Below, piece by piece: positions 1 through 47,059 of a stretch of DNA of 47,059 bases; position 1 is the stretch's first letter; every line of letters begins with the position of its first letter. This stretch comes from Nitrospira sp. GTDB taxonomy: Bacteria; Nitrospirota; Nitrospiria; Nitrospirales; Nitrospiraceae. The notes below the pieces were generated by a model that was not told where the DNA came from, ran no database searches, and saw nothing but the letters and a program-made list of their open reading frames with translations. The stretch covers positions 68,501 through 115,559 of the forward strand of contig SWDG01000027.1 of the NCBI GenBank assembly GCA_005116965.1, read 5' to 3'. The translations under genes were made by a program, and so were the position numbers.

Positions 1-567
1 CAAGAGGAGGTGCGGGTCCAGCCAGTTGACGTATATGTTTCAGGTTTCGGTGGCTACTCACTTCCTTTCAATACAGATGTTTCGTCAGGTGGGTTTACAG
101 TGCAGGACGTAGAACTTGAAAATTCTCCGTCATTTGGCGGGAAGATCGGGCTATGGGTCACCGCACCCAGAAAGACACTGGGAATTGACATAGGGGCAGA
201 GATCAACGTCACTCACTTTGATCCTGATCCGACAATGAATGCCACATACTTTGGCGTCAATCTTATGGCCCGCCTACCGATGGGTGTTGGACCGGAGCTT
301 CCTAACGGAAGATGGTTCCCTTATGTTGGACTCGGCGGAGGAGCGCAGCGGCTTAGCGTTGAAGTATTAGGGTTCAAGGAGGGCAATACGGTTACGGCCT
401 TCCAGGGACTTGGGGGAGTCAAAGTGTTTTTGTTCAAGCACGTTGCTGTGTTCGCAGAGGGAAAATTTACACATGCGTCGCACAGGCAGGTGTTTCATGG
501 GTTTAGCCCAGTCGATTTTACCGTGAATGCTGTCCATGGGGTCGGAGGGTTGTCTCTACACTTCTGA
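1..567 (+). CDS. Outer-membrane beta-barrel protein, C-terminal part (partial at window edge)
   Basis: The frame is open from base 1 and ends with TGA at 565-567, so the true start probably lies upstream. The GTG at position 10 has no properly spaced ribosome site. The ~187 visible residues alternate polar and hydrophobic positions in short glycine-rich strands (YVSGFGGYSLPF, FPYVGLGGGAQRL, VAVFAEGKFTH, VGGLSLHF) and finish on a terminal Phe, the usual signature of small outer-membrane barrels recognised by the BAM machinery. This pattern fits the 8-strand OmpA/OmpW-like porin-family fold. No ligand or transport substrate can be inferred. A hairpin terminator follows directly. Confidence 0.6.
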   Translation, partial: QEEVRVQPVDVYVSGFGGYSLPFNTDVSSGGFTVQDVELENSPSFGGKIGLWVTAPRKTLGIDIGAEINVTHFDPDPTMNATYFGVNLMARLPMGVGPELPNGRWFPYVGLGGGAQRLSVEVLGFKEGNTVTAFQGLGGVKVFLFKHVAVFAEGKFTHASHRQVFHGFSPVDFTVNAVHGVGGLSLHF

Positions 568-578
568 TACACGCATAG

Positions 579-623
579 AGCGGATGGGAGTATGAGAATT
601 CATGACTCTCATTCTCATCCGCT
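579..623 (+). terminator. Imperfect hairpin after the barrel gene
   Basis: AGCGGATG (579-586) pairs with CATCCGCT (616-623). An inner ATGAGA/TCTCAT helix follows across a small asymmetric loop. It begins 12 nt past the stop codon and is followed by the pyrimidine-rich TCTCTATACTTCTCC. There is no strict T-run, so it is a likely but imperfect intrinsic terminator. Confidence 0.45.
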
Positions 624-753
624 TCTCTATACTTCTCCGCTAACCTTTTCTTGCGATTGCCATTTATGCCAGAGAGTCGTAGCCTTTTGTGGCTGGATAT
701 ACATATCTCCATTGTCCTTACTCAAACGGCCCTCGGCTATGTATCAGAGAGCA

Positions 754-1380
754 ATGTGTTCTTATATAAAAAGAATTATGCTGAGCTTTCTATTTCTGGG
801 AGATATGATTGTTCTGTCCTCAGTGCCGGGTTCGGCTCAGCAAGAGTTTTCGTTTACGTCGGTCGAAAAGGGGGTACTCCTGGTCGCCAGTCCCTCACTG
901 AGTGATCCCAACTTCCATCAGAGTGTTCTCCTCATTGTCGAACACGGGCGAGGCGGGACAGTCGGCCTCATTCTGAACCGCCCCACGAATGTGCTCGTGT
1001 CCGAAGCCTTGCCGGATTTTACTGTACTGAAGCAAACCATCCACCGATTGTTTGCCGGGGGGCCGGTCGAGCGAACGCAGCTGGTCTTGCTGTTCCGACT
1101 CACGCAGCTCCTGCCTGATACACGACAGATCGTCGATGGAATCTACGTGGGCACACCTCGCGTCCTGGAACGTATCATGACTCAGCCCAAACCGAGCGAG
1201 GCCTTCCGTGCGTTTTCCGGATTCGCAGGATGGGCACCTGGGCAGCTCGAACATGAAATGCGTGACGGGACGTGGGGTGTCTTGCCAAAGAATTCGTTTG
1301 ATATCTTTGACGAAGATTCAACTACCCTCTGGCCAGACTGCATAACCCGCTTGCAGGTTTCCCGGAGCATTTCCTATTGA
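754..1380 (+). CDS. YqgE/AlgH family (UPF0301) protein with an apparent signal peptide
   Basis: The mature part (about residue 30 on) has the YqgE/AlgH family layout: an opening GVLLVASPSLSDPNFHQSVL, then VGLILNRPT, the GGPV turn, and FSGFAGWAPGQLEHE followed by W. The family's biochemical role is unsettled; AlgH was first described as an alginate regulator in Pseudomonas. YqgE proteins are usually cytoplasmic. Here the conserved domain is preceded by a basic stretch (YIKR) and a hydrophobic run ending PGSAQQ, which looks like an export signal. In-frame ATGs exist at 739, 754 and 778, and the open frame reaches back to 592 inside the preceding terminator. I chose 754 because it gives a compact signal peptide, but no start has a good ribosome site. 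Confidence 0.7.
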   Translation: MCSYIKRIMLSFLFLGDMIVLSSVPGSAQQEFSFTSVEKGVLLVASPSLSDPNFHQSVLLIVEHGRGGTVGLILNRPTNVLVSEALPDFTVLKQTIHRLFAGGPVERTQLVLLFRLTQLLPDTRQIVDGIYVGTPRVLERIMTQPKPSEAFRAFSGFAGWAPGQLEHEMRDGTWGVLPKNSFDIFDEDSTTLWPDCITRLQVSRSISY

Positions 1381-1502
1381 CTGATTGTTCCCACCTTTAG
1401 TAAGGCTGCAAAAGGCTCATTGGCGAAGCGAGGTATTGATGGATGATCCTCTGGTACATAGAGCTCGATTCAGCACATGGCTGACTTTTGTGAGACATGT
1501 AC

Positions 1503-1533
1503 TTGACACGTCCCGATAATATTTTCGTAGAAT
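1503..1533 (+). promoter_or_regulatory. Possible sigma-70 promoter upstream of the ATP-grasp gene
   Basis: A perfect TTGACA (1503-1508) is followed after 19 nt by TAGAAT (1528-1533). The spacer is longer than the optimal 17 nt. The implied 5' leader is ~110 nt. The rest of the 1381-1652 gap shows no recognisable feature. Confidence 0.35.
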
Positions 1534-1652
1534 TAGGAGGGGTCTCCGTCTTGGGTACCTCTCAAATGGTTCTTGCCAGTATTTGAAGGCGGAGTTGCGT
1601 ATCTAAGAGCACAGTAGTGTGAAGCTGAGATGCTGTGAAAGGGTGGTGAGAA

Positions 1653-2591
1653 ATGGCAGTTCCTGTCCAAACAACCTCAATCGAAGGACTTCGCGCACGG
1701 TTACGAGATACGTGGTTGCACGATCTCGTCAAACAATACCGAGAGATCAAGCGCCAAATCATGCGTCGGTCCGAAGGTGAAGCCTTTTTGTTGCGTCGCT
1801 ATGCTCGGATTCATGGCAAACCGCTCAATCTGACGACTCCTCAGACTTTTACCGAGAAGCTGTTCTGGCGGATGATTACTTGGAATCGGGGAGGAATGCC
1901 CCCGCGGTTTCGGGAACTGTCCGATAAGTATGCGGTGCGCGCCCATGTGGCGAGCACGGTGGGGCCCGACTATTTGATCCCGCTTCTCTGGCAGGGGGAG
2001 GACCCTCGCCAGATTCCGTTTGAAAGGCTGCGGACGAAGTATGTGATCAAGCCGAGCCACGCAAGCGAACGGGTGATCGTGGTCGACGAACCGCCGGATC
2101 GAGTCGATATCATTCGGAAAGTGTCGGGATGGTTGGCCGAAGATTATTATTGGCGCGGGCGAGAGTACCAATACTATCAAGTTAAACCGCGAATCATGAT
2201 TGAGGAATGCTTGACCGATCAAGATGGGGGTTTACCACTCGACTATAAGATCTACTGTTTCAACGGGACGCCGGAGCTTATTTGGATTCGTAATCATGCG
2301 CACGACATCAGCCCATTCTTCGACTCTGTATGGAATTTACTTGAGCTTTCCTGCGAGGAAGGTACGGCACGACCGTGGATACCGAAGCCGACCAATCTTG
2401 ACGAGATGATTGCCGTCGCCGCGAAACTGTCGACCGGGTTCGGGCACGTCCGCGTCGATTTATACAATGTCAACAAGCGGGTTTATTTTGGTGAGTTGAC
2501 CTTTACAACTAAGGCGGGTCAATTAAAATTCGACCCCGACCATTGGGATATGAAGCTCGGAGAGAAATGGGATCTGTCACTGGACCACTGA
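1653..2591 (+). CDS. TupA-like ATP-grasp protein
   Basis: This 312-residue protein matches the TupA-like ATP-grasp pattern often found in polysaccharide loci: PLNLTTPQTFTEKLFWR near residue 55, the KYAVRAHV block, KYVIKPSHASE (nucleotide-binding lysine region), IEECL, LDYKIYCFNG and a late acidic metal-binding segment (HVRVDLYNV, YFGELTFTTKAG). TupA itself adds glutamyl-glucuronate units to teichuronopeptide. Here ligation of an amino or acidic group to a cell-surface glycan is only inferred from the family. The start ATG follows a GGTGGTGAG Shine-Dalgarno-like stretch. The gene is monocistronic, with no glycosyltransferases next to it. Confidence 0.75.
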   Translation: MAVPVQTTSIEGLRARLRDTWLHDLVKQYREIKRQIMRRSEGEAFLLRRYARIHGKPLNLTTPQTFTEKLFWRMITWNRGGMPPRFRELSDKYAVRAHVASTVGPDYLIPLLWQGEDPRQIPFERLRTKYVIKPSHASERVIVVDEPPDRVDIIRKVSGWLAEDYYWRGREYQYYQVKPRIMIEECLTDQDGGLPLDYKIYCFNGTPELIWIRNHAHDISPFFDSVWNLLELSCEEGTARPWIPKPTNLDEMIAVAAKLSTGFGHVRVDLYNVNKRVYFGELTFTTKAGQLKFDPDHWDMKLGEKWDLSLDH

Positions 2592-3401
2592 GGACCCGCA
2601 TCGATCTCTTGAGGGCTCATCCGTTGATCCACGGATGTAATCGCTGATATCCCGGTGCATCTAGCCAGTGCTGACAGCTTTCCGATCGGAATGATTGTAA
2701 CCGCTGTCTGCTTCCGTAGGGGTTTGATCGAAGCGGTTCACCCTCGCGACATGCATAAACGCTTTCCCGTCTTGGAAGCCCAGCACATACCGTTCGAATA
2801 GGACGGGAGATCGACCCGATGCTTATGAACGTGGTTTCGGCGAGGGGCGGCGTCTCTAACCCTGTCTTCTTCAGCACGCCAGGCTTCTACCTCAAGATTG
2901 CTCTGAGCCTTTGCCCTCCGCCGCCGGCACCAGACAATCCGGAATGTCACGGGATTGGATGTAGCGTCCCTGGCGTCCTCCTTTGTTGATAGGTCTGAAC
3001 TGGCCACATTCCAGAATTGGGCAAGGAGGGTGCCAAAGGGGAATGACTTAGCCAGCTTTATTTGTTTGTCAACTGGACTAGTCTGGTTTTCAATTAGGTT
3101 CCGAAGTGGCTGCCGTTCGTCGGGGAGACTCCGTAAAGATTCAAAACAGTCCTGCATTTCGGCTTCGGGCCTGGGGCACGAACGACGGGGCCAGCTTCCC
3201 AATATGACGCCAAACATGACACGCCCTGCCGAGGTGGTGCCCAGTATGGTGTTCAGCCACTGGGAAGACGACCTGATCACAGAGGAGCATCAATCGTCCA
3301 AAACGAAGATGGCGGCGCTGTTGGCGGTCTGGAAGACCAAGCAGGGATGGGATTCCTGACCGCGCTCAATCCAGCCTGCATGAGTTGAAGCCATCCAGTT
3401 T
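2592..3401. other. ~810-nt stretch without a convincing gene
   Basis: Both strands carry open frames of 130-180 codons here, but they start at weak TTG/GTG codons, lack ribosome sites and have no recognisable motif. The most protein-like piece is a minus-strand segment at 2661-2822, listed separately. No terminator, repeat or RNA gene stands out. I read the stretch as spacer with decayed coding sequence. Confidence 0.4.
2661..2822 (-). pseudogene. Possible decayed C-terminal gene fragment
   Basis: On the minus strand this frame reads a plausible C-terminal segment (VLFERYVLGFQDGKAF, then VARVNRFDQTPTEADSG) with a TAG stop at 2661-2663. An in-frame TAA lies immediately upstream, and another frame carries the plausible preceding segment (TTFISIGSISR), so a frameshifted remnant is possible. 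I do not recognise a family. Chance open reading is the alternative. Confidence 0.2.
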
Positions 3402-4283
3402 TCACCTCACAGAGTGACATGCATCGAAGAACGTTGTGATGTCTTCCACGACCGGGACTCTCTGTCGGTTCCACCATGACAGGGCTCCGATGAGATCGGT
3501 GTGATCAGCATTCGGATAGACGCGTGATCGTACACAGCCGCCTCGTTGCTTGATGCGTTGCTCCAGCTTCTGGAGATTGGCGTATTTCACCGCCTGATCC
3601 TTGTCGCCGTATAAAAGTAGCATCGGTGGTTGCGTGCCGTCGATAAATGTGGGGACCTGCATATTCGGGTAGTTCGATGCTGGGCCGAACATGTCTTCCA
3701 GATCTGGCTCGTCGGGAGTAAAAGCGTAGGGACCGGCGAGACCAGCGAAATCATGAATGGCCAGCGAGCGATCTTTTCCCTCGTTGGCAAGGTACTGAGA
3801 ATCGGCCGCGAGCAACGCGCCGATATGAGCACCGGCGGAATGTCCCACGACATGGATCCGCGTAGGATTGCCGTGTCGCTCAGCGATATGATCAATGACC
3901 CACCCAAGTGCTTTTGCACCATCCTCTACAAATGCGGGGAAGCGGACCTGGGGATACTTCCGGTAATCGGGAATGACGACGATAAAGCCCTGCTGTGTGA
4001 AGGTTGCAGCGACAAACCGATAATCTTCCTTGGCTCCGTAGGTCCAGCGCCCACCATAAAAAAAGACGATGACATCCAGTTGCTTGTCTTTTGGATTGAC
4101 AGGAACATACAGGTCGAGCTTTTGCGATGGCTCAGGGCCATAAGGCTGATCATGCTGAACAGTCATCTCGACCAAGTGGGTGGGAAGATTGGCGGCTGTG
4201 AATGCCGCTTGAGTACAGGCAGACATTAGAAACAGGGGGGCAAGGAGCAGGATTCTGGAGCATCGGTCTTTCAAGTCATCCAT
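3402..4283 (-). CDS. Lipoprotein alpha/beta hydrolase (esterase family)
   Basis: Residues 1-25 form a lipoprotein signal with a lipobox-like LFLMSAC, so the mature enzyme should be membrane anchored. The hydrolase core shows FFYGGRW where esterases usually have an HGG oxyanion motif, the nucleophile elbow GHSAG, the acid in LLYGDKDQ and the base in NADHTD. These make a complete Ser-Asp-His triad in the order used by hormone-sensitive-lipase/BD-FAE-like carboxylesterases. The substrate is unknown. The frame extends 5 codons further to a TTG at 4298, but the ATG at 4283 gives a more natural signal peptide. The gene stands alone, divergent from the pyr operon. Confidence 0.75.
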   Translation of the reverse strand: MDDLKDRCSRILLLAPLFLMSACTQAAFTAANLPTHLVEMTVQHDQPYGPEPSQKLDLYVPVNPKDKQLDVIVFFYGGRWTYGAKEDYRFVAATFTQQGFIVVIPDYRKYPQVRFPAFVEDGAKALGWVIDHIAERHGNPTRIHVVGHSAGAHIGALLAADSQYLANEGKDRSLAIHDFAGLAGPYAFTPDEPDLEDMFGPASNYPNMQVPTFIDGTQPPMLLLYGDKDQAVKYANLQKLEQRIKQRGGCVRSRVYPNADHTDLIGALSWWNRQRVPVVEDITTFFDACHSVR

Positions 4284-4415
4284 CGGATATGGTCTCAAAT
4301 CGTTCTCACTAAGGCAGAAGGCAACTGTTTATAGCATGGGTTGATCGCGAAGGACTCCTGCACGTCAATAGCTCGTAGGGTAACTCCTAAACTGCTTTGT
4401 GCTGTCTTCAAGAAG

Positions 4416-4444
4416 TTGACAGGGTTTGGGGATTCCAGTAGGAT
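4416..4444 (+). promoter_or_regulatory. Promoter of the pyr operon
   Basis: TTGACA (4416-4421) and TAGGAT (4439-4444) are separated by exactly 17 nt, a good sigma-70 arrangement. The predicted start near 4451 places the PyrR-binding loop at the very beginning of the transcript. Confidence 0.7.
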
Positions 4445-4459
4445 GACGAAACCTTTAAT

Positions 4460-4479
4460 GCCCATCCAGTGAGGTGGGC
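4460..4479 (+). promoter_or_regulatory. PyrR-binding RNA loop (anti-antiterminator)
   Basis: GCCCATC (4460-4466) pairs with GGTGGGC (4473-4479). The apical region reads ATCCAGTGAGGT, which fits the PyrR recognition consensus ARUCCNGNGAGGYU at all positions but the outermost two. PyrR bound to UMP stabilises this loop. The downstream part, GTGAG (4469-4473) with AAGG (4480-4483), can instead pair with the 5' arm of the terminator at 4528-4537, giving the classic choice between attenuation and read-through. Confidence 0.75.
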
Positions 4480-4495
4480 AAGGAGCCAATCATGA

Positions 4496-5173
<678 letters not shown>

Positions 5174-5186
5174 AGCGGAGGATCCC

Positions 5187-6110
5187 ATGAGCCTCAAGCG
5201 CAAAGATCTGCTGAGCCTCGCGTCATTGTCTGTGGATGAGATCATGCTCGTCCTGGAGACGGCAGATTCCTTCAAGGAAGTGACCGGGCGCGAAATCAAA
5301 AAAGTGCCGGCTCTCCGAGGCAAGACCGTCGTGAATCTTTTCTTTGAGCCGAGCACCAGAACGCGTACGTCCTTCGAATTGGCGGCCAAGCGACTGAGCG
5401 CCGATGTGATTAACTTTTCTCCCTCCTCCAGCAGTGTGGTGAAGGGAGAAACATTGCTCGATACCGCGCGGAACATCGAAGCCATGCAGGCGGACATCAT
5501 CGTCCTCCGCCACTCCTCGGCCGGCGCCGCCGAAACCCTGGCGCATGGCGTCAAGTCATCCGTCATTAACGCGGGAGATGGATGGCATGAGCACCCGACG
5601 CAGGCGTTACTCGATCTCTACACGATCCGGCAACGAGGCATGAATTTCAATGGTCTGCGCGTGGCCATTGTGGGAGATGTGTCGCATAGCCGCGTCGCTC
5701 GATCGAACATTTATGCGCTCATCAAACTGGGCGCCGAGGTGCGTCTGGTGGGGCCGCCAACGATGATGCCGAGTTGTGTGGAGAAACTAGGCCCGACAGT
5801 TTACTGCAACATGGATGAAGGTTTGCGCGGCGTACATGTGATCATGATGCTCCGGCTGCAGTTGGAGCGGCAGGGACGCGCGCAGTTTCCGACGATCCGG
5901 GAATACTCAAGGCTCTATGGCTTGACTGCGGAGCGAGTGCGGCTGGCCGACGCCGGCGCGATCGTGATGCACCCGGGACCGATCAATCGAGGAGTGGAAA
6001 TCGCACCGGATGTCGCCGATAGTTTGTCCTCGGTGATTCTCGACCAGGTGGCCAACGGCGTCGCAGTACGCATGGGGATTCTGTATCTCATGTCCGGAGC
6101 GAATTCCTAA
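5187..6110 (+). CDS. pyrB: Aspartate carbamoyltransferase catalytic subunit
   Basis: PyrB makes N-carbamoyl-aspartate from carbamoyl phosphate and aspartate, the committed pyrimidine step. The 307-residue protein has the carbamoyl-phosphate motif STRTRTSFE (about residue 56), [21 protein letters not shown], the aspartate-domain [12 protein letters not shown] and [12 protein letters not shown] near the end. The length is typical of catalytic chains that work without PyrI, and no pyrI lies nearby. A GGAGG ribosome site precedes the ATG, 13 nt after pyrR. Aspartate carbamoyltransferase and class-I dihydroorotase form a joint complex in Aquifex, and the adjacency to pyrC would allow the same here. 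Confidence 0.95.
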
Positions 6111-6219
6111 ATCTGATGTTGTGACGATCTGTCGAGTGCGTGAGGTATCGGCCGAGCTTGATATAGAGTGGGTCCCGTATCAGATCAACAGATTCTGCAA
6201 ATTTTTGAGAGGGCTTATC

Positions 6220-7506
6220 GTGTCGATTTTGATTAAGGGTGGTCGTGTCATTGATCCAGGTAAGTTTGACGGCATCGCTGATGTGCTGATCGAGAACGGT
6301 CAGATTGTCGCACTGGGGTCGAATCTTTCAGCCCCGGTCGGCGGCCGGACCATTCAGGCTACGGGGAAGCTGGTGGTACCGGGATTCGTTGATGTCCACG
6401 TCCACTTTCGAGAACCAGGATTCGAGTACAAAGAAACAATTCAGAGCGGTAGTGCTGCGGCGGTTGCGGGCGGATTTACAACGGTGTGCTGCATGCCCAA
6501 CACGAACCCGGTGAATGACAATCAAGCCGTCACAGAGTTTATCCTGGAGCGATCCCGGCTGGCGGGCCTCGCCAATGTGTTGCCGATCGGTGCCATCACG
6601 AAGGGCTCGGAAGGGAAGGAACTCGCGGAAATCGGTGATTTACGGCGGTCGGGCTGCGTGGCGATTTCTGACGATGGCAAGCCGGTTATGAACAGCCTGG
6701 TGATGCGGCGAGCAATGGAATATGCCGTGGCCTTTGATCTGACGGTCGTGGACCATTGCGAGGACCTGCATTTGGCAGAAGGCGGCTGTATGAATGAGGG
6801 GTTGATCTCAACCGAGCTGGGGTTGCCGGGGATCCCGTCAGCAGCTGAAGATGTAATGGTGGCGCGGAATCTCGCACTTTCTGAGCTGACAGGAGCTCGT
6901 TTGCATCTTGCCCATATCAGCACCACCGGGTCTGTTCGCATGGTGCGGGAGGCGAAAGCCAGGGGGATCCGCGTGACGGCCGAAGCCTGTCCTCATCACT
7001 TTACGCTGACGGAAGAACTGGTGCGCGGCTATAACACCCACGCCAAGATGAATCCCCCTCTGCGTACCTGGGCCGATGTCCAGGCGATCAAGGAGGGCTT
7101 GCGGGACGATACGATCGATGTGATTGCGACCGACCATGCCCCCCATGCGACGCAGGAGAAACAGCAGGATTTCACCGAGGCCCCATTCGGAATCGTGGGA
7201 CTTGAGACAGCGCTCCCGCTGACGTTGGGGTTGGTAGAGGAAGGGGTGCTGTCACTGGAACAAGCGATTCAGAAGCTGACCTCGGCTCCGGCTGCGGCAT
7301 TTGGACTCAAAAAAGGGACGTTGGCGGTCGGTGCCGATGCCGATATCGTCCTCATCGATCCGCAAGAATCGTGGGAAGTTGACCCGTCTAAGTTCCGATC
7401 CAAGAGCCGTAATACGCCGTTTGTGGGATGGAAAGTGAAAGGGCGAGTGAAGACGACCATTGTAGGTGGCAAGATAGTGTTCGAGAATGGCCCGGTGGAG
7501 CGGTAG
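6220..7506 (+). CDS. pyrC: Dihydroorotase, class I
   Basis: PyrC cyclises carbamoyl-aspartate to dihydroorotate. This ~428-residue amidohydrolase has the zinc motif DVHVHFREPGFEYKE, CCMPNTNP, the histidine motifs VVDHCED and HLAHIS, EACPHHFTLT and the catalytic DVIATDHAPH. I start at GTG 6220 because AGAGGG sits 8 nt upstream and the translation begins SILIKGGRVIDPG, as in the family. The frame reaches back to another GTG at 6121, which would add 33 residues with no family similarity. The 109-nt gap after pyrB contains no clear promoter or terminator, so the gene is probably co-transcribed. Confidence 0.93.
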   Translation: MSILIKGGRVIDPGKFDGIADVLIENGQIVALGSNLSAPVGGRTIQATGKLVVPGFVDVHVHFREPGFEYKETIQSGSAAAVAGGFTTVCCMPNTNPVNDNQAVTEFILERSRLAGLANVLPIGAITKGSEGKELAEIGDLRRSGCVAISDDGKPVMNSLVMRRAMEYAVAFDLTVVDHCEDLHLAEGGCMNEGLISTELGLPGIPSAAEDVMVARNLALSELTGARLHLAHISTTGSVRMVREAKARGIRVTAEACPHHFTLTEELVRGYNTHAKMNPPLRTWADVQAIKEGLRDDTIDVIATDHAPHATQEKQQDFTEAPFGIVGLETALPLTLGLVEEGVLSLEQAIQKLTSAPAAAFGLKKGTLAVGADADIVLIDPQESWEVDPSKFRSKSRNTPFVGWKVKGRVKTTIVGGKIVFENGPVER

Positions 7507-7510
7507 TGCT

Positions 7511-8032
7511 GTGCGACTGGTGCCCCGCTGGGGGATGGTCGGGTGTCTTGCTCTTGAGTGGGTCGCGCTGGCTGTCTGGGTTGGAGGCATGATCGTGCTG
7601 AGCGGAGCGGTGATCCCGGCGGTGTTCAATACATTCGGAGGACAGGATTCTGGGGGCATGTTGTTGACCCGAGCATTTGAAGGGTACCATCGGTTCGTCA
7701 TCGGATCTTGTGTGATCCTCAGCGCTGCTGTGTGGTATCGTCGGTGGAGCGGGGATCCAATGGTGGAGGTCGGTCGGAGTGAGATGATCGTCCTGGCCAT
7801 CATGGTGCTCATAGCCGGGCTCATCATGATGGTGTTGCACCCCAATGCCGTGACGCTTCAAGCCCAGGCATTCGCGACGAAAGATGAGACAGCCAAGAAA
7901 ATGGCTTTAGAGGCGCTGTTTCGTGTGCTCATGCCGATTCGGTCGTTATACATGGTGAACCTGATCTTGGGCATCGTGCTTGTCGTGATCAAAGTGAACC
8001 GTTCACTTGATCTGAATAGAAAGCAGTCGTGA
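7511..8032 (+). CDS. DUF4149-like integral membrane protein
   Basis: A small protein with four hydrophobic segments ([63 protein letters not shown]). The second half has HPNAVTLQ and a charged linker, typical of the DUF4149/TMEM205-like family, whose function is unknown. It sits between pyrC and carA. The start is uncertain: GTG 7511 has GGTGGAG 10 nt upstream, while ATG 7487 would overlap pyrC. Its stop overlaps the carA GTG in a GTGA arrangement, indicating translational coupling. Confidence 0.65.
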
Positions 8033-9201
8033 AAAAGGCATTACTAGCATTGGCAGACGGAACGGTGTTCGAAGGCCGCGCTCTTGGCAATGAGGGCGAA
8101 ACGGTTGGAGAAGTCGTCTTTAATACGGCGATGACCGGTTATCAAGAGATACTGACCGATCCATCCTATAAAGGACAGATCATCACGATGACCTGTCCCC
8201 ATATCGGAAACTATGGTGTCACACCTGAAGATGTAGAATCCGGTCGGTCATGGGCAGAGGGGTTTGTGGTCATGGAAGCCAGCCGTCTCGCCAGTAACTG
8301 GCGAAGCCGACAGACCCTTCAAGAGTCATTGATCGAGGCAAGAGTCGTTGGAATTGAAGGCATCGACACGAGAGCCTTGACAAGGCACTTACGCGAGCAT
8401 GGGTCACAGCAGGGAATCATCACCCATCTTGATCTCGATCTTGATCGAGCTGTGCAACGAGCCAGGCAGGCTCCCGCCATTATCGGTCGAGACTTGGCTG
8501 CTGAAGTCACCTGTGCACATCCATATGACTGGACAACGGGAACCGGAGATTGGGCACCGTTGGCAAACGCCAAGGAACGTGGACCGTCCAGGCCTTGGCG
8601 AGTTGTGGCCTATGATTTCGGTATTAAACACAACATTCTGAGACGATTGGTGGATGTCGGCTGTCAGGTGACAGTGGTGCCTGCTGCGACATCAGCAGAG
8701 ACAGTCGCGGCTCTACAGCCGGACGGCATTTTCCTTTCAAATGGACCTGGCGATCCGGAAGGCCTTCCCTATGCCGTGAAGGCAATGGAGAAACTGATCG
8801 GCCGCTATCCGATCTTTGGCATTTGCTTGGGCCATCAGATTCTCTGTTTGGCCTTTGGCCTCAAGACCTATAAGCTGAAATTTGGTCACCATGGGGCGAA
8901 TCATCCTGTGATGGATCTTCGGACGAGAAAAGTCGAAATTACGTCGCAGAACCATAATTTTGCCGTGCAGGGTCCTACATCATTCCGTGACGTACCGAAG
9001 TTTCCACCAGTGGTCGACACCCGCTATGGCAACCTGTCGCTTACCCATGTCAGCTTGAACGACTACTCGATCGAGGGGATGGCCTGTCTCGATCATCCGG
9101 TTTTTTCCGTCCAATACCACCCGGAAGCGGCACCGGGACCTCATGATGCTGCCTATTTGTTCGATGAATTCGTGCGTCTTATGGAGACTCATCATGCATA
9201 A
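8029..9201 (+). CDS. carA: Carbamoyl-phosphate synthase small subunit (glutaminase)
   Basis: CarA hydrolyses glutamine and channels ammonia to CarB for carbamoyl phosphate, used for pyrimidines and arginine. The N-terminal domain carries [20 protein letters not shown]. The class-I amidotransferase has SNGPGDP, the nucleophile cysteine in FGICLGHQ and the HPEA of the Cys-His-Glu triad. The 390-residue length is normal. The GTG start overlaps the preceding stop by 4 nt. CarB is encoded two genes downstream, separated from carA by two protease genes. Confidence 0.96.
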
Positions 9202-10144
9202 CCGTGTTCTCATTGGGGTCATCGGACTGGTGCTGTCTGGATGCACGTTTAATTTCCCGCTGTTTCCAGGCCCCGGGCCTCTACAAGAAGCGCAGGTCGA
9301 CGGGACCGGAAAAGCAAAAGTGCTGTTGGTCGAAATTTCTGGAATGATTAGTTCACAGGAAAAAGATGGATTGCGACCAGCCCCCAGCATGATTGCAAGC
9401 GTAAAGGAACAGCTAACCCGGGCGGCGAAGGATGAGAACGTCAAAGCGGTCGTACTTCGTATCAACACGCCTGGGGGAACAGTGACGGCATCGGATATTA
9501 TTTATCACGAACTAAAAACGTTCAAAGCCAATCGCAAGGTCCCCATTGTGGCATCCATTATGGATCTGGGGACTTCAGGGGGCTACTATATCGCCGCCGC
9601 TGCGGACACCATACTGGCGCATCCTTCATCCGTGACCGGCAGTATCGGCGTGATTATGCTCACCATGAATGCGCGAGGGCTGTTGGAGAAAGTGGGCGTG
9701 GAGGCTACGGCTGTGACCTCGGGGCCTCGCAAAGATATGGGTTCGCCGTTTCGGACCATGACGACTGAAGAGCGTGCCATCTTTCAAGGGCTGATCGATT
9801 CGTTCTATCAGCGGTTTTTGAATGTCGTGCAGGAAGGCCGCTCTCACTTACAGATGGAGCAGATCAAACGGTTGGCTGATGGACGAATCTATACCGGAGA
9901 GCAGGCGAAGGAGGCTGGGTTGGTCGATGGGATCGGCTATCTCGAAGACGCAGTCGAATTAGCCAAGAAGAAAGCCGGTCTGACGGAAGCCCGAGTCGTG
10001 ACGTACCAACGTCCGGGTGAATACTCCAACAACATGTATTCCAAGCTTTTGGCGCCGAGTGGGCTTGCCAGTCTTGCCGATCTCGATCTCATGACAGTTG
10101 TCCGTGGGGGAACTCCCCAGTTCATGTACATGTGGATGCCATAG
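9194..10144 (+). CDS. sppA: SppA-like signal peptide peptidase (S49 family) lipoprotein
   Basis: Family S49 proteases degrade cleaved signal peptides in the membrane with a Ser/Lys dyad. Visible features are [14 protein letters not shown], the serine in [22 protein letters not shown], and the lysine in [10 protein letters not shown]. At ~316 residues it is the short, single-domain bacterial type. The N-terminus is a lipobox signal ([13 protein letters not shown]), so it is probably lipid anchored. I chose ATG 9194, which overlaps carA by 8 nt, because it begins exactly at the signal peptide; longer starts run deep into carA. Confidence 0.88.
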
Positions 10145-10225
10145 TGAGAGAAGGCGCCGGTCGCATGACTGGGAGTATCGAGACTGGTAAGATGATGAGA
10201 ATTGGCCTTGATCCTGAGATTCGAG

Positions 10226-11188
10226 ATGACGGAGCCGGCAAATCACCAGATCGACCTCCTTTCTTCAACGCCCATCGAGCGTCGTGCGTTGCTTCGCCAC
10301 TGGGCTCGTGGAATGTTGGGAGTGACGTGCCTTTCGTGTCTTGGAACAACAGCTGGTGTGCTTGCAACTCTGGGGGGATGTGTCCGCGCGCCGGGAACGG
10401 CGCGAGATCAATTCATCTATATCTCCGAGGAGAAAGAAATTGCGATGGGCATCAGCGGCTATCGGGAATTACTGCGACAGGCTCCGGTCAGTGGCGATCC
10501 TGAGTTAACTGAGATGGTCAACCGGGTTGGTCAGCGGATTGCAGCGGTGGCCAATAAACCAGAATATGAGTGGGAGTTCGCCATTATTCGGGATGACCGC
10601 ATGATCAATGCGTTCGCACTTCCGGGTGGCAAGGTTGCCGTCTTCACGGGCATACTGAAGCTCACGAAGAACGAAGACGGTTTAGCGACTGTGATTGGGC
10701 ATGAGGTGGCGCATGCGCTCCAACGCCATGGGGCGGAGCGATATAGCCGAAGCATCCTTGAAACGATTGGCCAAGTCGGTGCGTTGGCAGCCGGAGCTGC
10801 TGTCGGACGTCCGGATGCGGCGATGGCTGCGATGAGTGCCTATGGAGTTGGGGTCTCTCTGCCGTTTGGAAGAAAGCAGGAATCGGAGGCCGACTATATC
10901 GGACTGAGGTTGATGGCGCAGGCTGGTTATGACCCTCGAGAGGCCGTGCCCTTTTGGGAGCGCATGAGCGGGTGTCCCAGACAGATGATCGACAAAGTCT
11001 GCTTTCGATCGAAGCATAATATTCCGGAGTTTCTGTCCACGCACCCCTCGGATCTGGCACGTATCAACCAGATTGAGGCCTGGTTGCCGGAGGCCATGAA
11101 GTACTACCACGCGGCGCAGGGCGATGCTCCGTCTATACCGCCGTCCCCATATTACCCACGGATTGGACCAGCGCTTCCATCCAGCTGA
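10226..11188 (+). CDS. M48-family zinc metalloprotease, lipoprotein-like
   Basis: The gluzincin motif is VIGHEVAHALQRHG, with a third zinc ligand expected in ESEADYIGLRLMAQAGYDP. STHPSDLARI near the C-terminus is typical of the BepA/LoiP/HtpX-like M48 group that acts on misfolded outer-membrane proteins. The N-terminus has arginines (ERRALLRHW) before a hydrophobic stretch ending LATLGGC, a possible lipobox and perhaps a Tat-type signal. ATG 10226 was preferred over the TTG at 10202. No BepA-type TPR repeats follow. It sits with sppA between carA and carB, so envelope proteolysis is co-transcribed with pyrimidine synthesis. Confidence 0.8.
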   Translation: MTEPANHQIDLLSSTPIERRALLRHWARGMLGVTCLSCLGTTAGVLATLGGCVRAPGTARDQFIYISEEKEIAMGISGYRELLRQAPVSGDPELTEMVNRVGQRIAAVANKPEYEWEFAIIRDDRMINAFALPGGKVAVFTGILKLTKNEDGLATVIGHEVAHALQRHGAERYSRSILETIGQVGALAAGAAVGRPDAAMAAMSAYGVGVSLPFGRKQESEADYIGLRLMAQAGYDPREAVPFWERMSGCPRQMIDKVCFRSKHNIPEFLSTHPSDLARINQIEAWLPEAMKYYHAAQGDAPSIPPSPYYPRIGPALPSS

Positions 11189-11206
11189 CCCGAACATCCC
11201 AACACG

Positions 11207-14200
11207 ATGCCAAAACGTACGAACATTCAATCAATCCTCATGATCGGTTCCGGTCCGATCGTCATCGGCCAAGCCTGTGAATTCGATTATTCCGGCACAC
11301 AGGCCTGCAAAGCCCTAAAAGCGGAGGGGTACAAAGTCATTCTCATCAACAGCAATCCGGCGACGATCATGACAGATCCGGAGCTGGCTGATCGGACGTA
11401 TGTTGAACCGATTACCTTAGATGTGGTTGAGAAGGTGATCGAGCGAGAGCGCCCGGATGCCTTGCTTCCGACCATGGGTGGGCAAACGGCTCTGAACACC
11501 ACCATGGGGTTGGTGAAGCGAGGGGTCCTCGAGAAATACAATGTCGCGCTTATCGGCGCATCGGCGGAAGCGATTCATAAAGCCGAGGATCGGGATGCGT
11601 TCAAACAGGCGATGCATCGAATCGGCCTGCGAGTGCCGACGAGCGGCACGGCGCATACGCGACAGGAAGCGCTGGCCATTCTCGAGACGGTCGGCTTTCC
11701 CGCGATCATTCGGCCATCCTTTACCATGGGGGGGACAGGCGGAAACATCGCGTATAATCGTGAGGAATTCGAGCGGCTGATCGATTGGGCGTTGGCCATG
11801 AGTCCGGTCAGTCAGGTGCTGATCGAAGAGTCGGTTATTGGATGGAAAGAATATGAATTGGAGGTCATGCGCGACCTGAAAGACAATGTTGTGATCGTCT
11901 GCCCGATCGAAAATTTCGATCCGATGGGCGTGCATACAGGAGACAGTATCACGGTCGCGCCGGCTATGACGTTGAGCGATAAAGAATACCAACGGATGCG
12001 GAACGCGGCACTTCGTATCATCCGAGAGATTGGGGTTGATACGGGAGGATCAAACATTCAGTTCGGTATCAACCCAGCCAATGGGGAGATGGTTGTCATC
12101 GAAATGAATCCTCGGGTCTCTCGAAGTTCAGCGTTGGCGTCAAAGGCCACCGGGTTTCCAATCGCCAAGATCGCGGCCAAGCTCGCTATCGGCTACACGC
12201 TGGATGAGATCTCCAATGACATTACCGGTGTCACGAAGGCTTCCTTTGAACCGGCGATCGATTACGTTGTTGTCAAGATCCCGAGATTCGCTTTTCAGAA
12301 GTTCAAGGGGGCTGATCCGACCTTGACGACGCAGATGAAATCGGTCGGGGAGGTGATGGCGATTGGGCGCACCTTCAAGGAGTCTCTTCAAAAAGCCATT
12401 CGCTCCCTGGAGTTAAACCTCAATGGGTTGGCGTCCCGGTTTGGGCTTGATCGGGGTATTCCAGCCGAGTTTAACCGGTCAGAAGCGATCGAGAAGCTCA
12501 ACCGGGTGCTGCGGACACCGGTCGCAGAACGACTGTGGTATGTGGCCGATGCCATGCGCCTGGGATTCACGGACGAGGAACTGTTTGCCACGACAAAGAT
12601 AGACCCCTGGTTTTTAGACCAAGTGAGACAGCTGGTGGACTTCGAACACATGCTTGCTGGTCATACTGCCAACTCAGCGGCCATTTTGGGCAGTGAGTTG
12701 CTCTGGGAGGCGAAAGAACTCGGATTTTCGGATGATCGGATCGCACAATTGCTCGGATGCGAGCCGGGTGCGGTTCAGACCGCACGGACACAAGAAGGGG
12801 CACGCGGGGTCACCTATAAACGAGTGGATACCTGTGCTGCTGAGTTCGAGTCGCAGACACCGTATCTCTATTCCACCTACGGCAGGGAGTGTGAAGCCCG
12901 GCCATCAAACCGACAAAAGGTCGTGATTCTTGGCGGAGGCCCGAATCGAATCGGGCAGGGGATTGAGTTTGACTACTGCTGTGTTCATGCGGCCATGGCG
13001 CTTCGGGAAGAAGCGGTCGATACGATTATGGTCAACTGCAACCCGGAAACCGTCAGCACGGATTACGATACCTCCGATCGACTGTACTTTGAGCCGCTGA
13101 CGCACGAAGATGTGCTCAATATTGTGCATCGTGAGCAACCGCTCGGAGTGGTCTTGCAGTTTGGGGGGCAGACGCCGTTGAAACTCGCGCTTTCGCTCTC
13201 GAACGCCGGTGTGAAGATTCTCGGGACCAGTCCTGATGCGATCGATTTGGCGGAAGATCGAGAACGGTTCCGGGAACTTCTCAATCGGTTGGGGTTACGG
13301 CAGGCGGAAAGTGGAATCGCCCGATCTATTGAGGAAGCGGTGCAGATCGCCGGACGGATCAGCTATCCGGTCATGGTCCGTCCGTCGTATGTGTTGGGTG
13401 GCCGGTCGATGCAGATTGTCTATGATGAAGCCGGCTTGCTGGAATACATGCATTCCGCCGTCAAGGCGTCGCCCAATCATCCTGTCTTGATCGACAAGTA
13501 CCTGGCCGATGCCATCGAAGTCGATGCCGATGCGATTTCGGACGGTGAAACCGTGGTCGTGGCAGGAATCATGGAGCATATCGAAGAAGCCGGTGTCCAT
13601 TCAGGCGATTCGGCCTGCTCTCTTCCTCCCTATACACTCGACAAGACCATTGTGCGTGAGATTGAACGTCAGATGTGCATGTTGGCGATGGAGTTAGGGG
13701 TTGTGGGACTCATGAATGCGCAGTTTGCCGTCAAAGGGCAGACGATTTTTGTCCTTGAGGTCAATCCACGGGGATCTCGGACCGTGCCATTCGTCAGCAA
13801 GGCGATCGGCGTACCTCTCGCAAAGTTGGCCATGAAAGTCATGATGGGGAGAACGCTCAAGGAGCTCGGATTTACAAGCGCTCCTCTCCCTAAGCATTTT
13901 TCGGTCAAAGAAGCGGTGTTTCCATTCAATAGATTTCCCGGGGTCGATGTGCTGCTGGGACCGGAGATGAAATCGACCGGCGAAGTGATGGGCATCGACG
14001 GAGATTTCGGATGGGCGTTCGCGAAATCGCAAGCAGGGGCAGGGGCGGTGTTGCCGACATCAGGAACCGCCTTTATCAGCGTGAAAGCCTCCGACCGTCC
14101 CGCTGCGCTGGAAGTGGGTAGGGCGCTAAACAAGTTGGGGATGCGTATTCAGGGAACGAGCGGAACCGCTGGGTATTTGCGTGAACACGGGCTTTCCGTG

Positions 14201-14458
14201 GAGATTGTGAACAAGGTGACCGAGGGGAGGCCGCACATCGTCGATCACATCAAGAATGGCTCGATCGCCCTCGTCGTGAATACGGTACGGACGGCCTCGG
14301 CGCATCTAGATTCGTTAGCCATCCGGCGGGAAGCACTACATCGCAGCATTCCGTATTTCACGACGATGAGGGGAGCGCATGCTGCGGTGATGGGTATCGA
14401 AGCAATCCTCAAAAAGGGCTTAGCAATTCGCACATTGCAAGAGTATCATCGGCCATAA
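11207..14458 (+). CDS. carB: Carbamoyl-phosphate synthase large subunit
   Basis: At 1083 residues this is the full-length CarB: two homologous ATP-grasp halves and a C-terminal MGS-like allosteric domain. The first half starts [20 protein letters not shown] and carries [13 protein letters not shown] and [18 protein letters not shown]. The second starts [20 protein letters not shown] and carries [13 protein letters not shown] and [16 protein letters not shown]. The tail ([20 protein letters not shown]) is the regulatory domain that senses UMP and ornithine in other bacteria. It follows the M48 gene by 18 nt without an obvious Shine-Dalgarno. Confidence 0.97.
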
Positions 14459-14480
14459 CCTGTTCAGGAGCGACCAGAGC

Positions 14481-14957
14481 ATGCCGACACCAATTACGAA
14501 GAAAGGCTACGAGGCGTTAAAGGCAGAATTGGATCGTTTGCGCAAGGTCGAGCGGCTCAAAAATATTGAAGCCATCGCGGAAGCCAGAGCGCATGGCGAT
14601 CTTAGCGAGAACGCCGAGTATGACGCCGCTAAAGAGCGCCAAGGCTTCATCGAATCGCGCATCGCTGAACTCGAAACCAAGCTGGCCGATGCCCGCGTGG
14701 TGGAGATCGCAGGACGCATCAGCGAGACGATCGTGTTTGGTGCGACGGTCTTGGTCGTCGAACAGGAGTCTCAAGCCAAGAAACAGTATACCTTGGTTGG
14801 GCAGGACGAAGCCGATATGAAATTCAACAAGATCTCCGTGCAGTCCCCTGTCGGGCGTGCGCTGATCGGTAAGCGTGTTGGAGATTTCGTGGAAGTGAAG
14901 ACACCTGTCAAGATGGTTGAATACGAGGTCATGGAGATCAAATTCGAGGAACTCTGA
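14481..14957 (+). CDS. greA: Transcription elongation factor GreA
   Basis: GreA rescues backtracked RNA polymerase by stimulating transcript cleavage. The 158-residue protein begins MPTPITKKGYEALKAEL and continues into a coiled coil with the conserved tip ARAHGDLSENAEYDAAKERQ, whose acidic residues enter the polymerase channel. A C-terminal FKBP-like domain (VLVVEQES, SPVGRALIGKRVGD) follows. The carB-greA neighbourhood is a known arrangement in several bacteria. A CAGGAG sequence lies 11 nt upstream of the ATG. Confidence 0.96.
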   Translation: MPTPITKKGYEALKAELDRLRKVERLKNIEAIAEARAHGDLSENAEYDAAKERQGFIESRIAELETKLADARVVEIAGRISETIVFGATVLVVEQESQAKKQYTLVGQDEADMKFNKISVQSPVGRALIGKRVGDFVEVKTPVKMVEYEVMEIKFEEL

Positions 14958-14958
14958 C

Positions 14959-15756
14959 GTGCAGGATGCACGCCCTCTCATCACGCTGCTGACAGATTTC
15001 GGCGAGCGGGATTGCTTTGTGGCAAGCATGAAAGGGGTCATTCTGTCGATCAACTCTACCGCTGCCGTCGTCGATCTCTCTCACCAAATCACCTCTCATC
15101 AGATTCAGGAAGCCGGGTACTTTCTCAAGTCCTGCTATCGCTATTTTCCAGCAGGAACTATCCATGTTGCCGTGGTCGATCCCGGAGTCGGAACCGAGCG
15201 ACGGGCGTTGCTCGTGTCCGCAGCAGGCTCATTTTTTGTCGGACCGGATAATGGGTTGTTCAGTGAACTCCTAGAGCAGGAGCAGGGGGCGAAGATATGG
15301 CAGATCGTGAATCAGGACTATCGTCTTGAAACGACAGGGTCGACCTTTGATGGACGAGATGTGTTCGCGCCGGCTGCTGCATGGTTGAGCAAAGGCGTGC
15401 CGCCGGCATTTTTTGGGCCGGTCGTCCAGGATCCGATTCACCGTTCCGTGGCGATCCCGGTGTGGCATGAAGAAGTGCTGATCGGCAGGATCGTCTCCGT
15501 TGATCGCTTCGGGAATCTCATCTCTAATATCACCGCGAGGCAGGTGAGGGAGTTTCGGGCAGCCGGGGGCCAATCCCTCGAGATCCATGTTGGAGCCTAT
15601 GTCATCAACGATTTGGTTGGGAGTTACAGCCAGGGAAATCGGCAGAGTCCCTCTGCGCTGATCAATAGCAGTGAGAATTTGGAAATATTTTTGCAGGAAG
15701 ATAGCGCGGCGCGCTGTCTGCAAGTTGATGTGGGGGAAGAGGTCCGTCTGTGCTGA
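14959..15756 (+). CDS. SAM hydrolase / DUF62-family protein with altered catalytic motif
   Basis: The family includes S-adenosylmethionine hydrolases (adenosine-forming) and the fluorinase/chlorinase enzymes. Seen here are ITLLTDFGERDCFVASMKG, VVDLSHQI, VAVVDPGVGTERRALLV, FVGPDNGLFS, DRFGNLISNI and INSSENLEIF. The motif normally written TFHGRDVFAP reads TFDGRDVFAP, so the histidine of the reported Asp-Arg-His set is an aspartate. The GTG start lies one base after the greA stop with GAGG upstream inside greA; an earlier in-frame start at 14917 overlaps greA. Reaction and product remain uncertain. Confidence 0.82.
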   Translation: MQDARPLITLLTDFGERDCFVASMKGVILSINSTAAVVDLSHQITSHQIQEAGYFLKSCYRYFPAGTIHVAVVDPGVGTERRALLVSAAGSFFVGPDNGLFSELLEQEQGAKIWQIVNQDYRLETTGSTFDGRDVFAPAAAWLSKGVPPAFFGPVVQDPIHRSVAIPVWHEEVLIGRIVSVDRFGNLISNITARQVREFRAAGGQSLEIHVGAYVINDLVGSYSQGNRQSPSALINSSENLEIFLQEDSAARCLQVDVGEEVRLC

Positions 15757-15767
15757 GTCGTCTCAGC
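15752..15767. terminator. Hairpin between convergent genes
   Basis: GCTGAG (15752-15757) and CTCAGC (15762-15767) form a 6-bp stem with a TCGT loop spanning the stop codons of the convergent SAM-hydrolase-family gene and lhgO, which end only 6 nt apart. No T-run is present on either strand, so its terminator role is tentative. Confidence 0.35.
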
Positions 15768-16962
15768 CCATCGCATTGTCGATGTGATCGCAAACATGGC
15801 TGGCGAAGGGGAGCGAGCAGGTAAAGGCGGGAGACACGGCGTTGAGCACGTGCATGGAGCGGTTGTCGCCTTCCAGGACGAAATCCATTTCAAGCTTTTT
15901 CTTCGTGATGTCGAGGAGCTGGGCTCGAATTCCTGGACGGCCCCATTTATGGTAGTTGCGTTCGGCCACGCCCTCGGCGAGGACCGAGGCAAGTGCCACC
16001 ATCTTGCCCCGCGAGTATTTGGCGACTTCTTCCATCGCCAAACGTCGGAAATCGAATCCAGCTCCGGTCAGTAACCCGAGTCCTCGACTTGCGACTTCAA
16101 CAAGTTCACCGAAATTGAAGTTGCCGAACCCCTCATAATTTTCTCGCCACAAAGCCGGAATGGCTGTTGGGCCGATCTTGGCTTTTCCGTCGGCCGTGAT
16201 TGTAAAGTGGACACCCAGGAACGGATTCCTGAGATCTGGAACGGGATAAATATTGGTACGAATCGCACCTGGTGGTTCATCCGAATAGAGATAGAGGCCC
16301 TTAAAAGGCAGGATGCGATACTTTTCCGAGAATCCATAGTCCATGGCAATTTTATCGGCATACAGGCCAGCGGCGTTGACGATATAGCCGGCTTCGATGC
16401 TGTCCTGGTTTGTCCGAACTGTCCCATGGTCTCGTCTCTGATAGGCTGTGCCGCACTGGATCTGAATCCCCTCACGAAGTGCATCTTGTTGCATCGCATT
16501 GACGACCTGGAGCGGGCTTACCGTCGAGGTGCGTGGCGAAAAGAGAGCTCGTTGGTAGGTCCTAACACGCGGCTCAATGGACTTGGCTTCCGCTTCCGTG
16601 AGAGGCTGGAGTTCAATGCCGTTGACTTGTCCGCGACGGAATAATTCATCCAGCGATGGTAAATCCGCTGCATTCTTGGCGACGACGAGCTTGCCGCATT
16701 TATTGAGGGGAATGTGTTTTTCCTCGCAGTAGGCGGTTAGTCGTTCGTTCCCAAGACGCGTAAACTTCGCTTTCAGGCTGTCGGGTGAGTAGTAGAATCC
16801 CGCGTGTAGGACTCCGCTATTGCGTCCACTGGCATGGGCCCCGCAAGAAGGTTCCTTTTCGATTAACAGCACGCGGGCATCTGCCTGGCGTTTGCGAAGC
16901 TCACGCGCGATGCTGAGGCCGATGACTCCACCTCCGATGACGAGAAAATCACAGGTTTGCAT
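15763..16962 (-). CDS. lhgO: L-2-hydroxyglutarate oxidase/dehydrogenase (FAD-dependent)
   Basis: LhgO oxidises L-2-hydroxyglutarate to 2-oxoglutarate and passes electrons to oxygen or quinones. The N-terminus FLVIGGGVIGLSIAREL is the FAD-binding Rossmann motif. It is followed by LLIEKEP, the family-typical HASGRNSGVLHAGFYY, NAAGLYADKIA and a late GRPGIRAQLLD. The 399-residue length fits the DAO-superfamily enzyme. The gene is monocistronic, reads towards the pyr operon and ends 6 nt from it. Confidence 0.9.
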   Translation of the reverse strand: MQTCDFLVIGGGVIGLSIARELRKRQADARVLLIEKEPSCGAHASGRNSGVLHAGFYYSPDSLKAKFTRLGNERLTAYCEEKHIPLNKCGKLVVAKNAADLPSLDELFRRGQVNGIELQPLTEAEAKSIEPRVRTYQRALFSPRTSTVSPLQVVNAMQQDALREGIQIQCGTAYQRRDHGTVRTNQDSIEAGYIVNAAGLYADKIAMDYGFSEKYRILPFKGLYLYSDEPPGAIRTNIYPVPDLRNPFLGVHFTITADGKAKIGPTAIPALWRENYEGFGNFNFGELVEVASRGLGLLTGAGFDFRRLAMEEVAKYSRGKMVALASVLAEGVAERNYHKWGRPGIRAQLLDITKKKLEMDFVLEGDNRSMHVLNAVSPAFTCSLPFASHVCDHIDNAMG

Positions 16963-17010
16963 AATGTGTCGTGGCTCTCTTGGCGATTGGGTGACGCATC
17001 TCAGTGAGAC

Positions 17011-17103
17011 TCAATCAATGTGCAGAGTCTCTATGGATTTCTTGATGATTTCTAGCATTTTCTTTAATTCCTCGGCGGAGGTCGATAATGGCGGCATGAG
17101 GAC
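17011..17103 (-). pseudogene. Stranded BioA-like C-terminal remnant
   Basis: On the minus strand, ending with TGA at 17011-17013, the frame reads LPTVLMPPLSTSAEELKKM then LEIIKKSIETLHID. This matches the last part of the intact BioA encoded at 19111 (LMLIPPLSTSLSELKRMVEI). It has no start codon and no upstream part of the gene. The nucleotide sequences differ strongly, so it is not a recent duplication. It lies beyond the AAA/DUF4276 pair, where an original bioA 3' end would have been before that pair inserted. Confidence 0.55.
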
Positions 17104-17171
17104 CGTTGGCAGCGCAGGCGGATAAGGTGCTCGTGACTCTCTTTTCTTCTGTCAACGAATCTTCTTAGCAC

Positions 17172-17867
17172 CTACCGCATTCTCGTCTTCAGTGTCGGGC
17201 CAAGAGACTCTAGCGTGTTAATCCACGAATTAAAGTGCGGACATTTGTTTCTCAATGTAGGAAGTCCGATGGCAGCAGCAGCCGGTGCGCCAACCCGTAC
17301 TTTACTCGTTTCATAAATCGGGACATGGTGAATAAGACGCTTGCTGGGGGCTGTGGTTGTGCCATCGTTGATTTCCTCTGGGGGAATATTTTTGACTTCC
17401 TTGGTGAGTGTGGTCAGTCCTCGCTCTGATCCGGCGATACGTTTTTGGAGTTGTGAAAGATCGCAGTACAGGAGCGCCTCGAATTCATGAAGTTGGATAT
17501 ATGGCAGGAAGCGTTGATCTTTGATATCTGCTCGAAGTGAGTCCTCCAATACCGCGATGCGATCCTGTGGATGGGTGAGTGTCCTTGCTTTAGCCCAACC
17601 AGGGAACGCGTTGGGTAACGCATAGAGGTTGATCATGGTGGTGAATCGTGCTTCTTCACTCTGGTCTTCCAGCATGAGGCGGTGGAGGTCTCCGCGAATC
17701 TTGTCGTAATCCATGATGCCGCCCCGTCTCCCGAGTTTACGGTTGGTTAGGACGACTCGTGCTTTCACGTCGATGCTGTACTGTGCCAGATGTGGGGCCA
17801 ATGCCTCCTCGGAGAATTTTCGCTCTGTTTGTCCCTCAGTCGTAATGTAAAGCCGGACCCATTTCAT
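17172..17867 (-). CDS. DUF4276 family (TOPRIM-like) protein, partner of the AAA ATPase
   Basis: The protein opens with LYITTEGQTERKFSEEALAPHL, the glutamate-containing signature of DUF4276/TOPRIM-like proteins, and continues through YIQLHEFEALLYCDL, another family block. TOPRIM-like domains are often metal-dependent nucleases. Its ATG overlaps the ATPase stop by one base (TAATG), so the two are translated together. Split ATPase plus TOPRIM pairs resemble OLD-family nucleases cut into two chains, and similar pairs occur in defence islands. Anti-phage activity is inference. The last ~60 residues contain no motif I recognise. Confidence 0.65.
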   Translation of the reverse strand: MKWVRLYITTEGQTERKFSEEALAPHLAQYSIDVKARVVLTNRKLGRRGGIMDYDKIRGDLHRLMLEDQSEEARFTTMINLYALPNAFPGWAKARTLTHPQDRIAVLEDSLRADIKDQRFLPYIQLHEFEALLYCDLSQLQKRIAGSERGLTTLTKEVKNIPPEEINDGTTTAPSKRLIHHVPIYETSKVRVGAPAAAAIGLPTLRNKCPHFNSWINTLESLGPTLKTRMR

Positions 17868-18967
17868 TAGGGTTGGCCTCCCAATTCATTTTTTTCCCAT
17901 AGCTGACCGAGCGTGTATTCTTTGAGCCATGCTTCAAGTCGATCCTGATTTTGGCGGGACAGAACCGTTTCGCCATCTCGATGGTTGGCGACAATCACCT
18001 GGTTAGCCTCAAATTCATCAAGCAAGACCGATGATTGTGTCGAGACGATCAACTGAGATCGATCAGCTGCTTCATGGAGAAGACTGGCCAAGAGTTTGAT
18101 GGCTTGAGGGTGTAATCCGAGTTCCGGCTCGTCTATAAGAATCGTCGAAGGTGGGTTCGGTTGCAGGAGAAGTGCGGCGAGGCAGATGTATCGCACCGTT
18201 CCGTCGGAGAGTTGATGTGGGTAGTAAAGCAAGTCGGAGTATCGGTCTTTCCAAAGCAACTGGGTTTGTCCAGGCCCTACCTCCTTGAGGATAAATGTGC
18301 CGAAAAATGGTGCGACTTGACGTACAGTCTCAAGAATTTGTTCGTAATGCTCTGGATAGCGAGTAGACAGGCGCAGAAGGAATGCAGCAATATTTGAGGC
18401 GTTGCTGTGCAGCACGTCGTTGTCCACGACGTTGCACCTACCCATGACTGGTGCTGATGGAGAGGTATCATGGAAGTGATAGACTCGCCAATCTCGGATC
18501 GTGGTTGCTACCCACTGCTGTGAGCTGCTGAGATTGGTTGATCGAGCTAAGGGGCTTTCGAGGTGCCCGCTGCCTTGGTCGTTCTTAATGGCACCATAGA
18601 TAGGGCCTGCGAATGGTGCAGACTCTTGGGCGAAAAAGAGTGATCGATCGTCAGCCGCTCGCAAGGTGAAGGTGTATTCGTTGAGGCCAAACTTTAGGTG
18701 CGCCGTGAACTCTGGTGTTACCTTCATGCCTTGGAAAAGAAACGCGTCGGCGCGGCCACGGCTGCTGACGTAATTTTGTAATCCTCTGTTGGCATCCATG
18801 ATGTTGCCGAGCAATTCAAAAAAACGAATGAAGTTGGTTTTTCCTGATCCATTCGCTCCGATCAGCACGTTGAGACCGGAATGCATTCGGAAGGCATTGA
18901 GTTCTCGGAACGATTTGTATCCGGAGAGGGAGATTTCTCCCAACGGCCGTTTCTCAGCGAATGGCAT
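17867..18967 (-). CDS. AAA family ATPase (SMC/ABC-like, defence-associated type)
   Basis: The N-terminus (ISLSGYKSFRELNAF) leads into Walker A GANGSGKTNFIRFF. A long insert follows, then the ABC-type signature LSDGTVRYICLAALLL, Walker B STILIDEPELGLHP and the switch STQSSVLLDEF. This is the arrangement of AAA_21/RecF-like ATPases that partner with nuclease subunits (OLD, Gabija-like or DUF4276 partners). The 366-residue size indicates no fused nuclease; that role would fall to the overlapping downstream gene. The upstream 143-nt gap contains an isolated TTGACA but no matching -10. Confidence 0.75.
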   Translation of the reverse strand: MPFAEKRPLGEISLSGYKSFRELNAFRMHSGLNVLIGANGSGKTNFIRFFELLGNIMDANRGLQNYVSSRGRADAFLFQGMKVTPEFTAHLKFGLNEYTFTLRAADDRSLFFAQESAPFAGPIYGAIKNDQGSGHLESPLARSTNLSSSQQWVATTIRDWRVYHFHDTSPSAPVMGRCNVVDNDVLHSNASNIAAFLLRLSTRYPEHYEQILETVRQVAPFFGTFILKEVGPGQTQLLWKDRYSDLLYYPHQLSDGTVRYICLAALLLQPNPPSTILIDEPELGLHPQAIKLLASLLHEAADRSQLIVSTQSSVLLDEFEANQVIVANHRDGETVLSRQNQDRLEAWLKEYTLGQLWEKNELGGQP

Positions 18968-19110
18968 GAAGTGCAGTCTCCCAGCTATTTAAAACGTGGG
19001 TGTCAAAGTTTCTTAGATGTTGGATGATGAAATATGGCCATTGTACTTTTTTAGGGGTATCTTGGTCTATGACTCTTCGTGCGTTACAGTGCCGCTCCCT
19101 TCTCCTAATT

Positions 19111-20499
19111 TCATGATCCTGCGCCAGACTTCGGGAGTTGGGTCACGGTTGCGATGGAGGTGTGTAGAATTTCGACCATGCGTTTGAGTTCAGAAAGTGA
19201 TGTGCTGAGGGGTGGGATAAGCATCAGCACACTGCCGATCGGACGCAGCAGGAGTCCACGGCGTTGGGCTTCCATCGTCACCTTGTGGCCGACCCGCTCT
19301 TCAAGCGGATATGGTTTCTTTGTCTGTTTGTCTTGAACCAATTCGATCCCCACCATGAACCCTTGTTGTCTGATGTCTCCCACATGAGGCAGGTGCTGGA
19401 ATGGCTCAAGGAGTCGAGTCATTGCCTTGATTTTTGGCTGCAGTCGTACCAGCGTCTTCTCGCTTTTAAATATGTGGAGGTTCGCGAGCGCCAGGGCGCA
19501 TCCCAGCGGATTTCCGGTAAAACTGTGTCCATGAAAGAAGGTCTTAAATTCGTCGTAGGTGCCCAAAAATCCTTGATAAATTTCCTCGGTCGTGAGGGTC
19601 GCCGCAAGCGGCATATACCCGCCGGTGAGTCCCTTGCTGATCGCCATCAGATCCGGTGTGATCCTTTCATGCTCGCACGCGAACATCTTGCCGGTTCGCC
19701 CGAAACCCGTCGCGACTTCATCGGTGATCAAGAGGACGTTGTATTTTGTGCAAAGTTCTCGGACTCGGTTCAGATACCCGGCCGGCTGGGGAATCATACC
19801 GGCAGCCGCTTGCATCAGCGGTTCGATGATGAACCCGGCGAGTTCGCGATGACGACGTTTCAAGATTTGTTCAATTGGGTCGATGCACGCTATCTTGCAG
19901 GAGGGATAGGCGAGTTTGAGCGGGCAGCGGTAACAATAGGGTGGCTCTGCTGCCAGCGTTGGGAACAACAACGGTTTGAACCGAGAATGAAACAGCGCGA
20001 TATTGCCGACGCTCACGGCTCCAATCGTATCCCCGTGATACGCCATCTTGAGATGGAGAAAGGTATTTTTTCGACCGGCGTCAGGGTGACGCTGCTGCCA
20101 GTATTGGACGGCCATCTTCAGCGCGATTTCTACCGCCGTCGAACCGTTATCTGAATAGAAGACGCGCGTCAGCCCATTTGGTGCGATTCTGATCAGCTCG
20201 CGCGCCAACTCAATGGCCGGTGGGTTGGAGAGGCCAAGGAATGTCGAGTGGGCGATTTTATCGAGCTGTCGTTTTAAGGCGCGGTTCAGGATCGGATGGC
20301 GATGTCCATGGAGATTCACCCAGATAGACGAGGTCCCGTCCAGATATTTCTTCCCTTCCGTATCGATGAGGTAGGAACCCTTGCCACGCTCGATGATGAG
20401 CGGATCTTCCTGCTCCCATTCCTGCATCTGGGTAAACGGATGCCAGAGGTAGCGGCGGTCCCAGTTCCTGAGCTGCTTCGTAGAGGGTGGTCGAGTCAT
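19111..20499 (-). CDS. bioA: Adenosylmethionine-8-amino-7-oxononanoate aminotransferase
   Basis: BioA makes 7,8-diaminopelargonate in biotin synthesis using SAM as amino donor and PLP as cofactor. The 462-residue protein has RRYLWHPFTQMQEW at the start, YLDGTSSIWVNLHGH, YSDNGSTAVEIALKMAVQYW, MAYHGDTIGAVSVG, LITDEVATGFGRTGKMFA and the PLP lysine in MAISKGLTGGYMPLAAT. A Cys-rich segment (YCYRCPLK, SCKIACID) lies mid-protein. No other bio genes are adjacent. Immediately downstream lie the AAA/DUF4276 pair and a detached BioA-like tail. Confidence 0.93.
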   Translation of the reverse strand: MTRPPSTKQLRNWDRRYLWHPFTQMQEWEQEDPLIIERGKGSYLIDTEGKKYLDGTSSIWVNLHGHRHPILNRALKRQLDKIAHSTFLGLSNPPAIELARELIRIAPNGLTRVFYSDNGSTAVEIALKMAVQYWQQRHPDAGRKNTFLHLKMAYHGDTIGAVSVGNIALFHSRFKPLLFPTLAAEPPYCYRCPLKLAYPSCKIACIDPIEQILKRRHRELAGFIIEPLMQAAAGMIPQPAGYLNRVRELCTKYNVLLITDEVATGFGRTGKMFACEHERITPDLMAISKGLTGGYMPLAATLTTEEIYQGFLGTYDEFKTFFHGHSFTGNPLGCALALANLHIFKSEKTLVRLQPKIKAMTRLLEPFQHLPHVGDIRQQGFMVGIELVQDKQTKKPYPLEERVGHKVTMEAQRRGLLLRPIGSVLMLIPPLSTSLSELKRMVEILHTSIATVTQLPKSGAGS

Positions 20500-20606
20500 G
20501 ACTCCATGAAATATCGTCCGTCAATCCTGGGATTAGACTGGACGATCTGTGACTGACGCTTGACAACTCCCGATGGACGAGGGAGTGGCCTCGATGGCGG
20601 CGCGTG

Positions 20607-20635
20607 ATTATAGGTGTAGGCGATCTCTTTGACAA
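20607..20635 (-). promoter_or_regulatory. bioA promoter (divergent, shared -35)
   Basis: On the minus strand, TTGTCA (plus 20630-20635) and TATAAT (plus 20607-20612) are 17 nt apart. Transcription would start near 20600, giving bioA a ~100-nt leader. The -35 hexamer overlaps that of the lepA promoter by 5 bp. The 20500-20606 leader shows no further clear feature. Confidence 0.65.
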
Positions 20636-20657
20636 CCCAGGAAGCAGTTACTATAAT
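20629..20657 (+). promoter_or_regulatory. lepA operon promoter, perfect sigma-70 consensus
   Basis: TTGACA (20629-20634), a 17-nt spacer and TATAAT (20652-20657) match consensus at every position. The start is expected near 20664, leaving ~23 nt before the TTG start of lepA. Confidence 0.85.
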
Positions 20658-20686
20658 GAACCGATTTTTTACCAATGAGCTAGGAT

Positions 20687-22482
<1,796 letters not shown>

Positions 22483-22486
<4 letters not shown>

Positions 22487-23256
22487 GCCTCGATCAGAAT
22501 CCGAGAAATGTGGATAAGTTGCCAGGCGCTCCGCGCGGGGGAGGAGACCAGGCCGCGCTCACGGAGGCCAAACTCGCCGACAACACGGACCAATCGGGGC
22601 GGAAGTCTCTTGTCCGGGAATATGCGGAAGCGATCATCGTGGCGATGCTCCTGGCATTTGCCATCCGCGTGTTCGTCGTGCAGGCATTTAAGATTCCCTC
22701 AGGATCAATGATTCCGACCTTGCAAATCGGTGATCATATTTTGGTCAGTAAACTTTCCTATGGCCTGCAGTGGCCGACGGACTGCAAGGTGCTCTGGAGT
22801 TTCCCACCGCTCAATTGCTACACGTCCGAAACGGTCGTGACGTTCGGCAAGCCGCAGCGGGGCGATATCATCGTATTTCGGTTTCCCGAGGATGAAGAGA
22901 AAGATTTCATCAAGCGCATTGTCGGGCTGCCAGGGGATACCGTCCAACTCAAAAATAAGAGCGTCCTGGTGAACGGCCAGCCACTCGACGATAAAGCCTT
23001 TACGCAACGAATCGACCCCGGCGTCATCGACGGTACAATCAACCCCCGCGATAATTTTGGACCGGTGACGGTTCCGGAGGGATCATATTTCGTGATGGGC
23101 GATAATCGCGACCAAAGTCTGGACAGCCGGTTCTGGGGCTATGTGCGCGAAGAAAAGATTCGCGGGAGAGCGTTCCGTATCTATTGGTCCTGGAATGGGC
23201 AGGGAAATTGGACGGAGTGGGTCAGATGGGAACGATTCGGAAAGGCGATTCAATAA
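22483..23256 (+). CDS. lepB: Signal peptidase I
   Basis: LepB removes signal peptides from exported proteins with a Ser/Lys dyad on the outer face of the inner membrane. One N-terminal transmembrane segment ([17 protein letters not shown]) precedes the serine motif [11 protein letters not shown], the lysine motif [11 protein letters not shown] and the box [14 protein letters not shown]. Between the serine and lysine boxes an insert contains two cysteines (DCKVLW, NCYTSE) that could form a periplasmic disulphide. The ATG overlaps the lepA stop by 4 nt (ATGA). Confidence 0.95.
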
Positions 23257-24293
23257 CGAAACGCAGCGCCGCGTCTCTTCCGAGTGTAGACTCGAATGGG
23301 AAGGGTGATGCGTTGTCGCCCAAGGCGCTCCGGCAGTATCTTCAGCGATTTCCGCAGGCATCGATCCTCGTTGTCGGCGACCTCATTCTCGATCACTATG
23401 TAATGGGACGGGTCAGCCGGATTTCCCCAGAAGCTCCGGTTCCGGTGGTTCATGTCGAGTCGGAATCTCTCCGGCTTGGTGGGGCGGCGAATGTGTTCAA
23501 CAATATCTTAGCGCTTGGAGGAAAGGCCGATCTCTGCGGTGTGATCGGGTCGGATGAAAGCGGGCGCCTGTTGATGAAGGAGCTCGGCAACAAACGATCA
23601 AGCCGCGGGGGGGTGGTGATCGATCATGATCGCCCGACGACCAGAAAAAGCCGGGTGATCGCGCATAACCAGCAGATTGTGCGGTATGACATCGAGGGGC
23701 GAAGCGAACTGAAAGTCGCGCTGCGGCAAAAGATTCTCCGGTATGTGGAGTCACGGATTCGAGAGTTGTCCTGTATCGTGGTGTCGGACTATGCCAAGGG
23801 AGTCGTGTCGCCGGCACTCATGTCTGACCTCATACGTCTTGCTGCGTTGCGGAAGGTTCCGGTCATTGTCGATCCGAAGGTCGAACATTTCAGCTACTAC
23901 AAAGGCGTCACCGTGCTGACGCCGAATCATCTTGAAGCGGCTCAAGCCTCCGGGTTGCACGGCGACGGTGACCAGACAATCGACGAAGCCGGCGCGATGA
24001 TTCGGCAGCGTCTCGGATGTCAGTCTGTCCTGATTACACGCGGTGAAAAAGGCATGAGCTTGTATGAGCGCAACGGCGCGTCGTGGCATTTGCCGACGAA
24101 GGCCCGGCAGGTCTACGACGTCACCGGTGCAGGAGATACGGTCATCGGAACCTTGGCACTGGCACTGGCGGCTGGAGCAAGCATCAAGACCGGAGCGGTC
24201 ATGGCGAACTATGCGGCAGGAATCGTGGTGGGCATGGTCGGCACCGCGACGGTCTCGCCGAAACAGTTGTCCGAGGCGTTTGGAGATGAATAA
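23226..24293 (+). CDS. rfaE1: D-glycero-beta-D-manno-heptose-7-phosphate kinase (RfaE/HldE domain 1)
   Basis: A PfkB/ribokinase-fold kinase that phosphorylates heptose-7-phosphate at C1 for ADP-heptose and LPS inner core synthesis. Motifs are ILVVGDLILDHYVMGRVSRI, LRLGGAANVFNNI, DYAKGVVSP, VIVDPK and the catalytic DVTGAGDTVIGTL. Only the kinase domain is present; the HldE cytidylyl/adenylyl half is absent, so a separate RfaE2 is expected elsewhere. The start is uncertain. ATG 23226 overlaps lepB by 31 nt, while TTG 23313, with AAGGG 7 nt upstream, would give the ~326 residues more typical of this domain. Confidence 0.88.
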   Translation: MGTIRKGDSITKRSAASLPSVDSNGKGDALSPKALRQYLQRFPQASILVVGDLILDHYVMGRVSRISPEAPVPVVHVESESLRLGGAANVFNNILALGGKADLCGVIGSDESGRLLMKELGNKRSSRGGVVIDHDRPTTRKSRVIAHNQQIVRYDIEGRSELKVALRQKILRYVESRIRELSCIVVSDYAKGVVSPALMSDLIRLAALRKVPVIVDPKVEHFSYYKGVTVLTPNHLEAAQASGLHGDGDQTIDEAGAMIRQRLGCQSVLITRGEKGMSLYERNGASWHLPTKARQVYDVTGAGDTVIGTLALALAAGASIKTGAVMANYAAGIVVGMVGTATVSPKQLSEAFGDE

Positions 24294-25086
24294 GGGGTCA
24301 CGGTCTGTCACGGTTGTGATTCCAGCCCGATATGGTTCGTCACGGTTCCCGGGCAAGCCGCTCGTCGAGCTGAACGGGAAGCCGATGATTCAACATGTCT
24401 ATGAGCGAGCTGTGGCCTGCCGCTCGGTTTCGAGCGTACTGGTTGCGACCGATGATGAGCGCATCAAGCAAGCCGTCGAAGCGTTTGGTGGACGTGTGGT
24501 GCTTGTCGCCGGTGACTATCGGACGGGGACAGACCGCGTCGCGGCAGTGGCCCGCATGTTTGCGGGAGAGTACTTTTTGGACTTACAGGGCGATGAGATT
24601 CCACTGAACTCCGAATTGTTGACCGATCTTATTGAGCCGTTTCTTGCAAGCGGCGTCGGCATAGGGACGCTGAAGCGGGTCATGGACCATAGAGAGGATC
24701 TTCACAATTCCGCAGTGGTCAAAGTCGTCACCGATGTCCGCGGCGACGCGCTCTACTTTTCACGAGCTCCGATCCCGTTCGTTCGTGACGATTCGGAACG
24801 GCAGGCGATTGCTGGACTCCACTATATCCATCTGGGATTATATATCTATACGAAAGAGACCTTGCTTCGATTTGCGGCCTTGCCGACCAGTCGTTTGGAA
24901 GATGCCGAAAAGCTAGAACAGCTCCGTGCGTTGGACCATGGGATTCCCATCCGGGTGTGGGAAACCAAACATGCCTCGTTGCGAGTTGACCGTCCTGAAG
25001 ACGTGTCGGATGTCGCGGAACGTCTGCAGCAATACGAGGTTGTCAGGCGTGAGTTGCAGAATAGTGGGGTATTTTTTAAGCGATGA
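24286..25086 (+). CDS. kdsB: 3-deoxy-manno-octulosonate cytidylyltransferase (CMP-Kdo synthetase)
   Basis: KdsB activates Kdo with CTP for transfer to lipid A. The 266-residue protein starts SVTVVIPARYGSSRFPGKPL, the nucleotide-binding loop, then has VLVATDDERI, RTGTDRVAAVA, FLDLQGDEI, YFSRAPIPF, HLGLYIYTKETL and LEDAEKLEQLRALDHG. It overlaps the kinase by 8 nt. The next gene, pyrG, makes its CTP substrate. Confidence 0.95.
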   Translation: MNKGSRSVTVVIPARYGSSRFPGKPLVELNGKPMIQHVYERAVACRSVSSVLVATDDERIKQAVEAFGGRVVLVAGDYRTGTDRVAAVARMFAGEYFLDLQGDEIPLNSELLTDLIEPFLASGVGIGTLKRVMDHREDLHNSAVVKVVTDVRGDALYFSRAPIPFVRDDSERQAIAGLHYIHLGLYIYTKETLLRFAALPTSRLEDAEKLEQLRALDHGIPIRVWETKHASLRVDRPEDVSDVAERLQQYEVVRRELQNSGVFFKR

Positions 25087-25135
25087 GCGGCATAGTCGAA
25101 TTGGAGTGCTCTGACGTCCAACAGAGGGGACAGCT

Positions 25136-26737
<1,602 letters not shown>

Positions 26738-26746
26738 TTGTAGGCC

Positions 26747-27574
26747 ATGGCACAACTCGTCGAAATCGGTTCCTTCAAGGTCGGTCAGGGACAGCGTCCG
26801 TTTCTGATTGCCGGGCCTTGTGTAATCGAGAGCGAGCAGCTGGTGATGGACACGGCGGGCCATGTTGCGGATATTGCGAAGTCACTGGGAATCCCGTACA
26901 TCTTCAAGTCATCCTTCGATAAGGCCAACCGAACATCGATTACCTCGTTCCGTGGTCCTGGGATTGAAAAGGGCTTGGCGATACTCAAGAAAGTTAAGGA
27001 CCACTTTGCTGTGCCTGTGTTGACCGACGTGCATACGGAAGAGCAGGCGACCGAAGCCGGGAAGGTAGTGGATGTCCTTCAAATTCCGGCCTTTCTCTGT
27101 CGGCAGACGGATTTGCTGATTGCCGCTGCAAAGACAGGAAAAGTCGTGAACGTGAAGAAGGGGCAATTTCTCTCGCCGATAGAAATGGGCAATGCGGTCA
27201 AAAAAGTCGAAGAATGCGGAAGCCGTCGACTTCTGCTCACCGAGCGCGGGTCGTCATTCGGCTACAACAATCTTGTTGTGGATATGAGATCCTTTCCTCT
27301 TATGAGAAGTTTTGGGTATCCTGTCGTCTTCGATGCGACGCACAGCGTTCAGCTGCCAGGTGGTGGTGGGACAAAATCCAGTGGCCAGAGAGAATTTGTC
27401 GAGCCGTTGGCCTGCGCTGCAGCCGGAGCGGGTGTCGATGGATTCTTCATGGAAGTCCATCCAAATCCAGACGAGGCGCTGTCTGATGGGCCTAATATGG
27501 TCCCATTACATCAACTCAAGTCCTTGCTGGAACGGGTTCTACGCATATGCGACGCAGCCAAGCCGAGAAGCTGA
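26747..27574 (+). CDS. kdsA: 3-deoxy-D-manno-octulosonate 8-phosphate synthase
   Basis: KdsA condenses arabinose-5-phosphate with phosphoenolpyruvate to Kdo-8-phosphate. Diagnostic segments are [83 protein letters not shown] and [18 protein letters not shown]. Length (275) is typical. Metal-dependent and metal-independent forms differ at a Cys/Asn near the N-terminus; the residue in [11 protein letters not shown] alone does not settle this. It follows pyrG by 9 nt. Confidence 0.96.
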
Positions 27575-27657
27575 AACCTTCCGTGCGGCGCGGGCACTCT
27601 ACGACGGTGAAGGCAGCTAATCGCGTCGCGAAGGTTGCGAAAAGGCGAAGTGAAACT

Positions 27658-28665
27658 ATGACTGTGAAGCCATCTGGCCGAGATTCGAAAATTTCAAAAA
27701 TAGAAGAGAGTCTGGCCGACGGAAGGCGCGTGCTCGAAATCGAAGCGCGAGCCGTCCAATCGCTTGTGGACCGCTTAGATGCCAAGTTCGCAAAGGCGGT
27801 GCAGTTGCTTGTTCAGTGTAAGGGAAAGGTCGTCGTGTCGGGCATGGGGAAGTCCGGCTTGATCGGTCAAAAAATCGCCGCGACGCTCGCCAGCACCGGC
27901 ACGTCGTCGTTTTTTTTGCATCCCGCCGAAGGCGTGCACGGAGATCTGGGCATGTTGGCGAGACGCGATGCGTTGGTCGCGATTTCCAATAGCGGCGAGA
28001 CGCAGGAGTTGCTGCAATTGCTTCCGTTTGTGAAACGGCTCGGTATTCCGGTGATCGGGCTCACAGGACGAATGAACTCCACCTTGGCGAAGAATTCCGA
28101 TGTCGCGCTTGATGTGTCGGTCCAGGAAGAGGCTTGCCCGATGGGGTTGGCTCCAACCGCCAGCACGACTGCCACATTGGCGTTGGGCGATGCGCTGGCC
28201 GTAGCCCTGCTACAGAAACGGGAATTCAAGGAAGAAGATTTTGCCCGATTCCATCCAGGCGGTACGTTGGGGCGTCGGCTGCTGGTGAAGGTGAAGGACC
28301 TTATGCATGCCGATTCGGAGATGCCGATGGTCCAAGCCACGGTCGGTGGGATGGCGGCCATGCTGGAAATGACGGCGAAAAAGCTCGGCATGACCACGGT
28401 CGTGGATCAGGAGGGATTGCTCGTCGGCGTGATTACCGACGGCGACTTACGGCGGTTTATTCAACGGGGAATCGATCTGGTCAATACAACCGCGCAAGAG
28501 CTGGCTACTACGAATCCCAAGTCCATTGGGCCGGACGAACTGGCGGCCAAAGCTGTCGAGATGATGGAGCGATTTTCAATCACGACTCTGGTGGTCACCG
28601 AGAATGAGCGGAATATCCGTGGGGTCATTCATTTACATGACTTGTTAAAAAACGGAATCGTGTAG
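27658..28665 (+). CDS. kdsD: D-arabinose-5-phosphate isomerase (SIS + two CBS domains)
   Basis: It supplies arabinose-5-phosphate for KdsA from ribulose-5-phosphate. The SIS domain has VVVSGMGKSGLIGQKIAATL, STGTSSFFLHPAEGVHGDLG, AISNSGETQEL and CPMGLAPTASTTATLALGDA. Two CBS domains follow (from HADSEMPMV and from TTNPKSIGPDEL), with GVITDGDLRRFI. ATG 27658 yields 335 residues, near the usual ~328; the frame extends back to ATG 27547 inside kdsA, adding a basic tail not expected in the family. No strong ribosome site marks either start. Confidence 0.92.
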   Translation: MTVKPSGRDSKISKIEESLADGRRVLEIEARAVQSLVDRLDAKFAKAVQLLVQCKGKVVVSGMGKSGLIGQKIAATLASTGTSSFFLHPAEGVHGDLGMLARRDALVAISNSGETQELLQLLPFVKRLGIPVIGLTGRMNSTLAKNSDVALDVSVQEEACPMGLAPTASTTATLALGDALAVALLQKREFKEEDFARFHPGGTLGRRLLVKVKDLMHADSEMPMVQATVGGMAAMLEMTAKKLGMTTVVDQEGLLVGVITDGDLRRFIQRGIDLVNTTAQELATTNPKSIGPDELAAKAVEMMERFSITTLVVTENERNIRGVIHLHDLLKNGIV

Positions 28666-28680
28666 GAGACGAATCGGACG

Positions 28681-29277
28681 ATGAACCGCGTTCTGGCAAT
28701 GTGGCGAGAGATAGGAGCCGAGTCGCTCAATCTGCCCAATCTCCTGACGCTCATCCGCATTCTCTTGATCCCGGTCTTCATCATTCTCTTCGTCAACCCA
28801 ACGCCTGATCAGTCGTTGGCGGCGGCGATTGTCTTTACCGTTGCGGCGGTGACGGATATGTTGGACGGCTACATCGCCCGCCGAACCGGTCAGGTGACGA
28901 AGCTCGGCAAACTGCTCGATCCGATCGCGGACAAACTCCTGGTGTTGTCGGCGCTGATACTTCTCATGAACGTAGATCGGGTCAGCGCGTTGGTCGCGTT
29001 GCTGATTATCGGGCGAGAAGTGGCGGTGACGGGAATCCGTGCCATTGCTGCGAGCGAAGGGATGATCATTGCGGCGGAGACGACCGGTAAGTATAAGATG
29101 GCGCTCCAAGTCGTGGCCATCATCTTATTGATTTTGGAAGGGACAGGGCTCTCAGCACTCGGCAATATGCACTTAGCCGGCACCGTCACATTGTATTTAT
29201 CACTGGTGCTGGGTTATCTCTCCGGTGGCCAGTATGTATGGAGCTTCTGGAAGCAGGTCGTCGCCAAAGGATTGTAG
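28681..29277 (+). CDS. pgsA: CDP-diacylglycerol-glycerol-3-phosphate 3-phosphatidyltransferase
   Basis: PgsA makes phosphatidylglycerol phosphate, the precursor of PG and cardiolipin. The CDP-alcohol phosphotransferase signature DG..AR........G...D...D is complete in MLDGYIARRTGQVTKLGKLL followed by DPIADKL. NLLTLIRILLIPVFIILF forms the first membrane helix, and several more follow. At 198 residues it is normal. It is the last gene of the lepA transcript, and a repeat element begins at its stop codon. Confidence 0.93.
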   Translation: MNRVLAMWREIGAESLNLPNLLTLIRILLIPVFIILFVNPTPDQSLAAAIVFTVAAVTDMLDGYIARRTGQVTKLGKLLDPIADKLLVLSALILLMNVDRVSALVALLIIGREVAVTGIRAIAASEGMIIAAETTGKYKMALQVVAIILLILEGTGLSALGNMHLAGTVTLYLSLVLGYLSGGQYVWSFWKQVVAKGL

Positions 29278-29516
29278 ACAGGATGTTGAAACGAGACCCC
29301 AGCTTTGTTCTCGCATCGTTCAGACCCTCAACATACCCACTCGGGAGAGAGCTGCTCCGGCTGCTCGGGGTGGGTGGGTGAGAAAGATTATGCCTCGGCC
29401 CCTTAAGACACGGGGCGCTCACCATCTCGCGCCCGTCCGCAAACATGAGGCTCCTTATTCGTCGCCTCGCGGACCTCGCTGCGGCCTCGCTGTATGTCTC
29501 GTTTGAACATCCTGTC
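29277..29516. mobile_element. MITE-like element with 21-bp terminal inverted repeats
   Basis: GACAGGATGTTGAAACGAGAC (29277-29297) is the reverse complement of GTCTCGTTTGAACATCCTGTC (29496-29516) except for one base, i.e. 20 of 21. The 240-bp interior has no convincing coding capacity and contains GC-rich repeats such as CCTCGCGGACCTCGCTGCGGCC. The left end begins at the last base of the pgsA stop codon. Without a transposase this would be a non-autonomous element mobilised in trans, or a transcribed long hairpin. Target-site duplication is not evident. Confidence 0.55.
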
Positions 29517-29581
29517 GTACATTGGATTGGACTCCTCCATCAACTTTCTTCGGCAGTAACTGTCACCAAGACGAGCCTGAC

Positions 29582-30454
29582 ATGGGTTTAGAATCCAGGG
29601 CCGTCCGCCGAGCGCTACTCACACCGCCAATCATTGCCTGTACCAGTCTCCTCTTTCTTGTTACAGCTTGCACAGAGAACGGAACGCCTCCTCAGTTAGA
29701 ATCTTTTGCATATCCGAGTGCTTCGACGTCGACCCGATGTGAAACGGGTGCACGAGCTGGACTCACAGGCGCGACCGATGGGAAAGTCTCCGTTGACGGC
29801 ATTCGGTATATGGTTCGGACGCCCTCGAACTACGATTCCACATTCGCACATCCGCTCTTGATGGTCTACGCTCCGGCTGGGCAGAGTCGCTGGACGTCCG
29901 AGCGTCTCACAGGCCTTACGACTGCAGCGACCGGAGCCGGATTTGTCGTGGTCTATGCCGATCATAAGCCATTGAATATTTCGACCATTGAACAGCTTGG
30001 AGCCATTCCCGGTTTAGTGGCAAAGGAATGGTGCGTCGATGAGAGCAGGGTATCCGCCACCGGTCATTCAGACGGGGGCACGGCATCCCTGATGCTGGCT
30101 GTGATTGAGAAGACGAAAACAGTGCCTGCCACAATCGCGCCGAGTGCTGCTGGGATAACCGACAAAGACCTTGAGGCGTATCAATGCCGCGCTCCAATCC
30201 CGGTCATGATCATGCACGGCAAGAACGACAAGCTGTTTCCAGGCTGGGGGGTTCAAACGTCAGCCTGGTGGGCGGGCTGTAATCACTGTGATGTGACGAA
30301 TATGAAATCAGTGGAAGGAGGCTGTCGCGCGTATCAAGGCTGTGCCTCAGGCGGTGCAACGCTCTACTGTGAGGGGACGGGCAGCCATCGAGATTGGCCG
30401 AATCTGAATCGAGTGATGCTGGAGTTCTTTACGCATCCAGAGAAGTTTCAGTGA
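29582..30454 (+). CDS. Lipoprotein alpha/beta hydrolase, PHB-depolymerase/feruloyl-esterase-like
   Basis: The signal peptide ends SLLFLVTAC, a lipobox, implying a membrane-anchored exported enzyme. The CE1/PHB-depolymerase-like fold shows VDGIRYMVRTP, the nucleophile in ATGHSDGGTAS, the acid in MHGKNDKLFPG and the histidine in GTGSHRDWPN. Many cysteines (CNHCDV, GGCRAYQGCAS) suggest disulphides. The substrate (polyester, feruloyl ester or other) cannot be told. ATG 29582 fits the signal peptide; the frame opens at a TTG 60 nt earlier. No obvious operon partner. Confidence 0.72.
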   Translation: MGLESRAVRRALLTPPIIACTSLLFLVTACTENGTPPQLESFAYPSASTSTRCETGARAGLTGATDGKVSVDGIRYMVRTPSNYDSTFAHPLLMVYAPAGQSRWTSERLTGLTTAATGAGFVVVYADHKPLNISTIEQLGAIPGLVAKEWCVDESRVSATGHSDGGTASLMLAVIEKTKTVPATIAPSAAGITDKDLEAYQCRAPIPVMIMHGKNDKLFPGWGVQTSAWWAGCNHCDVTNMKSVEGGCRAYQGCASGGATLYCEGTGSHRDWPNLNRVMLEFFTHPEKFQ

Positions 30455-30525
30455 AGTCTGTCAGTAGGCTCCTCCATCAGTCGGACCTCACCTTGTGTCC
30501 CTGTCATAGCTGTGATAATCCGTTC

Positions 30526-30569
30526 GCCCTGAGTCCTTCGACTGGCCCAGGATAGATTTGTCGAAGGGC
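30526..30569. repeat. REP-like palindrome
   Basis: CCTTCGAC (30535-30542) and GTCGAAGG (30560-30567) form an 8-bp stem with a 17-nt loop, flanked by GCCCT and GGGC. The CCCTGAG...CCTTCGAC...GTCGAAGGGC wording resembles the dispersed intergenic palindromes seen in many genomes. It is the only such copy I noticed in this window. Confidence 0.4.
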
Positions 30570-30602
30570 TTACCGTAATCGTAATTCTCGGACTCTATTA
30601 GG

Positions 30603-31205
30603 ATGGAACAACAAGGACTCATCGCTGGGCTCTCGATCATCGGATATCTTCTAGGAGCTGTCCCGTTTGGCGTCGTCATCTCAAAAGCGATGGGCTTGCC
30701 TGATCCGCGCACGGTCGGGAGCAAGAACGTCGGATTTACGAATGTCCTCCGTGTGTCGGGCAAGACGCCCGGCATCCTCACCTTGATTGGGGATATGGGT
30801 AAGGGATGGGTAATGGGCTTCGCTGCGACGCAGCTGTTGCAGGATGAATGGGCCATCCTACTCGTCGCGCTCGCTCCATTTCTGGGCCATCTCTTTTCGC
30901 CGTTTCTTGGATTCAAAGGAGGCAAGGGTGTCGCCACGGCGCTCGGTTCTGTTCTTGGGGTTGCACCGCTGATCGGACTGTTGCTGCTGCTGGCCTGGAT
31001 TGGAGCGGTGGCTCTCTGGCGCTACTCGTCCGGTGGTGCGCTCACTGCCTTTGGACTCTTTCCCGTCCTTGCTGCATCTCTTCGACCGACGGCTCCCTTT
31101 GCTTTGTTCTCCGTGCTGGTGACAAGTCTCATTGTGATCAAGCACAAGGGGAATATTGAACGGTTGTGGAAGGGGACGGAGAGTAGGATCGGGCAGCGCG
31201 GCTGA
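30603..31205 (+). CDS. plsY: Glycerol-3-phosphate acyltransferase PlsY
   Basis: PlsY transfers acyl groups from acyl-phosphate to glycerol-3-phosphate, the first step of phospholipid synthesis. The 200-residue membrane protein shows motif 1 GSKNVGFTNVLR (the common form is GSGNxGATNxxR), motif 2 LIGDMGKGW and motif 3 FLGFKGGKGVATALG. Five hydrophobic helices surround them. The ATG has TAGG directly abutting it, a poor ribosome site. It could be read alone. Confidence 0.9.
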   Translation: MEQQGLIAGLSIIGYLLGAVPFGVVISKAMGLPDPRTVGSKNVGFTNVLRVSGKTPGILTLIGDMGKGWVMGFAATQLLQDEWAILLVALAPFLGHLFSPFLGFKGGKGVATALGSVLGVAPLIGLLLLLAWIGAVALWRYSSGGALTAFGLFPVLAASLRPTAPFALFSVLVTSLIVIKHKGNIERLWKGTESRIGQRG

Positions 31206-31251
31206 TCCTCTGTGCTCGCCCACCGCGCACGCAGGATCCATCAGACGTACA

Positions 31252-31887
31252 TCAGATCAGGCGGTGCTCGGTGGATGCGCGCAGGTGAGGACCGAGCCGT
31301 GCTGCCCTCAGAGGAAGGAAGGGAGGAAAGAAAAGTCTACCAATGCGCTCGGTTTTGGATTCAATCAGGGCGCTCTTGTGAGACGTGGGGAGGGGACTGT
31401 GAAGGAGAGCTCGGTTGAGATTTGGAAGCGCGGTTTGATCGGCCTGCTGGCTTTTCTGGAGAAACTTCAATAATTTTTGTATGCCGCGCTCAAAATCATC
31501 AGTAAAGTCGATATATTCGAAACCTTCTAAAAGTTTAACGCCAGCTTGTTTGTCTTGCCCCTCGATTATGAGGGGAATTACTCGCTTGCCTTGTCCGAGT
31601 GCCATGCCGACCTCTGCAAGGACCAGACGCGAGAGCGCAGTTTTACCAACAAGGAGCAGCAGAGCGTTACATCCACTAATCGCATCTTTAATTTGCTGCT
31701 CCCAAGCCTCGCCAGACTTTAGCTCTCTTTCGTCAAACCATACAGAAAAACCTTTCCTGTTAAGTTCTTTGGTAAGTCCTCTGGCAGTCTCGTTGTCTTC
31801 ATGCGCATAGGAAATGAATACACTGGGGGGATCTATCTTGCCGACATCATCTCCATGTCTCGATTGTCCATGATCTCTGTTATTCAT
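31252..31887 (-). CDS. TIR-domain protein
   Basis: Residues ~22-145 are a TIR domain: SVFISYAHEDNETARGLTKEL, FSVWFDERELKSGEAWEQ, ISGCNALLLLVGKTALSR, VLAEVGMALGQGKRVIPLI and FDDDFERGI-like acidic ending. The glutamate in LAEVGMA is the position that is catalytic in NAD-cleaving TIRs. The ~65-residue tail is basic with no known domain. It overlaps the upstream TIR gene by 4 nt (ATGA), so the two are co-translated. The region is visibly AT-richer than its surroundings, suggesting transfer. NADase-based defence is a family inference. Confidence 0.75.
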   Translation of the reverse strand: MNNRDHGQSRHGDDVGKIDPPSVFISYAHEDNETARGLTKELNRKGFSVWFDERELKSGEAWEQQIKDAISGCNALLLLVGKTALSRLVLAEVGMALGQGKRVIPLIIEGQDKQAGVKLLEGFEYIDFTDDFERGIQKLLKFLQKSQQADQTALPNLNRALLHSPLPTSHKSALIESKTERIGRLFFPPFLPLRAARLGPHLRASTEHRLI

Positions 31888-32297
31888 ACTACACCTTCAT
31901 TTCTATTAACGCGGGCGCTCAGTTCATTGATATATCTATCGACATTGTTCAACGGAAGTAGATTCCGCTGCTTTAATGCCACGGGCACATTTGCTTTTTC
32001 CTGGAACTGAGAAATACTTACACCAAGAAGTATGGCAATGATTGGTATTCCTCTTATCCAAGCCGCTCCAATCTCTAGCCAGACATAGGGTCGGTCAAGC
32101 GCCCAAGGCGTGATAAGAACGACAAGCTCATTAGCCTTCTGTAGGGCGGTTATGATGTCATGTTCAAAATTAGCACCAACAGCGATTTGCGCTTCGTCGA
32201 GAAATGTTTGAGCGCCGACCTTGCTGCATTCGTGAGAGAGTTGTCTCGCAACCCATGTATCTTCTGCGCAATGACTAATGAATGCCAAGTAGCTCAT
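31884..32297 (-). CDS. Minimal TIR-domain protein
   Basis: The whole 137-residue protein is one TIR domain: LAFISHCAEDTWVARQLSHE, VGAQTFLDEAQIAVGANFEHD, ELVVLITPWALDRPYVWLE, IGAAWIRGIPIIAIL and a helical end. The glutamate in YVWLEIGAAW corresponds to the catalytic glutamate of TIR NADases. It is first of the two TIR genes. Its ATG overlaps the stop of a 28-codon ORF upstream (ATGA). A lone TIR with a second TIR and no adjacent sensor (SIR2, STING, LRR, Argonaute) is unusual. Confidence 0.72.
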   Translation of the reverse strand: MSYLAFISHCAEDTWVARQLSHECSKVGAQTFLDEAQIAVGANFEHDIITALQKANELVVLITPWALDRPYVWLEIGAAWIRGIPIIAILLGVSISQFQEKANVPVALKQRNLLPLNNVDRYINELSARVNRNEGVV

Positions 32298-32380
32298 TTG
32301 GATTCAACTGCCTCCCTCATAGTCGATGATCTGCTGCGCAGGCCAAGATAATCCAAAGCAGCCTGAGGATTCTTACGCAT
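32294..32380 (-). CDS. 28-residue ORF coupled to the TIR genes
   Basis: ATG at plus 32380 to TGA at 32294-32296 encodes MRKNPQAALDYLGLRSRSST plus MREAVESK, a charged helical peptide. Its stop overlaps the TIR start in an ATGA, matching the coupling used between the two TIR genes. A TTGACA lies just upstream (plus 32392-32397), but its best -10 falls inside this ORF. It may be a true small protein, a leader peptide or chance. Confidence 0.35.
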   Translation of the reverse strand: MRKNPQAALDYLGLRSRSSTMREAVESK

Positions 32381-32546
32381 GTCCCATTACTTGTCAACGC
32401 TCTCAATGGCATCGCATTTGGGTGCGTTGTGAAAAGAAATAAGGGTCAGTGTGCTATTTCAAGAGAACGGCTCACGTCATATGGACGTCTGTGAACACAA
32501 TGCCACTCTGATTCCAATAGAGATGTTTCTGCGCTCAGGCTTCGGC

Positions 32547-32966
32547 TCAGACTCGCTGAAGATGATGGGCAACCGCTTTCGTGAACTGGCGAAAGTCGTC
32601 CAAATGATGTTTGCAGATTTGATAGACGACATTCCAGTTTATCGCTTGATAGCTGTGGACGGCGATATTCCTGAAGCCAACTGCTTTAGTCAGACGTTCA
32701 GCCAGGACAGGATCGATGATCTGAAGTTTTTGGAGAACTCCGAAGTTCTCGGCCATGGTCGAGGGAGGAGCTGCGTCAGTCTCGGCAATCAGATGCGCGG
32801 CGACATCGACGGAAAGCTGGATGGCGCGTTGGAGATTCAGCGCGATGATGTCCTGTACGTCAGGGTCGCGAACAAGCTGATCTACAGACGAGGGAGTCTT
32901 GCCGGCAATCCGCTCGATGCAACGCCGGAGCGATTCCAATTTGGTTTCGACTAAGTCCCGATCCAT
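32547..32966 (-). CDS. hepT: HepT-like HEPN-domain toxin (DUF86)
   Basis: HEPN toxins cleave RNA through an R-x4-6-H motif. Here it is RNIAVHSY, exactly the RX4HXY form whose tyrosine is AMPylated by the MntA partner. The 139-residue, all-helical protein also has the DUF86 pattern (LRRCIERIAGKTP, FGVLQKLQIID). Its start overlaps the mntA end by 16 nt, with antitoxin gene first and toxin second. Confidence 0.82.
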   Translation of the reverse strand: MDRDLVETKLESLRRCIERIAGKTPSSVDQLVRDPDVQDIIALNLQRAIQLSVDVAAHLIAETDAAPPSTMAENFGVLQKLQIIDPVLAERLTKAVGFRNIAVHSYQAINWNVVYQICKHHLDDFRQFTKAVAHHLQRV

Positions 32967-33385
32967 GCCTGTCGTCTGTCCGACAAAATGCGGCGGTAGT
33001 AGGGCATGACGTCCGCTTCTTCATAGACCATACGCAGAAGAAGTTCGGCGTAACGCGTTCGATCCTCGCACAGGACTCTGCGTCCTTTGGTCAGGATCTG
33101 CTGAAGCAAGGGGTTGTGAGTGAGGTCAAGGTCTATGAGATCCACAGGACGGCCAACGGCCAGCGCAAGATCTTCAATGATAGCGATGTGAGTTTGAGCC
33201 GTCAGCGGAGACGAAGACGCAACCGCGATGTCGAGATCACTGTCGTTACGTGCGCGATCTTTGGCCATCGAGCCGAATAGAATGGCCAAGCCCACCGACG
33301 GGTGGCGAGCCATCACGTACTTGATCTTTTGATCGAGATCAGAAGTCTGGGGTGGCTCTTGCAGTTGCATGCTTCTGAGTATCAT
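32951..33385 (-). CDS. mntA: MntA-like minimal nucleotidyltransferase antitoxin
   Basis: The nucleotidyltransferase signature GSX10DXD is seen as LFGSMAKDRARNDSDLDIAV, with a third acidic residue later (PVDLIDLDL). Family members neutralise HepT by adding AMP to its motif tyrosine. At 144 residues with a conserved helical end (ELLLRMVYEEADVMPYYRRI) it is typical. The ATG at 33385 has GAGG 5 nt upstream. It lies 47 nt downstream of the HigA-like gene, so the two toxin-antitoxin pairs may share transcripts. Confidence 0.82.
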   Translation of the reverse strand: MILRSMQLQEPPQTSDLDQKIKYVMARHPSVGLAILFGSMAKDRARNDSDLDIAVASSSPLTAQTHIAIIEDLALAVGRPVDLIDLDLTHNPLLQQILTKGRRVLCEDRTRYAELLLRMVYEEADVMPYYRRILSDRRQAWIGT

Positions 33386-33432
33386 GAATGCCTCAAAGCT
33401 GCAAGGAGATGAGGGCGCATTGGCCGTTATGA

Positions 33433-33807
33433 TTAGGCAGCGTGTTCCCGTGTGCGCTTGCGGCGGCGGCGCGTGGAAGGATGGGGAGCTGTTTCCATGG
33501 TGGCCAGTCCGGTGAGCGTGACAGGCTCACGGTCGGGAAATTCGGCGATCAGTGAGAGCTGACCGCCCATGGCTTCAATATAAGTTCGGAGAGTGGATAG
33601 CAGCAAGTCACTGCGCTTTTCGAGACGTGAGATACCATCCTGGCCAATGCCAAGGGTTTCGGCCATGCGCACCTGTGTGAGGGTTAATGCCTGCCTTAAA
33701 TCTCTCAGGGACATCTCCTCGGCGATCAACGTGGCGGCACGTGCCTCGATCTTCTTACGCCGGGTTGGACTTATGCTCTTCATGGTGTGACGTATATTGG
33801 TAGCCAT
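33433..33807 (-). CDS. XRE-family antitoxin (HigA-like)
   Basis: The helix-turn-helix lies at ALTLTQVRMAETLGIGQDGI, followed by SRLEKRSDLLLSTLRTYIEA and MGGQLSLIAEFPD, the usual ending of HigA-type antitoxins next to RelE/HigB toxins. The C-terminal ~25 residues are very basic (STRRRRKRTREHAA), which is odd. It follows the toxin gene by 2 nt in the toxin-first order of higBA. It probably represses its own promoter via the inverted repeat at 34181-34220. Confidence 0.82.
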   Translation of the reverse strand: MATNIRHTMKSISPTRRKKIEARAATLIAEEMSLRDLRQALTLTQVRMAETLGIGQDGISRLEKRSDLLLSTLRTYIEAMGGQLSLIAEFPDREPVTLTGLATMETAPHPSTRRRRKRTREHAA

Positions 33808-33809
33808 CG

Positions 33810-34175
33810 CTATTTCCTTTCCTTTTTCAAACGCCCGAGATGGGCATCAAAGCGTGTGTCAGCCTTTCGAATCAACTCATTGTAGAAGCGCTTTTCGCTC
33901 CCTCCTGATTTATCCCCGGCGACAAGCAGGATTGCGTGCCGACGGGGATCAAACGCGAAGGCTACCCGCCAGGCGCCATCTGCTGCGTGAAAGCGTAGTT
34001 CTTTCATATTTGCGTGGCGCGACCCGTTGAGAGTATCTACGCGGGGACGTCCGAGCTGGGGACCATATTCCTGGAGCAGGCGCGAATGTGCTAGGATTTC
34101 GTCCTGCACATCTTCGGGCAGTGCATCGAACTCCGGCTCAAAGTCGTCACCTATCTCTACTTCCCACTTTCTCAC
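33810..34175 (-). CDS. RelE/HigB-type toxin (Gp49-like family)
   Basis: A 121-residue mRNA-interferase-type protein: VEIGDDFEPEFDALPEDVQD, LLQEYGPQLGRPRVDTL, MKELRFHAADGAWRVAFAF, then LLVAGDKSG and KRFYNELIRKAD. LGRP and KELRF are typical of HigB/Gp49 toxins that cut mRNA on the ribosome. Translation begins at GTG 34175, with no other suitable start. The promoter -10 ends about 7 nt before it, so the transcript may be leaderless. Confidence 0.82.
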   Translation of the reverse strand: MRKWEVEIGDDFEPEFDALPEDVQDEILAHSRLLQEYGPQLGRPRVDTLNGSRHANMKELRFHAADGAWRVAFAFDPRRHAILLVAGDKSGGSEKRFYNELIRKADTRFDAHLGRLKKERK

Positions 34176-34180
34176 TTTGT

Positions 34181-34220
34181 AAGTATGGTATATAGAAAAT
34201 ATGTTGTCAAATACATACTT
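34181..34220 (-). promoter_or_regulatory. Promoter and operator of the HigB/HigA-type pair
   Basis: Minus-strand TTGACA (plus 34205-34210), a 17-nt spacer and CATACT (plus 34182-34187). Perfect half-sites AAGTATG (34181-34187) and CATACTT (34214-34220) are 33 bp apart, about three helix turns. One half-site covers the -10, as expected for autoregulation by an antitoxin. Confidence 0.6.
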
Positions 34221-34249
34221 TCTGGGAGTGCGTCGAAGGACACATTGAA

Positions 34250-34278
34250 TTGACTCTCTTCTAACCCCTTCATATAAT
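34250..34278 (+). promoter_or_regulatory. Promoter of the GlmL/DUF6754 operon
   Basis: TTGACT (34250-34255), a 17-nt spacer and TATAAT (34273-34278), 11 of 12 consensus positions. The start is near 34285, ~32 nt before the first gene. It is divergent from the toxin-antitoxin promoter 40 nt away. Confidence 0.75.
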
Positions 34279-34316
34279 GCGGCTCGTTCCAGGTTTGCCT
34301 TATCCGCCCTGCACTT

Positions 34317-34688
34317 ATGCGATCACACTTCAAAGGAAATGCAGCTGAAACACTGGCGAAAGTTCGTGTTGGATTGCGCCATGCGTTTGCCGTTCAACCT
34401 GAGACTGAGTCCCTCGCCATTGAAGATATTCAATTGCTGGAACGAATAGCCGAGATGGTAGTCAAACGCGGCATGGCGGCTCCGGCGACGATGTTTTTGG
34501 AATCCATGGGGCCGATGAATTTTCTCGGCAGTCAGGCCCTGCATTTCATCACACCGATCATTGATTGCGTGTTGAGTGCCAAAGAAGTTGAACAGGTCGC
34601 ACGATTGCTCGAGCGCCGGGATACGGTGACTCGTCTGATCTCAATAATTGAAGCCAGGTCTGCTCCACAGGGAGCAACGGCTCAATGA
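34317..34688 (+). CDS. Small helical protein, first gene of the GlmL/DUF6754 operon
   Basis: The 123-residue product has no signal peptide or known motif. The central block (LLERIAEMVVKRGMAAPATM then FLESMGPMNFLGSQALHFIT) is hydrophobic and probably membrane-peripheral; the end (VARLLERRDTVTRLISIIE) is an amphipathic helix. I cannot name a family. ATG 34317 lacks a Shine-Dalgarno but is well placed after the promoter. Its stop overlaps the next gene by 4 nt (ATGA), tying it to the ATPase. Confidence 0.65.
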   Translation: MRSHFKGNAAETLAKVRVGLRHAFAVQPETESLAIEDIQLLERIAEMVVKRGMAAPATMFLESMGPMNFLGSQALHFITPIIDCVLSAKEVEQVARLLERRDTVTRLISIIEARSAPQGATAQ

Positions 34689-36520
34689 CGGCTTCTGCCT
34701 CCAGCCCTCCCAAGATCGATCGTCCTCTCAATGTGATTGTCGCCACCGATTGTGGCAGCACCACAACGAAAGCCATTCTCATCGAAAAAGTCGGTGATGA
34801 GTATCGACAGACCTATCGCGGGGAAGCCCCGACGACAGTGGAAGCGCCGTTTGAGGATGTGACACGCGGAGTATTAAATGCCATCGCGGAAATCGAAGAG
34901 CTCTCCGGACGAAAGATTTTAGACGGCGACAAGATCATCACCCCTTGCCGTGGCGACAAGACGGGCGTCGATATTTATATCTCGACTAGCAGCGCTGGTG
35001 GTGGCTTACAGATGATGGTGACCGGTGTCGTGCAGAACATGACCGGCGAGAGCGCGCAGCGCGCCGCCTTGGGGGCCGGCGCCATCGTCATCGATGTCTT
35101 GGCAGCCAACGACGGCCGGTTACCGCATGAAAAGATCGAGCGAATCCGTTCCATGAGGCCGGACATGATTCTGATGTCAGGCGGGACTGATGGAGGGGCG
35201 GTCACCCACGTCGTGGAGATGGCGGAATATATCGCCGCAGCGGAACCACGGCCACGGTTCGGCGTGACCTACAAGTTGCCGCTGATCTATGCGGGCAACA
35301 AGGAAGCCCAACCGCAAGTGAGAAAGATTCTGGAAGAGAAGTCGTCGCTTGTTGTGACCGAGAACATCAGACCGGTGCTGGAGCGAGAGAACTTGGCGCC
35401 GGCGCGCAACAAGATTCACGACCTATTCCTTGAGCATGTGATGCAGCAGGCGCCTGGTTATAAGAAGCTTATGGAAATGGCTGGGGCGCCGATCATGCCG
35501 ACTCCCGCTGCAGTCGGCCTCATCATGGAGGCGATTGCCAAACGGGAACATCTGAACCTGATCGGTGTGGATATCGGGGGGGCAACCACGGATGTGTTTT
35601 CCGTCTTTGACGGCGTATTCAACCGGACGGTCAGTGCCAATCTCGGTATGTCGTACAGCGTGTCGAATGTGCTCGCCGAGGCTGGATTGGCTAATATCAT
35701 GCGTTGGGTGCCGTTTACGATCGATGAGCAGACGTTGCGCAACCGGATCAAAAACAAGATGATCCGACCCACCACCATTCCGCAGACGCTCGATGAACTG
35801 CAAATCGAACAGGCGATCGCACGGGAAGCGTTGCGGCTGGCATTGATTCATCATAAGTCGCTCGCAACTGGATTGAAGGGTGTGCAGCAGGAACGGACGA
35901 TTTCGGATGTCTTTGAACAACAGACCTCAGGCAAGACGCTGATCGATATGTTGAAGCTGGATTTGATCGTCGGAAGCGGGGGGATTCTCTCGCACGCTCC
36001 GCGGCGGATCCAATCGATGTTGATGATGGTCGATGCCTATGAGCCGATGGGCTGTACGCGATTGTCCGTCGACAGCATCTTCATGATGCCCCACCTTGGA
36101 GTGCTCTCCACGATCAATGAGAAGGCAGCTACCGACGTGTTCGTGCGGGACTGCATGGTCTACCTTGGGACTTGCGTGGCGCCGATTGGGCAGGGAAAGG
36201 ACGGCGATCTCTGTGCCGACTATGAAATCACCTGGCCCGATAGGAAGACCACGAAAGAGCCATTGAAGTTCGGCGAGTTGAGATTATTTCCATTGGAGTC
36301 CGGCAAGCAGGTTACGATCAAGGTACAACCTGCCAAGGGGGTCAACATGGGATCAGGGGCGGGTGTGGCCGTGACAAAGGAAGTTCATGGCGGTGTCGTC
36401 GGGCTCTTGCTCGATGGCCGTGGGCGACCGCTCCGACTTCCAGCTGATCAACCAGGCCGTGTCACGGCACTGACGAAATGGTTCAATGCCGTTGGGTTGT
36501 ACCCGACGGCGAATGGCTAG
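34685..36520 (+). CDS. GlmL/MutL-family ASKHA ATPase
   Basis: The 611-residue protein has the two phosphate motifs of the actin/Hsp70/sugar-kinase fold: NVIVATDCGSTTTKAILIEK (about residues 16-35) and LIGVDIGGATTDVFSVFDG (about 292). Between and after them lie YISTSSAGGGLQMMV, MILMSGGTDGG and VGSGGILSHAPRR, which characterise the 'glutamate mutase L' family. GlmL accompanies the adenosylcobalamin glutamate mutase in clostridia and is thought to act as its repair chaperone, but no glmS/glmE homologue is present here. An ATP-driven role in the membrane cluster is the better contextual guess. Confidence 0.8.
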   Translation: MTASASSPPKIDRPLNVIVATDCGSTTTKAILIEKVGDEYRQTYRGEAPTTVEAPFEDVTRGVLNAIAEIEELSGRKILDGDKIITPCRGDKTGVDIYISTSSAGGGLQMMVTGVVQNMTGESAQRAALGAGAIVIDVLAANDGRLPHEKIERIRSMRPDMILMSGGTDGGAVTHVVEMAEYIAAAEPRPRFGVTYKLPLIYAGNKEAQPQVRKILEEKSSLVVTENIRPVLERENLAPARNKIHDLFLEHVMQQAPGYKKLMEMAGAPIMPTPAAVGLIMEAIAKREHLNLIGVDIGGATTDVFSVFDGVFNRTVSANLGMSYSVSNVLAEAGLANIMRWVPFTIDEQTLRNRIKNKMIRPTTIPQTLDELQIEQAIAREALRLALIHHKSLATGLKGVQQERTISDVFEQQTSGKTLIDMLKLDLIVGSGGILSHAPRRIQSMLMMVDAYEPMGCTRLSVDSIFMMPHLGVLSTINEKAATDVFVRDCMVYLGTCVAPIGQGKDGDLCADYEITWPDRKTTKEPLKFGELRLFPLESGKQVTIKVQPAKGVNMGSGAGVAVTKEVHGGVVGLLLDGRGRPLRLPADQPGRVTALTKWFNAVGLYPTANG

Positions 36521-36575
36521 AGGTGGATTTGTTGTGAGTGGCAGTCACGTGAAACGTATAACTCAAAACTGATCT

Positions 36576-37700
36576 ATGGCTCATTCGTACACCCCCGGCT
36601 TAACAGTCACGGATCATACGGTCATCCACCGTCGGCGCATGTTACCGCTGCCTGGGACGGTCGTGGTCTCTGTCGGCGATCTGGTCCGTTCTGATCAGGT
36701 TGTGGCGCGGGCGGAGTTACCGGGGAAAGTGTTCCCGGTCAATCTCGCCAATCAGCTCAGTGTGGCTCCGGGTGAGATCAAAGACTATCTCATCAAGAAG
36801 GAAGGCGATGTTGTCGGAAAGGACGAAATCCTCGCTGAGAACAAGCCGTTGATCAAATGGTTTAAGACGGAGATTCGTTCGCCGGTCGCGGGGACGATCG
36901 AATCGGTGTCGAGCGTCACAGGACAAATCCTCTTGCGCGAACCTCCACGGGTGCTTCAGCTGCTCGCCTATGTGAACGGCACGATCATTGAAACGATTCC
37001 GCAGCAGGGTGTCGTGGTCGAAACGACTTGTAGCCTTGTCCAGGGGATCTTCGGCATCGGTGGAGAAACATCCGGGGAGATTGTCATGGCGGTGAAGTCG
37101 CCTGATGACGCGTTGACACCGGGTCACTTCAATTCCGCCATGAAGGACAAAATCGTGGTCGGGGGATCGTTCCTTTCAGCCGAGGCGATGAAGCAGGCCA
37201 AGGCGGTGGGTGTTGCCGGTTTGGTTGTCGGCGGGATTCATGATGAAGATTTGCGCGCCTTGCTGGGCTATGACCTCGGTGTGGCCATTACCGGAACAGA
37301 ACAGGTGGGGTTTACACTGATCCTGACCGAAGGCTTCGGAACCATCCCGATGGCGACCAAGACCTTCAAGCTGCTCTCCTCCCATGTCGGCCAGAAGGCG
37401 TCGATTTCCGGTGCCACCCAGATCAGGGCCGGCGTGATTCGTCCTGAGATTATTATTCCGCAGGAACACACCAGCAGGAAGGGGGCAGCGCAGTCACAAC
37501 GCGAGGGCATTCGTCTCGGCGATCCGGTCCGGATCATCCGTGATCCGATGTTCGGGCGTATCGGTGAAGTATCGGCGCTTCCATCAGGGCTCACCAAGAT
37601 TCCCACAGAGAGTGAGGTGCGGGTCTTGGAAGTGAAATTTGCCGATGGACAGAAAGCCGTCATCCCACGGACGAACATCGAGGTCATCGAAGGGGCATGA
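36576..37700 (+). CDS. Barrel-sandwich (biotinyl/lipoyl-like) and KOW-motif protein
   Basis: A 374-residue soluble protein. Residues ~25-130 read like two half-repeats of a biotinyl-lipoyl/RnfC-type barrel sandwich (LPLPGTVVVSVGDLVRSDQV; YLIKKEGDVVGKDEILAENK; IRSPVAGTIESVSS), without the MKM lysine of true biotin carriers. A glycine-rich middle (VGVAGLVVGGIHDEDL) follows. The C-terminal part has a KOW-like element GDPVRIIRDPMFGRIGEV. It sits 55 nt after the ATPase and overlaps the next gene by 4 nt. The start has no ribosome site. It is probably an adaptor in the complex. Confidence 0.6.
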   Translation: MAHSYTPGLTVTDHTVIHRRRMLPLPGTVVVSVGDLVRSDQVVARAELPGKVFPVNLANQLSVAPGEIKDYLIKKEGDVVGKDEILAENKPLIKWFKTEIRSPVAGTIESVSSVTGQILLREPPRVLQLLAYVNGTIIETIPQQGVVVETTCSLVQGIFGIGGETSGEIVMAVKSPDDALTPGHFNSAMKDKIVVGGSFLSAEAMKQAKAVGVAGLVVGGIHDEDLRALLGYDLGVAITGTEQVGFTLILTEGFGTIPMATKTFKLLSSHVGQKASISGATQIRAGVIRPEIIIPQEHTSRKGAAQSQREGIRLGDPVRIIRDPMFGRIGEVSALPSGLTKIPTESEVRVLEVKFADGQKAVIPRTNIEVIEGA

Positions 37701-38971
37701 GCGACGTGAATCGTCAGGCATCAATCGGCCAACGGAGCGTATGTTTGGTTGTCCGGACTCTGCTGGTGTCTGGTTGGCTCTGTTCCTCTGCCTTGGGACA
37801 GACATCGATCAGCGCTCCCCAAGACGTGCGGGTCTTTGATACGCCGAGTGATGGTGGAGGCAGCCTCACCGTGCAGTGGCCTCCTTCGTCATGGGATGGC
37901 CCAGATGTACGGTATCAAGTCTTGGCCGGTGATGCGGCTGCGACTGATCCGGCAGCACTGACGATTATCGCGGAGTTCCCAGCGAACACGAAATACGTCA
38001 AAGACGCAAAAACAGCCTGGTGGACCAGGAACGTCGACAAAACCTGGCATCAGGTCCTGGTCAGAAGCGCGAAGGGTTTTGAGGTCAAGGATGGGACATC
38101 CTATGCCGTTGCGGTGGCAGCCGTTCAAAGCGATCAGCGGGTCTTCAGCCCGGTCCTAGTGGCCGGTCCTTCGCCGGACTGGTTCAATTGGAATCAGCTC
38201 AATAATCTCATCATCGCGTTGTCGTTCGGAGGGCTGGTCTTCTACTCGATCAATTATGCGAAGCGACACGAGATCTTCCTCCGGCGGATTCCAGGTCTTG
38301 ATGCGGTTGATGAGGCGATCGGACGCGCGACGGAGCTGGGCAAGCCGATCCTCTATCTGACCGGCGCGCATGATCTGCATGATCCCTCGACGATCGCCGC
38401 CGCAGTCATTTTAGGGAAAGTTGCCAAACGGGCCGCGCTCTACGAAACGGAACTGCTGGTGCCTCACCGCGAACCGATCACGATGGCGGTCTGCCAGGAA
38501 ATTACCAAGCAGGCGTATTTGGAAGCGGGCAAGCCGGATCTTTTCAAAGAAGACGCCAATTTCTTTATCACGGCAGACCAATTCAGCTACACCGCGGCAG
38601 TGGACGGCATCATGTTGCGGAAGAAGCCGGCCGCTAACTTTTTCATGGGTGCGTACTTCGCCGAATCGTTGCTGTTGACGGAAACCGGCGCGAGTACCGG
38701 CGCCATTCAGATCGCCGGCACCGACTCGGACCACCAGCTTCCGTTCTTTGTGACGACCTGCGACTATACCTTGATCGGCGAGGAGCTCTACGCTGCCAGC
38801 GCGTATCTCTCCAAAGAACCGGTGCAGATCGGGACCCTCCGTGGTCAGGATATCGGGAAGGCGGTCGTTCTGAGTGCTATCGGTATCGGCATCGTGTTGG
38901 CGACGCTGGGAGCCGTCACCGGCGCGCAATGGCCTCAGTTGTTTCTCGATCTTTTTAGGGATTTAAAATGA
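37697..38971 (+). CDS. FN3-like plus DUF6754 membrane protein
   Basis: An N-terminal hydrophobic segment (CLVVRTLLVSGWLCSSALGQ) is a signal peptide or anchor. A fibronectin-III-like domain follows (SAPQDVRVFDTPSDGGGSLT, later GTSYAVAVAAVQ), then a transmembrane helix (LNNLIIALSFGGLVFYSI), a large probably cytosolic DUF6754-type domain (GRATELGKPILYLTGAHDLH; FFITADQFSYTAAVDGIM) and a C-terminal helix (AVVLSAIGIGIVLATLGAV). The DUF6754 function is unknown. Topology suggests a sensor or scaffold joining an outside FN3 domain to the inside domain. It overlaps both neighbours by 4 nt. Confidence 0.7.
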   Translation: MSDVNRQASIGQRSVCLVVRTLLVSGWLCSSALGQTSISAPQDVRVFDTPSDGGGSLTVQWPPSSWDGPDVRYQVLAGDAAATDPAALTIIAEFPANTKYVKDAKTAWWTRNVDKTWHQVLVRSAKGFEVKDGTSYAVAVAAVQSDQRVFSPVLVAGPSPDWFNWNQLNNLIIALSFGGLVFYSINYAKRHEIFLRRIPGLDAVDEAIGRATELGKPILYLTGAHDLHDPSTIAAAVILGKVAKRAALYETELLVPHREPITMAVCQEITKQAYLEAGKPDLFKEDANFFITADQFSYTAAVDGIMLRKKPAANFFMGAYFAESLLLTETGASTGAIQIAGTDSDHQLPFFVTTCDYTLIGEELYAASAYLSKEPVQIGTLRGQDIGKAVVLSAIGIGIVLATLGAVTGAQWPQLFLDLFRDLK

Positions 38972-39618
38972 TCTTTCTCCGCCGACAGCTACCCCTCTTG
39001 ATCACCTTGATCACGGGTCTCCTCTTTGCCGCCCAGTACTACGTCCCGCATCCTGCTTCGGAACAGATGCTCACCTCCGCGACGAAGTGGCTACAAATTG
39101 TCGGTGGGTTTGCCTTGATCTTGGGAGTGACCAGCCTGTTCCATCAGCATGCGGTGAAGATCAGACGCCAAGAAGCAGGCTGGGGCTATAGCCTTGTCTT
39201 GTACGCCGGCCTACTCGGGACGATTGCCAGTGGACTGTGGGCCAACGGCAAAGAAAGCGTCGAAGGAACCATGACGGCATTCGGCTGGGTCTACAACTAC
39301 ATGATGGTGCCGCTACAAGGGACGATGTTTGCCATCCTGGCCTTCTTCATTGCATCGGCTGCCTATCGCTCGTTCAGGGCTAAGAGTCGTGAAGCGGCTG
39401 TGCTGTTAGTGGCAGCTGTGATTGTCATGATGGGACGGGTGCCGCTGGGTGAGTATTTGATTCCCCTGAGCGGCGATGTGTCGTCGTGGATTTTGAATGT
39501 GCTGAACTCATCGGTGCGTCGGGCCATTCTGATCGGGGTCAGTCTCGGGGCCGTGGCCCTGTCCTTCAAGATCATCTTTGGCGTAGAGCGGTCGTATCTC
39601 GGGGGAGGGAAGGAGTAG
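38968..39618 (+). CDS. Polytopic membrane protein of the DUF6754 cluster
   Basis: About six hydrophobic segments in 216 residues (LLITLITGLLFAAQYYV; LQIVGGFALILGVTSLF; SLVLYAGLLGTIASGLW; MMVPLQGTMFAILAFFI; AAVLLVAAVIVMMG; AILIGVSLGAVALSFKII). No channel, transporter or enzyme motif is evident. The ATG overlaps the preceding stop (ATGA), so expression is coupled to the DUF6754 protein, its probable partner. Confidence 0.65.
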   Translation: MIFLRRQLPLLITLITGLLFAAQYYVPHPASEQMLTSATKWLQIVGGFALILGVTSLFHQHAVKIRRQEAGWGYSLVLYAGLLGTIASGLWANGKESVEGTMTAFGWVYNYMMVPLQGTMFAILAFFIASAAYRSFRAKSREAAVLLVAAVIVMMGRVPLGEYLIPLSGDVSSWILNVLNSSVRRAILIGVSLGAVALSFKIIFGVERSYLGGGKE

Positions 39619-39637
39619 TGAAGGCTGTGAGCGGAAG

Positions 39638-40477
39638 ATGTGGATGGCGGGTATGACCTTCTCGGAAAAAATGCTCAAGATTGACAGGCGGATCATTTTC
39701 TTGATGATCGGTCTCTGCACACTCTTGCCGTTGCTCTATCCGGTCGGCTTGCCGATCAAGATTTCATCGGAGGTGCGCGGCGTGTACGATCATATTGAAT
39801 CGTTGCCCGAGCAGTCAGTGTTTTTGCTGTCCATCGATTTCGACCCGGCATCCAAACCTGAACTGTACCCACAAGCGATTGCCCTCCTGCGTCATGCCTT
39901 CAGGAAGCACCTTCGTGTCGTCACGATGACTCTTTGGGTGTCGGGCACCGGCATGGCGGATCAATTAGTGACACAAGTGGCCAAAGAGATGGGGAAGGAA
40001 TACGGAACAGACTATGCCTTTCTCGGATGGAGTCCCGGTGGGCAGGCCGTGATTATCAACATGGGGCAGGATCTCTATTCGGCATTTCCCAGCGACTATA
40101 GCGGGAAGTCCACGAAAGGCTTGCCGGTGTTGGACGGTGTGCGGAGCTTGAAGGATGTTGGGTACATGGTCAGTTTAGGTGCGGGACGACCGGGGGTGGA
40201 AGAGTGGTATGTCTTCGGTAAGGATAAGTATAAGTTCGAGCTCGGCGGCGGTTGCACGGGAGTCATGGCGCCGGGATTGTATCCGTTGTTACGGAGCGGG
40301 CAGATCAATGGCCTCATCGGCGGCCTCCGTGGCGCAGCGGAATACGAAAACCTGATCGGACAGAAAGGCAAGGCCGTGGCCGGGATGGACGCGCAGTCGG
40401 CCACGCATCTCGCCATCATTGCGCTGGTGATCATGTGCAACTTGTTCTATTTTTCATTGCGCCAACAACGAGGCTGA
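39638..40477 (+). CDS. Two-helix membrane protein with a globular domain, DUF6754 cluster
   Basis: An N-terminal helix (IIFLMIGLCTLLPLLYPVGL) and a C-terminal helix (ATHLAIIALVIMCNLFYFSL) bracket a ~210-residue globular domain. That domain has alternating strand-helix character (QSVFLLSIDFDPASKPELYP; LRVVTMTLWVSGTGMADQLV) and a glycine-rich end (KYKFELGGGCTGVMAPGLYP). No family is recognised; the pattern is Rossmann-like. Starts at ATG 39638 and 39644 are both possible. It follows the previous gene by 19 nt. Confidence 0.6.
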   Translation: MWMAGMTFSEKMLKIDRRIIFLMIGLCTLLPLLYPVGLPIKISSEVRGVYDHIESLPEQSVFLLSIDFDPASKPELYPQAIALLRHAFRKHLRVVTMTLWVSGTGMADQLVTQVAKEMGKEYGTDYAFLGWSPGGQAVIINMGQDLYSAFPSDYSGKSTKGLPVLDGVRSLKDVGYMVSLGAGRPGVEEWYVFGKDKYKFELGGGCTGVMAPGLYPLLRSGQINGLIGGLRGAAEYENLIGQKGKAVAGMDAQSATHLAIIALVIMCNLFYFSLRQQRG

Positions 40478-40484
40478 GACACGA

Positions 40485-41246
40485 GTGACTGCTCTACCGT
40501 TTGAGTCAATCATAGGGGCGTGGGTCGCAACTGGGTTAACCCTCCTTATCTTCTCGTTTCTGTACAAAGACAACCCGCTGTTCAAGCTCGCGGAACATCT
40601 GTATGTGGGTGTGTCAGTCGGCTACGTCATTGTGAAGACCTACGATACGGTCATCATCCATCTGGTGGTCAAGCCGATTGTTGAGAACGGTGAAATCGCC
40701 CTGCTGATTCCGGTCGCCATCGGGATGCTGATGCTGACTCGGTATGTGCCAAAGGCGGCATGGATGTCTCGGTATGCGTTCGCCTTTATTGTCGGGATGG
40801 GCGCGGGCTTGGCGATTCCGAGAACAGTGTCGTCCTTCATTCTCAAACAAGTCGAGGATACCATTCGACCGTTATTGTCGATGGCTGGGTCGGAAGGCGT
40901 CACGTTCTCGATGAATCTGCTCAATCCGGCCAGCCACCTCAACGCGATCATTATCTTGCTCGGGGTCAGCTCGGTGCTGTTCTACTTTTTCTTCTCGATT
41001 GAGCATAGCGGAGTGGGGAAGGCGGTGGCGCGAACCGGCATCCTCTTTCTGATGATTTCATTCGGCGCCGGGTTCGGCTATACGGTTATGGCTCGCATGT
41101 CGCTGTTGATCGGCCGCTTGACGGACTTAATCGAGTTCTCCGATGCCTCGTACGGTCGGCCAACTGTTTGGCTGTCGCTCCTCACGGTTGGGGCTCTCTT
41201 TCTGCTAGCTCGACGGAGTCGAGAGCAACCTCCTGATATTCACTAA
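40485..41246 (+). CDS. Seven-helix membrane protein of the DUF6754 cluster
   Basis: About seven transmembrane segments in 253 residues, for example IIGAWVATGLTLLIFSFLY, LLIPVAIGMLMLTRYV, FAFIVGMGAGLAIPRTV, NAIIILLGVSSVLFYFFF and WLSLLTVGALFLLARRS. A conserved-looking FKLAEHLYVGVSVGYVIVKT sits after helix 1. No recognised transport motif. The GTG start lies 7 nt after the previous stop. It is the last tightly packed membrane gene of the cluster. Confidence 0.65.
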   Translation: MTALPFESIIGAWVATGLTLLIFSFLYKDNPLFKLAEHLYVGVSVGYVIVKTYDTVIIHLVVKPIVENGEIALLIPVAIGMLMLTRYVPKAAWMSRYAFAFIVGMGAGLAIPRTVSSFILKQVEDTIRPLLSMAGSEGVTFSMNLLNPASHLNAIIILLGVSSVLFYFFFSIEHSGVGKAVARTGILFLMISFGAGFGYTVMARMSLLIGRLTDLIEFSDASYGRPTVWLSLLTVGALFLLARRSREQPPDIH

Positions 41247-41308
41247 GAAAGAGAGGTCGTCGAAGCGGTTGCGGCTTCAACCGTTTGTCCCCTACAATAC
41301 CCCCCGCT

Positions 41309-42544
41309 ATGACTACCAGTATCGTAAAGGACTCGACACAATATCCGGCCCTGCGGAATCTGCAGTTTTCTCCCATTAAACAGGGAGAGGATCAGCTGAT
41401 TGTGCTCTGGGATCCCAGTGGTTTGAGCAAGGAGAAGTTGGTCCTGCCGCTCAATTTCTTTTTCATCGTGCAACATTTTGATGGTGAGCATTCCATCCAA
41501 GAGATCGGTGCTCTGTACCTGAAACGGTTCGGCGAGTTTCTGATGCCGAATAAAGTGGAACAGCTGATCGTAGATCTGGAACAAAAACTGTTCTTGGAAG
41601 GACCACGAACTGAGACGGCTCGGCAACAGGCCAGGATTGAATATCGGCAGCAACCGACCAGGCCGGCGGTGTTTGCTGGACGTAGTTACGAGGCTGACAG
41701 TGTCAAACTGAAGAAGCAGATCGATGGATTCTTTACCTCAGGCGAAGGGCCTGACTTCAAGCCGTCGGAGAACCGAGGTAAGTTGATCAAGGGACTGGTC
41801 GCCCCCACGTATGATCTTAAACAGGCAGGGCCGGTCTACGCATGGGGGTACAAGGAACTCCAAGAATCTCAACAGCCGGATGTCTATGTCATCATCGGGA
41901 CTGCCCATGCGGGGTTGGAGAACTTTTTTTCGGTTACGGACAAGGATTTTGAAACACCAGTAGGACTGGTGCCAGCCGATCGGACAATCTTGGGTCGGCT
42001 GAAGAGGCTGGTTCCGGAATTCTTTGACGAAGAGATCGCCCACCAAACAGAACATGCCATTGAGTTCCAACTGCCGTTCCTTCAAACTATCGTCGACAAA
42101 CCTTTTACGATAGTCCCGATTCTCTCCTCATTTTCTGCGTTGAGCCTGACTGATCTTACGGTCCGGAGCTCAGTGGATCGATTTCTCAGCTCGTTGCAAG
42201 ATGCGATCGGTGATTCTGGAAAGACTGTGTGCGTCATCGCAGCAGGGGAGTTGGCCCATTTGGGGATGCGCTACGGCGATAGTGCCCCACCCACCGATTT
42301 TTCCTTTCATCGCACGATGCAGCGTGATCTGGAAATGTTGAAGCCGGTTGAAGAACTGAAGCCGGATGAATTCACCCAATTTATTCAGAAGGAGAACGAC
42401 CAGCGCCGGATCTCCGGTTTTTCACCCATCTATAGTCTGCTGCGATTGATCCAGGCTGAAAAAGGCCAAGTCCTTCGCTACGATCGCGGCATCACCGACC
42501 AGTATAATTCCACCGCCACCTACGCCAGCATGGCGTTCTTCTAA
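41309..42544 (+). CDS. Memo-like (AmmeMemoRadiSam protein B) protein with PqqD-like N-terminus
   Basis: The C-terminal ~290 residues form the Memo fold: RPAVFAGRSYEADSVKLKKQ, VIIGTAHAGLENFFSV, HQTEHAIEFQLPFLQ, VIAAGELAHLGMRYGD and ISGFSPIYSLLRLI. The N-terminal ~110 residues resemble a PqqD/winged-helix domain (FIVQHFDGEHSIQEIGALYL). Compared with Memo, the first metal histidine (APHAGY) is APTYDL and the cysteine of ICG is serine; two other histidines remain. The frame opens at TTG 41285, but ATG 41309 is the sensible start. A 62-nt gap separates it from the cluster, and it probably belongs to it. Confidence 0.75.
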   Translation: MTTSIVKDSTQYPALRNLQFSPIKQGEDQLIVLWDPSGLSKEKLVLPLNFFFIVQHFDGEHSIQEIGALYLKRFGEFLMPNKVEQLIVDLEQKLFLEGPRTETARQQARIEYRQQPTRPAVFAGRSYEADSVKLKKQIDGFFTSGEGPDFKPSENRGKLIKGLVAPTYDLKQAGPVYAWGYKELQESQQPDVYVIIGTAHAGLENFFSVTDKDFETPVGLVPADRTILGRLKRLVPEFFDEEIAHQTEHAIEFQLPFLQTIVDKPFTIVPILSSFSALSLTDLTVRSSVDRFLSSLQDAIGDSGKTVCVIAAGELAHLGMRYGDSAPPTDFSFHRTMQRDLEMLKPVEELKPDEFTQFIQKENDQRRISGFSPIYSLLRLIQAEKGQVLRYDRGITDQYNSTATYASMAFF

Positions 42545-42557
42545 CCGTATTTACTGA

Positions 42558-42686
42558 ATGTCTCCGGTGAAGTTGGCTGGGTTCCCGAGAAAATCCCAAC
42601 CGATTCCTGCCGTGCAAGCAGCGATCGATGTCGTTCGTAATCTCCTGCAACCGACTCCGATCAGTGCCCTCGTCTCTTGTGGCTAG
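42558..42686 (+). pseudogene. Short ORF, possible truncated gene start
   Basis: ATG 42558 to TAG 42684-42686 encodes 42 residues (SPVKLAGFPRKSQPIPAVQA, then AIDVVRNLLQPTPISALVSC). This looks vaguely like the start of a fold-type II PLP enzyme cut short. No ribosome site precedes it. Chance is a fair alternative. Confidence 0.2.
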
Positions 42687-43211
42687 ATCCTCCTAGCAAA
42701 ATACGAAAGACACATGCACCCGGTGCTACACAGCGCTCCAATTGCCCCTTCATGCCCCAATTTCATGATCAGCGCTGTCTAGGTAAGTAGACAGCGTAAC
42801 TTGGCTTATTTCTTGAGATTGAGATGAATTTGGTCAGCTCTTGGCTTGTCGTGTAGAAAACCACGACCAACGCGAACGATGAATTATCTTTCGTCTGAAT
42901 CGTGCTAAGGGTTTGTTATGGCGAGATATTTTTTATTGAAGCTGCTCGCTGCCGTTTTTCGGCACGGTCATTGCTGTTCAATAAAGTTGCTGGTGAAGGT
43001 CTGGGTGATTTTGGACCGGCCTCCGAATGACCCATTCCTTCGTAAGAAGGAACCCTTCACCAGCTCTTACCCCTCCTGAGAGACAAGGCCGGAGGGCAGT
43101 TCGGAGGCCGGTTCTCGTTCCATAGATTAGGTGACGATCAGACTCAGATTATGTGGGAAGGGGTTCTTCTGTAACTAGGCGATCAATAATCATTAGAGGG
43201 GAGGCCGAGTT
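42687..43211. other. ~525-nt intergenic region with structured elements
   Basis: It contains an 8-bp perfect hairpin CGCTGTCT/AGACAGCG (42773-42780 with 42789-42796), a small GCCG-TTTTT-CGGC hairpin at 42951-42963, and the interleaved helices at 42989-43114 listed separately. I found no convincing sigma-70 promoter and no gene. Confidence 0.5.
42989..43114 (+). ncRNA. Candidate structured RNA with interleaved helices (pseudoknot order)
   Basis: Helix A: GCTGGTGAAGG (42989-42999) with CCTTCACCAGC (43054-43064), 11 perfect pairs. Helix B: CCGGCCTCCGAA (43016-43027) with TTCGGAGGCCGG (43100-43111), 12 perfect pairs, extendable to 15 with one G-U. Hairpin C: TTCCTT/AAGGAA (43035-43040, 43047-43052). 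Hairpin D: CCCTCC/GGAGGG (43071-43076, 43091-43096). The strand order is A-B-C-C'-A'-D-D'-B', so A and B cross. It ends ~98 nt before the multicopper oxidase start and may be its leader, an independent RNA or a repeat element. Confidence 0.45.
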
Positions 43212-43688
43212 ATGAAATCTACGCAGGTTAACATTCTCAGACAGCACCGGAGGCCGAGGAGGGGCGGCGTCATGCGGCGATTCTTAAGCCTGGTCATGGC
43301 GAGCGGGCTCGCCGTGACGCCGATGGTGTGGGCCGCAGAGCAGCATGATCACCACAGTAGCGTGGACCAGGCGTCCGCAAAAAAGGTGGTCCATCGAGCA
43401 GGCGGGTCGATCTTGCACGACCGCATGATGGAGGAGGTCAAGCGACAGCAGGATTTCATGGGTACAAAGGGCGGCTACAGTACCGGAGCCGACAGCCATA
43501 TGCTGCAGCAAGGTGTCTTGTTGGTGGCAGAAGATTCGGCCAAGGTCACGGTCGCCGGCGGGCAGCGGTGTCCGGCGAATGTGCCAGTGAAGGAGTATCA
43601 TGTTTCAGCGATCAATATTGAAATCACGCTGAGCCGGTTCCTCGACTATTTCCCAGGTTACATGTACGTCCATTCAATCAGGGCTTAA
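43212..43688 (+). CDS. N-terminal fragment of a multicopper oxidase (interrupted)
   Basis: The 158-residue frame starts at ATG 43212 after a strong AGAGGGGAGG ribosome site. It has a long basic N-region and an export signal (FLSLVMASGLAVTPMVWAAE), a His-rich start (EQHDHHS) and the cupredoxin opening CPANVPVKEYHVSAINIEIT ending FPGYMYV. That last block matches the C-terminal repeat of the downstream frame (CPADAPVKSFNVSAIDKAI, GKMYV). Immediately after YMYV the frame meets a junction and stops at TAA 43686-43688. It is not a complete protein; it is the 5' part of the gene continuing at 43694. ATG 43272 is an alternative signal-peptide start. Confidence 0.7.
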   Translation: MKSTQVNILRQHRRPRRGGVMRRFLSLVMASGLAVTPMVWAAEQHDHHSSVDQASAKKVVHRAGGSILHDRMMEEVKRQQDFMGTKGGYSTGADSHMLQQGVLLVAEDSAKVTVAGGQRCPANVPVKEYHVSAINIEITLSRFLDYFPGYMYVHSIRA

Positions 43689-43693
43689 TCGGC

Positions 43694-46600
43694 ATGCTTG
43701 TCGTGGAGCCGAACGGCTCGCGCTATCTGAGCCCTTTCGATGGCAAGCCAATGGCCAGCGGGTGGGAAGCCATGATCGAAGATCCGAAGGGAGCGGATTT
43801 TCGGGAGTTTGCGATCTTCTATCATGAGGCCGGTGACGAAGCCTTTCGCCTTCTGAACAAGAAGGGCGAAATGTTGCCGCAGCGCGACCCCCACACTGAT
43901 TCCTATCGTCCCGGGGCGCGGTTGCTCAACTATCGCAGCGAGCCGCACGGTACACGCATTGAACTTCAAGCACATATGGGATTTTATGGTGATGAGTCCA
44001 TGGCCTACGGATCGTACACATTCGGTGATCCGGCTACGACCATCCCCCGCTCCTACCTCGGCGATCCCGCGAAATTCCGGATGGCGGGCGGCTCGGAAAT
44101 CGTCCATTCGCACCATCTGCACGGTGGATCCATCCGCTGGGCCAGACAACCTGGCAACAGCAACCTCGATTTTGCGGTCTCAAAAAACGGGCCGGTGAAA
44201 TTTCCTCTAATCAGTGATACGTCGGATCGGTTAGATGTGCAGTCGATTGGCCCAACAGAAGTGTACGATCAGGTGATCGAAGGCGGCTCGGGCGGTTTGC
44301 AGGCGTTGGCGGGCGAATTCGTGTTCCACTGCCACATTCCGCAGCATTATGTCACGGGCATGTGGGGGTTCTGGAGGGTCTACAACACCCTGCAGGCATC
44401 GGGTTCCCAGACCGACGTGATGAAGCCGTTGGTGGAATTGCCGGATCGGATCGGCCGGATGAAGATGGGCACGTCGAGTGACAAGCTCGTGGGCACGACG
44501 GTTGATTGGTACGGCGGAAAACAATTCGAGATCACCAAGGACAAGACGGACTGGAAAGCCACTCCGGCCAAGGTCTCCATCAAGGACTGGGTCGAAATGC
44601 AGGTGCCGCCACAAGGCAAGCCAGGGCACAAGACAACGGAGAAGGAGCAGACCCTGGCGTATGATTCAACGGTGAACGACTGGGCGTGGGATGGAGCCAA
44701 AGCGCTCAGCGAGCCGGAAACTGCATATGAGTGGGTGAATTACAAGTCGACGACGCCGGGTAAGCGGCAGGAGATTCTTTTCGATACACGATCCGGCAAA
44801 CTCGCGTGGCCGTGGTTACGGCCGCATCTGGGTCGGCGTGTGCCGTTCTCGCCGAGCCACAGCGGAGCGCCGTGGCTGGAGCCGATCCATCGCCGCGACG
44901 ACGGAAGTAATTCGACCGAGCCGGCGAAACCGGGAGAGCAGGGACCGTGGAGCTTGTGTCCAGCAGGGGCGCCGCAGAAATACTTTAATATTCATGCGAT
45001 CACATTGCCTATCACGCTGAAGAAGGCAACGGCCAAAACGCCGGCGATTGTGGATCCAGATGGATTGCTCTACGTTCTGCATGAAGAAGAGCAGGACGTT
45101 CGGAAAAATTCCGCCAAGCAAATGCCGCTGGTGATCCGCGGCAACGTACAAGACTGTATTGATGTTGTGTACAAAAGCGAATTGAAGGACGATCAGCGAC
45201 AGGGTTTCTCCAGTAAGACCAACCTGCATCCGCATATGTTCCAGTTTGACACGCAGGCGTCGGATGGCCCGATCATCGGCTTCTCGTACGAGATGTCGTT
45301 GCGGCCGTTCACGATTTTGAAAGACGAGCATCCCGGTAAGGGTATGCCCGTGCCGATGAACACGACGATTGGGGCTGATGCCGCGAAGGGCGCGATCAGC
45401 ATCACGGTGAAAGATGCCTCGCGCTATCACGTCAAGACCGAGCTCGGCGTGGGGATGGACGAGGTGGGGCGATTTGAGTCGGCCCGAATCAGCAAGATTG
45501 CAGGTAATCTGATTACCTTCGAGCGTCCATTACAGTATCCCCATAAGAAGGGCGAGATCGTCTCGGTGGAATGGATTCGAGAACGATGGTATGTGGATGC
45601 CGATTTCGGGACGACCTTCTGGCACGATCACGTGTTCGGGTTGGACGGCTGGGGCCATGGTTTCTACTCCACGTTTATCGCGGAACCACCACGGTCCACG
45701 TATCATGACCCGGTAACTGGAAGGGAAGTCCGCAGCGGGCCGGTAGCCGATATTCATACCACCGAGCCGGTGTCCGCCCATATTCATGGCTCGTTCCGTG
45801 AAATCGTGACGCAAGTCATGGATTCTAATCCACGGGCGGCCGAACTGATCACGACCGACAATCCACAGGCGAGAGTCGGAGCAATCTCCGTGGACGGCAC
45901 CCCGTCTGCGGTCTATCCGGCCAAGCTCAACTTGTTGCCGATGAAGTTCTTGAATGGCGGCGAGGCGACAACCGGAGGCGGCTATAATATGCGCGTCGAG
46001 CCCTTCTCGGTGCGCTTGGCCAACAATCCTGATCCGTCACAGCTCTTCAGCAGCTTGATCCACGGCGATCCTGAGACGCCGATGTTGCGGGCGTATCTGG
46101 GCGATCCAATCGTGGTCAGACTGATCGAAGGCTCAGCGAATGAAGTCCATTCCTGGCACATCAGCGGCCATTGGTTCCCGATGGAGCGGTACAGCAAAAA
46201 CTCCATCCCTCGGAGCACGCTGCATGTCGTGATCGGAGAGCGGTACGATGCGGCGATTCCGGCCGCAGGCGGACCGCAGCAGATGGCGGGCGACTACCCG
46301 TATTATAGTGGTCGTGCGTCACACTTTGCGGAAGGCAGCTGGGGCCTCTTCCGCGTCCTCGACCAGGCCGATGCGACACTGAAGCCGTTGCCTGGCAGGG
46401 CAGAAATCCCGCAGTCGGCCAAGTCCGTGTGTCCAGCCGATGCGCCGGTGAAGAGCTTCAATGTGTCGGCCATCGACAAGGCGATCCGCTATAACAAAGG
46501 CACGCCCGGCACGATGGAAGTGGACCTGGAGCGCAAGATGGTGCTGGGCAACGAGACCGGCAAGATGTATGTGCTCGAAGGCGAGAAGACTAAAGTCGCC

Positions 46601-47059
46601 TCGGGTAACCTTGAGCCGAGCCCGTTGACGCTGCACGTCAACGTCGGTGATTGTGTGAAAATCAATCTGAAAAACGAGATGGCCAAGGAGCGAGCCGGGT
46701 TCCACGTCGACATGATGGCGTTTAACCCGAAGGATTCGTTCGGTGCCAATGTGGGTAACAATCCCGGTGATCAAACGGTTGGTCCCGGCGAGAGCAAGAC
46801 CTACACCTACTATGCTCACCCTGAATATGGGGAGCTTGCTGCCTTGATTCAGGATTGGGGTAACGTCGTCGAAAATCCACGAAATGGCCTGTTTGGTTCT
46901 ATCATCGTTGGTCCGAAGGGATCGCGGTATCGCGACCCAGTGTCGGGTGACGATATTACAATGAAGAGCAGCTGGCGCGCCGATGTCCTTGTAGACCGGA
47001 CGCTTTCTGGAAATGAAAGCCGGAAGAACTATCGCGATTTCTCGTTGATGTTCCAGGAC
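43694..47059 (+). CDS. Large multicopper oxidase, main part (open to window end)
   Basis: 1122 codons without a stop, running off the window, in a different frame from the N-terminal fragment. Copper-site motifs are clear: EIVHSHHLHGGSIRW, FVFHCHIPQHYVTGMWGFW (type 1/type 3 ligands), TNLHPHMFQFD, TTFWHDHVFG, AHIHGSFREI and VHSWHISGHWFPMERY. Several cupredoxin repeats are present, larger than a three-domain laccase. In-frame codons before ATG 43694 read FNQGLIGMLVVEPNGSRYL, the end of the first cupredoxin repeat, so the ATG is internal to the ancestral gene. The likely role is periplasmic oxidation of metal or an organic donor; the substrate is unknown. Confidence 0.75.
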   Translation, partial: MLVVEPNGSRYLSPFDGKPMASGWEAMIEDPKGADFREFAIFYHEAGDEAFRLLNKKGEMLPQRDPHTDSYRPGARLLNYRSEPHGTRIELQAHMGFYGDESMAYGSYTFGDPATTIPRSYLGDPAKFRMAGGSEIVHSHHLHGGSIRWARQPGNSNLDFAVSKNGPVKFPLISDTSDRLDVQSIGPTEVYDQVIEGGSGGLQALAGEFVFHCHIPQHYVTGMWGFWRVYNTLQASGSQTDVMKPLVELPDRIGRMKMGTSSDKLVGTTVDWYGGKQFEITKDKTDWKATPAKVSIKDWVEMQVPPQGKPGHKTTEKEQTLAYDSTVNDWAWDGAKALSEPETAYEWVNYKSTTPGKRQEILFDTRSGKLAWPWLRPHLGRRVPFSPSHSGAPWLEPIHRRDDGSNSTEPAKPGEQGPWSLCPAGAPQKYFNIHAITLPITLKKATAKTPAIVDPDGLLYVLHEEEQDVRKNSAKQMPLVIRGNVQDCIDVVYKSELKDDQRQGFSSKTNLHPHMFQFDTQASDGPIIGFSYEMSLRPFTILKDEHPGKGMPVPMNTTIGADAAKGAISITVKDASRYHVKTELGVGMDEVGRFESARISKIAGNLITFERPLQYPHKKGEIVSVEWIRERWYVDADFGTTFWHDHVFGLDGWGHGFYSTFIAEPPRSTYHDPVTGREVRSGPVADIHTTEPVSAHIHGSFREIVTQVMDSNPRAAELITTDNPQARVGAISVDGTPSAVYPAKLNLLPMKFLNGGEATTGGGYNMRVEPFSVRLANNPDPSQLFSSLIHGDPETPMLRAYLGDPIVVRLIEGSANEVHSWHISGHWFPMERYSKNSIPRSTLHVVIGERYDAAIPAAGGPQQMAGDYPYYSGRASHFAEGSWGLFRVLDQADATLKPLPGRAEIPQSAKSVCPADAPVKSFNVSAIDKAIRYNKGTPGTMEVDLERKMVLGNETGKMYVLEGEKTKVASGNLEPSPLTLHVNVGDCVKINLKNEMAKERAGFHVDMMAFNPKDSFGANVGNNPGDQTVGPGESKTYTYYAHPEYGELAALIQDWGNVVENPRNGLFGSIIVGPKGSRYRDPVSGDDITMKSSWRADVLVDRTLSGNESRKNYRDFSLMFQD

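What the first reader, a model, noticed from the sequence alone, without database searches (positions are those of the whole stretch)
34250..42544. Eight-gene GlmL/DUF6754/Memo cluster as an undescribed membrane system
One near-consensus promoter leads into a small helical protein, a GlmL-like ASKHA ATPase without any glutamate mutase subunit, a barrel-sandwich/KOW protein, an FN3-DUF6754 membrane protein, 6-TM, 2-TM and 7-TM proteins and a Memo-like protein. Three junctions are 4-nt ATGA overlaps and two others are 19 nt or less. This packing implies fixed stoichiometry. I infer an ATP-driven envelope complex; the GlmL chaperone label is probably misleading here.
Basis: partly seen in the sequence, partly recalled or inferred. 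Interest (0 to 1): 0.8.

Follow-up and report, generated by a model that had tools for sequence, protein, structure and literature searches.

The report
Conserved GlmL-like ATPase membrane operon
In Nitrospira bacteria, eight neighbouring genes that nearly always travel together appear to encode an undescribed membrane machine run by an ATP-using protein whose database label (a helper of a vitamin B12 enzyme) is probably wrong here.

Summary
Window 34317-42544 (a Nitrospira genome) encodes eight co-directional genes: a small helical protein (g1), a GlmL/MutL-family ASKHA ATPase (g2), a barrel-sandwich/swivel/KOW protein (g3), FN3-DUF6754 (g4), 6-TM (g5), 2-TM (g6) and 7-TM (g7) proteins, and a Memo-like protein (g8). 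Three junctions are 4-nt overlaps. Order and strand are kept in 66 of 66 loci holding all eight. g2, g3, g4 and g6 are all-or-none across 295 Nitrospirota genomes: the same 90 carry them, with two gaps where the cluster is cut by a contig end. The promoter TTGACT-N17/18-TATAAT is kept in 81 of 86 distinct upstream sequences and is one of 27 near-consensus sites in the genome; 7 of the 8 scanned precede recognisable, mostly housekeeping genes. The genome has no GlmE and no short B12-binding frame. g2 misses the GlmL cut-offs and has about 120 extra C-terminal residues. The Memo metal site is not conserved and AMMECR1 is absent. I read it as an undescribed, ATP-driven inner-membrane complex. Its task is unknown, and conservation in other phyla could not be tested. 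'Fixed stoichiometry' is not supported.

The parts
34250..34278 (+). Conserved near-consensus promoter TTGACT-17-TATAAT of the operon
   Evidence: 11 of 12; TTGACT-17/18-TATAAT in 81 of 86 distinct upstream sequences, spacer identity 0.71 against 0.29 upstream and 0.39 downstream in 79 sequences anchored on the motif; exact string once in the genome
34317..34688 (+). g1: small soluble helical protein, 123 aa, no Pfam family
34685..36520 (+). g2: GlmL/MutL-family ASKHA ATPase, 611 aa
   Evidence: PF13941 438 bits; NF040745 GlmL 243.6 bits, cut-off 475; motifs around D22GSTTTK and D296IGGATTD shared with true GlmL
36152..36517 (+). g2 C-terminal extension (about residues 490-611), nearly absent from the GlmL proteins compared
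   Evidence: Alignment with three plasmid GlmL proteins
36576..37700 (+). g3: barrel-sandwich hybrid, swivelling beta/alpha domain and C-terminal KOW/SH3 domain, 374 aa
   Evidence: AlphaFold2 mean pLDDT 83.7; VIA-align Z about 8-9 by domain; weak Pfam hits below cut-off in the window protein
37697..38971 (+). g4: N-terminal hydrophobic segment, periplasmic FN3-like domain, TM, DUF6754 core predicted cytoplasmic, C-terminal TM, 424 aa
   Evidence: PF20539 383 bits, residues 159-409; FN3 fold match; helices 165-190 and 375-408 in the model; the DUF6754 core itself was not modelled confidently
38968..39618 (+). g5: polytopic membrane protein, about 6 TM, 216 aa, no family over a cut-off
   Evidence: (82% mean column identity)
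39638..40477 (+). g6: N- and C-terminal TM with a domain between, extracytoplasmic by the positive-inside rule, 279 aa, no family
   Evidence: (81% mean column identity)
40485..41246 (+). g7: polytopic membrane protein, about 7 TM, 253 aa, GTG start, no family
41309..42544 (+). g8: Memo-like protein with an N-terminal domain of roughly 120 aa that weakly resembles PqqD; likely start ATG 41309 (longest ORF from TTG 41285)
   Evidence: PF01875 134 bits; PqqD in 2 of 16 members, best E 0.0068; metal ligands not conserved

Best explanation
This is an undescribed, probably well-expressed inner-membrane complex. Shown: one conserved gene unit with one conserved near-consensus promoter; conserved ASKHA ATP-binding motifs in g2; four proteins (g4-g7) with predicted TM helices, about 17 in all; no mutase partner found. 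Inferred: g4 places an FN3-like domain in the periplasm and the DUF6754 core in the cytoplasm, and g6 places its domain outside. g2, perhaps helped by g1, binds and hydrolyses ATP as its GlmL relatives are thought to do, opening and closing against a partner. Here the partner is not a B12 mutase but the cytoplasmic face of the membrane assembly, reached through the adaptor g3 and the DUF6754 core. The ATP cycle switches the g4-g7 core between states, and the periplasmic FN3 and g6 domains hand the change on to an envelope substrate. My most likely reading is a chaperone-type machine that assembles or remodels membrane or envelope proteins, rather than a solute pump. g8 is an accessory adaptor, probably not a metalloenzyme.
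For: Unit: 66 of 66 loci with all eight genes in order on one strand, dN/dS well below 1; g2, g3, g4 and g6 in the same 90 of 295 genomes (gaps in G258 and G224 where the cluster is cut by a contig end). Expression (indirect): promoter conserved in 81 of 86 distinct upstreams; other sites of that grade lie upstream of genes for ribosomal protein S12, a LepA-like GTPase, RNase P protein, a five-POTRA (BamA-like) protein and FabH (12 of 27 sites looked at, 8 scanned). ATPase: both phosphate motifs align with true GlmL and are conserved in 16 sequences. No mutase: PF06368 absent; all 10 B12-binding matches lie in open frames of 307 aa or more. Topology. g3: BSH, swivel and KOW folds. g8: MEMO1 iron ligands H49/H81/C244 (PMC11081632, passages read) are not conserved.
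Against: No ATPase assay, interaction, expression or joint structure. ATP hydrolysis could be absent or merely regulatory. The DUF6754 core and the g6 domain have no known fold here (the g4 model has pLDDT under 50 over most of 194-372; g6 was not modelled). Nothing identifies the substrate. Most of the phylum lives without it (205 of 295 genomes have no DUF6754 match), including relatives with NXR-like genes. Two genomes of the carrier family, G284 and G018, lack it. In-frame stops appear in g2, g7 or g8 of 5 of the 66 complete loci, unexamined. Co-occurrence within one phylum is partly shared ancestry.
Confidence: 0.42

Rival explanations
1. It is a primary transporter or exporter: g5 and g7 form the permease, g2 is the energising ATPase, and g6 and the FN3 domain bind or receive the substrate outside.
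For: About 17 predicted TM helices in four proteins plus one cytoplasmic ATPase and extracytoplasmic domains.
Against: No match of g5, g6 or g7 to any family over a Pfam or NCBIfam cut-off. ASKHA ATPases are not known to me as transport motors (recall).
Confidence: 0.25
2. It is a sensing or signalling scaffold: extracytoplasmic domains sense the envelope, and g2 works as a nucleotide-controlled switch that, through the KOW domain of g3, acts on ribosomes or RNA polymerase.
For: The KOW domain of g3 resembles those of NusG, Spt5 and ribosomal proteins.
Against: KOW/SH3 barrels are common small folds and the Z values (about 8) are in the middling range by the tool's own note; the Pfam scans show no DNA-binding domain in the eight proteins.
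Confidence: 0.14
3. g2 is still a reactivase of a B12 enzyme elsewhere in the cell, and its place among membrane genes is secondary.
For: Same Pfam family as GlmL; 29-33% identity and shared ATPase motifs; B12-binding domains exist elsewhere in the genome.
Against: No GlmE, no short B12-binding open frame, below the cut-offs of all three GlmL-type NCBIfam models, C-terminal extension, and strict co-occurrence with DUF6754. In 3 of 3 annotated GlmL loci read here glmS and the gene for subunit E flank glmL.
Confidence: 0.05
4. The eight genes are merely neighbours in a strongly expressed operon and do not form one machine.
For: g8 is missing beside g7 in three loci with several kb of flank, one of which (L080) also lacks a detectable g1; gaps between genes vary.
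Against: All-or-none presence of g2, g3, g4 and g6 and constant order while outer flanks differ (the most widespread flanking family is found at 35 of 77 loci).
Confidence: 0.07

Closest known systems
GlmL, accessory ATPase of coenzyme-B12 glutamate (methylaspartate) mutase; NCBIfam NF040745, Pfam MutL PF13941
   Same: Same Pfam family; conserved phosphate 1 and 2 motifs; 29-33% identity to three true GlmL proteins
   Different: 611 aa, where annotated GlmL genes of 1386 and 1404 bp encode 461 and 467 aa; lacks a loop of GlmL; no glmE and no short B12-binding frame in the genome; embedded among membrane protein genes
DUF6754, Pfam PF20539
   Same: Full-length match, residues 159-409, 383 bits
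   Different: A domain of unknown function by name; here joined to an FN3-like domain and TM helices
Memo / AmmeMemoRadiSam system protein B (PF01875, TIGR04336)
   Same: Full-length domain match above both cut-offs
   Different: Extra N-terminal domain; iron ligands of human MEMO1 not conserved; AMMECR1 absent from the genome
RnfC/NqrA N-terminal and biotin-carrier barrel-sandwich domains; swivelling domains (RraA, UPF0107); NusG/Spt5 KOW
   Same: Domain-level fold likeness of g3
   Different: Each hit seen covers one or two domains; none among the rows listed covers all three

Membership tests
GlmL (glutamate mutase accessory protein) | Score over a curated GlmL-type cut-off | tested here: not met
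   NF040745 243.6 of 475 bits, NF040744 218.3 of 600, TIGR01319 171.4 of 204.05
GlmL (glutamate mutase accessory protein) | glmE (PF06368) in the genome | tested here: not met
   0 matches in the own genome at E 0.001; of 14 controls only Haloferax rings, below the cut-off
GlmL (glutamate mutase accessory protein) | Stand-alone B12-binding subunit GlmS | tested here: not met
   10 B12-binding matches, all in open frames of 307 aa or more; GlmS genes seen here are 417-474 bp
GlmL (glutamate mutase accessory protein) | ASKHA ATP-binding motifs | tested here: met
   D22-G-S-T-x-T-K and D296-x-GGATTD aligned with three GlmL and invariant in 16 Nitrospirales sequences
MutL family PF13941 | Score over the Pfam cut-off | tested here: met
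   438.2 bits, cut-off 27
DUF6754 PF20539 | Score over the Pfam cut-off | tested here: met
   382.9 bits, cut-off 27; 15 of 15 aligned members match
Memo PF01875 | Score over the Pfam cut-off | tested here: met
   134.5 bits, cut-off 27; 16 of 16 members match
Metal-binding MEMO1 type | Iron ligands H49, H81, C244 | tested here: not met
   H at the H49 place in 5 of 16, at the H81 place in at most 7 of 16 (alignment uncertain by one residue), Cys at the C244 place in 0 of 16 (ligands from PMC11081632)
AmmeMemoRadiSam system | AMMECR1 partner in the genome | tested here: not met
   PF01871: 0 matches; controls ring in 5 of 14
AmmeMemoRadiSam system | Radical SAM partner | not tested
   Not searched
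Rnf/Nqr complex | RnfC-type N-terminal domain in g3 | tested here: inconclusive
   18.6 bits, cut-off 25.6; 8 of 16 members match at E up to 0.1
Conserved system across phyla | g2-DUF6754 synteny outside Nitrospirota | not testable with these tools
   The one genome-contig scan returned the best 80 of 103 relatives, all Nitrospira-type; the other 23 were not shown. Plasmid searches with g4 and g3 and viral scans found no relative; other phyla could not be reached

The most novel reading that the evidence does not exclude
A new class of ATP-driven membrane machine: an ASKHA ATPase of the GlmL type, recruited from reactivating B12 enzymes, powers a roughly 17-helix inner-membrane complex with periplasmic FN3 and g6 domains, expressed at housekeeping level in Nitrospira.
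Probability: 0.35. Interest if true: 0.85.

Novelty: categorically new. Interest (0 to 1): 0.62.

Why it matters
Nitrospira include widespread nitrite oxidisers and the complete ammonia oxidisers (abstracts seen in the listing). A conserved eight-gene membrane system in them, with a housekeeping-grade promoter and no assigned role, is a clear gap. If g2 energises it, ASKHA reactivases would have a membrane counterpart, and the 'glutamate mutase L' label on such genes would be a systematic mis-annotation. It also gives DUF6754 and three unnamed membrane families a context that can be tested by complexome profiling.

Tried and rejected
Glutamate-mutase reading of g2: rejected. Link to nitrite oxidation: rejected as a strict link. 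An NXR-beta-like match occurs in 8 of 8 family-f2 genomes tested that lack the cluster, while G242 and G107 carry the cluster without such a match and G268 has only a weak one; the other four carriers tested have it. All these matches are below the curated cut-off and 11 of 14 controls ring as well, so this is soft. g4 and g6 as paralogous domains: no profile similarity. Promoter as a general Nitrospira string: rejected, the exact string occurs once in the genome. Metalloenzyme role of g8: judged unlikely on the ligands. 'Fixed stoichiometry': gene overlaps bear on translational coupling, not on subunit ratio.

What led nowhere: PDB sequence searches with g2, g3, g4 and g6 profiles gave no convincing relative. 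Foldseek on g3 gave no match at E 0.001 or better. The g4 model is poor in its DUF6754 core, so only its FN3 part and TM helices were interpreted. Viral-contig scans with g2, g3, g4, g5 and g6 alignments found no relative. Plasmid searches with g4 and g3 found none; with g2, ten records at 27-31% identity, six of them annotated as GlmL or glutamate mutase L and four without annotation at the place. A regular expression meant to tally one Memo residue in all loci was wrong for this family, so only the 16-sequence counts are used. The core identity of 0.82 is raised by anchoring on 12 fixed bases; the spacer value, 0.71, is the fairer one. That PF20539 and 'glutamate mutase L' genes also occur in Chloroflexota is recalled and unverified.
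Full report
WHAT IS THERE. The window lies at G000:C12:68501-115559 of a 3.73-Mb, 99% complete genome. Its closest named relatives are Nitrospira or Nitrospirae records (L003 and L010 at 95-96%, L031 at 98% identity of the best segment of g4). Eight co-directional ORFs occupy 34317-42544. Pfam recognises three over a cut-off: MutL (PF13941, 438 bits), DUF6754 (PF20539, 383 bits) and Memo (PF01875, 134 bits); g1, g6 and g7 have no hit up to E 1, and g3 and g5 only hits below cut-off.

IS IT A UNIT? The one genome-contig scan with the g4 protein found 103 relatives and returned the best 80, all from Nitrospira or Nitrospirota records, two of them titled Nitrosospira in NCBI. The 23 weaker relatives were not shown, so members of other phyla among them are not excluded. 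Gene order is constant over the loci mapped. In 66 loci where all eight genes were found, all 66 keep order and strand, and 57 are also free of stops with at least 80% coverage; of the nine others five show an in-frame stop in g2, g7 or g8. Some loci stem from the same or very near genomes, so these are not independent events. In a draw of 295 Nitrospirota genomes, the same in four searches, DUF6754 is found in 90, g3 in 90, MutL in 90 at E 0.001, 89 of them over the cut-off, and g6 in 89. The sets agree except for three cases. G258 has its g2 cut at the contig start (L159). G224 has its DUF6754 cut at a contig end and no g6 hit. G102 has only a sub-threshold MutL match. Carriers are one family (f1) plus one genome each of f3 and f4 of the same order; family f2 of that order has none. 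Two f1 genomes, G284 and G018, lack it. dN/dS is 0.03-0.17 for g2-g8 and 0.12-0.36 for g1 (g3 was not obtained for L006). Flanking genes are less constant: the most widespread flanking family occurs at 35 of 77 loci with long stretches.

THE PROMOTER. TTGACT-17-TATAAT at 34250-34278 is 11 of 12 to consensus. A scan of 104 upstream regions found 11 of 12 in 99 of them and in 0 of 104 simple shuffles. Collapsed to 86 distinct upstream sequences, 81 hold TTGACT-17/18-TATAAT and none holds TTGACA-16/18-TATAAT. In 79 sequences anchored on the motif, mean pairwise identity is 0.71 in the 17-nt spacer against 0.29 upstream and 0.39 downstream; the 33-nt core reaches 0.82, but 12 of its bases were fixed by the anchoring. 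The exact string occurs once in the genome. At up to one mismatch from TTGACA-17-TATAAT the genome has 27 sites against 4 for the reversed pattern. I looked downstream of 12 of the 27, picked by hand, and scanned 8 by Pfam: ribosomal protein S12, a LepA-like GTPase, RNase P protein, a ComM-like ATPase, a SIS-domain protein, a five-POTRA (BamA-like) protein and FabH; one small ORF had no hit. The names LepA, ComM, BamA and FabH are my reading of the Pfam domains. So the operon carries a promoter of housekeeping grade that is under selection itself. Expression was not measured.

THE ATPASE. g2 shares phosphate motifs 1 and 2 with true GlmL, and its IVGSGG segment aligns with their IVATGG or MIGTGG-type segment; the motifs are invariant in 16 Nitrospirales sequences. 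It fails all three GlmL-type NCBIfam cut-offs (243.6 against 475 bits for GlmL), lacks a GlmL loop and has about 120 extra C-terminal residues. In three annotated plasmid GlmL loci glmS and the gene for subunit E flank glmL (a fourth record has no annotation there). The window's genome has no glmE match, a single MutL-family gene, and no short B12-binding open frame. The mutase-reactivase role is therefore unlikely here.

THE OTHER PARTS. g3 folds confidently (pLDDT 83.7) into a barrel-sandwich domain, a swivelling domain (best Z 9.0, rmsd 2.8, 110 residues, UPF0107; RraA Z 8.9, rmsd 3.1, 126 residues) and a KOW/SH3 domain. These Z values are near the tool's background, so they give fold class, not function. 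g4 has an FN3-like domain, a TM helix followed by positive residues, the DUF6754 core predicted cytoplasmic, and a C-terminal TM helix. The hydropathy scan caught the N-terminal segment and the C-terminal helix, not the middle one, which rests on the model. g6 has a TM at each end with its domain outside by the positive-inside rule. g5 and g7 are polytopic; their counts of 6 and 7 are by eye on top of the scan. g8 joins an N-terminal domain with weak PqqD likeness (2 of 16 members) to a Memo domain. The MEMO1 iron ligands (PMC11081632, passages read) are not conserved, while the places of H131 and H192 are His in 16 of 16. AMMECR1 is absent. g8 is missing beside g7 in L075, L080 and L143, which have several kb beyond g7, so it looks accessory; L080 also lacks a detectable g1.

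MECHANISM. See Best explanation. Shown: conserved unit, promoter, motifs, topology at the level of prediction, absence of the mutase. Inferred: complex formation, ATP drive, direction of force, substrate. I put a chaperone-type or remodelling machine first because the nearest relatives of g2 act as ATP-dependent conformational chaperones of multi-subunit enzymes (recall) and because no transporter family is recognised; a transporter is the main rival.

LIMITS. Other phyla could not be reached: the single genome-contig scan used one protein and returned near relatives; the genome search centres only on genomes already in hand. The literature searches cover open-licence PMC papers only. They returned 0 papers for DUF6754 and for the family accessions, and one for 'glutamate mutase L', seen as a listing, about another enzyme. 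Of papers, only passages of PMC11081632 were read; the rest are listings. The label 'categorically new' means that no known system shares this set of parts as far as tested; the family names themselves are known.

Noticed in passing
window 31252-34175, minus strand: Between plsY (30603-31205) and g1 sit two TIR-domain proteins (also ThsB-TIR matches), a HepT/nucleotidyltransferase pair and a Gp49/HTH toxin-antitoxin-like pair; the distance from a plsY match to g1 varies from 98 to 6038 nt among relatives, so this looks like an insertion hot spot beside the operon.
   Followed up: partly
L153 (G200) 9052-10911: The DUF6754 gene runs on in frame into g5, and its Pfam match is split over two frames: either a frameshift or assembly error, or a natural g4-g5 fusion lacking the last TM helix.
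   Followed up: no
window 17172-18967, minus strand: A DUF4276 protein follows an AAA_21 (OLD/AbiEii-like) ATPase with a 1-nt overlap, a pair resembling a candidate defence module.
   Followed up: no
own-genome promoter sites L175, L179, L184, L193: Some other near-consensus promoter sites of this genome share a pyrimidine-rich stretch before the -10 hexamer, such as CTTCCCTATAAT, similar to the operon's CCCCTTCATATAAT; other strong sites (L172-L174) do not.
   Followed up: no
G107 (f1), G242 (f3), G268 (f4): Carriers of the cluster with no or only a weak nitrite-oxidoreductase-beta-like match, while f2 genomes show the reverse.
   Followed up: partly
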